A program made the position numbers and the translations under genes. The notes below the pieces were generated by a model that saw only the letters and a list, made by a program, of their open reading frames with translations, ran no database searches and was not told the origin of the DNA. 64,000 nucleotides of DNA. Source: Shinella granuli. Lineage in GTDB: Bacteria; Pseudomonadota; Alphaproteobacteria; Rhizobiales; Rhizobiaceae. The first letter of the stretch is position 1, and every line of letters begins with the position of its first letter. Below, piece after piece: positions 1 through 64,000 of the stretch. Location of the stretch: contig NZ_SLVX01000001.1 of assembly GCF_004341885.1 (NCBI RefSeq), positions 248,001 to 312,000 of the forward strand, given 5' to 3'.

Positions 1-818
1 CGGCGTCGAGCGCGCTGGTGTTGCCCGCTCCCGGCACGCTGTCGATCGTCAGCGTGATCCAGCGGCAATATACCAATGCGGTCGAGCAGCAGATCGCGCT
101 GTCCACCTCGGCGGCAACGCCCGGCCAGAATTTCATCAGCATCCAGGCCTTCGGCCCGGTGGAGACGACGGCGATGCCCGGCGGCACGCTGGCCTTCAAG
201 CCGGTGCAGCATTCGGCGATCCGAAGCGAGATCCGCGCCGCGCTGCCCGGCCGCGCGCTGGCGATCTCGTCGAATTTCGTGCGCAACAGCTACGGGCCGT
301 TCGGCTACGCCTATGGGCGGGGCGCGGGCGATGACGGCTGCCTCTATGGCTGGCAGCAGATCCGGGCGGACGAGGCGGACCGCGGCAGGCTCAACAGCTA
401 CGGCTCGATCCAGATCCGCCTGCGCGTCTGCCAGTCCGGCGCCGGCGAGAAGGAGTTGGTCGAGATGATGTATGGCTACACCATCGTCGGCGGCTTTTCC
501 GGCACGACCTGGAACCCCTACGGCACGCCGGCCGCGGTCGACAGCGGGATCGGCGGCGGCGAGCCGCTGCGGGTCGCGATCGAGGAGCGCAGGGCGCCGG
601 CGACCGTCGTCGTGGAGACCGGGACGCGCGTGCCGGCGGTCCGCCGCCAGACGGAAAAGCGGCCCGTCGTGCGGCGCGCGGAAGCGCTCGACAGGGGCGA
701 TACCGTCATCGTGCCGTCGCCGACGGGCGGCGCGGTCTCGGAAACGGAAGGGGAGGCCGTCGTGGTGCCGTCACCCGTCTGCGTTACGTCTTCTTCGGGT
801 TCGACAACCTGCAATTGA
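1..818 (+). CDS. bcsN: Cellulose biosynthesis protein BcsN (5' end outside window)
   Basis: The reading frame is already open at the left edge, so the gene starts upstream; the GTG at 18 is probably internal. The visible ~270 residues lack membrane segments and end in a low-complexity Val/Pro/Ser/Thr tail, and they match my recollection of the BcsN family found ahead of bcsA in Rhizobiales. BcsN is needed for or assists cellulose export in this group; its biochemical role is unclear. It precedes bcsA by about 75 bp in the same direction, consistent with one cellulose operon. The missing N-terminus, where a signal peptide or lipobox would sit, cannot be judged. Confidence 0.75.
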   Translation, partial: ASSALVLPAPGTLSIVSVIQRQYTNAVEQQIALSTSAATPGQNFISIQAFGPVETTAMPGGTLAFKPVQHSAIRSEIRAALPGRALAISSNFVRNSYGPFGYAYGRGAGDDGCLYGWQQIRADEADRGRLNSYGSIQIRLRVCQSGAGEKELVEMMYGYTIVGGFSGTTWNPYGTPAAVDSGIGGGEPLRVAIEERRAPATVVVETGTRVPAVRRQTEKRPVVRRAEALDRGDTVIVPSPTGGAVSETEGEAVVVPSPVCVTSSSGSTTCN

Positions 819-894
819 ATAGCGCCTAATTTTTCCTTAACATAATGGGGCGTAAGGTCCCGGGTTGGAACGCTATGACGGCGAAGGACGGCGT

Positions 895-3066
895 ATGAGA
901 CATATCGGCACGATCATCCTGTGGGCACTGGTCTCCGCCCTGGTGATCCTCGTGATCACGCTGCCCATCAACCTGCAGACCCAGCTCGTCGCCAGCATCG
1001 CCGTGGTCACCTTCATGGCTGTCATCAAGGTGCTGCGCGCCGAGGGTATCTGGCGACTGATCGCGCTCGCCTTCGGCACGGCCGTCGTGCTGCGCTATGT
1101 CTACTGGCGCACAACCAGCACGCTGCCGCCGCTGAACCAGCTTGAGAACTTCATTCCCGGCTTCCTGCTCTATCTTGCCGAGATGTACAGCGTGATGATG
1201 CTGGCGCTCAGCCTCTTCGTCGTGGCGATGCCGCTGCCGCCGCGCAAGAGCCGGCTGGCCGAGGAGGGCAGGCTGCCGTCCGTCGATGTCTTCGTGCCGA
1301 GCTACAACGAGGATATCGGCCTTCTCGCCAACACGCTCGCCGCCGCCAAGGCGATGGATTACCCGGCGGACAAGCTCACCGTCTGGCTGCTCGACGACGG
1401 CGGCACGGAGCAGAAGCGCAATGCCGCGGCGGTGATCGAGGCGCAGGTGGCCGAGGCCCGCCACCGCGAGCTCCAGGCGCTCTGCCGCGATCTCGGCGTC
1501 AATTACCTCACCCGCGCCCGCAACGAGCATGCCAAGGCCGGCAACATGAACAACGGCATGCAGCACTCGACCGGCGAGCTGATCGCCGTCTTCGATGCGG
1601 ACCATGCGCCGGCGCGCGATTTCCTGCGCCAGACGGTGGGCTACTTTGCCGACGACCCGAAGCTCTTCCTCGTCCAGACGCCGCATTTCTTCCTCAACCC
1701 GGATCCGCTGGAGCGGAACCTGCGGACCTTCGAGACGATGCCGAGCGAGAACGAGATGTTCTACGGCATCATCCAGCGCGGCCTCGACAAGTGGAACGCT
1801 GCCTTCTTCTGCGGCTCGGCCGCGGTGCTGCGGCGCACCGCGCTCAACGAGGCGGGCGGCTTTTCCGGCCTTTCGATCACCGAGGATTGCGAGACGGCGC
1901 TGGCGCTGCATTCGCGCGGCTGGAACAGCGTCTATGTCGACAAGCCGCTGATCGCCGGCCTGCAGCCCGCCACCTTCGCCAGCTTCATCGGCCAGCGCAG
2001 CCGCTGGGCGCAGGGCATGATGCAGATCCTGCGCTTCCGCTTCCCGCTGTTCAAGCGCGGCCTCTCCGTGCCGCAGCGGCTCTGCTACATGTCGTCGATG
2101 CTGTTCTGGCTGTTTCCCTTCCCGCGCACGATCTTCCTCTTCGCGCCGCTGTTCTACCTGTTCTTCGACCTGGAGATCTTCACGGCCTCCGGCGGCGAAT
2201 TCCTCGGCTATACGCTCGCCTACATGTTCGTGAACCTGATGATGCAGAACTATCTCTACGGCTCGTTCCGCTGGCCCTGGATCTCCGAGCTCTACGAATA
2301 TGTGCAGAGCGTGCATCTCCTGCCCGCCGTCGTCTCGGTCATGCTCAACCCGACCAAGCCGACCTTCAAGGTGACCGCGAAGGACGAGTCGATCCGCGAA
2401 TCGCGGCTTTCGGAGATCAGCCGGCCGTTCTTCGTCATCTTCGCCGTGCTGTTCGTCGCCTTCCTGATGAGCATCTACCGCTTCTATTCCGAGCCCTACA
2501 AGGCCGACGTCACCTTCGTCGTCGGCGGCTGGAACCTGCTCAACCTCATCATCGCCGGCTGCGCGCTCGGCGTCGTGTCGGAGCGCAGCGAACGGGCGGC
2601 GAGCCGGCGCGTGACGGTCAAGCGGCGCTGCACCTTCATCGCCGACGGGCGGGAATATCCCTCCACGTTGGAGAACGTCTCGGCCAACGGCGCGCGCGTG
2701 CAGGTCTTCGGGCTGGAGCCGGACCTTGCGACGGACGCGCGCTGCGCGCTGCGCTTCACCCCCTACGGCGCGGCGCATGAGGAGGTCTTGCCGGTCGACG
2801 TGCGCAATGTCGAAAACCTCGGCAGCGTGGTCGCGGTCGGCTGCCGCTTCATGCCGGAGGTGGCGCGGCACCATTCGCTCGTCGCCGACCTGATCTTTGC
2901 CAATTCCAACCAGTGGAGCGATTTCCAGGTCTCGCGCCGCTACAATCCGGGCCTGTTCCGCGGCTCGCTGTGGTTCCTCGGCATCGCCCTCTACCAGACG
3001 AGCCGCGGCCTTCTCTATCTCGTGCGCAGCTTCGGCGGCGGCCGCAAGAAGGAGGTTGCCTCGTGA
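895..3066 (+). CDS. bcsA: Cellulose synthase catalytic subunit BcsA (UDP-forming)
   Basis: Inner-membrane GT2 processive glycosyltransferase that polymerises UDP-glucose into beta-1,4-glucan and extrudes it through its own membrane channel. The 723-residue product has N-terminal membrane helices, a GT-A domain with the DAD metal/UDP motif (D234, D236), the TED motif at 329-331 and QRSRW at 367-371, more membrane helices, then a C-terminal PilZ domain. The PilZ RxxxR is RAASR at 567-571 and the second motif is NxSxxG (594-599), so c-di-GMP activation is expected. The ATG at 895 is chosen because GAAGGA lies 6 bases upstream; an upstream TTG at 865 has no such site. The stop overlaps the bcsB start. 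Confidence 0.95.
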   Translation: MRHIGTIILWALVSALVILVITLPINLQTQLVASIAVVTFMAVIKVLRAEGIWRLIALAFGTAVVLRYVYWRTTSTLPPLNQLENFIPGFLLYLAEMYSVMMLALSLFVVAMPLPPRKSRLAEEGRLPSVDVFVPSYNEDIGLLANTLAAAKAMDYPADKLTVWLLDDGGTEQKRNAAAVIEAQVAEARHRELQALCRDLGVNYLTRARNEHAKAGNMNNGMQHSTGELIAVFDADHAPARDFLRQTVGYFADDPKLFLVQTPHFFLNPDPLERNLRTFETMPSENEMFYGIIQRGLDKWNAAFFCGSAAVLRRTALNEAGGFSGLSITEDCETALALHSRGWNSVYVDKPLIAGLQPATFASFIGQRSRWAQGMMQILRFRFPLFKRGLSVPQRLCYMSSMLFWLFPFPRTIFLFAPLFYLFFDLEIFTASGGEFLGYTLAYMFVNLMMQNYLYGSFRWPWISELYEYVQSVHLLPAVVSVMLNPTKPTFKVTAKDESIRESRLSEISRPFFVIFAVLFVAFLMSIYRFYSEPYKADVTFVVGGWNLLNLIIAGCALGVVSERSERAASRRVTVKRRCTFIADGREYPSTLENVSANGARVQVFGLEPDLATDARCALRFTPYGAAHEEVLPVDVRNVENLGSVVAVGCRFMPEVARHHSLVADLIFANSNQWSDFQVSRRYNPGLFRGSLWFLGIALYQTSRGLLYLVRSFGGGRKKEVAS

Positions 3067-5414
3067 TGCTCCTGCCCGTCAGGGCCGCGCTTTGCGGCCT
3101 CACCTTCTCGCTCTGCGCATCCGTCGCCCTCGCGCAGGATACCTCCGTTCCCTTCGACATGTCCGGCGAACGCGGCCCTGCCGTCGAGAACACGCCGGCG
3201 ACGGAGGAAAACACCCCTGCCGTGCGGGAAACGAAGCAGCCGGAGAAGAAGGCGGCGATGCCCGATCTTTCCACCCGGCGCTATATCGTTCCGGCGACGT
3301 CGCTGCTTCTGGAAGGGGAGGTCGCAAGCCAGTCCTTCCCGCTCTTCCTGACCCCGCAACAGGCGGGCAGCGCGACGGCGATCAATCTCGGCTATTCCAA
3401 TGCCGTCGTGGTGGCCCCGGAGGCCTCGCGGCTCACCGTCATCGTCAACGACACGGTCGTCGGCGAGCTGCCGGTCCAGTCCGCGGAAGGCATCAAGGAC
3501 GTGCGCTTCGACCTGCCGGCGGGCCTCCTGCGCCCCGGCGTCAACCGGGTGACCTTCAACGCCGTGCACCGCCACCGGACGGATTGCACGATCCGCTCGA
3601 CCTATGATCTCTGGACGTCGCTCGACCCGTCGCGCACCTATCTGACGGTGCCGCGCGACACGAGCGGCCGCCTCCTGACGACCGACGACATCGCCGCTAT
3701 CGGCCTCGGGCCGACGGGGCAGACGAAATTCGTCATGGTCGTGCCGGAAATGGGCCAGCCCGTCGCCACCAATGCGCTGATGCGGCTCAGCCAGGGGCTG
3801 GCGCTGATCGCGAAGATGCCGAACCAGACCTTCGACATCACCGATACGCTGCCGTTGGCGGCGGGGGCCGGGGAGTTGACGGTGCTGGTCGGCACGGCCG
3901 GCAATCTGGCGGCGCTGCTGCCGGGCCTGCCCGCGACGGCGCGCTCCTCGGCCGTCGCCACCTTCGTCGATGCGCCGGACGGCGACCGCAAGGTCTTCGT
4001 CGTCAGCGGGCCGGACTGGCCGTCGATCGAGGGCGCGGTGGAAGGCATGGTCTCGCCCATCGACCGGCCGCTCGGCGTGACGCGCGAAGCGCTCAGCGTG
4101 CGCCAGCGCAACGGCGCGGACATGCCGCTCATCCTGGGGGAGACGTCGCCGACCTTCGCCTCGCTCGGCGTGCGCACCGGCGAATTCAGCGGCCGGCGCT
4201 ATCGCATCGGCTTCGACGTCGGCATTCCCTCGGATTTCTATGCGGATGCCTATGGCGAGGCGACGCTGCTGCTTGATGCGGCCTATTCGCCCGAAGTGTT
4301 GCCGGGCAGCCATATCGACATCTATGTGAACGGCAACATCGCCACGACCGTGCCGATCACCAACCGCAACGGCGGCATCTTCCGCCATCTGCCGATCCGC
4401 GTGACCATGCGGCATTTCCGGCCGGGGCCGAACCGCATCGACATCGAGACCGCGCTCCTGACCGAGGCGGACAAGATCTGCGCACCGGGCGCCAGCGCCA
4501 GCGACGAGCCGCGCTTCGCGCTGTTCGATACCTCCGAGTTCCGCATGCCGCGCTTTGCCCGCGTCGCGCAGCTTCCCAGCCTTGCCGCCCTGTCGGGCAC
4601 GGGCTTTCCCTATAACGGCCAGGCCGATCCGGTGGCGCTCTATCTCGACCGCCTCGATGCGGACACGCTTTCGACCAGCGCGACCTTCCTCGGCAAGATG
4701 GCGGTGTCGAGCGGGCGGGCGCTGCAGGTGCGTCCGGAATCCTCGGCGCTCGCCATCGGCGAACGCAATGCCATCCTGGTCGGCACGATCTCGCAGCTTC
4801 CCCCGCTCGTGCTCGGCCAGACGCATATCGCCGCCGAAAGCGCCTCCGCCTGGGGTGGGCCGGCCGATGGCGGCGCGCAGCACGGCGCGACCCAAGACGC
4901 CATCGACGAGTGGCAGTCGCGCGTGCGCGGCGGTTCCTGGCGCGGGCAGATTTCCGCGCTGGAGGCCTGGCTGCAGGAGACCTTCGACATCCCGCTCGCC
5001 TCACTCCGCCTGCTGCCCGGCGAAGAACCGCTCGTGGCGCCCGGCGATACGGCGCGCTTCCTCGTTGCGCAGGGCAACAGCCCTGACGAGAGCGCGACCT
5101 GGACCGTGCTCTCCGCGCCGACCGGCGCCGACCTCAAGGCCGGCATGGTCGCGGTCGCGCAGGACGAACGCTGGCAGCAGCTCGACGGCTATGTCAGCCT
5201 GGACAGCAAGGACGCGGATGCGCTCGACACGCGCCCGGTCAGCCGCACCCGCTTCGTGGCGACGCAGCCCTGGACCTTCTCCAACATGCGGCTGGTCGCG
5301 GCGAACTGGCTGTCCTCCAACATCCTCGCCTATGCGGCGGTGTTCTGCGTCCTGTCGATCCTGCTCGGCATCGCCACGTCCGGCCTCCTGCGCCGCTTCG
5401 GTAGGGAAGTCTGA
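3066..5414 (+). CDS. bcsB: Cellulose synthase regulatory subunit BcsB
   Basis: Periplasmic, membrane-anchored partner of BcsA that guides the glucan chain across the periplasm. The 782-residue product begins with a signal peptide (hydrophobic core about residues 8-20, cleavage after AQ or ALA), contains the alternating carbohydrate-binding and flavodoxin-like regions expected of BcsB, and ends with one transmembrane helix (about 755-775) followed by a short basic tail. The start ATG overlaps the bcsA stop in TGATG; a GTG three bases earlier at 3063 is equally reachable from the AAGGAGG at 3049-3055. Translational coupling with bcsA fits the 1:1 complex. Confidence 0.93.
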   Translation: MLLPVRAALCGLTFSLCASVALAQDTSVPFDMSGERGPAVENTPATEENTPAVRETKQPEKKAAMPDLSTRRYIVPATSLLLEGEVASQSFPLFLTPQQAGSATAINLGYSNAVVVAPEASRLTVIVNDTVVGELPVQSAEGIKDVRFDLPAGLLRPGVNRVTFNAVHRHRTDCTIRSTYDLWTSLDPSRTYLTVPRDTSGRLLTTDDIAAIGLGPTGQTKFVMVVPEMGQPVATNALMRLSQGLALIAKMPNQTFDITDTLPLAAGAGELTVLVGTAGNLAALLPGLPATARSSAVATFVDAPDGDRKVFVVSGPDWPSIEGAVEGMVSPIDRPLGVTREALSVRQRNGADMPLILGETSPTFASLGVRTGEFSGRRYRIGFDVGIPSDFYADAYGEATLLLDAAYSPEVLPGSHIDIYVNGNIATTVPITNRNGGIFRHLPIRVTMRHFRPGPNRIDIETALLTEADKICAPGASASDEPRFALFDTSEFRMPRFARVAQLPSLAALSGTGFPYNGQADPVALYLDRLDADTLSTSATFLGKMAVSSGRALQVRPESSALAIGERNAILVGTISQLPPLVLGQTHIAAESASAWGGPADGGAQHGATQDAIDEWQSRVRGGSWRGQISALEAWLQETFDIPLASLRLLPGEEPLVAPGDTARFLVAQGNSPDESATWTVLSAPTGADLKAGMVAVAQDERWQQLDGYVSLDSKDADALDTRPVSRTRFVATQPWTFSNMRLVAANWLSSNILAYAAVFCVLSILLGIATSGLLRRFGREV

Positions 5415-5436
5415 GGGGGCCTGTTTACCGACGGTT

Positions 5437-5451
5437 AACCCTATCGGGGTT
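5437..5451 (+). terminator. Weak hairpin after bcsB
   Basis: AACCC and GGGTT pair around a 5-base loop and are followed by TTAT, 22 bases after the bcsB stop. The stem is short, so this may only attenuate transcription into the TPR gene 180 bp downstream. Confidence 0.25.
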
Positions 5452-5628
5452 TTATCACGATTGATTGGCTCTTCCCGGGGGCGGGGCGAGATGTCCCGCC
5501 GTTCATGGCGCATGGTGTCGCCGCGGACCGGGGCGGGCCGATTTGAAGTTGGAATGTTGCAGCGCCCCTCGTGCGTCATGACCGATGCCCGGCGCTGTAT
5601 GGCAGTGATGGACCGAAGGAAATTCGGG

Positions 5629-7800
5629 ATGAAGTCGATCCTCGTGGCGCTCGTCATCGTCTCCGCCGGCGCGGCCAGTGTCGCAGGCGTATCCTTCGGC
5701 GTGCCTGCCGGTCTGGTGAAGGGCCTGCCGCGCCTTGGTGCGGGAACCGACGGCGTCACCACCGGCAGCCTCGATGAAGCGCCGGCTGCCCTGACGAAGC
5801 AGCCGCGCGTGGAAATCGCGCAGGCGCAGCAGACCGGACAGGCGGCCGGCACCGGCACGGAGCCGACGCCCGTCGTGGAGGTCACGCAGAACAAGCCGAT
5901 CGTCGACGAAAGCGCATTGCGCTACTTCGCCGCCCGCGGTGACACCGCCCGGCTGAATGCGGAGATCGCCCGGCTGCGCGCGCTCTATCCCACCTGGACA
6001 CCGCCGGAAAACCCGCTCGCCGTGCCGGTCAACGAGGACCGGCAGCTCGAGGAGATGTGGGCGCTCTATGCCCAGTCGCGCTACGCGGACGTGCGCGCGG
6101 CGATCGCCCGGCGCCAGCAGGACGACCCGCAATGGACGCCGCCAGCCGACCTCGTCGAGCGCCTCGACGTGGCGGAGAAGCGCGCCGAGCTGGTGGCCGC
6201 CTCCAATGCGGGGCGCAGCGAGGATGTCGTGCGCCTCGGCGCGGAGACGCCGAGCCTGCTCACCTGCTCGGATGCGGATGTGCTCTGGCGCGTCGCCGAG
6301 GCCTTCGTGAAGACCGAGCGCGTGCAGCGCGCCAAGGATGCCTACGGCTACATGCTCGACAATTGCTCGGACGGGCCGATCCGTGTCGCCACCGTGCAGA
6401 AGGCCTCGACCCTGCTCGGCTATGCCGACATGCAGGATCTCATCGCCCGCGAGCGCACCGGCGCCGATGGCGTCAAGGAATTCGACACGATCCGCAACGA
6501 TCTCGCCCGCCGCTTCGTCGGCGAGGGCGACGAGGACGCGGCGATCACGGTCGCTCCGGCCTATCTGAAGCTCGTCGAGAAGCTGGTGACGGACGAGGGG
6601 CTCGCCTCCGATGCGCTGCTGCTCGGCTGGTATCACCTCCGGCGCGAGCAGAATGCGCTGGCCGAACCCTTCTTCCGCAAGGCGCGCGCCGTCGAGGATT
6701 CCGCCTCGGCCTCGCAGGGCCTCGCCCTCATCCTTCTCGCGCGCAAGATGCCGGGCGAGGCGGAGGAGGTGATGTATGCCTGGCGCACGACCTCCGACCA
6801 GGCGATGCAGACCTATCTCGCCGCCACTGCCAACCTCCTGGCGCTCGATCCGCCGCCGAAGCTCGACGCCAAGGTGCTCGGCCGCATCGCGCAGGTGACG
6901 CTGGAGGAGAAGCATCCGCAGACCGGCGAGCAGTTCGGCTGGTATGCGCTCGCCATGGACCAGCCGGGCACGGCGGAGGAATGGTTTTCGCAGGTGCTCG
7001 CGTGGAGGGCGGATTACGAGCCTGCCGCCTACGGGCTCGGCGTCGCGCGGTTGAGGCTGGAGGACCGCGCCGGTCTCGCCGCCGTCAAGCAGGCCTGGGC
7101 CGGCCGGTCCGAGCGCATCGCGCTGCTTGGCGAACGGGACACGAGCGGGGATGCCGCGCCGGCGCTACGCGACCGGCAGGCGCGGACCGCCCGCACCGAA
7201 CGCCGCGTGCCGGTGCGCGAAGTGGTCGAGGAGGTCGCCCTGACGCCGCAGCGCGGCGCCCGCACGGCGCGCCGTACGGACGGCGCCGTCGATTGCCGCA
7301 GCACGCGTGATCCCGGCCGCCTCTCGGCGGCGGGTGCGCTCTCGCTCGGCTGGTGCCTGATGGAGATCAACCGGCCGCTGGAGGCCGTGCAGGCCTTTGA
7401 GGCGGCGCTGGCCGGCGAGGGCCGCACGCGCAGCGATGCCGCCTATGGCCAGAGCCTTGCCTATCTGCGCGCCGGGCTGACGAGCGATGCCGCGGTCTCC
7501 GCCACCAAGGCGCGGCTGGAGCAGGGGCGTGTCGCCGAATTGCAGACCGCCATTCTCGGCGATCGCGCCGTCAGCAGTTTTCGCGCGCAACGCTATCGCG
7601 AAACCCTGGTCTTCCTCGACCAGCGCCGCCAGTTCCATGCCGAGCCGGCGGACCTGATGGTGCTGCGCGCCTATGCCTACAAGAATCTCGGCATGCGCGT
7701 CGATGCCATGCGCCTGTTCGAGGCGCTGGGCGAGACCGGCCGGCAGGACGCCATCCGCGCGCTTGCCGAGATGCGCCGCGAGCGGGATGGCCGCAAGTAA
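5629..7800 (+). CDS. TPR-repeat protein of the cellulose cluster
   Basis: A 723-residue protein with one N-terminal hydrophobic segment (residues 3-27, signal anchor or signal peptide), a Gln/Thr/Pro-rich linker to about residue 90, then helical repeats of TPR/Sel1 character to the C-terminus. A basic low-complexity stretch near 510-560 interrupts the repeats. No outer-membrane beta-barrel is visible, so it is not a full BcsC, although the periplasmic TPR scaffold is the part of BcsC it resembles. The ATG at 5629 is preferred because GAAGGA lies 8 bases upstream; ATGs at 5554, 5578, 5599 and 5608 are in frame. It follows bcsB directly and probably scaffolds cellulose export; that role is inferred from position. 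Confidence 0.7.
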   Translation: MKSILVALVIVSAGAASVAGVSFGVPAGLVKGLPRLGAGTDGVTTGSLDEAPAALTKQPRVEIAQAQQTGQAAGTGTEPTPVVEVTQNKPIVDESALRYFAARGDTARLNAEIARLRALYPTWTPPENPLAVPVNEDRQLEEMWALYAQSRYADVRAAIARRQQDDPQWTPPADLVERLDVAEKRAELVAASNAGRSEDVVRLGAETPSLLTCSDADVLWRVAEAFVKTERVQRAKDAYGYMLDNCSDGPIRVATVQKASTLLGYADMQDLIARERTGADGVKEFDTIRNDLARRFVGEGDEDAAITVAPAYLKLVEKLVTDEGLASDALLLGWYHLRREQNALAEPFFRKARAVEDSASASQGLALILLARKMPGEAEEVMYAWRTTSDQAMQTYLAATANLLALDPPPKLDAKVLGRIAQVTLEEKHPQTGEQFGWYALAMDQPGTAEEWFSQVLAWRADYEPAAYGLGVARLRLEDRAGLAAVKQAWAGRSERIALLGERDTSGDAAPALRDRQARTARTERRVPVREVVEEVALTPQRGARTARRTDGAVDCRSTRDPGRLSAAGALSLGWCLMEINRPLEAVQAFEAALAGEGRTRSDAAYGQSLAYLRAGLTSDAAVSATKARLEQGRVAELQTAILGDRAVSSFRAQRYRETLVFLDQRRQFHAEPADLMVLRAYAYKNLGMRVDAMRLFEALGETGRQDAIRALAEMRRERDGRK

Positions 7801-7835
7801 CGCTATTTGGCCGCAATCCTTGCGGAGGATGATGC

Positions 7836-8216
7836 ATGCGCCTTCGAACCCTTGCCCTTGCCGCCGTGCTGCCCCTGTTCGCCTCTCCGCTCGCTGCCGC
7901 GGAGGAGCGCTATGTCGTCTGCGACAACGGCCTTCGCTGTGTGACGGCGCCATGCCCGTCCTCCGCCATCCGCAATCTCGACAGCGGTGCGGAAACGCGC
8001 GGCGTCTCCCCTGATATCGACGGGTTGGCCGAATCGGACCGGCAGCGCATCCGCGAGACGGATGCACTCTACTACGGCCGGCTTGTCCTGCGTGGCCATG
8101 TCGAGGATCGCGACCAGGAGATCGCCGGCCGGCGGCAGAGCCTGCCGGTCCTCGTCGTCACCGGCATCGAGCGCGAGGCCACGGCCGATGAACGGCGGCA
8201 CTGCCGCGCCGGCTAG
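7836..8216 (+). CDS. Small secreted Cys-containing protein, function unknown
   Basis: I do not recognise a family. The 126-residue product starts with a clear signal peptide (hydrophobic residues 5-20, cleavage near AAA-EE). The mature N-terminus has three cysteines in CDNGLRCVTAPC and a fourth lies four residues from the C-terminus, suggesting two periplasmic disulfides. A GGAGGA site sits 6 bases before the ATG. It begins 35 bp after the TPR gene on the same strand, so it may be the last gene of the cellulose operon. Confidence 0.6.
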   Translation: MRLRTLALAAVLPLFASPLAAAEERYVVCDNGLRCVTAPCPSSAIRNLDSGAETRGVSPDIDGLAESDRQRIRETDALYYGRLVLRGHVEDRDQEIAGRRQSLPVLVVTGIEREATADERRHCRAG

Positions 8217-8227
8217 CCGTTGGGCAT

Positions 8228-8887
8228 CTAGTCGCGATCGGGCGCCCCGAGCGGGAAGAACTTCCGGAAGGGCCGGGCTTCGTCCACGGCGCGGGCGAAG
8301 GAGGGGCGGGCGAGCAGGCGTTTGCGATAGGCATGCACATTGGCGAAGGCCGGGTCGATGGCGTGCGTCCAGTCCGCATAGAAGAGGAAGGGAGCGGCGC
8401 CGCAGTCGGCCAGCGTGAAGGTGTCGCCCGTGACCCAGATCCGGCCGTCCATGTGGGTATCGAGCCAGGCATAGGCCGTTTCCAGCATGTCGCGCGCATC
8501 CTTCTCGCCGTAGGGATCGCGGTTCTCCTCAGGCCGGATGGCGTTGAAGACGATCCTCTGCTGCGGCGTCGAGACGTAGTTGTCGAAGAAGCGGTCGAGC
8601 ATGCGCACCTCGATCGCCGCCTTCGGATCGTCGGGAATGAGCTTTACCGGCCCGGGGTGATAAAGCCCGAGATATTCGATGACGATGCTCGCCTCGACGA
8701 TCGTCCGGTCGCCGTCGACGAGGATCGGGAAGCGCTTGATCGGCCAGCGCCTTTCGAAATCCGCGAGCGTTTCGGCGTCGTTGTGGTCGAGCAGGCGGTA
8801 GTCGAAATCGGTGCCGTTTTCATAAAGCGCGATCAGCACCTTCTGGCAGTAGCTGGAAAAGGGATGAGCATACAGAACGGGTTTCAT
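8228..8887 (-). CDS. Glutathione S-transferase family protein
   Basis: A 219-residue cytosolic protein with a thioredoxin-like N-terminal domain beginning KPVLYAHPFSSYCQKV, where the Ser/Cys near residues 10-13 is the expected glutathione-activating position, followed by the family's cis-Pro region (RFPILVDG), the acidic/Ser motif (VEASIVIEYL) and an all-helical C-terminal domain. Substrate is unknown. The start at 8887 has GGAGGT just upstream; an in-frame extension beyond it lacks support. It is convergent with the secreted protein gene, 11 bp away. Confidence 0.85.
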   Translation of the reverse strand: MKPVLYAHPFSSYCQKVLIALYENGTDFDYRLLDHNDAETLADFERRWPIKRFPILVDGDRTIVEASIVIEYLGLYHPGPVKLIPDDPKAAIEVRMLDRFFDNYVSTPQQRIVFNAIRPEENRDPYGEKDARDMLETAYAWLDTHMDGRIWVTGDTFTLADCGAAPFLFYADWTHAIDPAFANVHAYRKRLLARPSFARAVDEARPFRKFFPLGAPDRD

Positions 8888-8947
8888 GGCAACCTCCGCG
8901 TCTGCGGACGTTGTCGCAAATCTGATTGCGTTTTGCAATCGGTTTTT

Positions 8948-9091
8948 TCATCCCGCGCGCAGCAGCAGCACCTGCCTCAGATCCTGGCCATGCGGCCTTG
9001 AAAATTGCATCTGGGCGAGGGGGATCGACAGGACCAGGAAGACCAGGGCCGTCACGAACAGCATTCCCGGATGCAGCAGTCTCGATTTCAC
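8948..9091 (-). CDS. Putative 47-residue single-pass membrane protein
   Basis: A short ORF with a GTG start at 9091 preceded by GAGGT about 5 bases upstream. The product has a basic N-terminus (MKSRLLHPG), one hydrophobic helix (about residues 10-26) and a polar basic tail, the form of a small inner-membrane protein. It occupies most of the otherwise empty 8888-9250 gap, upstream of the GST gene and divergent from eptA. Conservation has not been tested, so it remains a candidate gene. Confidence 0.4.
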   Translation of the reverse strand: MKSRLLHPGMLFVTALVFLVLSIPLAQMQFSRPHGQDLRQVLLLRAG

Positions 9092-9150
9092 GCGTCACCT
9101 CACATTCGAACAGCCGTCTTGTCCGCCACCAACCTGACGCGGCGCTGAAC

Positions 9151-9182
9151 GCGGCCGTCAGCTCGTTCAGGCGGCTGTCAGC
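9151..9182 (+). promoter_or_regulatory. 20-bp-spaced direct repeats upstream of eptA
   Basis: GCGGCCGTCAGC (9151-9162) recurs as GCGGCTGTCAGC (9171-9182), a 20-bp period equal to about two helical turns, 70-100 bp before the eptA start. OmpR-family regulators bind direct repeats on one face of the helix, and such a regulator lies two genes downstream, so this is a plausible operator. No experiment or conserved consensus is at hand. Confidence 0.35.
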
Positions 9183-9250
9183 TTCGCGGGGCAGGGAGGC
9201 GCGGGATGGCGGCCCGCGGGCTGCCTGAGACGCTTTCGAAAGGACATCCG

Positions 9251-10897
9251 ATGCGCGAAACAACCGGCAAGGCCGGCTTCCCCGCCGTCTGGCGGCCGCA
9301 GCTCGGCAGCATTGCCGTCAGCATCCTGACGGCGCTCTACCTGCTCGCCTTGACCAACCGCAGCTTCTGGTCGAAGGGCTGGCTCTATCTCGATGGCCGG
9401 CCGACCACGCTTTTCTCCATCGCCGTCGGCATTGCCTGCCTCTACATCGCGTTCTGCGTCGCGGTCTCGCTGAAATATGTGATGAAGCCGGTCTTCATCC
9501 TGCTCATCCTGGCAAGCGCCGCCGGCGCCTGGTTCATGGACCGCTACGGCGTGATCATCGACATGGAGATGATCCGCAACGCGGCCGAGACGAACAGCGC
9601 GGAGGCCGGGCACCTGATCACGCCGGGTTTCGTCCTGCACATGCTGGCCTATGGCGTGCTGCCCGCAGCGCTGCTCCTGTGGGTCAAGGTGCGTCACCAC
9701 ACCTTCTTCTGGAAGCTGCGCGCCAATCTCGCCATCATCCTGCCCGCGCTGGTCATCGCGCTGGTCGCCGGCCTTTCCCATGCCCGCGTCTATGCCGCCA
9801 CCGTGCGGGCGCATCACGACTGGTTCGAGACGCTGAACCCCTTCGTGCCGCTCGTCACGGCCGTGCAGTTCGCCGCCGGCCAGTCGGCCGATCGCAACGT
9901 GGTCGCCGCCCCGCTCGGCACGGATGCCCGTATCGGTGATGGTCCCGTCACCGGGCGCAAGCCGCGGCTGCTGGTCGTCGTTGCCGGCGAGACGGCGCGC
10001 GCCGCCAACTTTTCGCTCGGCGGTTATGCGCGCGAGACCAATCCCGAACTGAAGACGAAGGACATCCGCTATTTCGGCGACACGACGAGCTGCGGCACGG
10101 CGACCGCCGTCTCGCTGCCCTGCATGTTCTCCGTCTATACCCGCGCCGACTATTCGCACCGCAAGGGGCTGGAGGCCGAGAACCTGCTCGACGTGCTCGC
10201 CCATGCGGGCGTCGCCGTCGAATGGTGGGACAACAATACCGGCAGCAAGAAGATCGCCGCCCGCGTGAGGGAGCGCTCGCTGATCGCGGGCGGCAACCCG
10301 CGCGACTGCTCGGGCGGCGAGTGCCAGGACCAGGTGATGCTCGACGCGCTCGACGCCTGGATCGGCTCGGTGAAGGCGGACACCGTGCTGGTTCTGCACC
10401 AGATCGGCAGCCACGGCCCGTCCTATTACCTGCGGTATCCGGAGGCATTCCGCCGCTTCAGGCCGGATTGCCGCAGCGCCGAGTTTTCCGATTGCACGCG
10501 CGAGGAGATCGTGAATGCCTATGACAACACGATCGCCTATACCGACCATATCCTCGCCGGTGTGATCGACCGGCTGCAGAAGGCCGAAGGCAGCCTCGAC
10601 GTTTCGATGCTCTACATGTCCGACCACGGCGAATCGCTCGGCGAGCTCGGCCTCTACCTGCACGGCGCGCCTTACATGATCGCGCCGGGCGAGCAGACCC
10701 ATGTGCCCTTCGTGCTCTGGCTCGGCGAGGATGCGAAGGCCGCCTATTCCGGCGCCTGCCTCGATGCACAGACGGTGAAGCCGCAATCGCACGACATACT
10801 CTTCCACACCGTGCTCGGCATGATGCGGGTGGAAACCAAGGTGCGCGACCCCGCGCTCGACCTCATGTCCTCCTGCCGGCGCGGCGCCGTATCCTGA
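9251..10897 (+). CDS. eptA: Phosphoethanolamine--lipid A transferase (EptA-like)
   Basis: Inner-membrane enzyme that transfers phosphoethanolamine from phosphatidylethanolamine to lipid A on the periplasmic side, lowering surface charge and giving polymyxin resistance. The 548-residue product has five N-terminal helices (DUF1705 region, to about residue 180) and a sulfatase-like C-terminal domain with the GETARA motif (nucleophile Thr248), DNNTG, HQIGSHGP and SDHGES metal-site motifs, and several cysteines expected to form disulfides. The ATG at 9251 has AAAGGA six bases upstream; the longer frame to 9206 is not needed. A two-component pair follows directly, arguing for stress-controlled expression. 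Confidence 0.92.
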   Translation: MRETTGKAGFPAVWRPQLGSIAVSILTALYLLALTNRSFWSKGWLYLDGRPTTLFSIAVGIACLYIAFCVAVSLKYVMKPVFILLILASAAGAWFMDRYGVIIDMEMIRNAAETNSAEAGHLITPGFVLHMLAYGVLPAALLLWVKVRHHTFFWKLRANLAIILPALVIALVAGLSHARVYAATVRAHHDWFETLNPFVPLVTAVQFAAGQSADRNVVAAPLGTDARIGDGPVTGRKPRLLVVVAGETARAANFSLGGYARETNPELKTKDIRYFGDTTSCGTATAVSLPCMFSVYTRADYSHRKGLEAENLLDVLAHAGVAVEWWDNNTGSKKIAARVRERSLIAGGNPRDCSGGECQDQVMLDALDAWIGSVKADTVLVLHQIGSHGPSYYLRYPEAFRRFRPDCRSAEFSDCTREEIVNAYDNTIAYTDHILAGVIDRLQKAEGSLDVSMLYMSDHGESLGELGLYLHGAPYMIAPGEQTHVPFVLWLGEDAKAAYSGACLDAQTVKPQSHDILFHTVLGMMRVETKVRDPALDLMSSCRRGAVS

Positions 10898-11005
10898 TCG
10901 GGACGGGCGGTGGCAAGCCTGGCTTCCCCCGTGTATTCTCCGGTTTCGGAAGGTGACGCGCGGGCGCATGGGCAGGCCGTCGCCATGGTGCGGAGAGACG
11001 GGCGC

Positions 11006-11662
11006 GTGAGGGTTCTGCTGATCGAGGACGATGCCGTTCTGGGCGAGGCGGTGCGCGACTATGTGGCCGGGCTCGGCCATGCGGTCGACTGGATGCAGAC
11101 GCTCGAGGACGGCCGCACGGCGGCGGAGGCGGTCGGCTACGAGCTGATCCTGCTGGATCTCCGCCTGCCCGACGGCAGCGGGCTTTCGCTGCTGAAGGAC
11201 CTGCGCCGCGCCGGCACGGCGGTGCCGGTCATCATCCTCACCGCGCATGACCAGATTTCCGACCGTATCGAGGGCTTGAACAGCGGGGCGGACGACTATC
11301 TCGTCAAGCCGTTCAACCTCGGCGAGCTCGGCGCCCGTATGCTCGCCGTCGCGCGGCGCTACTCGGCCTCCTCGCTGCCGGTGCTGCAATCCGGGTCGCT
11401 GGCGATCGCGCTGGCCGACCGACGGGTCCTGCGCGATGGCGCGCCGGTCGATCTGTCCGGCCGCGAATGGGCCGTGCTGGCGCGGCTCGCCACGCGGCCG
11501 AATGCCGTCGTCTCCAAGGGCGAGATCGAGGAGGCGCTCTATGCCTTCGGCGCGGAGATCGAGAGCAACACGGTCGAGGTCTATGTCAGCCGGCTGCGCA
11601 AGAAGCTCGGCAAGGACTGCGTCGAGACGCTGCGCGGCATCGGCTACAGGCTCGGCCGATGA
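11006..11662 (+). CDS. OmpR-family response regulator (PmrA/QseB type)
   Basis: Receiver domain (residues 1-115) with the acidic pair EDD near the N-terminus, phospho-acceptor Asp in LLDLRLPDG, Thr in ILTAHD and Lys in LVKPF, followed by a winged-helix DNA-binding domain (about 130-218). The GTG at 11006 gives the conventional start RVLLIEDD and a family-typical 218 residues; an in-frame ATG at 10985 would add seven residues. It overlaps the kinase gene by 4 bp (ATGA) and lies 108 bp after eptA, which is its probable target by analogy with PmrA control of eptA. Confidence 0.9.
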   Translation: MRVLLIEDDAVLGEAVRDYVAGLGHAVDWMQTLEDGRTAAEAVGYELILLDLRLPDGSGLSLLKDLRRAGTAVPVIILTAHDQISDRIEGLNSGADDYLVKPFNLGELGARMLAVARRYSASSLPVLQSGSLAIALADRRVLRDGAPVDLSGREWAVLARLATRPNAVVSKGEIEEALYAFGAEIESNTVEVYVSRLRKKLGKDCVETLRGIGYRLGR

Positions 11663-13044
11663 CGGGGCCGGCACCGCAGAGCGGGAAACCGCACGCAAGC
11701 GCCTTCCGGCCGAAGAGCCTCGCCGGCCAGCTCATGCTGTGGATCACCGTCATCACCACCTGCCTCTGGCTCGTCGCGGTGGGGTTCGGCGCGCTCGTCA
11801 TGCAGGACGAGTTCGGCGAGATCTTCGACAGCGCCCTGCAGGAGACCGCCGAGCGCCTGGTGCCGCTCGTCATCGACGACCTCAACCGTCGCGACGACCT
11901 GAACGCCCCCCGGCGCATCGAGCGCTCGCCCGCGCAGCCCGGCGAGGAATACCTGACCTACCAGGTGCGCGACCGTGCGGGCCGGGTGCTGCTGCATTCG
12001 CACACCGCCTCGGCGGAACCGTTCGACGTGCCGCTGAGGGTCGGTTTCCGGGATGGCGCGCGGGGCCGGGTCTACACCGCCGCGACGGCGGACGGCTCGA
12101 TCTTCGTGCAGGTGGAGGATTCGGCCGAGGAGCGGCGGGAGGCGATGCTGGAGGGCGCGCTGGCGCTGCTGCTGCCGGTGCTGCTCATCGTGCCGGTCAC
12201 GGTGCTGGCCGTGTGGTTCGTCGTGCGCCGCGTGCTCCGGCCGGTCGAGACGCTGCGGGCGGCGATCGGTGAAAAGGACGGCGGCAATCTCGCGGCGATC
12301 GCGGCGGCGGGCCTGCCGCAGGAACTGCAGCCGATCCTGCGCTCCGTCAATCTCCTGCTCGCGCGCCTGCGCGCCGCGCTGGCGGCGGAGCGGGAATTCA
12401 CCGCCAACAGCGCGCATGAACTGCGCACGCCGATCGCCGGCGCGCTGGCGCAGACGCAACTGCTCACGGCCGAACTGAAGGACGGCCCGACCCGTGCCCG
12501 CGCCCGGCAGATCGAGGCCTCCCTACAGAAGCTGACGAAACTCACCGAAAAGCTGCTCCAGCTTGCCCGCGCCGAGGCCGGGATCGGCGTCAGCGACACG
12601 ACCTTCGACCTCGTGGATGTGCTCGGCGTCGTCGTCACGGATTTCCAGCGCGCATCGGACGCGGCAAGCCGCATCCGCTTCCGGAACGATCTCGCGGGAC
12701 CGGCCTTGCGCGAGGGCACGGCCGACGCCTTCGCCATCGTGCTGCGCAACCTCGTCGAAAACGCGCTGCTGCACGGGCGGGCGGATGAACCGGTCGAGAT
12801 CCATCTCACCGAAACGGGCATCGTCAGCATCCGCAACGGCGCGCCTGTTCTGTCCGAGGCGGAGCTTGGCGCGGTGCGCAAGCGCTTTTCCCGCGGCAGG
12901 ACGCTTGCCGCGGGCTCCGGTCTCGGGCTTTCCATCGCCGAGCGGCTGTTGGCGCAGATGCGCGCCAGCCTCGTCCTCACATCGCCCATTGCCGGGCGTG
13001 TTGACGGTTTCCAGGCAGACATCGTGTTTCCGGCCGCGCACTGA
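11659..13044 (+). CDS. Sensor histidine kinase (PmrB/QseC type)
   Basis: A 461-residue inner-membrane kinase: cytoplasmic N-terminus, first helix (about 27-50), a short periplasmic sensor domain, second helix (about 165-190), then HisKA with the phospho-acceptor His in SAHELRTPIAG, and a HATPase_c domain whose N box is NLVENALLHG and whose G box is GSGLGLSIAE. The periplasmic loop of ~110 residues resembles the 2CSK_N type of QseC/PmrB sensors. It is co-translated with the response regulator and likely senses envelope stress such as cationic peptides or metals; the signal itself is not visible in the sequence. Confidence 0.88.
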   Translation: MTGPAPQSGKPHASAFRPKSLAGQLMLWITVITTCLWLVAVGFGALVMQDEFGEIFDSALQETAERLVPLVIDDLNRRDDLNAPRRIERSPAQPGEEYLTYQVRDRAGRVLLHSHTASAEPFDVPLRVGFRDGARGRVYTAATADGSIFVQVEDSAEERREAMLEGALALLLPVLLIVPVTVLAVWFVVRRVLRPVETLRAAIGEKDGGNLAAIAAAGLPQELQPILRSVNLLLARLRAALAAEREFTANSAHELRTPIAGALAQTQLLTAELKDGPTRARARQIEASLQKLTKLTEKLLQLARAEAGIGVSDTTFDLVDVLGVVVTDFQRASDAASRIRFRNDLAGPALREGTADAFAIVLRNLVENALLHGRADEPVEIHLTETGIVSIRNGAPVLSEAELGAVRKRFSRGRTLAAGSGLGLSIAERLLAQMRASLVLTSPIAGRVDGFQADIVFPAAH

Positions 13045-13216
13045 CGCCGCCCGGCATTTCCCCTGCCTCATTTCTGAACAGTCTCGTTTCCCGGCATTCC
13101 CGCGCGGGCGGCCCGATGCGAATGCCCACATTTTTTTCCATTAGCATGTGAGAAACCTGTGGCTTTTTGCCTTATTGTGTGGTTTTCTGTGGCTCTAATC
13201 AAAAAAGGTGGGGAAC

Positions 13217-13438
13217 ATGGGTCGCAAACCGGAAGACTATGCGCGGCTGCTCGCCAGCGCGCTTTGCAAACTGCATGCAGCGGAGTGCCAGGGGGCATCG
13301 CCGCTCATCTCGGAAGACAGCGTGCGCGTGATCAGCGAAACCATCGCCGCGGCGATGGAGGATGCTCGAAAAATTCATATCGAACAGGAGCTTGCGGCGA
13401 TGCGTGAACGCCGTGAGCGCATTCGTCTACATTCCTGA
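13217..13438 (+). CDS. Small hypothetical protein (73 aa)
   Basis: No family recognised. The product is soluble and largely helical, with a charged C-terminal coil rich in Glu/Arg (about residues 45-70). The ATG at 13217 lies behind a G-rich AGGTGGGG sequence; a GTG at 13208 is also possible. The upstream 100 bp is unusually A+T-rich for this window and contains repeated TGTGG-plus-T-run motifs, suggesting a real promoter. It stands alone between the eptA regulators and the sigma-54 regulator. Confidence 0.5.
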   Translation: MGRKPEDYARLLASALCKLHAAECQGASPLISEDSVRVISETIAAAMEDARKIHIEQELAAMRERRERIRLHS

Positions 13439-13454
13439 CAATTCCTCCCGCTCT

Positions 13455-13485
13455 GCCGCCGCGCTCGCCTTGTGCTCGCGGCGGC
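13455..13485 (+). terminator. GC-rich hairpin after the small hypothetical gene
   Basis: GCCGCCGCG and CGCGGCGGC form a nine-base-pair stem around a 13-base loop, followed after GG by CTTTCT. The weak T tract makes termination possible rather than certain. Confidence 0.35.
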
Positions 13486-13587
13486 GGCTTTCTATGGTAG
13501 GTGTTCAAGCCGTCCGGGCAGAAGCGTGCAGCGCTTTCGCATCCGGGCGTGCAAACCTGACGCGCCTGACCATCGGGAGGAGATGAG

Positions 13588-14970
13588 GTGTCGACTGAAG
13601 CCGCGCGCGTGCTGCGCGACACGTCCGCCGACCCGGAATTCGGGCCGTGGCTGGCGCAGGCCTCGATCCTCGTCGTCGACGACGAGCCGGGCATGCGCAA
13701 CTTCCTGATGCGCACGCTCGGGCCGCGCTGCCGCCAACTGGAGCTGGCGGCCGATACGGACGAGGCCTCGCGCAAGCTCGACCAGAACCATTTCGACGTG
13801 GTCATCCTCGACAACATCATGCCGAAGAAGAACGGCGTGGAATGGCTTGCCGAGCAGCGGGCCATCGGCTTCTTCGCCGATGCCATCCTGATGACCGCCT
13901 ATGCCGACCTCGAAACCGCGATCCAGGCGCTCAGGGCCGGCGCGGTCGATTTCATCCTGAAACCCTTCCGCTCCAACCAGTTGCTCAATGCCGTCGCGCG
14001 CTGCCTCGACCGCATCCGCCTGCAGCGCGAAAACTACGTGCTGCGCTACGAGTTGAAGGCGACGTCCGACCATATCCTCCTGCGCGACCGGCTGATCGGC
14101 GAATCGACGGCCATCGCCCGCGTGCGCGAAACCATCGCCCGCGTCGCCCCGCTGCCGACCTCGGTCCTGCTCACTGGCCAGTCGGGCACCGGCAAGGAGG
14201 TGGCGGCCCGCTCGCTGCACACGCTGTCCGACCGCGCGGCGAAACCCTTCGTGCCGGTCAATTGCGGGGCGATCCCGGCGGATATGATCGAAAGCGAGCT
14301 GTTCGGCCACCTGAAGGGCGCCTTCACCGGCGCCGAACGGGCGCGCGAGGGCCTGTTCCTGCATGCACAGGGCGGCACGCTCTTCCTCGACGAGATCAGC
14401 GAGATGCCGCCGGCCACGCAAAGCAAGCTGCTGCGCGTGCTGGAGGATCGCAAGGTGCGGCCCGTCGGTTCCGAACGCGAGGTGCCGGTCGATCTGCGCT
14501 TCGTCTTCGCCACCAATGCGGAGCTGGAAAAGGAGGTGCAGGCCGGGCGCTTCCGGGCCGATCTCTTCTTCCGCATCAATGTCATGCAGATCCACCTGCC
14601 GCCGCTGAAGGACCGCGACGGCGATGCGGTGGAGCTGGCCGTCCTCTTCATGAAGAAGCTCTCGGCGCAGCTCGCCATGCCCGCCGTGCCGATCGACGAG
14701 GCGGCCCGCCGGGCGCTATCGGCCTATGACTGGCCGGGCAATGTGCGCGAACTGCGCAATCTCATCGAGCGCACGCTGATCCTCGGCCGCTTCCCGGACG
14801 GATTCGGGCAGGCGGCGGCCGGCAGGGAGGGCGGCTCGCTTGCCGATGTCGAGCGGCGCCACATCCTCTCGGTGCTTGCCGCCTGCAATGGCCAGCGCGA
14901 CGAGGCGGCGCGCCAGCTCGGCATTTCCCGCAAGACGATCGACCGCAAGCTGGCGGCCTGGGATGGCTGA
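13588..14970 (+). CDS. Sigma-54-dependent response regulator (NtrC/DctD family)
   Basis: A 460-residue enhancer-binding protein. The receiver domain (about 20-140) has the DDE acidic cluster, phospho-acceptor Asp in VVILDNIMPKKNG, MTAYAD and the KPF lysine. The central AAA+ domain has Walker A GQSGTGKE, the sigma-54-contacting GAFTGA loop intact, Walker B LFLDEI and the arginine-finger region; a Fis-type HTH forms the C-terminus (ARQLGISRKTIDRKL). The GTG start has GGGAGGAG upstream. It overlaps the kinase gene by 8 bp, and a sigma-54 promoter with twin palindromes precedes the transporter gene downstream, which is the obvious target. Confidence 0.92.
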   Translation: MSTEAARVLRDTSADPEFGPWLAQASILVVDDEPGMRNFLMRTLGPRCRQLELAADTDEASRKLDQNHFDVVILDNIMPKKNGVEWLAEQRAIGFFADAILMTAYADLETAIQALRAGAVDFILKPFRSNQLLNAVARCLDRIRLQRENYVLRYELKATSDHILLRDRLIGESTAIARVRETIARVAPLPTSVLLTGQSGTGKEVAARSLHTLSDRAAKPFVPVNCGAIPADMIESELFGHLKGAFTGAERAREGLFLHAQGGTLFLDEISEMPPATQSKLLRVLEDRKVRPVGSEREVPVDLRFVFATNAELEKEVQAGRFRADLFFRINVMQIHLPPLKDRDGDAVELAVLFMKKLSAQLAMPAVPIDEAARRALSAYDWPGNVRELRNLIERTLILGRFPDGFGQAAAGREGGSLADVERRHILSVLAACNGQRDEAARQLGISRKTIDRKLAAWDG

Positions 14971-16975
14971 CGGCAGGCAGGGCGTCATCCGGCCGGCGCG
15001 CTCGGTGCGCTACCGGCTGCTGGCCATCGCGCTCCTGCCGATGCTGGTAATCCTGCCGCTCCTGCTCGGCATCACCGTCTACCGCTGGAACGAGAAGTTC
15101 GACGCCACGCTGATCTCCAAGGTCAACGGCGACCTCACCATCGCGCACCAGTATCTCGCCCATATCCTCGACAATACCGGCGAGCACGTCACCGCGCTCG
15201 GCGGCTCCGTGCGCTTCCGCGACAGCGCCGGCGACACCGGCGCGCTGAAAGCCCTGCTCGACGAGGCGCGGGCGCGGCTGGAGCTCGATTTCCTCTATGT
15301 CATCGCGCCCGACGGCCGGCTCGTCGTCTCCGTGACCGCGACCACGGCGGAAACGCTGCGCACCGACTGGCCGGTCATCCGCGACGCGCTGGCCGGCAAG
15401 CCGGCGACGGGGGTGGATATCTTCGAGAACGCCGATCTCGAACGGCTCTCGCCCGACCTTGCCGCCCGCGCGCGGCTGCCGCTCGTCTCGACGCCGAATG
15501 CGGTGCCGACCGAGCGCACGGAGGAGACGCGCGGCATGGTCGTGCAGAGTGCCAGCCCCGTCACGCTCGGCGACGGGCGCGCGGCGGTGCTCGTCGGCGG
15601 CATCCTGCTCAACCAGAACCTCGTCTTCATCGACACGATCAACGACCTCGTCTACCGCGAGGCGAGCCTGCCGGAGGGCAGCCAGGGCACGGCGACGCTG
15701 TTCCTCGACGACGTGCGCATCAGCACGAATGTGCGCCTGTTCGAAGGGCGCCGCGCGCTCGGCACGCGCGTCTCGGCCGCCGTGCGCTCGGCCGTGCTGG
15801 GCGAGGGGCGCACCTGGCTCGACAGCGCCTTCGTCGTCAACGACTGGTACATTTCCGCCTACGAGCCGATCACCGACAGCCGCGGCGAGCGCGTCGGCAT
15901 GCTCTATGTCGGCTTCCTCGAGGCGCCGTTCACGGCGGCGAAGTACCAGACGGTGCTCACCATCGTCGTCGCCTTCCTCGCCATCACGGCGGCCAGCGTG
16001 CCGATCTTTCTGCGCTGGGCGCGCGGCATCTTCGAGCCGCTGGAGCGGGTGGACGCCACCATCGCGCGGGTGGAGAGCGGCGATCTCGGTGCGCGCACCG
16101 GTCCGGTCGACAGCCAGGACGAGATCGGCCGCGTCGCCGTGCATCTCGACGACCTCCTGAACCAGCTCGAGCAGAACGATCTGGAGTTGCGCCGCTGGAA
16201 CGAGGAGCTGAATGCGCGCGTCGACGAGCGCACCCGCGAGCTGCAGCTCGCCAACCGCCGGCTGGAGGCGACGACCAAGCAGCTCATCCTGTCGGAAAAG
16301 CTTGCCGCCATCGGCGAGATCACCGCCGGCGTTGCCCATGAGATCAACAACCCGATCGCCGTCATGCAGGGCAATCTGGAGGTCATCCGCTCCGTGGTCG
16401 GCGACCGGGCGGCGCTGGCCAAGGTCGAGTTCCAGCTCCTCGACGAACAGATCCAGCGCATCAGCCAGATCGTCACGAAACTCCTGCAATTCGCCAAGCC
16501 CGAGGAATTCGCCGGTTTCGTCGATCGCCATGCGCCCGGCACGGCGGTGGCCGATTGCATGCCGCTCGTCCAGCACCTGCTCGCCAGGGCGGCGATCGAG
16601 GTGCGGCTGGAGGACACGGCCGAACGGCTGGTGCTGATGAACCGCACCGAGCTGCAGCAGGTCGTCGTCAACCTCGTCGTCAACGCCATCCACGCCATGC
16701 CGGATGGCGGCAGGCTGACCATCGTCACCCGCGACAGCGACCGCGGCGGGCGCCCGGGCGTCGAGATCGTCGTCAGCGATACCGGGGTCGGCATGGAGCC
16801 GGATCTCGTCGCAAAGGTCTTCGATCCGTTCTTCACCACGAAGCGGCAGGAGGGCACGGGCCTCGGCCTTTCCATCAGCCAGACGCTGGTGACGCGGCAG
16901 GGCGGCGCCATCTCGGTGGCGAGCCGGCCGGGCGAGGGCGCGACCTTCACCATCTGGCTGCCCGAGGCGGCCTGA
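14963..16975 (+). CDS. Cache-domain sensor histidine kinase
   Basis: A 670-residue kinase with an N-terminal helix (about 14-34), a ~290-residue periplasmic region of double-Cache type (LDFLYVIAPDGRLV is typical), a second helix (about 325-350), HAMP, coiled coil, HisKA with the phospho-acceptor in VAHEINNPIAV, and HATPase_c (NLVVNAIHAM, DTGVGM, GTGLGLSIS). Such DctB/MifS-like sensors usually bind small organic acids. It is coupled to the sigma-54 regulator by an 8-bp overlap; the nearby OFA transporter suggests a carboxylate ligand, which is inference. Confidence 0.88.
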   Translation: MADGRQGVIRPARSVRYRLLAIALLPMLVILPLLLGITVYRWNEKFDATLISKVNGDLTIAHQYLAHILDNTGEHVTALGGSVRFRDSAGDTGALKALLDEARARLELDFLYVIAPDGRLVVSVTATTAETLRTDWPVIRDALAGKPATGVDIFENADLERLSPDLAARARLPLVSTPNAVPTERTEETRGMVVQSASPVTLGDGRAAVLVGGILLNQNLVFIDTINDLVYREASLPEGSQGTATLFLDDVRISTNVRLFEGRRALGTRVSAAVRSAVLGEGRTWLDSAFVVNDWYISAYEPITDSRGERVGMLYVGFLEAPFTAAKYQTVLTIVVAFLAITAASVPIFLRWARGIFEPLERVDATIARVESGDLGARTGPVDSQDEIGRVAVHLDDLLNQLEQNDLELRRWNEELNARVDERTRELQLANRRLEATTKQLILSEKLAAIGEITAGVAHEINNPIAVMQGNLEVIRSVVGDRAALAKVEFQLLDEQIQRISQIVTKLLQFAKPEEFAGFVDRHAPGTAVADCMPLVQHLLARAAIEVRLEDTAERLVLMNRTELQQVVVNLVVNAIHAMPDGGRLTIVTRDSDRGGRPGVEIVVSDTGVGMEPDLVAKVFDPFFTTKRQEGTGLGLSISQTLVTRQGGAISVASRPGEGATFTIWLPEAA

Positions 16976-16976
16976 C

Positions 16977-17011
16977 CGGACACTTTGTCCGCCCTCCGGA
17001 CAAAGTGTCCG
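16977..17011 (+). promoter_or_regulatory. Twin palindromes: probable enhancer site, possible terminator
   Basis: Two copies of GGACA-N3-TGTCC lie in opposite orientation (16978-16990 and 16998-17010), so the region is also one perfect inverted repeat with 15-base arms (16977-16991 and 16997-17011) and a CCCTC loop. It starts just after the kinase stop. The centres are about 20 bp apart and lie roughly 85-105 bp upstream of the expected start of the sigma-54 promoter, typical for an NtrC-family activator. The arms are followed by TTTTACTCCCGTTTTTT, so the same DNA could also end the regulator transcript. Confidence 0.65.
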
Positions 17012-17062
17012 TTTTACTCCCGTTTTTTCTTCCAACCTCCTGATTCCAAAGGACATCCATTC

Positions 17063-17078
17063 TGGCATGGGCCTTGCT
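17063..17078 (+). promoter_or_regulatory. Sigma-54 (-24/-12) promoter of the OFA transporter
   Basis: TGGCATGGGCCTTGCT matches the RpoN consensus TGGCAC-N5-TTGCW at all positions except the last base of the -24 element, with the correct N5 spacing. It is 135 bp upstream of the transporter ATG, on the same strand, downstream of the twin palindromes and adjacent to genes for a sigma-54 activator and its kinase. Confidence 0.8.
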
Positions 17079-17213
17079 TCGGTCCGCGCGGGAGGTTCGG
17101 CCTCCGGCCGCCTGCAGGAGGGATGCAGGCATCCGGGCGTCGAAGGGGCGGTTTTCGCCGGCTCCCCATCACGAAAATCTTCGCACCGAGGGGTGCGTCG
17201 CGGAGGAGACCCA

Positions 17214-18866
17214 ATGACTGCATCGACCGAGACCTATGCCGGCGACTATTCCGGCAGCATCCTCGACCGGGAGCGCATCATCGCCAAACCCGGCTTCAAC
17301 CGCTGGCTCGTTCCGCCGGCCGCGCTCGCCATCCATCTCTGCATCGGCATGGCCTACGGCTTCAGCGTGTTCTGGCTGCCGCTGTCCAGGGCCATTCCGG
17401 GCGCTGCCGATGCGGCCTGCGCCGATCTCAACCTCGTCTCCGCGCTCTTCACCACGAGCTGCAACTGGCGCGTCGCCGATCTCGGCTGGATCTACACGCT
17501 GTTCTTCGTGCTGCTCGGCTGTTCGGCGGCCATCTGGGGCGGCTGGCTGGAGCGCGTCGGCCCGCGCAAGGCGGGCTTCGTCTCGGCCTGCTGCTGGTGC
17601 GGCGGCATCGTCGTCGCGGCGCTCGGCGTCATGACCCATCAATTGTGGCTGATGTGGCTCGGCGCGGGCGTCATCGGCGGCATCGGCCTCGGCCTCGGCT
17701 ACATCTCCCCGGTCTCCACGCTGATCAAGTGGTTCCCGGACCGGCGCGGCATGGCGACCGGCATGGCGATCATGGGGTTCGGCGGCGGCGCGATGATCGG
17801 CGCCCCGCTCGCGAACCTCCTGATGAACGTCTTCAAGACCGACACGACGGCCGGCGTCTGGCAGACCTTCCTCGTCATGGCCGCCATCTATTTCTGCTTC
17901 ATGATGGGCGGTGCCTTCGGCTACCGCATTCCGCCGGCCGGCTGGCGGCCGGAGGGCTGGACGCCGCCGGCCTCCAAGTCGACGATGATCACCACCAAGC
18001 ATGTCCACCTGCGCGACGCGCACAAGACGACGCAGTTCTGGCTGATCTGGCTGGTGCTCTGCCTCAACGTCTCGGCCGGCATCGGCGTCATCGGCATGGC
18101 CTCGCCGATGCTGCAGGAAATCTTCGGCGGCCGCCTCATCGGCCAGCCCGAGCTGAGTTTCGGCCAGCTCGATACCGACCAGAAGGCCGCCATCGCGGCG
18201 ATCGCCGCGGGCTTTACCGGCCTGCTCTCGCTGTTCAACATCGGCGGGCGCTTCGTCTGGGCCTCGCTCTCCGACAAGATCGGCCGCAAGAACACCTATT
18301 ATACCTTCTTCATCCTCGGCATCGTGCTCTACGCGCTCGCGCCGACGCTGGCGGACATGGGCAGCAAGGCGCTCTTCGTGCTCGCTTTCGGCATCATCCT
18401 GTCGATGTATGGCGGGGGCTTCGCCACCGTTCCGGCCTATCTCGCCGACATCTTCGGCACGCAGTTCGTCGGTGCGATCCATGGCCGCCTGCTGACCGCC
18501 TGGGCGACCGCCGGCATCGTCGGCCCGGTCGTGGTCAACTATATCCGCGAGGCGCAGATCGCCGCCGGCGTGGCGCCGGGGCCGGCGCTCTATACCGGCA
18601 CCATGTACATCCTCGCCGGCATGCTGGCGCTCGGCCTCATCGCCAACATGCTGGTGCGGCCGCTTTCCGACAAATGGTTCATGTCGGACGAGGAGGTCGC
18701 CTCCCTGCAGGCGAAGACCGCGGCCGCCAATGCCGGCCCGACCGGTTCCTTCGGCATCGGCAAGGGCGGGCTCGACGCCAGGGCGGCGCTCGCCTGGGCC
18801 GTCGTCGGCCTTCCGCTCCTCTGGGGCATCTGGGTGACGCTGAAGAGCACCGCCGCGCTGTTCTGA
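17214..18866 (+). CDS. OFA-family MFS transporter (oxalate/formate antiporter-like)
   Basis: A 550-residue 12-helix major facilitator protein of the oxalate:formate antiporter family, with a 35-residue cytosolic lead, the family's GxGxGxGY loop ([11 protein letters not shown]) and the DRRGMATG motif after helix 4. Beyond the MFS core there is an extra C-terminal hydrophobic segment (about 525-548) that resembles the separate small subunit encoded next to many proteobacterial OFA transporters. The ATG at 17214 has GGAGGAG upstream. The substrate is probably a monocarboxylate or dicarboxylate such as oxalate, judged from family and from the Cache kinase; this is not demonstrated. Confidence 0.82.
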
Positions 18867-18886
18867 GATCCTTCCGGAGACGCCCT

Positions 18887-18979
18887 CTCCTCCGTCATGG
18901 TCGGGCTCGACCCGTCCATCCACCGCCGCGGGTGAGACTTGGTTCCTCTGGTTGAACCCGAGGATGACGATGGTGGAGG
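18887..18979 (+). repeat. Diverged paired palindromic repeat
   Basis: Two facing, imperfect copies of a CCGTCATCCTCGGGCTTGACC-like palindrome lie between the transporter and the SDR gene. Better preserved copies occur at 40644-40666 and 40754-40774. The rest of this 229-bp intergenic region shows nothing else I can support. Confidence 0.5.
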
Positions 18980-19095
18980 GCGATGCTTGTCGGAAAGCCA
19001 GGTCCCCGGCCGGTGCCGGGGACTTTTTCATGACCGCTTGCAGCGGATGCGCTTTTCGAGCAAACCGGAAGAAGGCGTCAAAGGAGGAGGACGAC

Positions 19096-19872
19096 ATGAC
19101 CGATTGGGGCCGGACCGGCATGGGCAAGATCGCGCTGGTGACGGGCGGCGGCACGGGCATCGGCCTTGCCATCGCCCGGGGCCTCAGCGCCGAGGGCTAT
19201 GCGGTCGTCGTCACCGGCCGCCGGGCCGCGGTGCTGGAGGAGGCCGCCGCCGCCATCACCGGTGAAACGGGCAATCCGGTCCGCGCGATTGCCTGCAATG
19301 TCGGCGATCCGGGCGAGGTCGCCGCGGTCTTTGCCGAGATCAGGCATGCTTTCGGCCGGCTCGACGTGCTGGTCAACAATGCCGGCTCCAACGTCTCCCC
19401 GGCGCTGCTGGAGGACATTCCCTTCGAGGAGTGGAGCAACATCCTCGCCGTAAACCTCACGGGTGCCTTCCTCTGCACCCAGCAGGCCTTCAAACTGATG
19501 AAGGAGCAGAGCCCGCGCGGCGGGCGCATCATCAACAACGGCTCGATCTCCGCCACGACGCCGCGGCCGAACTCCGCGCCCTATACGGCGACGAAACACG
19601 CGATCACCGGCCTTACCAAATCGACCGCCCTCGACGGGCGCAAATACGACATCGCCTGCGGCCAGATCGATATCGGCAATGCGGCGACGGACATGACGAA
19701 GCGCATGAGCGCCGGCATCCTCCAGCCGAACGGCGAGATCGCCAGCGAGCCGACCATGTCGGTCAAGCACGTCGCCGATGCGGTGGTCTACATGGCCAGC
19801 CTGCCGCTCGATGCCAATGTGCTGACCATGACGGTCATGGCGACGACCATGCCCTTCGTCGGGCGCGGGTAG
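19096..19872 (+). CDS. SDR-family NAD(P)-dependent oxidoreductase
   Basis: Classical short-chain dehydrogenase of 258 residues: Rossmann motif TGGGTGIG near residue 16, NNAG at about 95, catalytic Ser in NGSIS (about 150), and Tyr/Lys in YTATKH. The C-terminus ([20 protein letters not shown]) resembles rhizobial SDRs of unknown substrate. A strong AAGGAGGAGG precedes the ATG. It could be co-transcribed with the OFA transporter 230 bp upstream and may oxidise a hydroxy acid, but there is no direct evidence for a substrate. Confidence 0.85.
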
Positions 19873-19874
19873 GT

Positions 19875-20129
19875 TCAGCGCCGCGGCTCGCCGCCCTCGG
19901 CGTAGACGGTCTTCTGCTGGAACTTGAAGACATGGCCGCAGCGGCAGCGCAGCATGTGCTTGTCCGGATATTTCGAGGCGCGCTCCGTGAGGAAGCCGCG
20001 CGGCAGCGAATCGATGGTGAAATCCGGGTGCTTGCGGCTCGGCATGTCGTCTTCCGAGACCTCGGCATAACCGGAATTGCCGCACATGGCGCATTCGAGC
20101 TTGCGCGAATAGCGGTCACGGGCGGCCAT
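19875..20129 (-). CDS. Small zinc-ribbon-like protein
   Basis: An 84-residue basic protein with two Cys pairs, CAMC near residue 12 and CRC about residue 56, spaced as in a metal-binding ribbon, and a polar C-terminal tail. The rest is not recognised. AAGGAGT lies just upstream of the ATG at 20129. Its stop is 2 bp from the SDR stop (convergent). Function unknown. Confidence 0.65.
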   Translation of the reverse strand: MAARDRYSRKLECAMCGNSGYAEVSEDDMPSRKHPDFTIDSLPRGFLTERASKYPDKHMLRCRCGHVFKFQQKTVYAEGGEPRR

Positions 20130-20199
20130 GGAAACTCCTTCGTCAAATGTCGGCGGACCGTTCATAGGCGCAGCGGCGGGCCGTTTCAATGGCCGGGCG

Positions 20200-21048
20200 T
20201 CACGCGGCGAGCAAGGCCTGCATGATGGCGACGATGCGCCGGTGCTGGTGGGCGTGGCGCGTGCGCACATTGGTGGCGGCATAGACGGCCTGCGCGATCG
20301 GCTCGGCGCCGGTAACGCGGCTCACCGCGCCGGAGCGCAGCAGCCGCTTCGCATCGTGCGTCATCACGAAGGCGGAGCCGCCGAGCTTCTGCAGCAGGGC
20401 GAGGATCGCCGTCGTCTCGCCGCTGGCGATCGGCGCGGTCGAGAGGGTCGGATGCGCCTGGCGGTGCAGCCGGTCGAAGGCGGGGGAATAGACGGCCTGG
20501 ATATAGTCCTCCGGCCGGACGTCCTCGATCCGCGCCACCCTGTTGCTCACCATCTCGTATTGCACCTCGCCGATGCGCTCATAGGCAAGGTCCGGCAGGT
20601 AGTGCGGGGTGAAGAGGATCGCAAGGTCGAGGTCGCCCGCGCCGAGGTCGCGGTTCATCTGGTTGGAATAATCGACCTCCACATAGATCGAGGTGCCCGG
20701 CAGCTCCTTGCGCACCGCCGCCAGCCAGTCGCCGGCAAAGTGGGCGGCAAGGTCGTGCTGCAGGCCGATGCGCATGGAGCGCTCGTAGGCGCCGGCCGTT
20801 TCCACCGCGCGCGCCGCCTCGTGCCACTGGTGCTGCAGCGCCTTGGCGTGATCGAGGAAGCGCAGGCCCGCCGCGGTCGGCTGGGTGCCGCCCTTGTTGC
20901 GCGCGAAGAGCTTTCGCGCGAACATTCCTTCCAGCGCGTTGATGCGGTGCGTGACCGTCGACTGCGTGATGTTCAGCCGCTCGGCCGTGCGGTTGAAATT
21001 GCGCGTTTCCATCAGGTCGAGGAATGTCTCAATCAGGACAATTTGCAT
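20200..21048 (-). CDS. LysR-family transcriptional regulator
   Basis: A 282-residue LTTR with an N-terminal winged HTH (residues 1-60; NRTAERLNITQSTVTHRINALE) and a periplasmic-binding-protein-like effector domain. The ATG at 21048 gives the conventional short N-terminus. It is divergent from the FAD/GcvT operon, with a LysR-type palindrome in the shared region, so it most likely controls that operon in response to an N-methylated substrate or product; the ligand is inferred from neighbours only. Confidence 0.88.
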   Translation of the reverse strand: MQIVLIETFLDLMETRNFNRTAERLNITQSTVTHRINALEGMFARKLFARNKGGTQPTAAGLRFLDHAKALQHQWHEAARAVETAGAYERSMRIGLQHDLAAHFAGDWLAAVRKELPGTSIYVEVDYSNQMNRDLGAGDLDLAILFTPHYLPDLAYERIGEVQYEMVSNRVARIEDVRPEDYIQAVYSPAFDRLHRQAHPTLSTAPIASGETTAILALLQKLGGSAFVMTHDAKRLLRSGAVSRVTGAEPIAQAVYAATNVRTRHAHQHRRIVAIMQALLAA

Positions 21049-21084
21049 GAATGCGCCGATTTTTCCTAGTGTTCAGCGGAAGTG

Positions 21085-21103
21085 TAATCGAGAAAGTCGA
21101 TTA
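21085..21103. promoter_or_regulatory. LysR-type operator (T-N11-A palindrome)
   Basis: TAATCGA and TCGATTA form perfect seven-base arms around GAAAG and contain the T-N11-A core of LysR-type boxes. The site lies between the divergent LysR gene and the FAD/GcvT operon, 37 bp from the regulator's start and 75 bp from the first structural gene. Confidence 0.65.
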
Positions 21104-21177
21104 ATAAAGCAAAATCCATCCGCTTGCTGCGCGCCGCTTTGGTTGCCACAAATCCGGGGCGAAGAAGGGGAACGAGA

Positions 21178-23628
21178 ATGTCCGCACTGCCAAGCCATGC
21201 CCGTGTCGTCATCATCGGCGGAGGCGCCGTCGGGGCGTCGGCGCTCTATCATCTGGCGAAGGCCGGGTGGACGGATTGCGTGCTTCTGGAAAAGAACGAG
21301 CTGACCGCCGGCTCCACCTGGCATGCCGCCGGCAACGTGCCGACCTTCTCCTCCTCCTGGTCGATTATGAACATGCAGCGCTATTCCGCCGCGCTCTACC
21401 GCGAGCTGGGCGCGCTGGTCGACTATCCCATGAACTACCACGTCACCGGCTCGATCCGCCTCGGCCATTCGAAGGAGCGCCTGCAGGAGTTCAAGCGCGT
21501 CGTCGGCATGGGCCGCTACCAGGGCATGGACCTCGACATCCTCTCGCCCGACGAGATGCGCGGGAAATATCCGTTCCTCGAAACGCACGACCTCACCGGT
21601 GCACTCTACGACCCCTATGACGGCGACATCGACCCGGCGCAGCTCACGCAGGCGCTCGCCAAGGGTGCGCGCGACATGGGCGCGAAGATCTTCCGCTTCT
21701 GTCCGGCGACCGGCGCGCGCCGCGAGGGCGAGGAATGGGTGATCTCGACGCCTCAGGGCGAGATCCGCTGCGAAAAGGTCGTCAACGCCGCCGGCTACTA
21801 TGCCCGGGAAGTCGGCAAATGGTTCGGCCGCGACGTGCCGATGATGGTGATGAGCCATCAATACATGCTGTTCGAGGAGATCCCGGAGCTTGCCGCCTGG
21901 TCGAAGGAGGCCGGCCACAAGCTGCCGCTGCTGCGCGATGTGGATTCGTCCTATTATCTCCGCCAGGAAAAGACGGGCATGAATCTCGGCCCCTACGAGC
22001 GGAACTGCAAGGCGCACTGGACGACGCCCGACGATCCGATGCCGGACGATTTCTCCTTCCAGCTCTTCCCGGACGATCTCGACCGGCTGGAATGGTATCT
22101 CAACGACGCCGTCGAGCGCGTGCCGATCCTCGGCACCGCCGGCCTGTCGCGCATGATCAACGGTCCCATCCCCTATGCGCCGGACGGCAACCCGCTGATC
22201 GGCCCGATGCCCGGCGTGCCGAACGCCTTCGAGGCCTGCGTCTTCACCTTCGGCATCTGCCAGGCGGGCGGCGCGGGCAAGGTGCTGGCCGAATGGGTGA
22301 CGGAAGGCGAGACGGAATGGGACATGTGGTCCTGCGACCCGCGCCGCTACACGTCCTTTGCTGCCGACAAGGACTATTGCGTGGCCAAGGGCATGGAGGT
22401 CTACGGCCACGAATATGCCATGCATTTCCCGAAACACGCCTGGCCGGCCGGCCGGAACCGGAAGCTGTCGCCGATCCACGACCGCATCGCGGCGCTCGGC
22501 GCGCAGTTCAAGCCCTATAACGGCTGGGAGCGCGCCAACTGGTATGCCGGGCCCGGCGACGACACGTCGGAGGCCGCGACCCAGACCTGGAACCGCGAAG
22601 GCCCCTGGCGGCCGCGCATCGAGGCGGAGTGCCGCGCCGTCACCGAGGCCGCCGGCATCCTCGACCTGCCCGGCTTCTCGCGCTTCCGCGTGAAGGGGGA
22701 GGGCGCGACGGCCTGGCTCTCCTCGCTGATCACCGGCCGCGTGCCGAAACCGGGCCGCATCGGCCTTGCCTATTTCGCCGACGACAAGGGCCGCATCGTC
22801 ACGGAAATGTCGGTCATGATGCTGGCGGAGGATTTCTTCTTCCTCATCACCGCCGCGGCGGCGCAGTGGCACGATTTCGAGTGGCTGCAGAAACACCTGC
22901 CGGAAAATCCCGTCTTCACGCTGGAGGACGTCACGGAGAACTTTTCGTGCCAGATCCTCTCCGGCCCGAATTCCCGCGCCATCCTTTCGGATGTCTGCAA
23001 GGCGGACCTCACCATGCCCTGGCTCACCCACCAGCCGGTGGAGATCGCCGGTCTCTGGTGCCAGCTCGTGCGCGTCTCCTTCGCCGGCGAACTCGGCTGG
23101 GAGATCCACACCAAGGTGGAGGATACGGCCGTCATCTTCGACGCCGTCTGGGCGGCGGGGCAGAAGCATGGCCTGAAGCCCTTCGGCATGGAGGCGCTCG
23201 ACAGCCTGCGCATCGAGAAGGGCTATCGCGCCTGGAAGGGCGATCTTTCGACCGACTACACCATCCTGCAGGGCGGCCTCGAACGCTTCGTCGACTGGAC
23301 CAAGCCCGCCTTCAAGGGCAAGGCCGCGCTGGAGCGGGAGAAGCAGCAGGGCGTCACCAAGCGCTTCGTGACGCTGACCGTCGAGGCCGGGGACTGCGAT
23401 GCGCCCTACATGTCGACGCTCTGGCACGGCGGCAAGGTCGTCGGCGAGACGACCTCCGGCAACTGGGGCTACCGCACCGGCAGATCCATCGCGCTCGGCA
23501 TGCTGAGGGCCGACCTCGCCGTGCCGGGCACGCAGATCGAGGTGGAAATCTACGGCGAGCGCTTCAAGGCGACCGTCCAGCCCGACGGCCCGCTCTTCGA
23601 CCCCAACAATGAAAGACTGCGCGCATGA
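21178..23628 (+). CDS. FAD-dependent dimethylglycine/sarcosine dehydrogenase-like protein (paralog 1)
   Basis: An 816-residue enzyme of the DMGDH family: N-terminal DAO/FAD domain (IIGGGAVGASALYHLAKAG), the GSTWHAAG motif whose His carries covalent FAD in DMGDH, a central FAO domain, then a GcvT-like aminomethyl domain (from about residue 440). The family oxidises an N-methyl group and passes the formaldehyde unit to tetrahydrofolate, forming 5,10-methylene-THF. It shares a 4-bp ATGA overlap with a second paralog. Substrate could be dimethylglycine, sarcosine or another N-methylated amino acid; the adjacent MttB-like gene points to a methylated amine pathway. Confidence 0.85.
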   Translation: MSALPSHARVVIIGGGAVGASALYHLAKAGWTDCVLLEKNELTAGSTWHAAGNVPTFSSSWSIMNMQRYSAALYRELGALVDYPMNYHVTGSIRLGHSKERLQEFKRVVGMGRYQGMDLDILSPDEMRGKYPFLETHDLTGALYDPYDGDIDPAQLTQALAKGARDMGAKIFRFCPATGARREGEEWVISTPQGEIRCEKVVNAAGYYAREVGKWFGRDVPMMVMSHQYMLFEEIPELAAWSKEAGHKLPLLRDVDSSYYLRQEKTGMNLGPYERNCKAHWTTPDDPMPDDFSFQLFPDDLDRLEWYLNDAVERVPILGTAGLSRMINGPIPYAPDGNPLIGPMPGVPNAFEACVFTFGICQAGGAGKVLAEWVTEGETEWDMWSCDPRRYTSFAADKDYCVAKGMEVYGHEYAMHFPKHAWPAGRNRKLSPIHDRIAALGAQFKPYNGWERANWYAGPGDDTSEAATQTWNREGPWRPRIEAECRAVTEAAGILDLPGFSRFRVKGEGATAWLSSLITGRVPKPGRIGLAYFADDKGRIVTEMSVMMLAEDFFFLITAAAAQWHDFEWLQKHLPENPVFTLEDVTENFSCQILSGPNSRAILSDVCKADLTMPWLTHQPVEIAGLWCQLVRVSFAGELGWEIHTKVEDTAVIFDAVWAAGQKHGLKPFGMEALDSLRIEKGYRAWKGDLSTDYTILQGGLERFVDWTKPAFKGKAALEREKQQGVTKRFVTLTVEAGDCDAPYMSTLWHGGKVVGETTSGNWGYRTGRSIALGMLRADLAVPGTQIEVEIYGERFKATVQPDGPLFDPNNERLRA

Positions 23629-26072
23629 CGAAGCCCATCCCTTCCAAGGCGAGAGCCGTCATCATCGGCGGCGGCGTGTCCGGCTGCTCGGTCGCCTATC
23701 ACCTGGCCAAACTCGGCTGGACGGATGTGGTGCTGCTGGAGCGCAAGCAGCTCACCTCAGGCACCACCTGGCATGCCGCCGGCCTGATCGGCCAGCTTCG
23801 CGCCTCGCAGAACATGACGCGGCTCGCGAAATATTCCGCCGACCTCTACGTCAAGCTCGAAGCCGAGACCGGCATCGGCACCGGCATGCGCCAGTGCGGC
23901 TCGATGACGGTGGCGCTGACGGACGAGCGAAAGGAAGAGATCTACCGCCAGGCCTCGCTCGCCCGTGCCTTCGACATCGACGTACGCGAGATCACCGTCG
24001 AGGAGGTGAAGGCGCTCTATCCGCATCTCAACACGGCGGATGTGAAGGCCGCCGTGCACCTGCCGCTCGACGGCCAGTGCGATCCCGCCAACATCGCCAT
24101 GGCCTTGGCGAAGGGCGCGCGGCAGAACGGCGCGACCGTCATCGAAGGCGTCAAGGTGACGTCGGTGTTGACGAAGGACGGCCGCGTGACGGGCGTCACC
24201 TGCGAGCAGAACGGCGAGACGTTCAGCATCGAGACGGAAAACGTCGTCAACGCCGCCGGCATGTGGGGTCGCACGCTCGCCGACATGTCGGGCGTCACCC
24301 TGCCGCTGCACGCCTGCGAGCATTTCTACATCGTCACCGAGCCGATCGCGAACCTGCAGAGGCTGCCCGTTCTGCGCGTGCCGGACGAATGCACCTACTA
24401 CAAGGAAGATGCCGGCAAGATGCTGATCGGCGCCTTCGAATTGAAGGCCAAGCCCTGGGGCATGGACGGCATTTCGGAAGACTTCTGCTTCGACCAGCTT
24501 CCGGAGGATTTCGACCACTTCCAGCCGATCCTCGAAAACGCCATCCACCGCATGCCCATGCTGGAGACGGCCGGCATCCATACCTTCTTCAACGGTCCGG
24601 AGAGCTTCACGCCGGATGACCGCTACTATCTCGGCGAGGCGCCGGAGCTGAAGGGCTACTGGGTCGCCGCCGGCTACAATTCCATCGGCATCGTCTCCTC
24701 CGGCGGGGCCGGCATGGCGCTCGCCCAGTGGATGAACGACGGCGAGCCGCCCTTCGATCTCTGGGAGGTGGATATCCGCCGCGCCCAGCCGTTCCAGAAG
24801 AACCGCGCCTATCTCAAGGACCGCGTCTCCGAAACGCTCGGCCTGCTCTATGCCGATCACTTCCCCTATCGCCAGATGGCGACGGCGCGCGGCGTGCGCC
24901 GATCGCCGCTGCACGAGCACCTGAAGGCCCGCGGCGCGGTCTTCGGCGAGGTCGCCGGCTGGGAGCGCGCCAACTGGTTCGCCAAGGAGGGGCAGGAGCG
25001 GGAGTACCGCTATTCGTGGAAGCGGCAGAACTGGTTCGAGAATCAGCGCGAGGAGCATCTTGCCGTGCGCAACGGCGTCGGCCTGTTCGACATGACCTCT
25101 TTCGGCAAGATCCGCGTGGAGGGCCGCGATGCGCTGGCCTTCCTGCAACGCCTCTGCGCCAACCAGATGGACGTCGCCCCCGGCCGGATCGTCTACACGC
25201 AGATGCTCAACGAACGCGGCGGCATCGAGAGCGACCTGACGGTGACGCGCCTTTCCGAGACGGCGTTCTTCCTCGTCGTGCCCGGCGCGACGCTGCAGCG
25301 CGACCTTGCCTGGCTGCGCAAGCACCTTGCGGACGAGTTCGTGGTCATCACCGATGTGACGGCGGCCGAAAGCGTGCTCTGCGTCATGGGCCCCAAGGCG
25401 CGCGACCTGATGCAGAAGGTGAGCCCGAACGACTTTTCCAATGCGGCGCATCCCTTCGCCACGGCGCGGCAGATCGAGGTGGGCATGGGCCTCGCCCGGG
25501 CGCACCGCGTCACCTATGTCGGCGAACTCGGCTGGGAGCTCTACGTTTCCACCGACCAGGCGGCCCATGTCTTCGAGGCGCTGGAGGCGGCGGGGGCGGA
25601 TGTCGGCCTGAAACTCTGCGGCCTGCACACGCTCGACAGTTGCCGCATCGAAAAGGCGTTCCGCCATTTCGGCCATGACATCACCGACGAGGACCATGTG
25701 CTGGAAGCCGGCCTCGGCTTTGCCGTGCGCACGAGGAAGGGCGATTTCATCGGCCGCGACGCGGTGCTGCGCAAGGAGGAAGCGGGGCTGAAGCGCCGCA
25801 TGGTGCAGTTCAGGCTGACCGATCCCGGGCCGCTGCTCTTCCACAACGAGGCGCTGGTGCGCGACGGCAGGATCGTCTCGACCGTCACCTCGGGCAATTA
25901 TGGCCACCATCTCGGCGGCGCGATCGGCATGGGCTACGTGCCATGCGTCGGTGAGAGCGAGGCGGACGTGCTGGCCTCCAACTACGAGATCGAGATCGCC
26001 GGCGTGCGGGTGAAGGCCGAGGCCTCGCTCGTGCCGATGTACGATCCGAAAGCCGAGAGGGTACGCGCGTGA
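23625..26072 (+). CDS. FAD-dependent dimethylglycine/sarcosine dehydrogenase-like protein (paralog 2)
   Basis: An 815-residue paralog of the preceding gene with the same order of domains: FAD-binding IIGGGVSGCSVAYHLAKLG, GTTWHAAGL with the probable flavinylated His, central FAO region, GcvT and GcvT_C domains (GELGWELYV). The two proteins differ throughout, so this is an old duplication. Two sequential enzymes could remove two methyl groups (as in dimethylglycine to sarcosine to glycine) or act as different subunits. Its end overlaps the next gene by 4 bp (GTGA), indicating a single operon. Confidence 0.85.
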   Translation: MTKPIPSKARAVIIGGGVSGCSVAYHLAKLGWTDVVLLERKQLTSGTTWHAAGLIGQLRASQNMTRLAKYSADLYVKLEAETGIGTGMRQCGSMTVALTDERKEEIYRQASLARAFDIDVREITVEEVKALYPHLNTADVKAAVHLPLDGQCDPANIAMALAKGARQNGATVIEGVKVTSVLTKDGRVTGVTCEQNGETFSIETENVVNAAGMWGRTLADMSGVTLPLHACEHFYIVTEPIANLQRLPVLRVPDECTYYKEDAGKMLIGAFELKAKPWGMDGISEDFCFDQLPEDFDHFQPILENAIHRMPMLETAGIHTFFNGPESFTPDDRYYLGEAPELKGYWVAAGYNSIGIVSSGGAGMALAQWMNDGEPPFDLWEVDIRRAQPFQKNRAYLKDRVSETLGLLYADHFPYRQMATARGVRRSPLHEHLKARGAVFGEVAGWERANWFAKEGQEREYRYSWKRQNWFENQREEHLAVRNGVGLFDMTSFGKIRVEGRDALAFLQRLCANQMDVAPGRIVYTQMLNERGGIESDLTVTRLSETAFFLVVPGATLQRDLAWLRKHLADEFVVITDVTAAESVLCVMGPKARDLMQKVSPNDFSNAAHPFATARQIEVGMGLARAHRVTYVGELGWELYVSTDQAAHVFEALEAAGADVGLKLCGLHTLDSCRIEKAFRHFGHDITDEDHVLEAGLGFAVRTRKGDFIGRDAVLRKEEAGLKRRMVQFRLTDPGPLLFHNEALVRDGRIVSTVTSGNYGHHLGGAIGMGYVPCVGESEADVLASNYEIEIAGVRVKAEASLVPMYDPKAERVRA

Positions 26073-26914
26073 GCAACCTTGCCGAACGCCACCGGCGTTT
26101 TCACGCCCTGCACCAGTCGGGCTGCTTCGTCATCCCCAATCCGTGGGACATGGGCTCCGCTCGCATGATGGCGGCGTCGGGCGCCGTGGCGCTCGCCACC
26201 ACCTCCGCCGGCTTCGCCTTCACGCTGGGACGGCCCGACATGGGCCGCGTGACGCGCGACGAGGCGCTGCGGCATGCGCAGGATATCGTGCGCGCCACGC
26301 CGCTGCCGGTCTCGGGCGATTTCGAGAACGGTTTTGCCGATGCGCCGGACGACGTGGCCGAGACGATCCGGCTCGCCGCCGAGGTCGGGCTGTCCGGTTG
26401 CTCGATCGAGGATACGCGGATGGTCGAGGGCAACCCGGCCTATGCCTTCGATCTCGCCGTGGAGCGCATCCGTGCCGCCGCCGATGCCGCCCGTTCGCTC
26501 GGCCGTCCCTTCATCCTCTGCGCCAGGGCCGATGGCGTGATGAACGGTGTCTACGACCTCGACGAGGCGATCCGGCGCATCCAGGCTTTCGAGAAGGCGG
26601 GCGCGGACCTCGTCTATGTGCCGGTGCCGCCGGGGCCGGAGGAGCTCAGGCGCGTCGTGCAATCGGTCGGGGTGCCGGTGAACGGGCTTGCCGCGGGGCC
26701 GCTGCGCCAGCTCACCGTGCCGGACTTCGCCGCGCTCGGCGTGCGGCGCATCTCGCTCGGCTCGATGATCGCCCGCGTCACCCATGCCGCGATCGCCGAG
26801 CAGATGGAGGCCATCGTGAAGGATGGCAGTTTCGCGAAATTGTCCGCCGCGGCGTCGGGGGATCTCATCAACAGAATGCTTGCCGCCGGTGCGGGGGAGA
26901 CGGGTCATGAGTGA
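26069..26914 (+). CDS. Isocitrate lyase/PEP mutase superfamily protein
   Basis: A 281-residue TIM-barrel enzyme of the ICL/PEPM superfamily. Seen motifs are NPWDMGSA near the N-terminus, the metal-binding acidic motif GDFENG (about 88-93), IEDTR and RADG. Members cleave or make C-C or P-C bonds in 2-hydroxy-dicarboxylate-like substrates (for example carboxyvinyl-carboxyphosphonate mutase or 2-methylisocitrate lyase). The catalytic KxCG-type loop of true isocitrate lyases is absent. GTG start coupled to the upstream gene. Its part in methylamine catabolism is unknown, so the function is open. Confidence 0.8.
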   Translation: MSNLAERHRRFHALHQSGCFVIPNPWDMGSARMMAASGAVALATTSAGFAFTLGRPDMGRVTRDEALRHAQDIVRATPLPVSGDFENGFADAPDDVAETIRLAAEVGLSGCSIEDTRMVEGNPAYAFDLAVERIRAAADAARSLGRPFILCARADGVMNGVYDLDEAIRRIQAFEKAGADLVYVPVPPGPEELRRVVQSVGVPVNGLAAGPLRQLTVPDFAALGVRRISLGSMIARVTHAAIAEQMEAIVKDGSFAKLSAAASGDLINRMLAAGAGETGHE

Positions 26915-28445
26915 ACAGGCAGTTTTGTCCCGGCGATCGGGCGGGCGTGCGGCACGGGTCGCGATGCGCGCCGCACCCTTGGCGGAAAACGTCCGGCCGG
27001 TGCGGCCGGGTCTTCCCGGTGGCCAGTACAAGCCGCTGACGGAGGCGGGCGTGCGCCGCATCCACGAGGCGGCGCTGGATGCGCTGGAGAATATCGGCCT
27101 TGCCAATGCGCCGAAATCCGGCATCGAGATCACGACCGGGGCCGGCGCCATCCTCGGCGAGGACGGGCGCCTGCGCTTTCCGCGCGCGCTGGTGGAGGAC
27201 ATGCTGGCGCTTGCCGCGCGCGACATCACGCTCCATGGCCGCGATCCGAAATACGACCTCGAACTGTCGGGCACCCGCGTCTATTACGGCACGGCGGGCG
27301 CGGCGGTGCATATCGTCGACGTGGAGAAGCGGGAATACCGCGAATCGACGGCGAAGGACCTCTACAACGCCGCCCAGCTCGTCCACCACCTCGACAATGT
27401 GCATTTCTTCCAGCGGGCGATGGTCTGCCGCGACGTCGCCGACAATTTCCTGATGGACATCAACACGCTCTACGGCTGCTGCGCCGGCACGTCGAAACAT
27501 GTCGGCACCAGTTTCTCCGATCCCTCGCATGTCGCCGGCTGCTTCGACCTCATCCACATGATGGCGGGCGGCGAGGACAAGTGGCGGGCACGGCCCTTCG
27601 TGTCGAATTCCAACTGCTTCGTCGTGCCGCCGATGAAGTTCGCTGAGGAAAGCTGCATCACCATGGAGGCCTGCATCCGGGCCGGCATGCCGATCCTGCT
27701 GCTCTCGGCCGGGCAGGCCGGCGCGACGGCGCCGGCGCCGCTTGCCACCGCCATCGTGCAGGCCGTCGCCGAGTGCCTTGCGGGCGTCGTCTATGTCAAC
27801 GCCATGGCGCCCGGCCACCCGGCGATCTTCGGCACCTGGCCCTTCGTGTCGGACCTCAGGACGGGCGCCATGTCGGGCGGTTCGGGCGAGCAGGCGTTGC
27901 TGACGGCGGGCTGCGCGCAGATGCACCAGTTCTACAAGCTTCCCGGCGGCGCGGCCGCGGGTATCGCCGATTCCAAGCTGCCGGACATGCAGGCGGGCTG
28001 GGAACAGGCGATCTCCAATGTCATGGCGGGCCTGTCCGGCCTCAACATGGTCTATGAGGCGGTCGGCATGCACGCCTCGCTGCTCGGCTTCTGCCTGGAA
28101 AGCCTCGTGCTCGGCGACGATCTTCTCGGCCAGGTGCAGCGCTGCGTGCGCGGCATCGACGTCACGGAGGATTCCGTCTCGCTGGAGACCATGCGCTCCG
28201 TCTGCCTCGATGGACCGGGCCACTATCTCGGCGACCCGCAGACCCTGTCGCTGATGCAGACAGAATATATCTACCCCGCCGTCGCCGACCGCACGAGCCC
28301 GAAGGAATGGGCCGAGATCGGCCGGCCGGACCTCGTGCAGAAGGCGATCGAACGCAAGAACCGCATTCTCGCCGAAGCCGGCGGCCCGCTTTTCGATTTC
28401 GCGACGGACCAGGCGGTGCGGGAAAAGTTCAAGATCTACTTCTGA
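26907..28445 (+). CDS. MttB-family (trimethylamine methyltransferase-like) protein without pyrrolysine
   Basis: A 512-residue member of the trimethylamine:corrinoid methyltransferase superfamily. The frame runs without any in-frame stop to its TGA, so it belongs to the non-pyrrolysine branch, whose characterised members (MtgB, MtpB, MtcB, from memory) demethylate quaternary amines such as glycine betaine, proline betaine or carnitine onto a corrinoid protein. No corrinoid protein gene is next to it. It overlaps the preceding gene by 8 bp and closes the operon with the two THF-linked demethylases, suggesting removal of methyl groups from a betaine; the substrate is unproven. Confidence 0.82.
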   Translation: MSEQAVLSRRSGGRAARVAMRAAPLAENVRPVRPGLPGGQYKPLTEAGVRRIHEAALDALENIGLANAPKSGIEITTGAGAILGEDGRLRFPRALVEDMLALAARDITLHGRDPKYDLELSGTRVYYGTAGAAVHIVDVEKREYRESTAKDLYNAAQLVHHLDNVHFFQRAMVCRDVADNFLMDINTLYGCCAGTSKHVGTSFSDPSHVAGCFDLIHMMAGGEDKWRARPFVSNSNCFVVPPMKFAEESCITMEACIRAGMPILLLSAGQAGATAPAPLATAIVQAVAECLAGVVYVNAMAPGHPAIFGTWPFVSDLRTGAMSGGSGEQALLTAGCAQMHQFYKLPGGAAAGIADSKLPDMQAGWEQAISNVMAGLSGLNMVYEAVGMHASLLGFCLESLVLGDDLLGQVQRCVRGIDVTEDSVSLETMRSVCLDGPGHYLGDPQTLSLMQTEYIYPAVADRTSPKEWAEIGRPDLVQKAIERKNRILAEAGGPLFDFATDQAVREKFKIYF

Positions 28446-28448
28446 CGC

Positions 28449-28462
28449 CTTTCGGCCGAAAG
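28449..28462. terminator. Short palindrome between convergent genes
   Basis: CTTTCGGCCGAAAG is a perfect palindrome directly after the MttB-like stop and abutting the convergent Lrp gene end. There is no clear T tract, so termination is only possible. Confidence 0.25.
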
Positions 28463-28906
28463 TCAGCTCCGCCGATCGAAATGGGTGCGCAGCGACACAT
28501 GCGTCTGCACGGTCGCGATGCCCGGCGTCGTGGCGATCTGGCGGCGCACGGTGTCGAGCTCGCCGTTCGAGGCGCATTCGACGAGCAGCATCAGGTCCGT
28601 CGGCCCGGCGAGCGACCAGCAGGTCACGACGTTCGGAATGCCGGTGAGATGCGGCACGATGTGATCGCAGTTGCGGCCCTGCTGGAAGCCGACGGCGATC
28701 AGTGCCTCGACGCCCGGCCGCTCCCGGTCGATGCCGAGCTTGACCGTATAGCCTGCGATCACGCCTCTCGCCTCCAGCCGCCGGATGCGCTCGTGCACGG
28801 CGCTCCGCGACAGCCCCGCATGGCGCGCAAGCTCCACGAGGCTCTGCCGGGCATCGGCGCGGAGCGCGGCGAGCAGCAGCCTGTCCTTGTCGTCCAGTTC
28901 GTTCAT
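28463..28906 (-). CDS. Lrp/AsnC-family transcriptional regulator
   Basis: A 147-residue protein with N-terminal HTH (DDKDRLLLAALRADARQSLVELARHAGLSRSAVHERIRRLE) here split into a recognition helix around residues 32-48, then the RAM ligand-binding domain (residues 65-140). Start at 28906 with GGGAGA upstream. Divergent from the isochorismatase-like gene with a 109-bp shared region, so that gene is its likely target. The amino-acid effector is unknown. Confidence 0.9.
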   Translation of the reverse strand: MNELDDKDRLLLAALRADARQSLVELARHAGLSRSAVHERIRRLEARGVIAGYTVKLGIDRERPGVEALIAVGFQQGRNCDHIVPHLTGIPNVVTCWSLAGPTDLMLLVECASNGELDTVRRQIATTPGIATVQTHVSLRTHFDRRS

Positions 28907-29015
28907 CCGGAAAATCTCCCTGTTGCCGGATGATCGTCCGGCACGCTGCCTTCTTGCTGCGCGAAACCGGACGGAAAAGCAACTATTCGTCGGACATCGC
29001 TTCAAGGAGAGACCG

Positions 29016-29576
29016 ATGCCGACCCTGCCGGAAAATGCCGTCCTGATCCCGATCGACATGCAGCAGGCCTTCGACGCCGCGCCCTGGCCGCGGCGCTGGA
29101 ACGAAAGGCTGGACGAGAACGGCCTTGCGCTCCTTGCCGCCTGGCGGGCCGCCCGCCGGCCGATCATCCATGTGCGGCACGACAGCGTCGAACCCGCCTC
29201 CACCCTGCGGCCGGAGGCGCCGGGCAACGCGTTCCGCCCGGGTTTTGCGCCGCAGGAGGGCGAGCCACTGGTGACGAAGAGCGTCAATGCCGCCTTCATC
29301 GGCACGGATCTCGATCTGCGCCTGCGCCGTCTTGGGGCCGATACGGTCGTGCTGTTCGGCGTGTCCACGGATATGTGCGTGTCGACCAGCGTGCGCGTCG
29401 GGGCCAATCTCGGCTACCGGGTGATCCTGGTCGAGGACGCCTGCGACTGCTTCGACCTGCCGGACGGGGAGGGCGGGACGATCGCCGCCCGCGACGTGCA
29501 CCGCGCCCATGTCGCGACGCTGCGCCACGAATTCGCGACGGTGCTGCGCACGGCAGAGATCGTGGCTGGCCTCTAG
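29016..29576 (+). CDS. Isochorismatase-family cysteine hydrolase
   Basis: A 186-residue cytosolic hydrolase with the catalytic triad of the family: Asp14 in PIDMQQ, Lys in TKSVNAAF (about 89) and Cys in STDMCVSTS (about 125), with the expected cis-peptide segment before the Cys. Family members hydrolyse amides or esters (nicotinamide, N-carbamoylsarcosine, ureidoacrylate, isochorismate). The substrate cannot be read from sequence. AAGGAGA precedes the ATG, and the Lrp regulator is divergent. Confidence 0.87.
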   Translation: MPTLPENAVLIPIDMQQAFDAAPWPRRWNERLDENGLALLAAWRAARRPIIHVRHDSVEPASTLRPEAPGNAFRPGFAPQEGEPLVTKSVNAAFIGTDLDLRLRRLGADTVVLFGVSTDMCVSTSVRVGANLGYRVILVEDACDCFDLPDGEGGTIAARDVHRAHVATLRHEFATVLRTAEIVAGL

Positions 29577-29590
29577 AGAAAACAAACAGA

Positions 29591-29631
29591 TAGAGCGTTT
29601 TCGCGATTCGAAGAAAAGCGGAAATGCTCTA
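29591..29631. terminator. Imperfect palindrome between convergent genes
   Basis: TAGAGC...GCTCTA ends a 41-bp imperfect inverted repeat with A/T-rich inner arms (GTTTTCGC against GCGGAAAT). It sits between the isochorismatase stop and the convergent hypothetical gene and could stop transcription from both sides; it also resembles a common rhizobial intergenic palindrome. Confidence 0.4.
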
Positions 29632-30144
29632 GCGGGTCGCGGCCCTCACCTCGCGCACGCCGAAATCCCATTCGGGGGCTATGACGGGGTTGAGGTCGAT
29701 GCCGGGGAAGACGGCGAAGGTGGAGAAGGGCTGGCTTTCGCCCGGCTGCACGCGCAGCACGATCAGCGCGCTGTCGCGGCCGACCTCGCGGCAGGTGCCG
29801 CCAGGGCAATCGGACAGCACGACATCGAGGCGGAAGGACTGCATCGGCTGGCTGCCCTTGTTGGCGATTCGGCCGGTCACGCGAAAGCTCGTCTTCGTCT
29901 GGCCGGCGCTGGCCTGCATCTCGGAGAGTTCCGCCCCATCCGCGGACAGCGCCGAAACGGTTGCGTTTGGCGTGACGGCGGTGCCGGAGGGCGTGCGGTC
30001 CTCGACGAACCAGATGAGAAGCGCGCTTGCAAGGCCGATGGCCACCACGATGGTGAGAACGGGTTCGACCCAGCTTTGGAAGCGCCGGAAGCGCAATGCG
30101 AGATAGAGTATGGCCGCTGCCGCGACTGCGAATGCCCAGATCAT
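29629..30144 (-). CDS. Hypothetical membrane protein with periplasmic FxLYD-like domain
   Basis: A 171-residue protein starting at 30144 behind AGGAGG. Two hydrophobic helices (about 2-18 and 28-45) are followed by an extracytoplasmic domain whose core FRVTGRIANKGSQPMQSFRLDVVLSDC resembles the beta-sandwich FxLYD/DUF3426 type. Two cysteines (in DCPGGTC) could form a disulfide. The family assignment is tentative and no role can be given. Confidence 0.6.
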   Translation of the reverse strand: MIWAFAVAAAAILYLALRFRRFQSWVEPVLTIVVAIGLASALLIWFVEDRTPSGTAVTPNATVSALSADGAELSEMQASAGQTKTSFRVTGRIANKGSQPMQSFRLDVVLSDCPGGTCREVGRDSALIVLRVQPGESQPFSTFAVFPGIDLNPVIAPEWDFGVREVRAATR

Positions 30145-30202
30145 GCAGGTCCTCCTGGGCATGATATAGCCTGCGGAAGAAGCGACCGAAAGGCCGGTTC
30201 TG

Positions 30203-31312
30203 TCACTTTGCCTTGAGGCTGATCCAATAGGCGCCGTCGAAGGGTACGGCGGCGAAGCGCGCGTTGATTTCCGCCAGCGTCGCATCCGGGTCGATGTCGG
30301 CGAAAATCTCGGGGCGCAGCCAATGGGCGAAGGCTTCGGCGGCGAGGATGTTCAGCGGCACGGCGTTGAAGAAGTTCCACAGGCCGTGCACGCGCTCCTC
30401 CTTCACCGCCTTGAGGTTCTTGAGGAACGGGCCGGACACGGCGCGCGCCAATGTCTCGCGTGCCTCCTCCGGCGCAACGCCGGGGCCGACCGAGAAGGTG
30501 CTGTAGGTGCCGCCCGGCGAGGCGGTTGCGATATAGACGTCGGGATCCGCCGCGACGATGAATTCCGAGCTGACGATGCCGCCCTGCGCCGGCAGGCTTT
30601 CGGCGATGTTGCGGCTGCCGGTGATGGCGATGAAGGCGCCGAGCCCGCCGGTGCCGTAGGCGTAGCAGCACTTTTCCGGGTTGGGGAAGGCGTCCATCAG
30701 CACGGTCGGGCCGGGCTCCTTGTGCCCGGCCACGCGGTCGCGGATGCGCTTGACCCGTTCCTCGTGGAAATCGGCGAAGGCGTTCGCCTGCTCCTCCCGG
30801 TTCAGCACCGTGCCGAGGAGGCGCATGTTGTCCGCGGTGTTGTTCAGCGCGTCGCTGTTGAAATCGACCACGACGACGGGGACGCCGCTTCTCTCCAGAT
30901 AGTCGATCGCCTGCCTGCCGAGGTCCGTGTCGGCCTGCCAGTTGGCGAGGATGGCGAGATCCGCCTTCAGCGAGAGCGCGGCCTCGAACGAGACGGTGAC
31001 GCCGTCGCCGATGATCGGCACGTCGTCGATTGCCGGGAACCTGTCCTTGAAGCGGTCATAGATCTCCGGGTTGTCGCCCTTCATGTCGCTCGCCCAGCCG
31101 GCAAGGATGCTGACCGGATCGGGATGGATCAGCGAAAGTGCGACCAGGTTGAAGCCACTGCCGAGCAGCACCGCCTTGGGTTCGGCGGCAATGATCACCT
31201 CGCGGCCGAAGGCGTCCTTGACGGTCAGCGGATAGGCCACCTCGGCGCGGGCGGGCAGGGCGGCCAGGAGCAGGAAGGCGACGGCGATGAGGGCGGAAAG
31301 GCGCAGGATCAT
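30203..31312 (-). CDS. Periplasmic iron-siderophore binding protein
   Basis: A 369-residue FecB/BtuF-type solute-binding protein with a signal peptide (hydrophobic residues 4-19, cleavage after ARA) and the PeriplaBP_2 domain beginning with VKDAFGREVIIAAEPKAVLLGSG. It should capture ferric siderophore in the periplasm for an ABC importer. It is third in an operon with a TonB receptor and fhuF; the start overlaps the fhuF stop by 4 bp. No permease or ATPase gene is nearby, so the importer must be encoded elsewhere. Confidence 0.85.
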   Translation of the reverse strand: MILRLSALIAVAFLLLAALPARAEVAYPLTVKDAFGREVIIAAEPKAVLLGSGFNLVALSLIHPDPVSILAGWASDMKGDNPEIYDRFKDRFPAIDDVPIIGDGVTVSFEAALSLKADLAILANWQADTDLGRQAIDYLERSGVPVVVVDFNSDALNNTADNMRLLGTVLNREEQANAFADFHEERVKRIRDRVAGHKEPGPTVLMDAFPNPEKCCYAYGTGGLGAFIAITGSRNIAESLPAQGGIVSSEFIVAADPDVYIATASPGGTYSTFSVGPGVAPEEARETLARAVSGPFLKNLKAVKEERVHGLWNFFNAVPLNILAAEAFAHWLRPEIFADIDPDATLAEINARFAAVPFDGAYWISLKAK

Positions 31313-32067
31313 TGTTTTCTCAGCTCCGGCAGGGCGCACAGCTCGCCGCAGCCCGGAATGCCGGGCAGCATGTAGCGCAGGCAGCAGACCTTGCGGCGAC
31401 AGTGGACGGCACCCGCGTCCAGCTCGTGGCGCAGGCATCCATGGAAGGGATTGCGGCTGCCGTTCGCCAGCAGCGGACAATCGAAGAGGGGGCGGGACGG
31501 CCAGTGGTCGTCGCTTTCGGGCGGCGAACGGTCCGTCGCGTTGAAGGCATAGTCGATATAGACGGCCGCGTTGTTCCAGGCGAGTTTCGGCGCGATGCCG
31601 GTCTTTTCCTTGAACAGGGCGACGGCACGGGCGAGATGGCAATCGACCAGCGGCGTGACGAAATCGACGAGCTCGCCCCCCTCGCTCCAGTCGCCCTCGT
31701 GCGGCAGGCCGAAGGCGTGCGGCAGGCCGTCCTCGCCGATGGCGATGGTCATCTCCTCGAAGGCGACGGGCAGGGTCCGTTCCGCGCGGCGCGCCACGAC
31801 ATAGGGGATGGTGAGGGCGGAGAAATAGTAGAGCGACCAGAAGGAGGCGGCGGCGCGCCGGTCGGCCTTGCCGTGGCTTTCCGCATAGCGGTCGATCGTC
31901 CGGGAAAACCCGTCTCCTCCCAGGAACTCGGCGAGCGGCACGGCGCCGTCGAGATCCGACGAGAGCATCATCTTCTCGCCGCACCAGGCGTGCTCACCGG
32001 TAAAGACCGCCTTCAGGCCGTCCGGCCGGAAGGCGGTCTCGCCATCGTGGGGGGACAGCGCCGTCAA
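31309..32067 (-). CDS. fhuF: Siderophore-iron reductase FhuF-like [2Fe-2S] protein
   Basis: A 252-residue cytoplasmic protein ending in the FhuF iron-sulfur motif: CC, ten residues, C, two residues, C (CCLRYMLPGIPGCGELC). FhuF-type proteins reduce ferric iron in imported hydroxamate siderophores to release it. The TTG start at 32067, four bases after the receptor stop, gives the full N-terminal domain; an ATG 33 codons further in is an alternative. Position between receptor and binding protein supports a siderophore role. Confidence 0.85.
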   Translation of the reverse strand: MTALSPHDGETAFRPDGLKAVFTGEHAWCGEKMMLSSDLDGAVPLAEFLGGDGFSRTIDRYAESHGKADRRAAASFWSLYYFSALTIPYVVARRAERTLPVAFEEMTIAIGEDGLPHAFGLPHEGDWSEGGELVDFVTPLVDCHLARAVALFKEKTGIAPKLAWNNAAVYIDYAFNATDRSPPESDDHWPSRPLFDCPLLANGSRNPFHGCLRHELDAGAVHCRRKVCCLRYMLPGIPGCGELCALPELRKQ

Positions 32068-32071
32068 GCGC

Positions 32072-34246
32072 TTACCAGGAATATTTCAGGCTGCCGATGA
32101 TCGTGCGGCCCTGGTCGCGGTAGCAGAAGCCGGCCGAGCAGACGGCATCCTGGCGGTCGAAGAGGTTCGTCGCGTTGACCTGCAGCTTCAGGCCGGCGAA
32201 GTCCTTGTCGATGGCGGCGAAGTCGTAGTCGATCGACGCATCGACGAAGGCGCGTGCCTTGTTTTTCATGCTGTTGGCGTCGTCGCCGTAGCTTTCGCCG
32301 GTGAAGCGGACGCCCGCGCCGAAGCCGAGGCCGGCCAGCGCGCCGTCTTCCGGCATGGTGTAGTGCGCCCAGAGCGAGGCCATGTGGCGCGGCACGGAGG
32401 AGACGTCGTTGTTGACGGTGCCGGCCGGGCCGTCGATGATCTTCGCCTGGGTATAGGTGTAGGAAGCGATCAGCGACAGGCCGTTGTCGAGGCTGGTGGA
32501 GGCTTCCAGTTCCAGGCCGCGCGAACGCAGCTTGCCGCGCTGGACCTGGATGTTGGCCGGGCCGGTCGGCAGATCGACGACCTCGTAATAGAGGCCGTTG
32601 GTCTGGTCGATGTTGAACAGCGCGGCGGTCAGCAGCGTGTTGCTGTCCGGCAGCAGGTATTTTACGCCCACTTCCTGCTGTTCGCTCTCGGTCGGCTTAA
32701 AGGGGTTGCCGGTGGCCATGTTCACGCCGGCATTCGGCGAGAAGGCGGTCGAATAGCTTGCATAGGGGGTGATGCCCCATTCGGTCTCGTAGGTCACGCC
32801 GGCGCGCCAGGTGAAGGCGCGGTCGCTCTGCTTGATCGTGTCGAGCGCGCCGGAGGCGAGGTCCGTGTTGTCGGTGTCGGTCGAGACCCAGTCGTAGCGG
32901 CCGCCGAGCGTGAAGGTCAGCGCGTCGTAGCGGATCTGGTCCTGCAGGTAGAGGCCGGTGATGAACTGGTCCTGCACGCTCTTGGTCTGGAAGCCGATCG
33001 GGTCCGTCGGGCGGCCGCGCGTCGGGTCGGTGGTGTCGAGCGGCGGCGTCACGCCGTAGCCGTTCAGCGACTTCCAGTAGACCTTGGTGAAGTCGATGCC
33101 GGTCAGAAGCGTGTGTTCCAGCGCGCCGGTCTCGAACTTCGCTTCGAGCTGGTTGTCGATCGTGTAGGTGTTCATCCACTCTTCGAACGAGCCGGCACTG
33201 CTGTCGAGCAGCGTCGGGTCGGCGGCGTTCGGCTGGTAGGCGAAGGCCCAGTCGGCGTCGATGTTGAGCCAGGAGGCGCGGGCGTTCTGGCGGAAGGTGA
33301 AGACCTCGTTCAGGCGATGCTCGAACTCGTAGCCGATGCGGCCCTGGTTCTGCACGGAATCGTTGAAGGTCGGGTTGCCGGCGAAGAAGTCGCTGACCTT
33401 GCCGGTGATCGGATCGTAGTAATAGGCCGCCGTGCCGCCCGTCTTGGTGCGGGAATATTCGCCGAGGATGGTCAGCCTGGTGTCCTCGTCCGGCTTCCAG
33501 GTGAAGGCCGGTGCGATGTAGGCGCGGTCGTCGGGAACGCCGACCTGCTCGGTATCGGCGCTGCGCAGGAGGCCCGTCAGGCGATAGTAGACCGGGTCTT
33601 CCTCGTTGATCGGGCCGGAAAGGTCGAACTGGCCCTGGTAGCGGTCGTGGCTGCCATATTGCAGCTGGATCTCGCGCAGCGCCTCTTCCGTCGGGCGCTT
33701 GCTGATGAGGTTGTAGAGGCCGCCGGCGCCGGAGGCACCGTAGAGCGCGGAGGAGGGGCCGCGCAGGATCGAGACGCCTTCGAGGCCGTAGGGTTCCGTC
33801 TTGAACAGCGAGGAGCCGGCGCCCGGCTGGCGCAGGTTGTCGCGGAAGACGCCGGTATAGGTCACGTCGAAACCGCGCACGGTAAAGCTGTCGAAGCGCG
33901 GGTCGAAGCCGTAGCCGCCGACGCGGGTGCCGGGCGTATAGGCGAGCGTGTCGAGCAGGGTCTGCGGGTTGCGGTCTTCGAGCTGCTGCTGCGTGACCGA
34001 GGAGATCGACTGCGGCGTCTGGATGAAGGGCGTGTCGACCTTGGCGCCCGTCGCGCTGCTCTTGCCGACATAGCCGTCCGCCGTGATGACGCCGCCGCTG
34101 CCGCCGTTGACGACGATGTCTTCGAGCACGGTCGCGCCGCCCGCCGTCGTTGTCCCCTCGTCCTGGGCAAGGGCGAGCGAGGCGAGCGTGAGGAGGGACG
34201 TGCCGGCGAGCGCCAGGCGGAACATCGTGCGGGAGGGCTTGTGCAT
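32072..34246 (-). CDS. TonB-dependent siderophore receptor (FhuA/FoxA type)
   Basis: A 724-residue outer-membrane receptor: signal peptide (residues 1-27), TonB box region (VLEDIVVNG, about 40-48), plug domain with IQTPQSISSVTQQQLEDR and the LRGPSSALYGASGAGGLYNLISKRP signature, then a 22-strand barrel ending in an aromatic Trp (SLKYSW) as required for assembly. The overall layout matches ferrichrome/ferrioxamine receptors. Two TGA-N9-TCA boxes upstream indicate repression by an iron-responsive regulator such as RirA. It heads the operon with fhuF and the binding protein. Confidence 0.92.
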   Translation of the reverse strand: MHKPSRTMFRLALAGTSLLTLASLALAQDEGTTTAGGATVLEDIVVNGGSGGVITADGYVGKSSATGAKVDTPFIQTPQSISSVTQQQLEDRNPQTLLDTLAYTPGTRVGGYGFDPRFDSFTVRGFDVTYTGVFRDNLRQPGAGSSLFKTEPYGLEGVSILRGPSSALYGASGAGGLYNLISKRPTEEALREIQLQYGSHDRYQGQFDLSGPINEEDPVYYRLTGLLRSADTEQVGVPDDRAYIAPAFTWKPDEDTRLTILGEYSRTKTGGTAAYYYDPITGKVSDFFAGNPTFNDSVQNQGRIGYEFEHRLNEVFTFRQNARASWLNIDADWAFAYQPNAADPTLLDSSAGSFEEWMNTYTIDNQLEAKFETGALEHTLLTGIDFTKVYWKSLNGYGVTPPLDTTDPTRGRPTDPIGFQTKSVQDQFITGLYLQDQIRYDALTFTLGGRYDWVSTDTDNTDLASGALDTIKQSDRAFTWRAGVTYETEWGITPYASYSTAFSPNAGVNMATGNPFKPTESEQQEVGVKYLLPDSNTLLTAALFNIDQTNGLYYEVVDLPTGPANIQVQRGKLRSRGLELEASTSLDNGLSLIASYTYTQAKIIDGPAGTVNNDVSSVPRHMASLWAHYTMPEDGALAGLGFGAGVRFTGESYGDDANSMKNKARAFVDASIDYDFAAIDKDFAGLKLQVNATNLFDRQDAVCSAGFCYRDQGRTIIGSLKYSW

Positions 34247-34279
34247 GCGGGAACTTTCTGACGAAGCGGATCGATAACG

Positions 34280-34294
34280 TGATCGTTTTTATCA
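34280..34294 (-). promoter_or_regulatory. Iron-responsive operator (IRO box), proximal
   Basis: TGATCGTTTTTATCA fits the TGA-N9-TCA pattern of RirA-type IRO boxes of rhizobia. It lies 34 bp upstream of the receptor start codon in an A/T-rich promoter region. Confidence 0.6.
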
Positions 34295-34321
34295 GGATTT
34301 GGCCTGCTGCAACAAATTATA

Positions 34322-34336
34322 TGACTTAAATGCTCA
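34322..34336 (-). promoter_or_regulatory. Iron-responsive operator (IRO box), distal
   Basis: TGACTTAAATGCTCA is a second TGA-N9-TCA match, centred 42 bp (four helical turns) from the first. The intervening DNA holds A/T-rich sequence suitable for a promoter. Confidence 0.55.
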
Positions 34337-34387
34337 GGATTTGACCTGTGTTGCCCGGATGCAACACAGGCTGTGGAGGATCCGCAC

Positions 34388-34561
34388 TCAGAAGGCGAGG
34401 CTGCCGGCCATCACTGCAAGCACAAGGAAGATCAGGAAGATGATGAGCGCGATGGCGAAGAGCACTTTGGCGATCGTCGCTGTGGCGGCCGAGACGCCGG
34501 AGAAGCCGAGAAAGCCGGCGATCAGCGAGATGACGAGGAAAATGAGTGCCCATTTCAGCAT
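34388..34561 (-). CDS. DUF1328 small membrane protein (YtjA family)
   Basis: A 57-residue, almost entirely hydrophobic protein with two transmembrane helices; [20 protein letters not shown] is the typical start of the DUF1328/YtjA family. Function is unknown in the family, often linked to stress. The start at 34561 is supported by family length; the longer upstream frame is not. Confidence 0.88.
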
Positions 34562-34655
34562 GGCGATGCCTCCGATTGTGTCGGAGTGAAGACGCGCGAG
34601 GGCTGAAAATGTTCCCGGAAGGAGCCGGCGCCCGTCCGTACCCGAAAGGGCGGGC

Positions 34656-34829
34656 ACCCCCTCTGCCTGCCGGGCGTCTCCCCACAAGGGCCGGCAATTG
34701 CCTATGGGGCAGGACGATGCCGCAACCCCTTCTCCCCCGGGGGGAGAAGGGAGTTGCAGCGACGATTACAGTCCATCTGCGATTGCCCGGCCCTTGTGGG
34801 GGAGATGCCCGGCAGGGCAGAGGGGGTAG
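34656..34829. repeat. Paired palindromic repeat element, copy 1
   Basis: CCCCTCTGCCTGCCGGGC (from 34658) is answered by the complementary GCCCGGCAGGGCAGAGGGGG (ending about 34827), with an inner hairpin of CCTTCTCCCCC against GGGGGAGAAGG at 34738-34751. The same outer arms recur at 52625-52780, 54009-54167 and 55714-55869. It fills the gap between the DUF1328 gene and patD. Confidence 0.7.
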
Positions 34830-34837
34830 CCCCATGG

Positions 34838-36265
34838 TCAGCCGTGGCTGACCATCACATGGCGCACGGCGGTATAATCCTCCAGCGCATAGATCGACAT
34901 GTCCTTGCCGTAGCCCGACTGCTTGACGCCGCCATGCGGCATCTCGGTCGTCAGCATGAAGTGGGTGTTGATCCAGGTGCAGCCGTATTGCAGGCGGGCG
35001 GCGGCTTTCATCGCCTTGCCGATGTCCTTCGTCCAGACGGAGGAGGCGAGGCCGTAGTCGCTGTCGTTGGCCCAGGCGATGGCCTGGTCCGCCTCGGAGA
35101 AGCGGGTGACGGAGACGACGGGGCCGAACACTTCGCGGCGCACGATCTCGTCGTCCTGCGTGGCGCCGGCCACCACCGTCGGCTGGAAGAAGTAGCCGTC
35201 GTCGCTGCCGGCCCGGCCGCCCGTGGTGATCTCGATATGCTTCACCTCGGCCGCGCGCTCGACGAAGCTTGCCACCCGGTCGCGCTGGCGCTTGGAGATC
35301 AGCGGGCCGATCTCGTTCAGCGTGTCGTCGGGGTCGTTGTATTTGATGGTGGAGACGGCGGCCGAGAGGTCGGCGACCAGCTTCTCGTAGATGCCGTCCT
35401 CGGCATAGATGCGGCAGGCGGCCGTGCAGTCCTGGCCGGCATTGTAGTAGCCGAAGGCGCGGATGCCCGAGACGACGGCTTCCAGATCCGCGTCGTCGAA
35501 GACGACGACCGGGGCCTTGCCGCCGAGCTCCAGATGGGTGCGCTTGACGGTCTTCGCCGCCGCGGCCAGCACCTTCTTGCCGGTCGCCACATCGCCGGTG
35601 ATCGAGACCATGTTGATCTTCGGATGGTTGATCAGCGCATTGCCGACCGTCTCGCCGCGGCCGAGCACGATGTTGACCACGCCTTCCGGCAGGATGTCGG
35701 CCAAAAGCTTGGCCATCTTCAGCGCCGTCAGCGGCGTCTGCTCGGAAGGCTTGAAGACGACGGTGTTGCCGCCGGCAATCGCCGGCGCCAGTTTCCAGGC
35801 CATCATCATCAGCGGATAGTTCCACGGCGCGATCGAGCCGACGATGCCGATCGGATCGCGGCGCACCATGGAGGTGAAGCCGGGCAGGTATTCGGCGGCG
35901 ACCGGCGCATGCAGCGAGCGGATCGCGCCGGCGAAGAAGCGCCAGCAGTCGACGATGGCCGGCAGCTCGTCATTGCGGGCGGCGTTGATCGGCTTGCCGC
36001 AATTGAGCGCTTCGAGGGCCGCGAAGGCATCGGCGTCCTTCTCGATCGCGTCGGCGATCTTCAGGAGATAGCCGGAGCGTTCCGCGGGCGTGGTGGTCGC
36101 CCAGGAGACGAAGGCCTTTTCGGCGGCGTCGACGGCCGCGTCGATCTGCGCATGGGAGGCCTCCGGCAGGTCGACGATCTTCGCGCCGGTCTTCGGGTTC
36201 AGGATGTGCTCCTCGGCCTCGGTGCCGGCTTCGAAGCGCGAGCCGATCAGCATCTGGGTGTCCAT
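34838..36265 (-). CDS. patD: Gamma-aminobutyraldehyde dehydrogenase
   Basis: A 475-residue NAD-dependent aldehyde dehydrogenase with the Rossmann region ([11 protein letters not shown]), general base Glu in LELGGKAP and catalytic Cys in GQDCTAACR. Length and context match PatD (YdcW), which oxidises 4-aminobutanal from putrescine to GABA; trimethylaminobutanal is also accepted by relatives. It is the last gene of a ydcSTUV-patD operon with the same order as in Escherichia coli. The start at 36265 is the family-length choice. Confidence 0.87.
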
Positions 36266-36286
36266 GGCGTGTTCTCCGTTGTTGAG

Positions 36287-36376
36287 GAGCGAATGGCGAA
36301 TAGCGAGTAGCGAATAGTTTCGGGCCGGCGGGCCGTCATTTTCCTCTATTCGCTGTTCGCTACTCCCTATTCGCTC
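36287..36376. repeat. 31-base imperfect inverted repeat between ydcV and patD
   Basis: Arms at 36287-36317 and 36346-36376 are built from GCGAATAG-like units and pair with few mismatches around a 28-base G+C-rich loop. The arms are A/T-richer than the neighbouring genes. It could be a mobile palindromic repeat or an mRNA-processing hairpin that separates expression of the transporter from patD. Confidence 0.6.
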
Positions 36377-36380
36377 ATGT

Positions 36381-37196
36381 TCATTTTCCGGCGCCGGCGA
36401 CCTGGTCGCCGTCGCGGGTGAGGTAGTAGGCGCCGAGGATCGGCAGGAAGGTGACGAGCACCACGACCATGGCGACGACATTGGTCACCGGGCGCTGGCG
36501 CGGACGCACCAGCTCCTCCAGCATCCAGATCGGCAGGGTCGATTGCTGGCCGGCGGTGAAGGTGGTCACGATCACCTCGTCGAAGGACAGCGCGAAGGCG
36601 AGCATGCCGCCGGCGAGCAGGGCCGTGCCGATGTTCGGCAGGATGACATAGCGGAAGGTCTGGAAGCTGTCGGCGCCGAGGTCCATCGAGGCCTCGATCA
36701 GCGAGCCCGAGACGCGGCGGAAGCGGGCGACGGCGTTGTTGTAGACGACCACGACGCAGAAGGTGGCGTGGCCGAGCACGATCGTCCAGAAGGAGAAGGG
36801 GATCTCCGCGAACGAGAAGGCCGAGCGCAGCGCGATGCCGGTGATGATGCCGGGCAGGGCGATCGGCAGGATGACGAGCAGCGAGATCGTCTCCCGGCCG
36901 AAGAATTTCGTGCGGGAAACGGCGGCGGCGCACAGCGTGCCGAGCACGAGGGCGACGGCGGTGGAGATGGACGCGACGCGCACGGAAAGCCCCATCGCCT
37001 CCCAGACGTCCGGCCGGTTCCAGGTGACGGCGAACCATTTGAGCGTGTAGCCCGGCGGCGGGAACTGGTAGCTCTTCTCCTCCGTCGTGAAGGCGTAGAG
37101 GAAGATGAGCAGGATCGGCAGGTGCAGGAAGGCGAGGCCGAGGCCTGCGGCGATCTTGAGGCCGAGCGGGGCGGAGGTGTTTCTGTCAGAGCGCAT
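36381..37196 (-). CDS. ydcV: Polyamine-type ABC transporter permease YdcV
   Basis: A 271-residue inner-membrane permease of the PotC class with six helices and the EAA loop ([22 protein letters not shown]). It overlaps ydcU by 11 bp. With YdcU it forms the channel for putrescine-like substrates delivered by YdcS. Confidence 0.88.
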
Positions 37197-38136
37197 CGAA
37201 GGCCCCCTGTCGCTTGGCCATCCAGAGATAGAGGCCCATGATGACGATCGGCACGACGGAGAAGGCGGCCGCGAGCGGGATGTTGCCGGCCGTGCCCTGC
37301 TGGGCATAGACCGCCTGGCCGATGAAAAGCCGCGACGAGCCGATGATCTGCGGGATGATGTAGTCGCCCAGCGTCAGAGAGAAGGTGAAGATCGAGCCGG
37401 CGATGATGCCGGGCAGGGCGAGCGGGAAGAGCACGTGGCGGAAGGTCTGCGCCGGGTGGCCGCCGAGATCGGCGGAGGCCTCGATCAGGTTGCCCGGCAC
37501 GCGCTCCAGCGCCGCCTGGATCGGCAGGATCATGAAGGGCATCCAGACATAGATGAAGACGATGAAGGTGCCGGTATAGCTGATCGACAGCGACGAGCCG
37601 CCGACGACAGGCAGCGAAAGCCACGCATCGAGCAGCCAGGAAAGGTGGAGCTTGGCGAAGGCCCAGGTGACGATGCCCTCCTTGGCGAGGATCAGCTTCC
37701 AGGCATAGACCTTGACGAGATAGCTCGACCACAGCGGCAGCATGACGCCGAGATAGAAGACGACCTTCCATTTGCCCTTGGCATAGCGCGCCGCGTAATA
37801 GGCGATCGGAAAGGCGATGGCGGCGGAGGCGAGCGTCACGAGCGCGGCCATCAGCACGGTGCGCAGGATGATGTCGAAATTCGAGGGTATGAGCAGTTGC
37901 CGGTAGGTGGCGAGCGTGAACTCGTAGTTGATCAGCCCGGAAAAGTCGTCGATCGAGAAGAAGCTCTGCAGGAGCAGCGCGAAGAGCGAGCCGAGATAGA
38001 TGACGCCGAGCCAGAGCAGCGGCGGCGTCAGCATCAAGAGCAGCAGGATCTTCGGGTTGCGCCAGAAGAAATCGGAAAGCCGCCCGGAGGTGCCTTCGCG
38101 GCGCGCGAGGATGGAGGTGTCGGCGACGATGCTCAT
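37186..38136 (-). CDS. ydcU: Polyamine-type ABC transporter permease YdcU
   Basis: A 316-residue permease of the PotB class, six main helices and an EAA loop ([21 protein letters not shown]). An N-terminal cytosolic stretch of about 30 residues precedes helix 1. It overlaps the ATPase gene by 4 bp (ATGA), so synthesis of the importer parts is coupled. Confidence 0.88.
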
Positions 38137-39128
38137 CGGGCGCCATCCATCGGGTGCAGGTCTTCCGGCAGGAAGGACAGGGTCACCGTCTCGCCGAGCG
38201 CCGGCGGGGCGATGGAGGCCGGCGTCATGGCCGCAATGCGCGCCCCCGCGGCCTCGACCGTCACGCGGTTCGCCGCGCCCAGAAAACTGGTCGCGACAAC
38301 GCGGCCGGCAAAATTCTTGCGGCCGAGGCCATCCCCGAGCGTGATCGCCTCCGGCCTCAGGCTGGCATAGCTATCGCCGAAGCCGAGGGTGCGAACGAAA
38401 TCCGGCGGCAGCACGTTGGAGGAGCCGACGAAATCGGCGACGAAACGCGTTTTCGGCTTCTTGTAGACCTCTTCCGGCGTGCCGAGCTGCTGGATCCTGC
38501 CATCGCTGAACACCGCGATGCGGTCGGCCATCGACAGCGCCTCGCCCTGGTCGTGCGTGACGAAGACGAAGGTGATGCCGAGCGATTTCTGCAGCGATTT
38601 CAATTCTTCCTGCATCTGCTCGCGCAGCTTGAGGTCGAGCGCGCCGAGCGGTTCGTCGAGCAGCAGCACGCGGGGCCGGTTGACGAGCGCCCGGGCGAGC
38701 GCCACGCGCTGGCGCTGGCCGCCGGAGAGCTGGCCGGGCCGGCGCGCGCCGTAGCCGGGCAGCTTCACCATGGCGAGCGCCTCCTCGGCCGCCTTCAGCC
38801 GCTCGGCCTTGCCGACGCCCTTGACCATCAGCCCGTAGGCGACGTTTTCAAGGATCGAGAGATGCGGGAAGAGGGCATAGTCCTGGAACACCGTGTTGAC
38901 GTTGCGCCGGTAGGGCGGCACGCCCTCCGCCGTCTCGCCGAAGATCTCGATATGGCCCGACGTCGGCTGCTCGAAGCCGGCCATCAGGCGCAGGCACGTC
39001 GTCTTGCCGGAACCGGACGGCCCCAGCATGGCGAAGAATTCGCCCTCGGCGATGGCGAGATCCACGCTGTCGACGGCGCGGACAGTGCCGAAATGGCGGG
39101 AGACTTGCTGGAACAGGACGGCGGTCAT
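38133..39128 (-). CDS. ydcT: Polyamine-type ABC transporter ATP-binding protein YdcT
   Basis: A 331-residue ATPase of the PotA/CysA group: Walker A GPSGSGKTT (about 36-44), Q-loop FQDYALFP, signature LSGGQRQR, Walker B VLLLDEP, H-loop THD, and a C-terminal TOBE regulatory domain (from about 240). It energises the YdcU-YdcV permease. Confidence 0.9.
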   Translation of the reverse strand: MTAVLFQQVSRHFGTVRAVDSVDLAIAEGEFFAMLGPSGSGKTTCLRLMAGFEQPTSGHIEIFGETAEGVPPYRRNVNTVFQDYALFPHLSILENVAYGLMVKGVGKAERLKAAEEALAMVKLPGYGARRPGQLSGGQRQRVALARALVNRPRVLLLDEPLGALDLKLREQMQEELKSLQKSLGITFVFVTHDQGEALSMADRIAVFSDGRIQQLGTPEEVYKKPKTRFVADFVGSSNVLPPDFVRTLGFGDSYASLRPEAITLGDGLGRKNFAGRVVATSFLGAANRVTVEAAGARIAAMTPASIAPPALGETVTLSFLPEDLHPMDGAR

Positions 39129-39266
39129 GGGGGACTCCCGGTGTTGTCTGGGCGAGGGGCTGGAGCGTCCGTCGCCTGAAGCTTCGTGGCGGAAAATCGG
39201 CGCGTCTCTTCAATCTGCAGCAACGGCAAAATCACCGCATATGAAAACCGCGAGCGTGCCTCATGT

Positions 39267-39291
39267 CCCTTCTCCCCGCCGGGGAGAAGGG
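39267..39291. repeat. Perfect hairpin between ydcS and ydcT
   Basis: CCCTTCTCCCC and GGGGAGAAGGG form eleven-base arms around GCC. In the operon this follows the binding-protein gene, where such hairpins often protect the upstream mRNA and raise binding-protein output over permease; that role is inferred. Confidence 0.55.
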
Positions 39292-39338
39292 GACGGGCGG
39301 CGGCGGCGTGGCTTACGCGACCGTTCGTCGTCGGCAGC

Positions 39339-40499
39339 TCAACGCCCGCCGATCACGCCGATATAGTCGGAGACCCAGCGGTGGTAGGGCACGCATTCCC
39401 CCTGGCTTTCGCACTTGGTCACCGGCGTGCGCCAGAAGCGGATCTTTTCGAAATTGTCGAAACCGTTGGTCGAGCATCCCTCGTCGGTCAGGAGCGCATT
39501 GCCCTTGCAGGCCGCCGGGACCGAGGGAACCGCGCCGAACCAGGCGGCGGCATCGCCCTGCACCTTGGCGGAAAGCGAATGTTCCATCCACATATAGGCG
39601 CAGTTCGGATGCTGGCTTTCGGCATGCAGCATGGTCGTGTCCGACCAGCCCGTCACGCCCTCTTCCGGGAAGGTCGAGGCGATCGGCTGCTTTTCCGCCT
39701 GCATCAGGTTCACCTGGAACGGCCAGGAGCCGGAGGCGACGACGCCCTCGTTCTTGAAGTCGTCGATCTGGATCATCGCGTCGTGCCAGTAGCGGCCGAC
39801 CAGCGTGCGCTGGACGCGCAAGAGGTCGAGCGCGGCCTTGTACTGGTCCTCGTTGAGTTCGTAGGGGTCCTTGATGCCGAGGTCCGGGCTGTGCGCCATC
39901 AGGTAGGTCGCCGCGTCCGCGATGTGGATCGGGCCGTCATAGGCCTGCACGCGGCCTTTGTTCGACTTGCCGTCCGGCAGCGTCATCTCCTCGAAGACGA
40001 CCTTCCAGCTCGTCGGCGCCGCGTCCTTGAAGGCCTCGGTGTTGTACATCAGCACGTTCGGCCCCCACAGATAGGGCGTTCCGTAGTGCACGCCGTTCAC
40101 CGTGTGCCAGGGCGCGTTCTGCAGGCGCTCGTCGACGGTCTTCCAGCTCGGGATGAGGTCGGTGTTGATCGGCTGCACGCGCTTGCCCGCGACGAGGCGG
40201 AGCGAGGCGTCGCCCGAGGCGGTGACGAGGTCGAAGCCGCCCTCGTTCATCAGCGCCACCATTTCATCCGAGGTGGCGGCGGTCTTCACCGTCACCTTGC
40301 AGCTCGTGTTCTTCTCGAATTCGCTGACCCAGTCGTAGTTCTTGTCCGTCTCGCCGCGCTCGATATAGCCGGCCCAGGCGACGATGGAGACTTCGCCCTC
40401 GCCTGGCCCAAGCTCCTTCAGCGGCTCCTGGGCGATGGCGGCGGTGGCGAAGGCGAGCGAAAGGGTAAGCGCGGTGCAGGAATGCAGAAGTCGCTTCAT
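39339..40499 (-). CDS. ydcS: Polyamine-type ABC transporter substrate-binding protein YdcS
   Basis: A 386-residue PotD/YdcS-type binding protein with a signal peptide (residues 1-23, AIAQ). Motifs include VAWAGYIERG near the start of the mature domain and YLWGPNVLMYN. Paired cysteines near the C-terminus (CSTNG, KCESQGEC) suggest disulfides. It heads a ydcSTUV-patD operon, so putrescine or a related amine is the expected ligand. Trimethylated amines are also conceivable given the carnitine genes 9 kb away; that is inference. Confidence 0.87.
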   Translation of the reverse strand: MKRLLHSCTALTLSLAFATAAIAQEPLKELGPGEGEVSIVAWAGYIERGETDKNYDWVSEFEKNTSCKVTVKTAATSDEMVALMNEGGFDLVTASGDASLRLVAGKRVQPINTDLIPSWKTVDERLQNAPWHTVNGVHYGTPYLWGPNVLMYNTEAFKDAAPTSWKVVFEEMTLPDGKSNKGRVQAYDGPIHIADAATYLMAHSPDLGIKDPYELNEDQYKAALDLLRVQRTLVGRYWHDAMIQIDDFKNEGVVASGSWPFQVNLMQAEKQPIASTFPEEGVTGWSDTTMLHAESQHPNCAYMWMEHSLSAKVQGDAAAWFGAVPSVPAACKGNALLTDEGCSTNGFDNFEKIRFWRTPVTKCESQGECVPYHRWVSDYIGVIGGR

Positions 40500-40643
40500 G
40501 ACAGTCTCCCGGTTTGGTCCGCTTGTCTGCGGTATTGTTCCCGGACGAGAAGGTGCCGCGCTTTCGCCGCTTTCGCAAATTCATTAATCAGAATGTCGGT
40601 ATCGGAAATTCCGAAAGCGGCGGAGGTGTGCCGTGTCTTGTGG

Positions 40644-40666
40644 ATCCTCGGGTCAAGCCCGAGGAT
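40644..40666. repeat. REP-like palindrome, left copy
   Basis: ATCCTCGGG and CCCGAGGAT pair around TCAAG. It faces a second copy at 40754-40774 in inverted orientation, the usual arrangement of rhizobial paired REP elements. Confidence 0.65.
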
Positions 40667-40753
40667 GACGACAGAAGAGAGGGCGTCAGACAAAGAGAGG
40701 GGCCCGCGTGCCGCACCGGCCAAGAGGCTGGCAACCTCTCCTCCTCTCCGTCA

Positions 40754-40774
40754 TCCTCGGGCTTGACCCGAGGA
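40754..40774. repeat. REP-like palindrome, right copy
   Basis: TCCTCGGG and CCCGAGGA pair around CTTGA; the sequence outside the palindrome (CTCTCCGTCA) is the inverse of that beside the left copy. Confidence 0.65.
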
Positions 40775-41031
40775 CCCACGCCCCACGGCACGCCCTCGCC
40801 GCTAAAAAACACGCCCCGCCGTTTTGCCCCGATCACGTCGCCGGGCGTGCCTGTGTGGCACACAACATGGCGGCTCGTGCGGCGCAGTGGAAGACGGTGC
40901 CGACCGGCAGTCATGGCTGCGGCACCGTGAATCCTGAGGGCGTGCATGACCTTTCTTCGGAAGGGCGCGCCACCGTTCCCACGCACCCCGCCATTGCAGA
41001 GAGGCCGAAGTCGCGGGCAAAAACCGCCGAA

Positions 41032-41089
41032 CGGGGCGCTGGACGGTGCCACATACAAACATTCAGTCGAGGCAGCCTCCAGCGCCCCG
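41032..41089. repeat. 12-base inverted repeat with long loop
   Basis: CGGGGCGCTGGA (41032-41043) and TCCAGCGCCCCG (41078-41089) are perfect arms around a 34-base loop, 75 bp past the LysR stop on that gene's transcript. It may be a 3' hairpin; no T tract follows. Confidence 0.4.
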
Positions 41090-41163
41090 TCCGAATGCTC
41101 CCGCAAAACCCCGGCGCGCTGGCGTGTGGGGATGAAGCTGCAGGAAGAGGTTCGACGCCGCCG

Positions 41164-42072
41164 CTACCGCCCCCGACCGCTTCGCAGCGCCTCCGCCAGC
41201 CCGACGAAATCCCGTGCCGCCTGCGGCAGGCTGGAGCCCTTGCGCCAGACCATGCCGACCTGCACGACGGGAAGCGCCCCCGACACGTCGCGGCTTTCGA
41301 TGCGATCGCCTTCCAGCGACCAGGGGCGATAGACGAGGTCGGGCAGCAGCGCGATGCCGGCCCCGGTGGCGACGAGGCTGCGCACCGCCTCCACCGAGCG
41401 GGTGCGGAAGGCGACATGCGGGCGGGCGCCGAGCGCGGTCAGCAGCTTGCCGGTGTTCTCCTCGATTTCGTCGACCGTCAGCATGATCAGCGGCTCCTTG
41501 GCGATGTCGCTGACGGAAATGATGTCGGCCGAGACGAGCGGATGGCCGATCGGCAGCCAGAGGCGGTAGGGCGAGGTTTCGAGGATCTCCGCCTGCAGCG
41601 CCATACGGTCGCGCAGGTTCGAGATGACCATGACGGCGACGTCCAGCTCGCCGCCGACCAGGAGATGCTCCAGATAGGAGCCGTTGTCTTCGATGGCGCT
41701 CACCTCGATGCCGGGAAAGGCGCGACGATAGCGCGAGAGCAGGTCCGACAGCACGTAGCCGGCGACGAGGGAGGTGACGCCGAGATTGAGCTGGCCCTTT
41801 TCCGCCGTGCGGTTGTCGGAGAAGGAGCGACGGGCATCCGAGACGTTTGCCAGGATCTTCGTGGCGTGGCGCAGGAACTGGTGGCCGTTGTGCGTCGTCG
41901 TGAGGCCGCGCGGATGGCGCTCGAAGAGCTCGACGCCGAGGTCGGATTCGAGCTCCTTGATCGCCTCGGTGATCGAGGATTGCGAGATCGAGAGGTTTTG
42001 CGCCGCGCGCGTCACGGAACCCTGCTCCGCGACGGCGACGAAATATTGCAATTGCCGGAAGGTGAACGCCAT
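41164..42072 (-). CDS. LysR-family transcriptional regulator
   Basis: A 302-residue LTTR: N-terminal HTH (RQLQYFVAVAEQGSVTRAAQNLSISQ starts the recognition region, residues 5-63) and LysR substrate domain. The start at 42072 gives normal length. It is divergent from the alpha/beta hydrolase gene with 210 bp between, so it probably controls that hydrolase; it could instead act on ydcS, whose gene lies downstream on the same strand. Confidence 0.88.
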   Translation of the reverse strand: MAFTFRQLQYFVAVAEQGSVTRAAQNLSISQSSITEAIKELESDLGVELFERHPRGLTTTHNGHQFLRHATKILANVSDARRSFSDNRTAEKGQLNLGVTSLVAGYVLSDLLSRYRRAFPGIEVSAIEDNGSYLEHLLVGGELDVAVMVISNLRDRMALQAEILETSPYRLWLPIGHPLVSADIISVSDIAKEPLIMLTVDEIEENTGKLLTALGARPHVAFRTRSVEAVRSLVATGAGIALLPDLVYRPWSLEGDRIESRDVSGALPVVQVGMVWRKGSSLPQAARDFVGLAEALRSGRGR

Positions 42073-42282
42073 GGCGGCAGTTAATATGCCCGGCGCGGGC
42101 GAGGCAAGCGCCGAAAATTCCTTGGGAAAGCCGCGGACGGGACAGGCGCGCGGGGTGTGCGCTGCTATGATCCCCGCCATTTCCAGCCGGGGCAGCGTCG
42201 CTCCGGCACCTGACAATGCGACAGGATACGTCCTGATGCCAGTTCCGTCACGCCGGAACGGCGCCGGCAACGAGGAGCCGCC

Positions 42283-43194
42283 ATGACCGAACGCCCCATG
42301 CCGACCGAGGAGGGCATCCTGGCCTTCCACAAGCGCTGCGAGGATTTTTATCCCGCCGATGCCGTCGACGCGGATATCGGGCGGCAGCGCGGCTGGTACG
42401 ATGCGCTCTGCGCCGCCTTCGACGCGCCGCCGCCGGCGGGCATGATCAAGCAGGACGGCGTCATCGCGGGACGCATCCCGGTGCGCCGTTATCGCCCGGC
42501 GGCGGTGACGAGCGCGACGCGGCTTTTCTACATCCACGGCGGCGGCTTCGTCGTCGGCTCGCTCGACAGCCATGATGCGATCTGTGCCGAGCTTTCCGAG
42601 GCCGCGGGCGCCGAACTCGTGTCCGTCGATTACCGCCTGTCGCCGGAGCATGTCTGGCCCGCCGCTTTCGACGATTGCTGGGCCGTGCTGATCGAGCTTC
42701 TCCTGGAAAGCCATCCGGTCGTGGTGGTCGGCGACAGCGCGGGCGGCAACCTTGCGGCCGGCATCGTGCTGAAGGCGCGCGACGAGGGGCTGACGGGCAT
42801 TGCCGGGCAGGCGCTGGTCTATCCGGGCCTTGGCGGCGACCTTGCCTCCGGCTCCTACCTGGAGATGGCCGAGGCGCCGGGTCTTTCGACCGCCGACGTC
42901 GCCTATTACCGGGAGGTCTACAAGGCGCCGGAGGAGGCCGTGCATGCCTTCCCGCTGCGGGCGGAAAACCTTGCCGGCCTGCCGCCCGCCTTCATCACCG
43001 GCGCTCATTTCGATCCGCTGCGCGACGATGCGCGGGCCTATGCGGCGCGGCTGGCGCTTGCCGGTGTTGCGGTGGAGTTTCGCGAGGAGAGGCAGATGAT
43101 CCACGCCTGGCTGCGCGCGCGTTTCATGAGCGCGGGCGCGAAGGCCGGTTTTGCGGCGCTGTGCGATGCCGTGCGCCGGATGGCCCATCCATGA
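42283..43194 (+). CDS. Alpha/beta hydrolase (hormone-sensitive lipase family)
   Basis: A 303-residue cytosolic esterase with the oxyanion motif HGGGF (about 86-90), nucleophile Ser in GDSAGG (about 152), Asp in FDPLRDDA and His in QMIHAW. Substrate is probably a short-chain or carbamoyl ester. Its stop overlaps the start of the ACT-domain gene by 4 bp (ATGA). Divergent from a LysR gene. Confidence 0.87.
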   Translation: MTERPMPTEEGILAFHKRCEDFYPADAVDADIGRQRGWYDALCAAFDAPPPAGMIKQDGVIAGRIPVRRYRPAAVTSATRLFYIHGGGFVVGSLDSHDAICAELSEAAGAELVSVDYRLSPEHVWPAAFDDCWAVLIELLLESHPVVVVGDSAGGNLAAGIVLKARDEGLTGIAGQALVYPGLGGDLASGSYLEMAEAPGLSTADVAYYREVYKAPEEAVHAFPLRAENLAGLPPAFITGAHFDPLRDDARAYAARLALAGVAVEFREERQMIHAWLRARFMSAGAKAGFAALCDAVRRMAHP

Positions 43195-43607
43195 GCGGGA
43201 TCACCGATCTCGACGAATTGCTGGCGACGATGGAGCCGGCGCTGGCGGACGGGGCTTTCGTCTATGCCTGCGTGCCGGCCGGCGATCTGGAAGGCCATCT
43301 TTCTCGCGGGCCGGTCGGTCTCTTCCGCGAGGCGGAGGGCGTGACGCTGATCCTGCCGGCCGAGGCGGCGGAAGGGCTGGCGGCAAGCCCGCCGATGCGG
43401 ATGATCACGCTCACCGTGCACTCCTCGCTGGAGGCAGTGGGGCTGACGGCGGCCTTCGCCACGGCGCTGACGACGGAAGGCATCAGCGCCAACGTGGTTG
43501 CCGGCTACCATCATGACCATATATTCGTGCCGGAGCGGGATGGCGAACGGGCATTGGAAACGTTGCGTGTGCTGTCGCGTGCGGCGCGTGAAAAGGGAGA
43601 CAGGTGA
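43191..43607 (+). CDS. ACT-domain protein (ACT_3, formerly DUF2241)
   Basis: A 138-residue protein with paired ACT-like folds (RMITLTVHSSLEAVGLTAAFATALTTEGISANVVAGYHHDHIFV is the second, quoted here only by its core VHSSLEAVGLTAAFA). Members probably bind amino acids. It is translationally coupled to the hydrolase and to the next gene. Confidence 0.78.
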   Translation: MSGITDLDELLATMEPALADGAFVYACVPAGDLEGHLSRGPVGLFREAEGVTLILPAEAAEGLAASPPMRMITLTVHSSLEAVGLTAAFATALTTEGISANVVAGYHHDHIFVPERDGERALETLRVLSRAAREKGDR

Positions 43608-43957
43608 TGAGATCTTTGCCGTTTGCGGGTGCCGTTCTGGGCTTCGCTCTCGGGGCGGCGGGGCCGTCCGTTTCCGTCGCTGAGGATGCGCCCCAGCCCA
43701 TTCCATCCTGCGCCATGTCCGGTTCGAAGAGCGTCTTCATCGGCGGTGCGCCGGCGCTGCGCCTCTCCGACGTGGTGAACTGCCCGCCGGAACTCTACGA
43801 AATCGTGCCGAGCATCATGATCGAGGGCCAGCCCATGGTGAAATTCCGCACGGGCGTCGGCGAGAAGGGCAATTGCACGGCGCGTGGCGAGGAGACGGTG
43901 ATGGCCGAAGGCGAATCGGCCAGCCGGCTCGGCGATGTGACCTGCACGCAGAATTGA
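43607..43957 (+). CDS. Secreted PAAR-like protein
   Basis: A 116-residue protein with a signal peptide (hydrophobic core 5-19, cleavage near SVA). The mature part has two PAAR-like units: VFIGGAPALRLSDVVNC and VMAEGESASRLGDVTC, with four cysteines. PAAR proteins normally tip type VI secretion spikes and lack a Sec signal; there are no T6SS genes here, so a periplasmic role is more likely. GTG at 43604 is an alternative start. The last six codons lie inside a tandem duplication. Confidence 0.6.
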   Translation: MRSLPFAGAVLGFALGAAGPSVSVAEDAPQPIPSCAMSGSKSVFIGGAPALRLSDVVNCPPELYEIVPSIMIEGQPMVKFRTGVGEKGNCTARGEETVMAEGESASRLGDVTCTQN

Positions 43958-44320
43958 ATGTTCGGAGGATTTGTCCCTCGCCCTAGCCCTCTCCCCGCAA
44001 GCGGGGAGAGGGGACTTGCCCTGCTAACGGGTATTGGTTGGGGAAACCGGTGCGGCATATTCCCTTCGCCCCGTTTACGGGGAGAAGGTGGCCGGCAGGC
44101 CGGATGAGGGGCGGCCCGGGGAATTGCCGTACCTGCACGCAGAATTGAATGTTCGGAGGATTTGTCCCTCACATAACCCTCTTCCCGCAAGCGGGAGAGG
44201 GGACTTGCCCTGCTAACGGGTATTGGTTGGGGAAACCGGTGCGGCATATCCCCTTCACCCCGTTTACGGGGAGAAGGTGGCCGGCAGGCCGGATGAGGGG
44301 CGGCCCGGGGAATTGCCGTA
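43940..44320 (+). repeat. Tandem direct duplication of ~191 bp
   Basis: Unit 1 (43940-44130) and unit 2 (44131-44320) are nearly identical; the few differences cluster in the first hairpin. Each unit begins with the last 18 bases of the PAAR-like gene and contains two hairpins (CTCTCCCC-GCAAG-CGGGGAGAGG type, and CCCCGTTTACGGGG). The duplicate copy of the gene end is not translated. Confidence 0.85.
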
Positions 44321-44328
44321 AAAGGAAA

Positions 44329-44353
44329 CGGGCGGCCGAAGCCGCCCGTTTTT
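44329..44353. terminator. Bidirectional rho-independent terminator
   Basis: CGGGCGGC-CGAA-GCCGCCCG followed by TTTTTG on the plus strand; on the minus strand the loop is TTCG and the stem is followed by TTTCCTTTTA. It separates the PAAR gene region from the end of the convergent peptide-transporter operon. Confidence 0.8.
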
Positions 44354-44354
44354 G

Positions 44355-45986
44355 TCAGTTGCCGGCGCTTTCCATGCGCCGTGTCGTCAGCACCTTCTCC
44401 AGCCAGCCGATCTCCATTTCGGGAACGGATTTCAGCAGGAGGTCGGTGTAATCGTCGAAGGGCGGCGAGAGCACCTTCGATTTCGGGCCGAAACGCACGA
44501 GCTTTCCCCGATGCATCACGGCCACCGAATCGGCAATCGCGCGGACGATGGCGATGTCGTGGGTGATGAACATGTAGGAGACATGGGTCTCGTCCTGGAG
44601 TTTCAGGAGAAGTTTCAGGATGCCTTCGGCCACCAGCGGGTCGAGGGCGGAAGTCGGTTCGTCGCAGAGGATGAGCTCGGGCTGGGCCGCCAGCGCCCGT
44701 GCGATGGCGACGCGCTGCTTCTGGCCGCCGGAGAGTTCCGCCGGATAGCGGTCGGCGAAGCGGCCGCCCATCTCGATCTGCTCCAGCAGTTCCTTCACCC
44801 GCTCCGTTTTTTGCTGGCCGCGCATGCCATAGTAGAAGGTGAGCGGACGGCCGACGATGTCGCGCACCGTCTGGCGCGGGTTCATCGCGGTGTCGGCCAT
44901 CTGGTAGATCATCTGGATGCGGCGCAGTTCGTCGTTCGACCGGCCCTTCAGCGCCCGCGGCAAGGGTTTGCCGTCGAAGCTGATCGTGCCCTCCTGCGGC
45001 GGCAAGAGGCCGGTGATGACGCGGGCGAGGGTGGACTTGCCGGAGCCCGATTCGCCCACCACCGCCAGCGTCTGGCCCTTCGGCAGGTGCAGCGAGACGT
45101 TCTGCAGCACCTTGAAGCCGTTGGAATAGCCGGCGGTGATGTTGTCGACCTTGAGGAGCGTATCCGACTGGTCGGGCGCCTCGTCCCGCTTGGTGCCGCG
45201 CACGTTGACCAGCGCGCGGGTATAATCCTGCGTCGGGGCTTCGATGATCTGTTTCACCGAGCCGTATTCCACCATCTTGCCGTGGCGGAGCACGAGGATA
45301 TCGTCCGTGATCTGCGCCACGACGGCGAGGTCGTGGGTGATGTAGAGCGCGGCCGTATGCGTCTCCTCGATGGCGTGCTTGATGGCGGCGAGCACGTCGA
45401 TCTGGGTCGTCACGTCGAGCGCGGTGGTCGGCTCGTCGAAGACGATGAGTTCCGGATTGGGGCAGAGCGCCATGGCGGTCATGGCGCGCTGGAGCTGGCC
45501 GCCCGAGACCTGGTGCGGGTAGCGCTGGCCGAAGGTTTCGGGATTGGGCAGGCCGAGCACCTTGAAGAGGTAGAGCGCGCGCTTTTCCGCGTCCGCCCGG
45601 CTCATGATACCGTGTTTCAGCGAGGCCTCGATCACCTGTTCGCCGAGCCGGTGGGCGGGGTTGAAAGCCGCTGCCGCCGACTGGGCGACGTAGCAGACCT
45701 TGCAGCCGCGCACCTTGCGGATGCCGGCCGGCGAGAGCTTTAGAATATCCTCGCCGTTGAGTTTTACCTCGCCGCCGGTGATGCGCACCCCGCCGCGGCC
45801 ATAGGCGAGCGCGGTGAGGCCGATGGTCGATTTTCCCGCGCCCGATTCGCCGATGAGGCCGAGCACCTTGCCCTTCTCGACGTCGAAGGAGACGCCTTCG
45901 ACGAGCGTCACCGTCCGGGGCGGCTCGCCCGGCGGGTAGCTGGTCGCCTCAATCTTGAGGTTCTTGACGGAAAGAAGATCAGGCAT
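44355..45986 (-). CDS. Fused peptide-type ABC transporter ATPase (DppD-DppF)
   Basis: A 543-residue protein with two complete nucleotide-binding domains. NBD1: Walker A GESGAGKST, signature VSGGQLQR, Walker B LIVFDEP. NBD2: GESGSGKST (from about residue 310), LSGGQKQR, LILCDEP. Each is followed by the oligopeptide-type C-terminal region. In most systems the two halves are separate proteins; fusions occur in Rhizobiales. It ends the operon at a strong terminator and overlaps the permease gene by 8 bp. Confidence 0.9.
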   Translation of the reverse strand: MPDLLSVKNLKIEATSYPPGEPPRTVTLVEGVSFDVEKGKVLGLIGESGAGKSTIGLTALAYGRGGVRITGGEVKLNGEDILKLSPAGIRKVRGCKVCYVAQSAAAAFNPAHRLGEQVIEASLKHGIMSRADAEKRALYLFKVLGLPNPETFGQRYPHQVSGGQLQRAMTAMALCPNPELIVFDEPTTALDVTTQIDVLAAIKHAIEETHTAALYITHDLAVVAQITDDILVLRHGKMVEYGSVKQIIEAPTQDYTRALVNVRGTKRDEAPDQSDTLLKVDNITAGYSNGFKVLQNVSLHLPKGQTLAVVGESGSGKSTLARVITGLLPPQEGTISFDGKPLPRALKGRSNDELRRIQMIYQMADTAMNPRQTVRDIVGRPLTFYYGMRGQQKTERVKELLEQIEMGGRFADRYPAELSGGQKQRVAIARALAAQPELILCDEPTSALDPLVAEGILKLLLKLQDETHVSYMFITHDIAIVRAIADSVAVMHRGKLVRFGPKSKVLSPPFDDYTDLLLKSVPEMEIGWLEKVLTTRRMESAGN

Positions 45987-46806
45987 CGCCGCGGCCCCCC
46001 TTGAGGCTGGAAGTCCGTTTCATCAGCCAGTCGACGACGAGGTTGACGCAGATGGCGAGCCCCGCGATCGCGCCGCCCGGAATGAGGGCGGCCGAAATGC
46101 CGAAGATGATGCCGTCCTTGTTGTCCTTCACCATGCCGCCCCAGTCCGCCGCCGGCGGCTGGATGCCGAGGCCGAGGAAGGAGAGGGTGGAGAGGAACAG
46201 GATCGAGAAGGCGAAGCGCAGGCCGAATTCGGCGAGCAGCGGCGAGAGCGTGTTGGGCAGGATCTCCCGGAAGATGATCCAGCCCGTGCCTTCGCCGCGC
46301 AGCCTTGCCGCCTCCACGAATTCCATGACGGCCACATCGAGCGCGACGGCGCGGCCGATGCGGTAGACGCGGGTACTGTCAAGGACCGCCATGACGAGGA
46401 TGAGGATCCAGAGCTGCTGCGGCAGCACGGCGAGCACGACGAGGGCGAAGATCAGCGTCGGGATCGCCATCATCAGGTCGTTGAAGCGCGAGAAGGCCTG
46501 GTCGATGAACCCGCCCGTCACCGCCGCCGTGAAGGAGAGCAGCATGCCGAGCGAGAAGGACAGCACGGTGGCCGCCAGCGCCACGAAGATCGTGGTGCGC
46601 GCGCCGAAGATCAGCCGCGAGAAGAGGTCGCGGCCGAGATTGTCGGTGCCGAGCAGATGGTCGCCGCCCATCGGCTGCCAGACGGAGCCGACGATCTGGC
46701 TTTCGCCATAGGGGGCGATGAGCGGGGCGAAGACGGCGCAGAAGATCGCGAGCGCGATGCCAAGGATGCCGACCCAGGCGCTGATGGGGATGGTGGAAAG
46801 TCTCAT
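45979..46806 (-). CDS. Peptide-type ABC transporter permease (DppC family)
   Basis: A 275-residue inner-membrane permease with the DppC-type start (IAPYGESQIVG and GTDNLGRDLFSRLIFGART) and the EAA loop EAARLRGEGTGWIIFREILPN. It overlaps both neighbours by a few bases, and with the DppB-type subunit forms the channel. Confidence 0.9.
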   Translation of the reverse strand: MRLSTIPISAWVGILGIALAIFCAVFAPLIAPYGESQIVGSVWQPMGGDHLLGTDNLGRDLFSRLIFGARTTIFVALAATVLSFSLGMLLSFTAAVTGGFIDQAFSRFNDLMMAIPTLIFALVVLAVLPQQLWILILVMAVLDSTRVYRIGRAVALDVAVMEFVEAARLRGEGTGWIIFREILPNTLSPLLAEFGLRFAFSILFLSTLSFLGLGIQPPAADWGGMVKDNKDGIIFGISAALIPGGAIAGLAICVNLVVDWLMKRTSSLKGGRGDA

Positions 46807-47912
46807 CGCGGGTGCCTCAATCTGGGGTTCGCGACGATCGCGAGGATGTCGGCGAACATGTTGAGGAAGATGTAGAAGGCGGCGAAGATCAGGCCGCAGG
46901 CCTGCACGACGGGCATGTCACGCACCGTCACGGCGTCGACCATGTACTGGCCCATGCCGGGATAGACGAACACCACCTCCACGACGACGACGCCGACCAC
47001 GAGATAGGCGAGGTTGAGCGCGATGACGTTGATGACCGGGGCGACGGCGTTCGGCGCCGCATGCTTGGCGATGATGCGCAGGCTGGAGAGGCCCTTGAGT
47101 TCCGCCGTTTCCACATAGGCCGAGGACATGACGTTGAGGATCGCCGCCCGCGTCATGCGCATCATGTGGGCGAGCACGACGAGGACGAGGGTGGCGGTCG
47201 GCAGGGCGATGGCCGAGAGGCGCTGGCCGATGGTCATCGAGTCATAGACCGTCGCCGGGAAGGTCGCGATGCCCAATTGCACGGCGAAGAACAGGATCAG
47301 GAGATAGCCGACGAAGAATTCCGGCAGCGAGATCGCCGCCAGCGAGATGACGTTGATGATCTTGTCGGGCAGGCGGTTCCTGTATTGCACCGCGAGCATG
47401 CCGAGGCCGACCGCCAGCGGCACCGAGATGATCGCCGCGAAGAAGGCGAGGAACAGCGAATTGCCGAGGCGCTTGCCGATCTGTTCGCTGACCGAGTTCT
47501 TCGACGCCCAGGAATTGCCGAAGTCGCCCTGGATCGCGCCGCCGAGCCACTTGAAGTAACGCGTGGTGGCGGGCTGGTCGAGACCGAGGTCCTTGCGGAT
47601 GTTCTCCACCGCCTGCGGCGTTGCGGACTGGCCGAGATAGGTCGTGGCGAAATCGCCCGGCAGGGCTTCCACGCCCCCGAAGATCATCAGGGACACGGCG
47701 AAGAGCAAGGCCACGCTGAGCGCGAGGCGTTGCAGGATGAGCGCAACCAGGGGGCTGCTCTTGCTGAATTTCGCCCAGAACGAAGGCGTGCCCTCGATCA
47801 CGGGGGTTCCAGTGGACGCAACCGACCCGGCGGCGCCGGCAGACTGCGGGACTTCACCCGCAGCCGCCTTTGCCGTCAGCTCCGGACCGTGCGCCGGTCC
47901 GCCGCCGGTCAT
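46803..47912 (-). CDS. Peptide-type ABC transporter permease (DppB family)
   Basis: A 369-residue permease with an unusually long, Ala/Gly/Pro-rich cytosolic N-terminus (about 65 residues) before helix 1, then the DppB-type core (LGLDQPATTRYFKWLGGAIQGDFG, shortened here) and EAA-like loop ETAELKGLSSLRIIAKHAAPN. The ATG at 47912 overlaps the stop of the binding-protein gene in TGATG; a GTG at 47927 would add five residues. Confidence 0.87.
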   Translation of the reverse strand: MTGGGPAHGPELTAKAAAGEVPQSAGAAGSVASTGTPVIEGTPSFWAKFSKSSPLVALILQRLALSVALLFAVSLMIFGGVEALPGDFATTYLGQSATPQAVENIRKDLGLDQPATTRYFKWLGGAIQGDFGNSWASKNSVSEQIGKRLGNSLFLAFFAAIISVPLAVGLGMLAVQYRNRLPDKIINVISLAAISLPEFFVGYLLILFFAVQLGIATFPATVYDSMTIGQRLSAIALPTATLVLVVLAHMMRMTRAAILNVMSSAYVETAELKGLSSLRIIAKHAAPNAVAPVINVIALNLAYLVVGVVVVEVVFVYPGMGQYMVDAVTVRDMPVVQACGLIFAAFYIFLNMFADILAIVANPRLRHPR

Positions 47913-49501
47913 CAGGCGTCGAGCCACACGCGGGTTGCGACATAGCCGTTCGACATGTCGTTGCCGATGTCGTGGACATAGCCCTTCACGTTCTTGCCGC
48001 AGGCGTTCACGAAGTCGTTGAACATCGGCAGGATCAGGCCGCCCTCGTCACGCACCATCATGGCCATGGTGCGGTACATGTCCTTGCGCTTGGCCTCGTC
48101 GAGTTCCGAACGGGCTTCGAGCAGCAGCTTGTCGAAATCCTCGCGCAGGAAGCGGGTGTCGTTCCAGTCCGCGGTCGAGAGATAGGCGGTGGAATACATC
48201 TGGTCCTGCGTCGGGCGACCGCCCCAGTAGGAGGTCGAGAAGGGCTGCACGTTCCAGACGTTCGACCAGTAGCCGTCGCCCGGCTCGCGCTTCACCTCGA
48301 TGTCGATGCCGGCCTTCTTGGCGCTTTCCTGGTAGAGCACCGCCGCATCGACCGCGCCGGGGAAGGCGACGTCCGAGGTGCGCAGCAGCACCGAGCCGCT
48401 GTGGCCCGACTGCTTGTAGTGGAAGGCGGCCTTGTCCGGATCGTAGGTGCGCTGCTCGATGTCTTCCGGGAAGAGGGCATAGGTCTCGTTGATCGGGAAG
48501 TCGTTGCCGACCTTGCCGTAGCCGCCGAGGACCTTTTCCAGCATGGTCTCGCGGTCCATCGCATATTTCAGCGCCAGGCGCAGGTCGTTGTTGTCGAACG
48601 GCGCCGTGTTGCAATGCATGATGAAGACGTAGTGGCCGCGGCCGGAGGTGGAGAGGATCTCGACCGTCGGCGCGCGCTTCAGGAGGTCGACCGTCTTCGG
48701 GTCGACGCGGTTGATGTAGTGCACCTGGCCGGAGGAGAGCGCGGCGATGCGGGCCGTCGCGTCGTTCATCGCGATCATCTCGATCGAATCGACGAAGCCG
48801 CGGTCCTGGCGCCAGTCGTCCGTGTTGCGCTCGAAGGTGGCGCGCACGCCGGCCTCGAAGCTGGTGACCTTGTAGGGGCCGGTGCCGATCATGGCGTTCG
48901 GATCGTCGAGGCCGCCATTCGGCTGGATGACGAGGTGGTAGTCGGTCAGGAGCAGCGGCAGGTCGGCATTGCCTTCGCTCAGCACGAGGACCAGCTTGTC
49001 GCCGTCGGCCTTGATCTCCTTGATCGACTTCATGACGCCGAGGGCGCCGGATTCCGACTTCTCGTCGGTGTGGCGCTGCAGGGTCTTGATGACATCGTCG
49101 ACGGTCAGTTCCTTGCCGTCGTGGAATTTCACGCCCTTGCGGATCGTGAAGGTCCAGGTGGCGGCGTCGGCGGACGGTTCCCACGATTCGGCGAGCGCCG
49201 GCACGGGCTGGCCGGTCAGCGGTTCGGATTCGACGAGCATGTCGCCCCAGTTGCGGCCGACGACGAACATGAACTGCGAGAGCGCCTTGGCCGGATCCTT
49301 CGAATCGGTCGCGGCCGCGCCTTCGAGGCCGAGCTTCAGATGGCCGCCGCGCTTGGGCTCCTGGGCCTTGGCGGCGGTGTCGAACATCGTGCCGGCGGCG
49401 GCGAGCGTGATGCCGAAGGCGGCGGCGCGGCCCATGAACTCGCGGCGGTTCATCTTGCCGAGCGTGACCTGGCTGGTGAGGTATCTGGTGTAATCAGTCA
49501 T
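47912..49501 (-). CDS. Peptide/nickel-type ABC transporter substrate-binding protein
   Basis: A 529-residue SBP_bac_5 protein with a Tat-like signal (NRREFMGRAAAFG at residues 17-29, followed by a hydrophobic stretch). The family carries peptides, but many rhizobial members carry opines, sugars or betaines. It heads the operon SBP-permease-permease-ATPase. The promoter must be in 49502-49779, which also has an A/T-rich stretch with repeated TAAATTA. Because the carnitine genes start just upstream on the same strand, carnitine or butyrobetaine import is a possibility, unproven. Confidence 0.87.
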   Translation of the reverse strand: MTDYTRYLTSQVTLGKMNRREFMGRAAAFGITLAAAGTMFDTAAKAQEPKRGGHLKLGLEGAAATDSKDPAKALSQFMFVVGRNWGDMLVESEPLTGQPVPALAESWEPSADAATWTFTIRKGVKFHDGKELTVDDVIKTLQRHTDEKSESGALGVMKSIKEIKADGDKLVLVLSEGNADLPLLLTDYHLVIQPNGGLDDPNAMIGTGPYKVTSFEAGVRATFERNTDDWRQDRGFVDSIEMIAMNDATARIAALSSGQVHYINRVDPKTVDLLKRAPTVEILSTSGRGHYVFIMHCNTAPFDNNDLRLALKYAMDRETMLEKVLGGYGKVGNDFPINETYALFPEDIEQRTYDPDKAAFHYKQSGHSGSVLLRTSDVAFPGAVDAAVLYQESAKKAGIDIEVKREPGDGYWSNVWNVQPFSTSYWGGRPTQDQMYSTAYLSTADWNDTRFLREDFDKLLLEARSELDEAKRKDMYRTMAMMVRDEGGLILPMFNDFVNACGKNVKGYVHDIGNDMSNGYVATRVWLDA

Positions 49502-49779
49502 TCCCCTGTTCCCTTTTGCTGGCCCATTAAGTGGGCATTTGTCGTTATGATTGGCAGAATTTCTGTTTTTCGCCTCTAAGGCAACCTTACAGCCGGCGAT
49601 TTTTGCCGGCGGCAGTGCATTCCCGTCTTCCGAAAGCCTCCTCCCTGCGCCGCGATGCGGCTCGTTTTCCCATAAATTAGCCACGCACAAGCTATATGTA
49701 ACGCCCTAAATTATCTATTTCTGCCACAAGCGGAGCTTATGGAAGAATGCGGATTGCGCCCGATGCAGGGGCGCGCTCC

Positions 49780-50562
49780 TCATCGTCCCTTCCAGACGGG
49801 ATCGCGTTTTTCCGCGAAGGCGCGGGCGCCTTCGAGCTGGTCCTCGCTGGAATAGAGAATGTCGACCGTGCGGAACTGCCGCCGGGTGATCTTGTTCATG
49901 GTCGTCTGGAAGGTCTCGCCCTCGGCGGCGCGCACCACTTCCTTGATGGCGGCGTAGACGAGCGGCGGGCCGCTTTCGAGCAGGCGCGCCAGCTCCCAGG
50001 CCCGGTCCAGCAGCCTGTCGGCCGGCAGGATCTCGTTGACGAAGCCCCAGCGGTGCGCCTCCTGCACGTCTAGCCAGCGGCCGGTGAGCAGCATGTCCAT
50101 GGCGATGTGATAGGGGATGCGCTTCGGCAGCTTGATCGAGGCGGCATCGGCCACCGTGCCGGAGCGGATTTCCGGCAGCGCGAAGGTCGCGTGTTCGGCG
50201 GCGAGGATGAGGTCGGTGGAAAGCGCGATCTCGAGGCCGCCGCCGCAGCAGATGCCGTTGACGGCCGCGATGATCGGCTTGTTGAGGTCGCGCAGCTCCT
50301 GCATGCCGCCGAAACCGCCGACACCGTAGTCGCCATCGACCGCGTCGCCCGCGGCAGCGGCCTTCAGGTCCCATCCCGGACAGAAGAATTTTTCCCCCGC
50401 GCCGGTGATGATGGCGACGCGCAGGCTTTCGTCATCGCGGAAATCGGCGAAGATCTTGCCCATGATGCGGCTGGTCGCAAGGTCGATGGCGTTCGCCTTG
50501 GGGCGATCGATGGTGACTTCCAGGATGCCGCCTTCGCGGCGCTGTCTTATCGGTCCGGTCAT
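49780..50562 (-). CDS. caiD: Enoyl-CoA hydratase/isomerase, CaiD-like (carnitinyl-CoA dehydratase)
   Basis: A 260-residue crotonase-fold enzyme. The oxyanion hole segments are FFCPGWDLKAAAAGD and NGICCGGGLEIALSTDLI; a conserved Glu follows in FALPEIRSGTV. The closest function I recall is CaiD, which hydrates crotonobetainyl-CoA to carnitinyl-CoA. It overlaps the ligase gene by 4 bp and is the last gene of the carnitine-type operon. Assignment to this substrate rests on both resemblance and neighbours. Confidence 0.75.
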   Translation of the reverse strand: MTGPIRQRREGGILEVTIDRPKANAIDLATSRIMGKIFADFRDDESLRVAIITGAGEKFFCPGWDLKAAAAGDAVDGDYGVGGFGGMQELRDLNKPIIAAVNGICCGGGLEIALSTDLILAAEHATFALPEIRSGTVADAASIKLPKRIPYHIAMDMLLTGRWLDVQEAHRWGFVNEILPADRLLDRAWELARLLESGPPLVYAAIKEVVRAAEGETFQTTMNKITRRQFRTVDILYSSEDQLEGARAFAEKRDPVWKGR

Positions 50563-52619
50563 GGGTTCTTCCTCAGACGGATCAGCGCGTCGGCCGCGAC
50601 GACACCGTCGCCTTCCGGCAGCACCATTATGGGATTAACGTCCAGTTCTTCGACTATTGAAGCGTTTGAAACGACATAGGATGCCGCTGATGCGACGGCG
50701 GCGACGAGAGCATCGATATCGCCCTTCGGACCGCCGCGATAGCCGCCCAGCAGTTTTGCGATATTCAGGCCGGAGATCGCCTCGCGGATCGTCCTTTCGT
50801 CCGTCGGCAGGGTCAGGATCGCGGAATCTTCGAGCAGTTCGACGAGGATGCCGCCCGCGCCGATCGTCAGGACGGGGCCGGCGACCGGATCGCGCATGGC
50901 GCCGACGATGAGCTCGGCGACCGGTTTGCCCACCATCTTTTCGACGAGGAAGCCGGCGGCGACGCCGGCCATGGCGTTCGCGGCCTCCAGCACCGCCTCG
51001 CGGTTCGCGAGATTGAGCTTCACCGCCCCCGCCTCGGTCTTGTGCGCGACGCCAAGGCCCTTGAGCACGACCGGGAAGCCGAGCTCTTCGGCGGCGTCCG
51101 CGGCGGCCGCCGCCGTCTCGGCGGAAACCCCCTTCGGGACCGGCAGGCCATGGGCGGCGAGCGCCTGCTTGGCCGCGTGCTCGGTGAGGGTGACGGGCGC
51201 GCCTTCGCCGGCGGCGGCCTTGAGAAGCGGGGCGGATTGCGGTTTGGCCCAGGCCTCGCCGATGCCGGCGGCGGCATCGGCGGCGGCGAGCGCCTCCTCG
51301 ATGCCGTAGAAGGGCACGACGCCGTTCCGCATCAGCATCTCGGCGGTCTCCTCCGGCATGTTTTCCGCCATGCTGGCGACGATGCCGGCATTCGCGCCGG
51401 AGGTTTTCGCGGCGTCGATGACGGCGTGGCAGGTGGTGATCCAATCCGCCGCATCGCAGCGGTCGAGGCGGGGGAAATCGAGCACGACGAGGTTGAGGCC
51501 GTAGCCGCCCTGCATCATCGTCGTGAAGGCTTCGGTCTGCTTCTCGCGGTTGCCCCAGACGAAGGTGTGGTAGTCGAGCGGGTTGGAGATCGTCACCATC
51601 TGGCCGAGCGTTTCGCGCAGCGGCTGGCGCTGGAAATCTTCGAGCGCGCGGTAGTTCACCTTCCGCTTCACCCCGGCATCGGCCATCAGCGAGGCCTCGC
51701 CCCCCGAGCAGCTCATCGAGGAGATGTCGTGGTTGGGCAGGGGGCCGGCGACATGCAGCAGCTTCAGCGTCTCCAGAAGCTCCGGCAGCGTCTCGACGCG
51801 GCCGATGCCGAGGCGGGCGAGGAGCGCCGAAGAGACGGCGTCGTTGCCGGCAAGCGAGGCGGTGTGCGAGACCGTCGCAAGCTGCGCCTGTTCCGACTTG
51901 CCGACCTTCAGCGTGACGACCGGCTTCTTCAGGTCGCGCGCGCGCTGGCCGAGGCGTTCCAGCGCTTCGAGGCTGTCGAAGCCCTCGATATGGAGGCCGA
52001 CGGCGGTGACACGCGGGTCTTCGAGGACCGCGCAGGCGAGGTCGGCAAGGCCTGTCTGGGCCTGGTTGCCGGCGGTCAGGATATAGGCGAGCGGCAGGCC
52101 GCGCTGCTGCATGGAGATGTTGCAGGCGATGTTGGACGACTGGGTGAGGACGGCGACGCCCTTTTCGATGCGCAGCATGCCGTGCTGGTCCGGCCAGAGC
52201 AGCGCGCCGTCCAGCATGTTGATGAAGCCGTAGCAGTTCGGCCCGAGGATCGGCATGTCGCCGGCCGCGTCCACCAGCGCCTTCTGCAGGTCGTCGCCGT
52301 CGGAAAGTTCGCTGACGGCCTCGCGGAAACCGGAGGCGTAGCAGACGGCCCCGCCTGCGCCGCGGGCAGAGAGGTCGCGGATGATGCCGATGGTCAGCTC
52401 GCGGTTGACGCCGATGAAGGAGGCATCCGGTGCGCCCGGCAGGTCGGCGACGGAGCGGTAGCATTTGCGGCCGAGGATTTCGTCCTCGCGCGGGTGAACG
52501 GGCCAGATTTCGCCGGAAAAGCCCATCTTGTCGCATTGGTAGATGACCCGGCGGGCTTCCTTGCCGCCGAAGACGGCGATGGATTTCGGGCGGATGAGGC
52601 GGTCGAGGGAGCGGGTCAC
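50559..52619 (-). CDS. Acyl-CoA synthetase, ADP-forming type (candidate butyrobetaine/carnitine:CoA ligase)
   Basis: A 686-residue protein with a CoA-binding domain (SIAVFGGKEARRVIYQ), succinyl-CoA-ligase-like domain with the phospho-His motif VSHTASLAGND, and a C-terminal ATP-grasp domain (from about 470). There is no AMP-binding domain, so the reaction is ADP-forming. In this operon it would activate gamma-butyrobetaine, crotonobetaine or carnitine. The GTG at 52619 is chosen as start; it abuts a palindromic repeat (52625 on), so much of its leader is repeat DNA and no good ribosome site is visible. Confidence 0.75.
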   Translation of the reverse strand: MTRSLDRLIRPKSIAVFGGKEARRVIYQCDKMGFSGEIWPVHPREDEILGRKCYRSVADLPGAPDASFIGVNRELTIGIIRDLSARGAGGAVCYASGFREAVSELSDGDDLQKALVDAAGDMPILGPNCYGFINMLDGALLWPDQHGMLRIEKGVAVLTQSSNIACNISMQQRGLPLAYILTAGNQAQTGLADLACAVLEDPRVTAVGLHIEGFDSLEALERLGQRARDLKKPVVTLKVGKSEQAQLATVSHTASLAGNDAVSSALLARLGIGRVETLPELLETLKLLHVAGPLPNHDISSMSCSGGEASLMADAGVKRKVNYRALEDFQRQPLRETLGQMVTISNPLDYHTFVWGNREKQTEAFTTMMQGGYGLNLVVLDFPRLDRCDAADWITTCHAVIDAAKTSGANAGIVASMAENMPEETAEMLMRNGVVPFYGIEEALAAADAAAGIGEAWAKPQSAPLLKAAAGEGAPVTLTEHAAKQALAAHGLPVPKGVSAETAAAAADAAEELGFPVVLKGLGVAHKTEAGAVKLNLANREAVLEAANAMAGVAAGFLVEKMVGKPVAELIVGAMRDPVAGPVLTIGAGGILVELLEDSAILTLPTDERTIREAISGLNIAKLLGGYRGGPKGDIDALVAAVASAASYVVSNASIVEELDVNPIMVLPEGDGVVAADALIRLRKNP

Positions 52620-52624
52620 GAGGA

Positions 52625-52780
52625 TACCCCCCTCTGCCCTGCCGGGCATCTCCCCCTCAAGGGGGGAGATTGGATGGGGGACCGTTTCACCCACCGCCGG
52701 CGTTGCCGATCAGGCGAGGTTTTCGCCTCCTGCCGATCTCCTCCCTTGAGGGGGAGATGCCCGGCAGGGCAGAGGGGGGT
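52625..52780. repeat. Paired palindromic repeat element, copy 2
   Basis: TACCCCCCTCTGCCCTGCC at the left is answered by GGCAGGGCAGAGGGGGGT at the right, each half also holding a CCCCCTCAAGGGGGG-type hairpin. It lies between the acyl-CoA dehydrogenase and ligase genes and forms the leader of the latter. Confidence 0.8.
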
Positions 52781-52803
52781 GATGCGGGCCACGCCTGCCA
52801 TCC

Positions 52804-53964
52804 TCACGCCCCCAGCGGCCTGAGCAGGTCGCGGCTGATGATGTGCCGCTGGATTTCCGACGTGCCGTCCCAGATGCGCTCGACACGCGCATCGCGCCAG
52901 AAGCGGGCGAGGGGCAGGTCGTCCATCAGGCCCATGCCGCCAAAGATCTGGATCGCCTCGTCGGTGACGCGGGCGAGCATTTCCGTGGCGTAGACCTTTG
53001 CCGAGGCGATCTCGCGGTTCGACGGCAGGCCCTGGTCGAGGCGCCAGGCGGCCGACAGCGTCAGAAGGTCGGCGGCGTCGATCTCGGTGATCATGTCGGC
53101 GAGCTTGAAGGAGACGCCCTGGTTGGCGCCGATCGGCTTGCCGAACTGCTTTCGCTCGGCGGCGTAGTTGAGCGCGTAGTCGAAGGCGCGGCGGGCGCGG
53201 CCGACGGAGGTGGCGGCGACCGTCAGGCGCGTCGCGTAGAGCCAGTCGTTGGCGATGTCGAAACCCTTGTGCACCTCGCCGAGGATCTGGGCGGAGGGCA
53301 GGCGGCATTCGTCGAAATTGAGGATGCAGTTCTTGTAGCCGCGGTGCGAGACGGAATTGTAGCCGTCGCGGATCTCGAAGCCCGGCGTGCCGCGGTCGAC
53401 GAGGAAGCAGGTGATCAGCTTCTTCTTGCCGCGCGGCGTGTCCTCCTCGCCGGTGGCGATGAAGACGATGACGAAATCGGCGATGTTGGCGTGGCTGATG
53501 AAGTGTTTGGTGCCGTTGACCACCCAGTCGTCGCCGTCCTTGCGGGCGAAACATTTCATGCCGCGCACGTCCGAGCCGGCATCCGGCTCGGTCATGGCGA
53601 GCGCGTCGAATTTCTCGCCGCTGACGGCGGGCAGCAGGTATTTTTCACGCTGCTCGTCGTTGCAGGCCATCAGGATGCCGGAGGGGCGGCCGAAGAAGAC
53701 GGTCAGCGCCATGGAGCCGCGGCCGAGCTCGCGCTCGACGAGGGTGAAGGAGGTGTGGTCGAGACCGGCGCCGCCCACTTCCTCCGGCATGTTGCAGCCG
53801 AAGAAGCCGATCTCCTTGCACTTGCGGGCGATCTCCTGGCCGAGTTCCGGCGGCACATGGCCGGTGCGCTCGACCTCGTTTTCGTGCGGATAGATTTCCG
53901 TTTCGACGAAGGCGCGGACCGTGTCCACGATCATCTGCTGTTCGTCGGTCAATGCGAAATTCAT
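52804..53964 (-). CDS. Acyl-CoA dehydrogenase (candidate butyrobetainyl-CoA dehydrogenase)
   Basis: A 386-residue flavoenzyme with the three ACAD domains: helical N-terminus, FAD/substrate motif AMTEPDAGSDVRGMKC, and C-terminal FGKPIGANQGVSFKLADM and IFGGMGLMDD. The segment normally holding the catalytic Glu (xYEGTSxIQR) reads RIWDGTSEIQRH, so Asp366 replaces it. In this operon it would make crotonobetainyl-CoA from butyrobetainyl-CoA, or serve as CaiA-like reductase. Start ATG at 53964. Confidence 0.82.
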   Translation of the reverse strand: MNFALTDEQQMIVDTVRAFVETEIYPHENEVERTGHVPPELGQEIARKCKEIGFFGCNMPEEVGGAGLDHTSFTLVERELGRGSMALTVFFGRPSGILMACNDEQREKYLLPAVSGEKFDALAMTEPDAGSDVRGMKCFARKDGDDWVVNGTKHFISHANIADFVIVFIATGEEDTPRGKKKLITCFLVDRGTPGFEIRDGYNSVSHRGYKNCILNFDECRLPSAQILGEVHKGFDIANDWLYATRLTVAATSVGRARRAFDYALNYAAERKQFGKPIGANQGVSFKLADMITEIDAADLLTLSAAWRLDQGLPSNREIASAKVYATEMLARVTDEAIQIFGGMGLMDDLPLARFWRDARVERIWDGTSEIQRHIISRDLLRPLGA

Positions 53965-54008
53965 GGAAAAGTCCTCCCGGTATTTCTTTTACGGGAGGCG
54001 CGTGTGGC

Positions 54009-54167
54009 TACCCCCCTCTGCCCTGCCGGGCATCTCCCCCTCAAGGGGGGAGATCGGTTGTGGCTTGCTCGTCGCTTCCCTCGAACCGCCGCCGTATGGG
54101 CGGCAGGCTTGCCCCCTGCCGATCTCCCCCCTTGAGGGGGAGATGCCCGGCAGGGCAGAGGGGGGTG
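54009..54167. repeat. Paired palindromic repeat element, copy 3
   Basis: Same arms as copy 2 (CCCCCCTCTGCCCTGCCGGG facing CCCGGCAGGGCAGAGGGGGG), between the acyl-CoA dehydrogenase and the fused carnitine dehydrogenase genes. About 60 bp of unrelated sequence separates the halves. Confidence 0.8.
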
Positions 54168-54180
54168 GCGGCTCGCGCCG

Positions 54181-55674
54181 TCAGTTCTTTCTTTGCCCGA
54201 CGCTGCGGCCTGCGCCGTCCGGCTTCGGCAGCCCGGCATGGGCTTCGGCGATCGGCGCGATCTTCGCCAGCACCTCGGCGGGCGCGTCGACGCTCTTGCC
54301 GGCCTTCGAATCGACATGCAGCACCATCTGCTCGGCCGTCGCGATGACGTCGCCCGTCGCCGCGTCGTGGATGCGGGTGAAGTAGTGCATGCGCTTGTTG
54401 TCGAAGGAGAGCAACTGGAGCGTCGTGTAGAGCGCCTGGCCGAGCTTGGCCTCGCCGAGATGGCGGATATGGGTCTCCACGGTGTAGTAGCTGTGGCCGG
54501 CCTCGACATAGGTGAAGTCGACGCCGACCAGCCGCAGCAGCGCGTCGGTCGTGTCGCCGAAGAGCTGGAGATAGCGGTGCTCGGTCATGTGGCCGTTGTA
54601 GTCGACCCAGGCGGCGTTGACCTTGGTGTCGACGAGGCGCAGCGGCTCGGTGGCGGAGACCTCGACCTTCGCCTTGCCGGCCTTCGCCCAGAGATGCGCC
54701 TCGAACTCGGCGAGCAGCTTGCCCGAACCCCAGCCGCGGCCTTCGTCGCCTGCCTTCAGCGCGTGCATGATGCCGACGAGGTTCTGGTCGCGGATGCGTT
54801 CCAGCTCGCGGATGCCGCGCGCGCCGGACTGGGCGTCCGACTGGCCGGCGATCTTTTCGACGAGTTCGTCGTCGAGGTCGACGACGTCGGTCAGCTTCGT
54901 CCAGGGCCAGGAGAGGCAGGGGCCGAACTGGGCGAGGAAGTGGCGCATGCCCGCTTCGCCGCCGGCGATGCGGTAGGTCTCGAACATGCCCATCTGCGCC
55001 CAGCGCATGCCGAACGAATAGCGGATCACGTCGTCGAGCGTCTCGGTGTCGCAGATGTCGTCCTTGATGAGCCAGAGGCCCTCGCGCCAGACGGCTTCCA
55101 GCAGGCGGTCGCCGACGAAGGCCTCGATCTCCTTGTTGATGATCACGCCCTTCATGCCGATCGGCGCGAGCTTGGCCCTGGCGTCTTCCAAGACGGCGCG
55201 CGACGTCTTCTGACCGCCGACGAGTTCGGCGAGCGGCAGCAGGTAGACGGGATTGTAGGGGTGCGCGACGAACAGGCGCTCGGGATGCTTCATGTCGCGC
55301 TGGAGGTCCGTCGGCATCAGGCCGGACGTCGAGGAGCCGATGAGGGCGTCGGGCTTTGCCGCCGCGTCGATCTTCGTCAGCACGCCGCGTTTCAGCTCCA
55401 GCCGCTCGGGCACGCTTTCCTGAATCCAGTCAGCGTCTTGCACGGCGTCTTCAAGGCTCTTGCAGAAGGTGATTTTTCCCTTCGGCGGCAGCGGGGCCAT
55501 GGTGAGCATGCCATAGGCGCGCTCGGCATTGGCCATGACCTCGCCGATGATGCGCTCGGCTTCCGGATGCGGATCGAAGATGTTCACGTCGATGCCGGCC
55601 AGCGCGAAGCGGGCGACCCATGCGCCGCCGATGACGCCGCCGCCGACACAGGCTGCCTTGTTGATGGTGGTCAT
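54181..55674 (-). CDS. cdhAB: L-carnitine 3-dehydrogenase fused to betainyl-CoA thioesterase (CdhA-CdhB)
   Basis: A 497-residue bifunctional protein. Residues 1-320 form a 3-hydroxyacyl-CoA-dehydrogenase-type NAD enzyme (VGGGVIGGAWVARFALAG; HPYNPVYLLPL), oxidising L-carnitine to 3-dehydrocarnitine. Residues about 340-480 form a hotdog thioesterase with the active Asp in WVDYNGHM, expected to release glycine betaine from betainyl-CoA. Such fusions are known in rhizobial carnitine dehydrogenases, whereas Pseudomonas has separate cdhA and cdhB. The start at 55674 has GAAGG 11 bases upstream. Copies of the palindromic repeat flank it on both sides. Confidence 0.88.
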   Translation of the reverse strand: MTTINKAACVGGGVIGGAWVARFALAGIDVNIFDPHPEAERIIGEVMANAERAYGMLTMAPLPPKGKITFCKSLEDAVQDADWIQESVPERLELKRGVLTKIDAAAKPDALIGSSTSGLMPTDLQRDMKHPERLFVAHPYNPVYLLPLAELVGGQKTSRAVLEDARAKLAPIGMKGVIINKEIEAFVGDRLLEAVWREGLWLIKDDICDTETLDDVIRYSFGMRWAQMGMFETYRIAGGEAGMRHFLAQFGPCLSWPWTKLTDVVDLDDELVEKIAGQSDAQSGARGIRELERIRDQNLVGIMHALKAGDEGRGWGSGKLLAEFEAHLWAKAGKAKVEVSATEPLRLVDTKVNAAWVDYNGHMTEHRYLQLFGDTTDALLRLVGVDFTYVEAGHSYYTVETHIRHLGEAKLGQALYTTLQLLSFDNKRMHYFTRIHDAATGDVIATAEQMVLHVDSKAGKSVDAPAEVLAKIAPIAEAHAGLPKPDGAGRSVGQRKN

Positions 55675-55713
55675 AGAGATGCTGCCTTCATAACTCTTGG
55701 TGTCCAGATGCGG

Positions 55714-55869
55714 CACCCCCCTCTGCCCTGCCGGGCATCTCCCCCTCAAGGGGGGAGATCGGATGGGGAGATGCCTTGCCCGCTACAGACGTTGCGGTTG
55801 AGACAAGGAACTTGCTTCTTGCCGATCTCCCCCTTGAGGGGGAGATGCCCGGCAGGGCAGAGGGGGGTA
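55714..55869. repeat. Paired palindromic repeat element, copy 4
   Basis: Same element as copies 2 and 3 between cdhAB and cdhC; left arm begins CACCCCCCTCTGCCC, right arm ends GGGCAGAGGGGGGT. Confidence 0.8.
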
Positions 55870-55899
55870 AACGCGTTGCGCCCTCGTGCCTCGTTCCCG

Positions 55900-56814
55900 T
55901 CAGCCGCGCGGTGCCCGCTTCGTAAGCTTCAGCTTCTCGCGCACCTCTGCCGGGCCGATGACCCGGGCCCCCATGCTCTCGATGATGTTGACCGCCTTGT
56001 CGACGAGCTGCGCATTGGTGGCGAGCTGGCCCTTGCCGACATAGAGGTTGTCCTCCAGGCCGACGCGGACATTGCCGCCGGCAAGCACCGCCGCGGCCGG
56101 ATAGGCCATGGCGTTGCGGCCGATGGAGAAGGCCGAGAAGGTCCAGTTCGAGGGCACGTTGTTGACCATCGCCATGAAGGTGTTGAGGTCGTCGGGCGCG
56201 CCCCACGGAATGCCCATGCAGAGCTGGATGAGCACCGGATCCTCGATGACGCCTTCCTCTACGAGCTGCTTGGCGAACCAGAGATGGCCGGTGTCGAAGG
56301 CCTCGATCTCCGGACGCACGCCGAGATCGGTCATCATCCGGCCCATCGCGCGCAGCATGGACGGCGTGTTGGTCATCACGTAGTCGCCGAGCGAGAAGTT
56401 CATCGTGCCGCAATCGAGCGTACAGATTTCCGGCAGGCATTCGGCGACGTGGGAGACGCGCTCCGTCGCGCCGGCCATGTCGGTGCCGTTGGGATTGAGC
56501 GGCAGCGGCTGCTCGGTGTTGCCGAAGATCATGTCGCCGCCCATGCCGGCGGTGAGGTTCAGCACCACGTCGACTTCCGCGTCGCGGATGCGCTCGGTCA
56601 CTTCACGGTAGAGGTCGTTGCGGCGGCTCGGCGCGCCGGTTTCCGGATCGCGCACATGGCAGTGCACGACGGCGGCGCCGGCCTTGGCGGCCTCGATCGC
56701 CGATTCGGCGATCTCTCTCGGCGAGCGCGGCACATGGGGGGATTTGCCGGCGGTGTCGCCGGAGCCGGTGACGGCGCAGGTGATGAAAACGTCGCGGTTC
56801 ATCGCTAGGGGCAT
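55900..56814 (-). CDS. cdhC: Dehydrocarnitine cleavage enzyme CdhC (BKACE family)
   Basis: A 304-residue TIM-barrel enzyme of the beta-keto acid cleavage family (DUF849). The zinc motif HCHVRDPETG (His-x-His) is present at about residue 48, and GNTEQPLPLNPNG lies in the substrate region. It swaps the acyl group of 3-dehydrocarnitine with acetyl-CoA, giving betainyl-CoA and acetoacetate. The ATG at 56814 has GGGAGA seven bases upstream. It heads the carnitine operon and is divergent from the AraC-type regulator. Confidence 0.87.
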   Translation of the reverse strand: MPLAMNRDVFITCAVTGSGDTAGKSPHVPRSPREIAESAIEAAKAGAAVVHCHVRDPETGAPSRRNDLYREVTERIRDAEVDVVLNLTAGMGGDMIFGNTEQPLPLNPNGTDMAGATERVSHVAECLPEICTLDCGTMNFSLGDYVMTNTPSMLRAMGRMMTDLGVRPEIEAFDTGHLWFAKQLVEEGVIEDPVLIQLCMGIPWGAPDDLNTFMAMVNNVPSNWTFSAFSIGRNAMAYPAAAVLAGGNVRVGLEDNLYVGKGQLATNAQLVDKAVNIIESMGARVIGPAEVREKLKLTKRAPRG

Positions 56815-56928
56815 TGTCGTTCTCCCAGTATTCTCGTTGAAGCCATTACGAGCCAAGAGAAGGCGCAGTGCTTTCACTTTTCGGATCCATCCTTGACAAT
56901 TCGGGAGACGGGATCACAGGATCGCCGC

Positions 56929-57903
56929 ATGCTGGATCCCTCCTCCGAGACACTCGACATCGATATTCTCGTCCTGCCCGAGACGAACCTCATCCTCGTC
57001 GCCTCGGTCATCGAGCCCCTGCGCGCCGCCAACCGCATCTCCGGCCAGGACCTCTACCGCTGGCGGATTTTTTCGCCCGACGGCCTGGCGGTCGAAACGC
57101 GCAGTCGCATCCCCGTGCCCGTGGACGGTCCGTTCCGGCCGGAGCGGGAGACCCAGCCGCTTTTCGTGCTGTCGAGCTATCAATGGCAGATGAGTGCGAC
57201 GCCTTTGTTGCGCCGCCAGCTCTCGCAGACCGCCCGCCACCGCATCGCCATGGCCGGCATCGAATCGGGTAGCTGGCTGCTTGCCGAGGCGAGCCTGCTC
57301 GACGGCCATTCCGTAACGATCCACTGGGAGGACATGGAAGAATTCGCCTCCGCCTATCCGCAGATCGACGTCGAGCGGCAGCGCTACGTCATCGACGGCA
57401 AGCGCATCACCACCGGCGGCTCCCTGCCGACGCTCGACCTGATGCTGGAGATCATCCGCCGCCGGCAGGGCTATTCGCTGGCGCTCGAAGTCTCGCGGCT
57501 CTTCATCTACGAGCACGAGCGCACCGGCGGCCTGCTGCAGGTGCCGGCGCTCGGCAACATGCGCGTTGCCGACCAGCGCGTCAGCCAGGCGGTGCGGCTG
57601 ATGGAGGAGACGGTGGACGTGCCGCTCACCCTGACGCGGCTTGCAAAGCGCGTCGGCGTCAGCGCGCGCCATCTCCAGGACCTGTTCCAGGAGACGATGG
57701 GCGTCGCGCCGCACCAGCACTATCTTGCGCTCCGCCTCAATGCCGCCCGGCGCAAGGTCATCGAGACGAGGGCCGAGTTCGCCGACATCGCGGCGCTCAC
57801 CGGCTTCAACTCCTCCTCCGCCTTCTCGCGCAGCTACCGGGCGCACTATCACGAGAGCCCGACGGAAACGCGCCGGCGGCTGAGGGCCGGGGCGAAGGGC
57901 TAG
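56929..57903 (+). CDS. cdhR: GlxA/CdhR-type AraC-family activator of carnitine catabolism
   Basis: A 324-residue regulator: N-terminal DJ-1/PfpI-like amidotransferase domain (residues 10-190, GGSLPTLDLMLEII near its end) and C-terminal double HTH AraC domain (GVSARHLQDLFQETMG; FNSSSAFSRSYRAHY). This architecture and position match CdhR, which activates carnitine genes in Pseudomonas. The ATG at 56929 is preferred; a TTG at 56893 has no ribosome site. Its stop overlaps the stop of the convergent LysR gene in CTAG. Confidence 0.8.
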   Translation: MLDPSSETLDIDILVLPETNLILVASVIEPLRAANRISGQDLYRWRIFSPDGLAVETRSRIPVPVDGPFRPERETQPLFVLSSYQWQMSATPLLRRQLSQTARHRIAMAGIESGSWLLAEASLLDGHSVTIHWEDMEEFASAYPQIDVERQRYVIDGKRITTGGSLPTLDLMLEIIRRRQGYSLALEVSRLFIYEHERTGGLLQVPALGNMRVADQRVSQAVRLMEETVDVPLTLTRLAKRVGVSARHLQDLFQETMGVAPHQHYLALRLNAARRKVIETRAEFADIAALTGFNSSSAFSRSYRAHYHESPTETRRRLRAGAKG

Positions 57904-59063
57904 GTTTTCGTCAGGAGCGCGAGCATCGTCTCGGCGGCCTTGCGGGAAAGCGCGTCGCGCGGCCAGACGAGGCTCAGCGATTGCTGGTAGGCGTCATCGA
58001 GCGGCAGCAGCGTCGGCGGCGGATTGATGTTGGCGACGGAGTGCTCCGGCAGCACCGAGAGATGGCCGTGGTCGAGCACGAGGTTGATGATGACGGGGAT
58101 CGAATCCACCTCGACCAGCGTCAGGCGGGTGCGCTCGGCGGGGGAAAGCGTCGCTTCGAGGAAGCGGTCGGTCATCTGCCGCAGGCCGCTGCGCGGGCTC
58201 GGCACGGCGATCGGGTACTGGCATAGCAGCGTGGCGAAATCCTGCTTTTCGGCGCTGTCCAGCCTGCGCGGGCCGGCAAGCGCCAGCCGGGAACGGCCGA
58301 TCAGGCTGCCTTCGAATTCGGCGGGGTAGCGGTCGGTGTCGAGCAGGATCAGGTCGAAGCGGCGGTTTTTCAGGCCCGAGACCAGTTCGTCCGCCGTGGT
58401 GGAGGAGAGGAAGAGCGGCTGGCGGGGCCGCGCCGCGCGCCACGCCACGGCGAGGCGGGCGAGCATGGCGGCGATCTCGCTTTCATGGCCGAAGGGGATG
58501 ATCGCGCCGAGCCGCCAGGTGGCGGCGCTGCGGCGGAACCGTTCGGCCGAGGCGGTGGAGAGGGACTCCCAGGCCGCGCCGATGCGTTCCGCGAGCGCCA
58601 GCGCTTCCAGGCCCGCGGGCGTGCAGGCGATGCCCGTCGCCGAACGCGCGAGGAGCTTGCAGCCGATCGCCGCCTCCAGATGGCTGAGCTGGCGGGTGAG
58701 CTGCGGCTGGCCGAGGCCGAGGGTCTTGGCGGCGCCGTTGATGCTGCCGGCGCGGGCCGTGGCGGCGAAGCGGGCGAGGGCGGCGAGCGAGACGGCCGGC
58801 CTCGTTTCCCCGCCTTTGCCGAGGGCGGCCAGTGCGGCGGCCGCTTCGGCGATTTCGGCAAAGCGCGGCAGGCGAGCCTCGGCATCGAGCGTCGGAACGA
58901 GCGCCTGCCCGTCGCGCCGCACCAGCGGCACCGAGAGCACGGCTTCGACCCGGCGCAGCGCCGCGCTGGCGCTGGAGGCGGGGCGCCCTTCCGCGGTCGC
59001 CGCCCTGCGGATGCCGCGTTCTTCGAGAATGCTGTGCACAAGGCGAAGCGTGGATAAATCCAC
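57900..59063 (-). CDS. LysR-family regulator with two tandem HTH domains
   Basis: A 387-residue protein, about 90 residues longer than a usual LTTR. Residues 3-60 look like a degenerate LysR HTH (DLSTLRLVHSILEERGIRRAA, cut here), and residues 91-150 are a clear second one (SINGAAKTLGLGQPQLTRQL). The LysR substrate domain follows. The GTG at 59063 has AAGGAG seven bases upstream. It is divergent from the lyase-hydantoinase operon, with a palindromic T-N11-A site between, so it should regulate that operon. Confidence 0.82.
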   Translation of the reverse strand: MDLSTLRLVHSILEERGIRRAATAEGRPASSASAALRRVEAVLSVPLVRRDGQALVPTLDAEARLPRFAEIAEAAAALAALGKGGETRPAVSLAALARFAATARAGSINGAAKTLGLGQPQLTRQLSHLEAAIGCKLLARSATGIACTPAGLEALALAERIGAAWESLSTASAERFRRSAATWRLGAIIPFGHESEIAAMLARLAVAWRAARPRQPLFLSSTTADELVSGLKNRRFDLILLDTDRYPAEFEGSLIGRSRLALAGPRRLDSAEKQDFATLLCQYPIAVPSPRSGLRQMTDRFLEATLSPAERTRLTLVEVDSIPVIINLVLDHGHLSVLPEHSVANINPPPTLLPLDDAYQQSLSLVWPRDALSRKAAETMLALLTKT

Positions 59064-59093
59064 GGGCGGCTCCTTCGGGTTTTCCCAACTGTT

Positions 59094-59112
59094 CGGTTCA
59101 TAGCATGAACCG
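59094..59112. promoter_or_regulatory. LysR-type operator in the divergent promoter
   Basis: CGGTTCAT and ATGAACCG are perfect eight-base arms around AGC, and the core TTCATAGCATGAA is a T-N11-A box. It lies 31 bp from the regulator start and 114 bp from the lyase start. Confidence 0.65.
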
Positions 59113-59225
59113 TACGGATTTTGGGATATGGGTTCGGGCCGCGTTCCGCATAACATCCGCATTCGGTTTATGCATTCCGGACAGGCGCTTTTGCCGGAAT
59201 TGCTGTTCGAGACAGGCTTTTTGAA

Positions 59226-60764
59226 ATGCTCGCTTCCGCCGACACGCTCTATCTGACCGGCCAGCCGCTCGATTTCGCGACGCTGGAGGCGATCGGCACG
59301 GCCGCGCGGCGGCCGGTGGCCTGCGAGATCGGCATGGGGCGTGTCGGCGCGTCGCGCCGCGTCATCACCGACCGCCTCGCCACGGGCCTGCCGATCTACG
59401 GCGCGAATACCGGCGTCGGCTCTATGAAGGACAAGCTCTGGACGGCCGACGACCTCATCGAGTTCAACAACAGCCTGGTGCGGGCCCACCATTTCGGCAC
59501 CGGCGAACCGTTCACGCTGCCGATCGTGCGCAAGGCGATGGGCATTCGTGTCAACACCGCGCTCGGCGGCTATTCCGGCTGCAGCCCGGAGCTGATCGAC
59601 GCCCTGCTCGGGCTGCTCGAACGGGATGTCGTGCCCGTCGTGCGCCGGCATGGCTCGATGGGTTGCGCCGATATCGGCCTGATGGGCCAGATCGCGGCGG
59701 TCCTGACCGGCGAGGGCGAGGCCTGGTACGGCGGCGAACGCCTGCCGGCCCTGGAGGCGCTGAAGCGCGCCGGCCTCCAGCCCTATCGCATGCAGCCGCG
59801 CGATGCGCTGGCCGCCCTCAGCGTCAATGCCATCTCGCATGCCGCGGCGGCCAATGTGGTGCGCGAGGCGGCGATGGCGATCCGCAATCTCATGGTGACG
59901 GGCGTTCTCTCCTCGCTGGCGCTCGGCGCCTCGGCCGATCCCTGGCGCGTGGCGGCACGGCTCTCGGCCCATGGCGAGGCGCTTGCCGGCACCTGGTTCG
60001 AGGCGCAGGCCGCCTCCGGCCATTGGCCGAAACCGTCGGCGATCCACGATCCGCTCAGCCTGCGCATGACCGCGCAGGTCTTCGGCGCCTGCCTCGATAC
60101 GCTGATGAACGCCGCCGAGCGCATCGTCGAGGCGACGGCGCAGTCCGACGACAATCCGGTCGTGCTCGACAACCATGTCATGGCGTCCGGCGGCTCGCTG
60201 CCGCTCTCGACGACGCTCTATGTCGAGGCGGCGCAGACGGGTTTTGCCCATCTTGCCCGCAACGTGCTGAACCGCTGCGTGCTGCTTGCCAACGGCGTGC
60301 GCCGCAACCTGCCGGTCAACCTCGTGGCGCCCGGCGAGACGGCGACGGGCTTCGGGCCGCTGCTGAAGCTTGCGGTGGAGCTCTACATGCGCATCCAGTC
60401 GCTGGCGGTGCCGATCTCGGCGCAGTCCATCGTCGTCGCCGGCGGGCTGGAAGAGGAGGCGACCTTCCTGCCGCTGATCGTCGAGCGCATGGAGAGCCAG
60501 GTGCGGGACCTGCGCCAGCTCGCCGCCCTCGAAGCCATGCTCTCCGCCCAGGCGATCGACCTTGCCGGCGACAATGTCGAGGGCGTCGTCGCCATCGCCT
60601 ACCGGCGCACGCGGGCGATCAGCCCGTTCTACCGCAAGGACCGGCCGCTTTCCGCCGAGATCGAGGCACTCGACCGCGATCTTGCCAGCCCCGAGGCGCT
60701 TGCCGCCTTCGTCGAGGCCGCGCCCATGGCGCAATTCGACGCCTTCTTCGCCCTCACAGCCTGA
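59226..60764 (+). CDS. Aromatic-amino-acid-lyase fold enzyme lacking MIO triad; candidate ergothionase
   Basis: A 512-residue member of the HAL/PAL fold. Conserved parts include YGANTGVGS (Tyr58), NNSLVRAHHFGTG, DPLSLR, SDDNPVVLD and the C-terminal helices. The segment that carries the self-cyclising Ala-Ser-Gly in true lyases (GSVGASGDLAP) reads GSMGCADIGLMG: Cys147-Ala148-Asp149, so no MIO electrophile can form. Ergothionase, which eliminates trimethylamine from ergothioneine, is a HAL relative reported (from memory) to work without MIO. The hydantoinase, carbamoylase and DUF917 genes next to it fit the later steps of that pathway. Routine annotation would call it HutH, which I reject. No strong ribosome site precedes the ATG. 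Confidence 0.7.
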   Translation: MLASADTLYLTGQPLDFATLEAIGTAARRPVACEIGMGRVGASRRVITDRLATGLPIYGANTGVGSMKDKLWTADDLIEFNNSLVRAHHFGTGEPFTLPIVRKAMGIRVNTALGGYSGCSPELIDALLGLLERDVVPVVRRHGSMGCADIGLMGQIAAVLTGEGEAWYGGERLPALEALKRAGLQPYRMQPRDALAALSVNAISHAAAANVVREAAMAIRNLMVTGVLSSLALGASADPWRVAARLSAHGEALAGTWFEAQAASGHWPKPSAIHDPLSLRMTAQVFGACLDTLMNAAERIVEATAQSDDNPVVLDNHVMASGGSLPLSTTLYVEAAQTGFAHLARNVLNRCVLLANGVRRNLPVNLVAPGETATGFGPLLKLAVELYMRIQSLAVPISAQSIVVAGGLEEEATFLPLIVERMESQVRDLRQLAALEAMLSAQAIDLAGDNVEGVVAIAYRRTRAISPFYRKDRPLSAEIEALDRDLASPEALAAFVEAAPMAQFDAFFALTA

Positions 60765-60776
60765 CGGAGACAGACC

Positions 60777-62156
60777 ATGGCCGATTTCGATCTCGTCCTG
60801 AAAGGCACCGTGGTTCTGGCGGATCGTATCGTCGACGGCGGCCATGTCGCGGTGCGTGACGGCAAGGTGGCGCATGTCGGCCAGGGAGCCATGCCGGCGG
60901 CGAAGGAACGGCACGACCTTTCGGGCGCGCTGATCCTGCCCGGCGCGATCGACGCGCAGGTGCATTCGCTGTCGCAGAAGAGCCAGGAGGATTTCATCTG
61001 GTCGACGCGCTCGGCGGCGGCCGGCGGCGTCACCACCATCGTCGACATGCCCTATGACGAGGGCAATCTCGTGTCATCGGCGGAAGCGGTGCGGCGCAAG
61101 GTGGACCATGCCGGGCCGCAGGCGCGCGTCGATTTCGCGCTCTACGGCACGGTCGATCCGCAGGAGGGGCCGGCGCGGATCGGCGAAATGGTCGAGGCGG
61201 GTGTCGCGGCCTTCAAGTTCTCCACCTTCGGCACGGATCCGAAGCGCTTTCCGCGCATCCCGGCGGCACTCCTTGAGGATTGTTTCCGCGCCATCGCCCC
61301 GACCGGTCTGACGGCCGGCGTGCACAACGAGGACGACGAGGCGGTGCGCGCCGCGATCGCCCGGGTGAGGGCGGCCGGCATCACGGATTACCGCGCCCAT
61401 GGCCTGTCGCGCCCGCCGCTGACGGAGCTCATCGCCTCCAACCAGATCTACGAGACCGGCGCGGCAACCGGCTGCCCGGCCCATGTGGTGCATTGCTCGC
61501 TCGGCCGGGGCTACGAGATCGCTAGCGCCTATCGCGCGCAGGGTTTTCGGGCGACCATCGAGTGCTGCATCCACTACCTGACGCTCGACGAGGAGAACGA
61601 CGTCGCGCGGCTCGGCGGCAAGGCGAAGATCAATCCGCCGATCCGCCCGCGCGCCGAGGTCGAAAAGCTCTGGCGGCATGTCGCCGCGGGCAATGTGACG
61701 CTCGTTTCCACCGACCATGTGAGCTGGTCGGAGGACCGAAAGTCCAATCCGGACATGCTGGCCAACGCCTCCGGCGTGCCGGGGCTGGAGGTCATGGTGC
61801 CGCTCTTCGTCAAGGGCGCGCTGGAGCGCGGCATTCCGCTGACGCGGGCGGCCGAGCTGATGGCGCTGAACCCCGCCCGGCATTTCCGGCTCGATCATGT
61901 GAAGGGCGCGCTCGAAGCGGACAAGGACGCGGACATCACCGTGCTGACGCCCGAGCCCTATAGCTATGACGCGGCGGCGAGCGGCCACAACGTCGTCGGC
62001 TGGTCGCCCTATAACGGCATTCGCCTGCCGTGGCGCGTCTCGGCGACCTGGCTGCGCGGCAGGCTCGCCTTCGACGGCAAACAGGTGCTCGCCGAACCCG
62101 GTTCCGGCGCCTTCGTGCGCCCGTTGCCGACGCTCGTTTCCGCAGGTGGTCGCTGA
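60777..62156 (+). CDS. Hydantoinase/dihydropyrimidinase-like amidohydrolase
   Basis: A 459-residue cyclic amidase. Conserved metal-site parts are the Lys in AFKFSTFG (carboxylated in the family), His in GVHNED, His in HVVHCS and Asp in STDHVSW. The first metal motif, usually HxH in GxIDxHxH, reads DAQVHS, so the first His is replaced by Gln, suggesting one metal or an altered site. In the proposed pathway it opens hydantoin-5-propionate to N-carbamoylglutamate; the family also hydrolyses other hydantoins. It lies 12 bp after the lyase gene, and its stop overlaps the next ATG. Confidence 0.82.
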   Translation: MADFDLVLKGTVVLADRIVDGGHVAVRDGKVAHVGQGAMPAAKERHDLSGALILPGAIDAQVHSLSQKSQEDFIWSTRSAAAGGVTTIVDMPYDEGNLVSSAEAVRRKVDHAGPQARVDFALYGTVDPQEGPARIGEMVEAGVAAFKFSTFGTDPKRFPRIPAALLEDCFRAIAPTGLTAGVHNEDDEAVRAAIARVRAAGITDYRAHGLSRPPLTELIASNQIYETGAATGCPAHVVHCSLGRGYEIASAYRAQGFRATIECCIHYLTLDEENDVARLGGKAKINPPIRPRAEVEKLWRHVAAGNVTLVSTDHVSWSEDRKSNPDMLANASGVPGLEVMVPLFVKGALERGIPLTRAAELMALNPARHFRLDHVKGALEADKDADITVLTPEPYSYDAAASGHNVVGWSPYNGIRLPWRVSATWLRGRLAFDGKQVLAEPGSGAFVRPLPTLVSAGGR

Positions 62157-63442
62157 TGGCGGCGCCGCGAATCAATCTGCCGGTCGATCCCGCCCGCATA
62201 GAGGATGTGATCGACGGGCTTGCCCGGCTCACCGAGCCCGGCCGGCCCTACACACGGCGTGCCTTTACCGCTCTGTTCCCGGCGGGGCGGGATTTTCTTG
62301 ACCAGAGGTTTCGGGCGGCCGGGCTCGAAACGCGCATCGACGCCGCGGGCAATCTCATCGCCCGGCGGCCGGGCAGGAAACCGGGTCTCGGCACGATCAT
62401 GCTCGGTTCCCATTCCGATACGGTGCCGGATGGCGGGCGTTACGACGGCATTGCCGGCGTGGCGGTGGCGCTGGAAGTCGCCCGCGCCATTGCCGACCAG
62501 GGGATCGAACTCGACCATGACCTGGAGGTCGTCGATTTCCTTGCCGAGGAAGTGTCGATCTTCGGCGTCTCCTGCATCGGCAGCCGTGGCATGGCCGGCG
62601 TCCTGCCGGCGGACTGGCTGGCGCGCGAGAGCAGCGGCCTGACGCTGGAGCAGGGCATTCGCGATGCCGGCGGCGATCCGGCGCGCCTGCAGGCGGAGGC
62701 GCGCCGGGACATCGCGGCCTTCCTCGAACTGCATATCGAGCAGGGGCCGGTGCTGGAAACGGAGAAACTGGATATCGGCGTGGTGACGGCGATTTCAGGC
62801 ATCACGCGCATCGAGATCATCGTCGAGGGCCGGGCGGACCATGCCGGCACGACGCCGATGGGCGCGCGCGCCGATGCGCTGGCGGCCGCCGCGCGGCTGG
62901 TAACGGGCATCGAGGCGCTGGCGAAGTCGCTCTCGGAAGGGCCGGGGCATTTCACGGCGACCGTCGGCGAATTCTCCATCGCGCCGAACGCGGCCAATGT
63001 CGTGCCGTCGCGCGCGCGCCTGTTGATCGACGCGCGGGCCGAGCACCGCACCACGATGGATGTTTTTGCCGCCTCCGTCGAGCAGATGGCGGAGCAGCTC
63101 GCACGGGAGACCGGCACGCTCATCGCGCCGCCGCGCCGCCTCTCCGACAACATGCCGACGCCCGGCGATCCGCTGCTGCTCGATGTACTGGACGCAGCCT
63201 GCGAGATGGCCGGCGCGCGCCATCGCCGCATGGCCTCCGGCGCCGGGCATGACACGGCCTTCCTGGCGAAGGTGACGCGGGCGGCGATGATCTTCGTGCC
63301 CTGCCTCGGCGGGCGCAGCCATGCGCCGGAGGAGTTCGCCGAGACGGACGATATCGCGCTCGGCGCGGCGGTGCTTTTTAACGCGGTGATTCAACTGGAT
63401 AAGACATTGAGTCAGGAGGACGACCGATGGGCCGGATCTTAA
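62156..63442 (+). CDS. M20-family N-carbamoyl-amino-acid hydrolase (carbamoylase)
   Basis: A 428-residue binuclear metal amidase. Ligands seen: His and Asp in GSHSDTVPDGGRYDG, Glu pair in FLAEEVSIFG, His in ELHIEQG and His near the end in SGAGHDTAFLA. Substrate-binding GxxSHxPxE is present (GGRSHAPEEF). The group hydrolyses N-carbamoyl-L-amino acids, ureidoglycolate or beta-ureidopropionate; N-carbamoylglutamate is the expected substrate here. Starts in TGATG with the hydantoinase stop and overlaps the next gene by 16 bp. Confidence 0.85.
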   Translation: MAAPRINLPVDPARIEDVIDGLARLTEPGRPYTRRAFTALFPAGRDFLDQRFRAAGLETRIDAAGNLIARRPGRKPGLGTIMLGSHSDTVPDGGRYDGIAGVAVALEVARAIADQGIELDHDLEVVDFLAEEVSIFGVSCIGSRGMAGVLPADWLARESSGLTLEQGIRDAGGDPARLQAEARRDIAAFLELHIEQGPVLETEKLDIGVVTAISGITRIEIIVEGRADHAGTTPMGARADALAAAARLVTGIEALAKSLSEGPGHFTATVGEFSIAPNAANVVPSRARLLIDARAEHRTTMDVFAASVEQMAEQLARETGTLIAPPRRLSDNMPTPGDPLLLDVLDAACEMAGARHRRMASGAGHDTAFLAKVTRAAMIFVPCLGGRSHAPEEFAETDDIALGAAVLFNAVIQLDKTLSQEDDRWAGS

Positions 63443-64000
63443 AGGAAAAAGACGTCGAGGCGGCGGTCAAGGGCGGCTCGGTCTATGCCGCCGGCGGCGG
63501 GGGCTGGGCGGACCATGGCCGCATGCTCGGCTATGCCGCCGTCTCGATCGGCAAGCCGGAGCTGGTATCCATCGATGAATTGTCCGATGACGACTGGGTG
63601 GCGACCGCCGCCGCCATCGGCGCGCCGGCCTCGACCACGCCCTGGGAAATGCGCGGCGTCGATTATGTGAAGGCGGTGGAGCTTCTGCAGGACGCGCTCG
63701 GCGAGAAGGTCGCGGCGCTGATGGTCGGGCAGAACGGCAAGTCCTCGACGCTCAACGGCTGGCTGCCCGCGGCGATCCTCGGCACGAAGGTGCTCGACGC
63801 TGTCGGCGACATGCGGGCGCATCCGACCGGGGATATGGGGTCGATCGGCATGGCGGGCTCGCCCGAGCAGATGATCCAGACCGCCGTCGGAGGAAACCGC
63901 GACGAGAACCGCTATATCGAGCTCGTCGTGCGCGGCGCGACCGCGAAGGTCTCGCCGATCCTGCGCACGGCCTCCGACATGTCCGGCGGCTTCATCGCCT
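63427..64000 (+). CDS. DUF917-family protein (candidate thiohydantoin desulfurase), 3' end outside window
   Basis: The first 191 residues are visible: VEAAVKGGSVYAAGGGGWADHGRML is replaced here by its core VYAAGGGGWADHG, typical of the DUF917 N-terminus, followed by DDWVATAAAIGAP and MVGQNGKSSTLNGWLPAAILG-like segments. DUF917 proteins sit with hydantoinases; one member was reported (from memory) to desulfurate 3-(5-oxo-2-thioxoimidazolidin-4-yl)propionate in ergothioneine breakdown. The gene runs off the right edge; its start overlaps the carbamoylase gene by 16 bp, so it belongs to the same operon. Confidence 0.8.
   Translation, partial: MGRILKEKDVEAAVKGGSVYAAGGGGWADHGRMLGYAAVSIGKPELVSIDELSDDDWVATAAAIGAPASTTPWEMRGVDYVKAVELLQDALGEKVAALMVGQNGKSSTLNGWLPAAILGTKVLDAVGDMRAHPTGDMGSIGMAGSPEQMIQTAVGGNRDENRYIELVVRGATAKVSPILRTASDMSGGFIA

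Follow-up and report, generated by a model that had tools for sequence, protein, structure and literature searches.

Ergothioneine is a dietary antioxidant, and the extent to which bacteria break it down to trimethylamine is debated. The degradation pathway itself is already known, and the systems closest to the locus analyzed here are the ergothionase of Treponema denticola (PDB 6s7j/6s7q), the lyase linked to a thiourocanate cluster of Burkholderia arboris (L091), the enzymes covered by the NCBIfam Ert models (NF058538, NF058540, NF058529, and NF058530), an S-methyl-ergothioneine type cluster (NF058531/NF058532) on the A. tumefaciens plasmid pAtAF1/95 (L093), and the hut operons (e.g., L022). 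A 2026 paper judged ergothionase to be limited to a few genera on the basis of BLAST with one Burkholderia sequence, and the same paper cautions about divergent homologues (PMC13405746). Within the open-licence literature, searches for ergothioneine together with Paracoccus, rhizobia, lyase, or hydantoin found a review alone, whereas ergothioneine combined with degradation and thiohydantoin, with trimethylamine and urocanate hydratase, with Shinella, or with LysR and urocan returned nothing.

The window, a stretch of 64,000 nucleotides from a contig of Shinella granuli, carries at its end a locus that shares features with each of these systems. With the Treponema and Burkholderia lyases, its lyase has in common the fold, the loss of the MIO tripeptide, a K-D after the active-site loop, an S-x-N replacing N-G-T, and lysine 381; glutamate 409 is also common to them, but the MIO lyases have it too. 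It differs from both in being only about 30% identical and in falling into a separate clade. The lyases of Burkholderia and Paracoccus denitrificans have an N-terminal leader that, judged by eye, resembles a secretion signal, and their genes come after an MFS transporter gene (Pfam MFS_1), whereas the window lyase begins directly with the enzyme domain. The A. tumefaciens cluster has the same five enzyme types, and the NCBIfam models for ErtD and ErtE are passed there too, but its desulfurase and hydratase belong to other subfamilies, its lyase is another one, and it carries additional genes for a glutathione transferase and an S/N-oxide reductase. The lyase and hydratase of the hut operon are homologous to those of the window; there, a MIO lyase stands beside what appear by eye to be other hut-type genes, where the window has a desulfurase, a hydantoinase, and a carbamoylase.

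Table 1.— Features of the putative ergothioneine locus (positions in window numbering; those above 64,000 lie beyond the window, with L004 numbering in brackets).
Feature	Position	Strand	Basis or remark
LysR-type regulator gene	57900-59063	-	ORF and Pfam; divergent from operon
Inverted repeat GTTCGGTTCAT-AGC-ATGAACCGTAC	59091-59115		Between regulator and lyase; weaker candidate
Operator-like conserved motif TTTTGGGATAT	59119-59129	+	Upstream alignment
MIO-less lyase, predicted cytoplasmic ergothionase	59226-60764	+	Pfam Lyase_aromatic, PDB, trees, fold
Hydantoinase-like amidohydrolase, hydantoin-5-propionate amidohydrolase (ErtD)	60777-62156	+	NF058538
M20 family carbamoylase, N-carbamoyl-L-glutamate amidohydrolase (ErtE)	62153-63442	+	NF058540
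Thiohydantoin desulfurase (DUF917, S-Me-THD fold)	63427-64518 (L004 7427-8518)	+	NF058529; runs past window end
Thiourocanate hydratase	64690-66351 (L004 8690-10351)		NF058530
176-residue HTH protein	66364-66894 (L004 10364-10894)		ORF; after hydratase

Genes and gene order were computed directly from the DNA. The initial annotation had described an operon of closely spaced genes on one strand, and all of these are present, with gaps of 12, -4, and -16 bp between lyase, hydantoinase, carbamoylase, and DUF917 gene; its starting point of 57900 is the 3' end of the LysR gene, and the operon proper begins at 59226. A HutU-like hydratase, predicted to lie past the end of the sequence, starts 690 bp beyond position 64000 and completes the order lyase, hydantoinase, carbamoylase, DUF917, hydratase. 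This five-gene order was found again in loci of Shinella, Mycoplana, Rhizobium, and Ochrobactrum, a comparison in which the loci are partly nonindependent, several of the sampled genomes being the same organisms as the named loci (e.g., L099/L019, L103/L020). The lyase occurs at at least 90% identity in 17 of the 21 sampled genomes of the genus (the other four have distant lyases only), and since the order also recurs across genera, the arrangement is not one of chance. No dedicated transporter was identified within the operon, which counts against the pathway reading.

All four enzymes below the lyase score above curated cut-offs: the hydratase reaches 1041 bits against the thiourocanate hydratase model NF058530 (cut-off 930), the DUF917 protein 603 bits against thiohydantoin desulfurase NF058529 (cut-off 440), the hydantoinase 794 bits against ErtD NF058538 (cut-off 600), and the carbamoylase 597 bits against ErtE NF058540 (cut-off 520), with a higher score still to NF009531, "Zn-dependent hydrolase" (664 bits, cut-off 486). 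NF058530 separates sharply, with six of 398 genomes of the phylum at 1029-1061 bits and the next best at 720 (here and in the class search below, the genomes are a sample, and three to five candidates were scored in each). The expectation that standard annotation would miss the pathway thus holds only in part: current NCBIfam models name four of the five enzymes, whereas no ergothionase model is among the matches of the lyase, and no model of the Ert set matched either the lyase or the regulator.

The lyase has the aromatic amino acid lyase fold (Pfam PF00221, Lyase_aromatic, 276 bits), and its top sequence match in the PDB is the ergothionase 6s7j. As first proposed from the sequence, it is a MIO-less homologue of histidine ammonia-lyase (HAL): in the alignment the MIO-forming Ala-Ser-Gly is gone and the site is one residue shorter, which is also the case in 6s7j. 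Fourteen positions, including K68, D69, S199, N201, D308, and K381, are fixed in 11 ergothionase-side lyases and occur in fewer than 10% of the 24 MIO lyases compared; linked lyases that are more divergent do not always keep D69 (G524 has KE, G723 KS). Its best named NCBIfam lyase model is histidine ammonia-lyase, to which it scores 220 bits against a cut-off of 524, and a second such model gives 214 bits (cut-offs of these models 524-539); the Burkholderia and Paracoccus lyases score no better. The AlphaFold model (pLDDT 90.8) retrieves the chains of 6s7j at ranks 1-3 in Foldseek (TM 0.89/0.92, rmsd 2.0), followed by HAL structures at rmsd 2.7-3.3, although the E-values are close (5.5e-30 for ergothionase vs. 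6.6e-29 for HAL).

Phylogenetic analysis revealed no clustering of the lyase with MIO-containing HAL or PAL enzymes, the result that had been named as refuting the initial reading: a branch that sets the window lyase and the Treponema ergothionase apart from the MIO enzymes, and also from several other MIO-less lyases, has support of 99/97 in a tree of 39 rows (drawn from 62 aligned lyases, with 23 near-duplicates or cut rows excluded) and of 95/90 in a tree of 31 rows. It should be noted that the window lyase sits in its own clade, with a stem as long as 2.9 changes per column in the 39-row tree and about 1.5 with the denser sampling of the 31-row tree; as branches are long and the Treponema row has an unusual composition, the grouping is less certain than the support values imply. 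As judged from sequence, this is a new clade of a known pathway, and at about 30% identity it looks like a divergent homologue of the kind cautioned about in the survey of ergothionases.

The regulator belongs to the LysR family, with an N-terminal winged helix-turn-helix (wHTH) and a substrate-binding domain, to which a second wHTH is added: Pfam HTH_1 matches in two stretches besides LysR_substrate, and the tandem domains lie at residues of about 1-60 and 90-150, ahead of the ligand-binding domain. The AlphaFold model contains two complete wHTH units, and the double HTH was found in all ten orthologues scanned. Sequence and alignment indicate a GTG at 59063 as the probable start, with GAAGGA just upstream. 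Its profile matches four of 385 genomes of the class; all four are among the five with a desulfurase over the cut-off, and the same four are those with a lyase of the window's clade. This co-occurrence, together with a conserved upstream motif, backs the earlier description of the regulator as dedicated.

The form TTTGGGATAT(CCCAAA) of this motif is found upstream of most related regulators and of lyases located away from regulators, and its core is palindromic, TGGGATATCCCA, in several relatives. The exact TGGGATAT core precedes 15 of 19 related LysR genes, a count that is partly circular, the core having been picked by eye from the upstream alignment; a fairer test is given by the lyase upstream regions examined afterwards, where it precedes all five further lyase genes of the window's clade (three of them, L096-L098, from one genus). 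The genome of 6.59 Mb holds three copies of TTTTGGGATAT, and the shuffles used for comparison preserve base content only. The arms of the neighboring inverted repeat vary across Shinella species. As far as could be searched, the LysR protein with two DNA-binding domains at an ergothioneine operon and its motif are new; no paper title on such a LysR was found in the open-licence literature, which is weak evidence of absence.

Taken as a whole, the locus very probably encodes a complete cytoplasmic operon route from ergothioneine to glutamate under a dedicated LysR switch, and each step predicted in the initial annotation now has a gene by homology. Family membership was computed for the second to fifth steps, as were the loss of MIO, the residues, and the fold for the first; the activities and intermediates that follow are proposed partly from general knowledge of the pathway. 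The lyase would remove trimethylamine from ergothioneine to give thiourocanate: acid/base residues would activate the thioimidazole, and since the trimethylammonium would then depart unaided, the MIO electrophile would be unnecessary. Water would then be added by the HutU-like hydratase, which probably depends on NAD+ as urocanase does, to form the thiohydantoin 3-(5-oxo-2-thioxoimidazolidin-4-yl)propionate, in which the DUF917 protein may swap sulfur for oxygen, releasing sulfide and hydantoin-5-propionate. ErtD would open the ring to N-carbamoyl-L-glutamate, and ErtE would convert this to CO2, ammonia, and L-glutamate. While conservation of regulator and motif is observed directly, the LysR protein is predicted to bind the site TTTGGGATAT(CCCAAA), located between its own gene and the divergent lyase gene, and to turn the operon on when the substrate or an intermediate, its presumed ligand, is present. 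With respect to the fate of trimethylamine, one DmmA/HODM-alpha homologue was found in the genome, and a scan of ten neighboring ORFs was uninformative.

Ordinary histidine utilization or hydantoin use by HAL and HutU paralogues is suggested by family membership and by a Rhizobium record that names the genes aromatic amino acid ammonia-lyase, amidohydrolase, and urocanate hydratase, but we consider it highly improbable: the MIO site is absent, none of the later hut enzymes is among the five genes, the desulfurase would be left without a role, and the genome has a separate hutH (C2:418455) and hutU (C2:415954). Histidine utilization was rejected on the loss of MIO and these separate genes, and plain hydantoin use because it would leave the thiourocanate hydratase and the desulfurase with nothing to do. 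The entry of S-methyl-ergothioneine, with methanethiol leaving at the DUF917 step, would be in keeping with the Pfam name of the fold family, S-methyl thiohydantoin desulfurase, and the lyase might accept a substituent on the sulfur. ErtD and ErtE models, also passed by the A. tumefaciens cluster, do not tell the two branches apart. The window hydratase (729 bits, cut-off 880) and desulfurase (290 bits, cut-off 450), however, fall far under the S-methyl cut-offs while lying well over the thio ones; the Burkholderia cluster resembles them, and the A. tumefaciens cluster shows the reverse pattern, so the models do separate thio from S-methyl. On these scores and this positive control the S-methyl branch was rejected as very unlikely.

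The true substrate of the lyase could also be a close relative of ergothioneine (the sulfonate, selenoneine, or another 2-thiohistidine betaine) feeding the same pathway, since the lyase is so distant from the known enzymes and its clade has so long a stem. Mean identity over ten linked loci, hand-picked with other Shinella and Rhizobium loci omitted, is 56% for the lyase versus 84% for the hydratase and 83% for the desulfurase, as expected if the lyase had been retuned or exchanged, and an ergothioneine sulfonate pathway of Agrobacterium radiobacter appears as a cited title in PMC13405746. Against this, the lower enzymes fit the models for unsubstituted thiourocanate, and a sulfonate should need no thiohydantoin desulfurase; we regard such a substrate as unlikely.

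Related operons retain the lower enzymes while the lyase is missing or swapped, operons with the same regulator but without the lyase exist (a point against the main reading), and one small genome (G778) has an ergothionase and lacks the lower genes. We tentatively suggest, as a possibility we hold to be less likely than not, that the steps leading from thiourocanate down to glutamate form a portable module with one two-headed LysR reading the TTTGGGATATCCCAAA site, an exchangeable entry enzyme (the cytoplasmic MIO-less clade here, a secreted ergothionase elsewhere, and in one genome a MIO lyase), and a regulator that senses thiourocanate or the thiohydantoin, not ergothioneine; lyases on the plasmids of lyase-free operons lower its odds. 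If so, lyase-free operons may live on thiourocanate made by neighbors. A lyase of the window's clade would readily be annotated as histidine ammonia-lyase. These operons can be found by combining the desulfurase model with the motif and the profile of the regulator, whose pair of DNA-binding domains is an oddity open to experiment.

The initial annotation had proposed an ergothioneine-degradation operon with a dedicated regulator from the MIO-less lyase, hydantoinase, M20 and DUF917 genes. Open reading frames at 57900-64518 bear out this gene content, and by homology the functional reading is essentially right, with four lower enzymes scoring over their NCBIfam cut-offs. The operon extends beyond the window end, and we read the remainder from the same contig, keeping the window numbering; the HutU-like hydratase that had been predicted past position 64000 was found there, with 1041 bits against the thiourocanate hydratase model (cut-off 930). 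Against the ErtD model (hydantoin-5-propionate amidohydrolase, cut-off 600) the amidohydrolase reached 794 bits. The M20 protein reached 597 bits against ErtE (cut-off 520) and 664 against a generic Zn-dependent hydrolase model (cut-off 486), and the DUF917 protein 603 bits against thiohydantoin desulfurase (cut-off 440). The 176-residue helix-turn-helix (HTH) protein was left out of the pathway because its HTH matches are weak and it adjoins the operon in 5 of 10 other Shinella loci (L006-L015). The genome encodes a separate hutH and hutU on a different contig.

Features of the operon and its flank, in window numbering (window at C1:248001-312000; genome size 6.59 Mb)
Feature	Position	Strand	Remark
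Carnitine/crotonobetaine-type catabolic island (including BKACE)	44355-57903		beside the ergothioneine operon
LysR gene	57900-59063	-	ORF
Lyase	59226-60764	+	ORF
Amidohydrolase (ErtD)	60777-62156	+	ORF
M20 hydrolase (ErtE)	62153-63442	+	ORF
DUF917 protein	63427-64518	+	ORF
HutU-like hydratase	64690-66351		ORF beyond window end
176-residue HTH protein	66364-66894		ORF; weak HTH matches only

The S-methyl models stayed below cut-off for this operon (desulfurase 290 against 450, hydratase 729 against 880). As controls for the two model sets we used the clusters of Burkholderia arboris (L091), which matched the thio models (desulfurase 608, hydratase 1048 bits), and Agrobacterium tumefaciens pAtAF1/95 (L093), which matched the S-methyl models (536 and 969 bits) and failed the thio models. 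ErtD and ErtE passed in the latter as well (784 and 576 bits), and these two models therefore cannot separate the branches. Of 398 genomes sampled from the phylum, six exceeded the thiourocanate hydratase cut-off; they scored 1029-1061 bits and the next-best match 720, which indicates a sharply bounded family. The desulfurase model was exceeded in five of 385 genomes of the class. The S-methyl-ergothioneine type cluster (L093 5989-18673) also carries a glutathione transferase, a molybdopterin S/N-oxide reductase and a glycine betaine transporter. Its "hutH" has the MIO stretch deleted further (GS-G-Y---L), and similar lyases occur on Neorhizobium and Thalassospira plasmids (L109, L110). Hairpin repeat units of the CTCTCCCCGCAAGCGGGGAGAG type separate desulfurase and hydratase (8500-8690 of L004, a stretch of the same contig that reaches past the window), and this gap differs in length between Shinella species; similar-looking translated repeats flank the carnitine genes (window about 53900-56000).

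The window lyase belongs to the aromatic amino acid lyase family. It shares 99% identity with the enzyme of Shinella yambaruensis DSM 18801, and a Shinella is therefore very probably the source organism. Its MIO-less state was confirmed by aligning 62 lyases, the tripeptide being lost through a one-residue shortening. The identical shortening is found in the Treponema denticola ergothionase and in the cluster-linked lyases of Burkholderia and Paracoccus denitrificans; it is common to other MIO-less lyases, and alone is therefore not diagnostic. Trimethylamine can reportedly leave without the MIO group, as is said of the Treponema enzyme. Fourteen positions, including K68, D69, S199, N201, D308 and K381, are invariant in 11 ergothionase-side lyases and occur in fewer than 10% of 24 MIO lyases. 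Among solved structures, the T. denticola ergothionase is nearest in sequence (182 bits), followed by a probable histidine ammonia-lyase (HAL; 144 bits). Ergothionase is described as lacking MIO in PMC13405746.

In a tree of 39 sequences the 14 window-type lyases form one clade (100/100). A branch of 99/97 sets this clade and the enzymes of Treponema, Burkholderia and Paracoccus apart from the other 22 sequences, six of which are further MIO-less lyases and the rest MIO lyases. The split was retained at 95/90 in a second tree (31 sequences, more MIO-less lyases), where the lyases of genomes G503, G524 and G723 fall inside the window clade (100/100). The stem of this clade measures 2.9 in the first tree and about 1.5 in the second, and with such long branches its grouping with the ergothionases is likely but not certain. 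Among PDB structures, the AlphaFold model (pLDDT 90.8) matched the T. denticola ergothionase 6s7j at ranks 1-3 (TM 0.89/0.92, rmsd 2.0), with HAL structures following (rmsd 2.7-3.3); the E-values are close (5.5e-30 vs 6.6e-29). Other MIO-less lyases of the GSIGAGDL type, without the K68-D69 pair (K-D signature), occur in Alphaproteobacteria (L046, L049, L050, L119, L120, L122, L123). The R. alarense lyase gene (L020 1987-3693) has an apparent in-frame insertion or duplication, and that of G017 (L029) one internal TAG.

The divergent LysR gene codes for two consecutive LysR-type winged HTH domains. Pfam HTH_1 occurs twice in this protein and in all 10 orthologues scanned, from lyase-bearing and lyase-free operons alike. 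In its AlphaFold model (pLDDT 84.7) both units are complete (residues 2-79 and 91-178) and precede the ligand-binding domain; a pTM of 0.53 leaves their arrangement unsure. The regulator profile, with at most five candidates per genome scored, matched four of the 385 class genomes (E <= 1e-60). Precisely these four carry a window-clade lyase, and all are among the five with a desulfurase over cut-off (P about 6e-9 for four such draws, kinship ignored).

The stretch separating the regulator and lyase genes holds an operator-like motif, TTTTGGGATAT (59119-59129), with three copies in the genome and one of the reversed pattern. An exact copy of its core TGGGATAT, always in this orientation, precedes 15 of 19 related regulator genes; P. 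aminophilus and Thalassospira show one mismatch and P. denitrificans and G503 two, the latter no better than shuffles. Several relatives extend it to the palindrome TGGGATATCCC(A). The core also precedes the lyase in 5/5 further loci: three genomes of one genus with no adjacent regulator found (L096-L098), the G503 lyase locus (L154), whose regulator is on another contig, and Rhizobium sp. SL42 (L055), where the regulator stands between the lyase and the remaining genes. No copy within one mismatch was detected in the two tested loci lacking this regulator (L091, L157).

Adjoining the regulator are an AraC gene whose best named model, GbdR, falls short of its cut-off (212 bits against 480), a beta-keto acid cleavage enzyme and a carnitine 3-dehydrogenase fused to a thioesterase (NF005716, 902 bits, cut-off 592). 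In 16 of 38 loci (L006-L019, L021, L101) this trio is found beside the operon. Further out are an acyl-CoA dehydrogenase, an ATP-grasp CoA ligase, an enoyl-CoA hydratase and a peptide-type ABC transporter. Both the carnitine and ergothioneine pathways process trimethylammonium compounds. The lyase-free plasmid operons of Neorhizobium (L087) and Rhizobium CC-CFT758 (L088) are adjoined by an amino acid ABC transporter, a HutC-type regulator and a monooxygenase, of the LLM flavin type in L088.

Over the ten linked loci tabulated, identity to the window operon averages 56% for the lyase, 79% for ErtD, 66% for ErtE, 83% for the desulfurase and 84% for the hydratase, and the hydratase is more conserved than the lyase in every one. 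The lower genes and this regulator occur with no linked clade lyase in Neorhizobium, P. aminophilus (L089), Thalassospira (L090) and genome G383 (L100), where ErtE was also not found. Rhizobium CC-CFT758 has the lower genes, the desulfurase split over two reading frames, with no regulator found within the stretch. The Neorhizobium and CC-CFT758 operons may be scavengers of thiourocanate. A pure scavenger reading is countered by other MIO-less lyases elsewhere on the plasmid in three of the four records (Neorhizobium, P. aminophilus, Thalassospira; plasmids alone searched), none of which has the K-D signature; the single lyase found in the whole G383 genome is of MIO type.

G503 keeps lyase, desulfurase and hydratase together, with regulator and ErtD (622 bits) on other contigs. 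In G564 (L157 7562-12603) desulfurase and hydratase adjoin a MIO-type lyase (GSVGASGD), suggesting entry from 2-thiohistidine or another ammonia-releasing route; a profile search found no regulator in this genome. G778 (1.9 Mb; L117, contig C58) encodes a Burkholderia-type ergothionase and gave no desulfurase or ErtD match, and is possibly a producer of thiourocanate only. The Burkholderia and P. denitrificans lyases have an N-terminal leader that by eye resembles a secretion signal, unlike the window lyase, and their genes are preceded by an MFS transporter gene.

The ergothioneine pathway itself is already known, and the naming of ErtD and ErtE in NCBIfam suggests that others have described it; what is new, as far as we are aware, is the lyase clade together with the two-headed regulator and its motif. 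We read these operons as a single sulfur-ring module whose entry enzyme can be exchanged.
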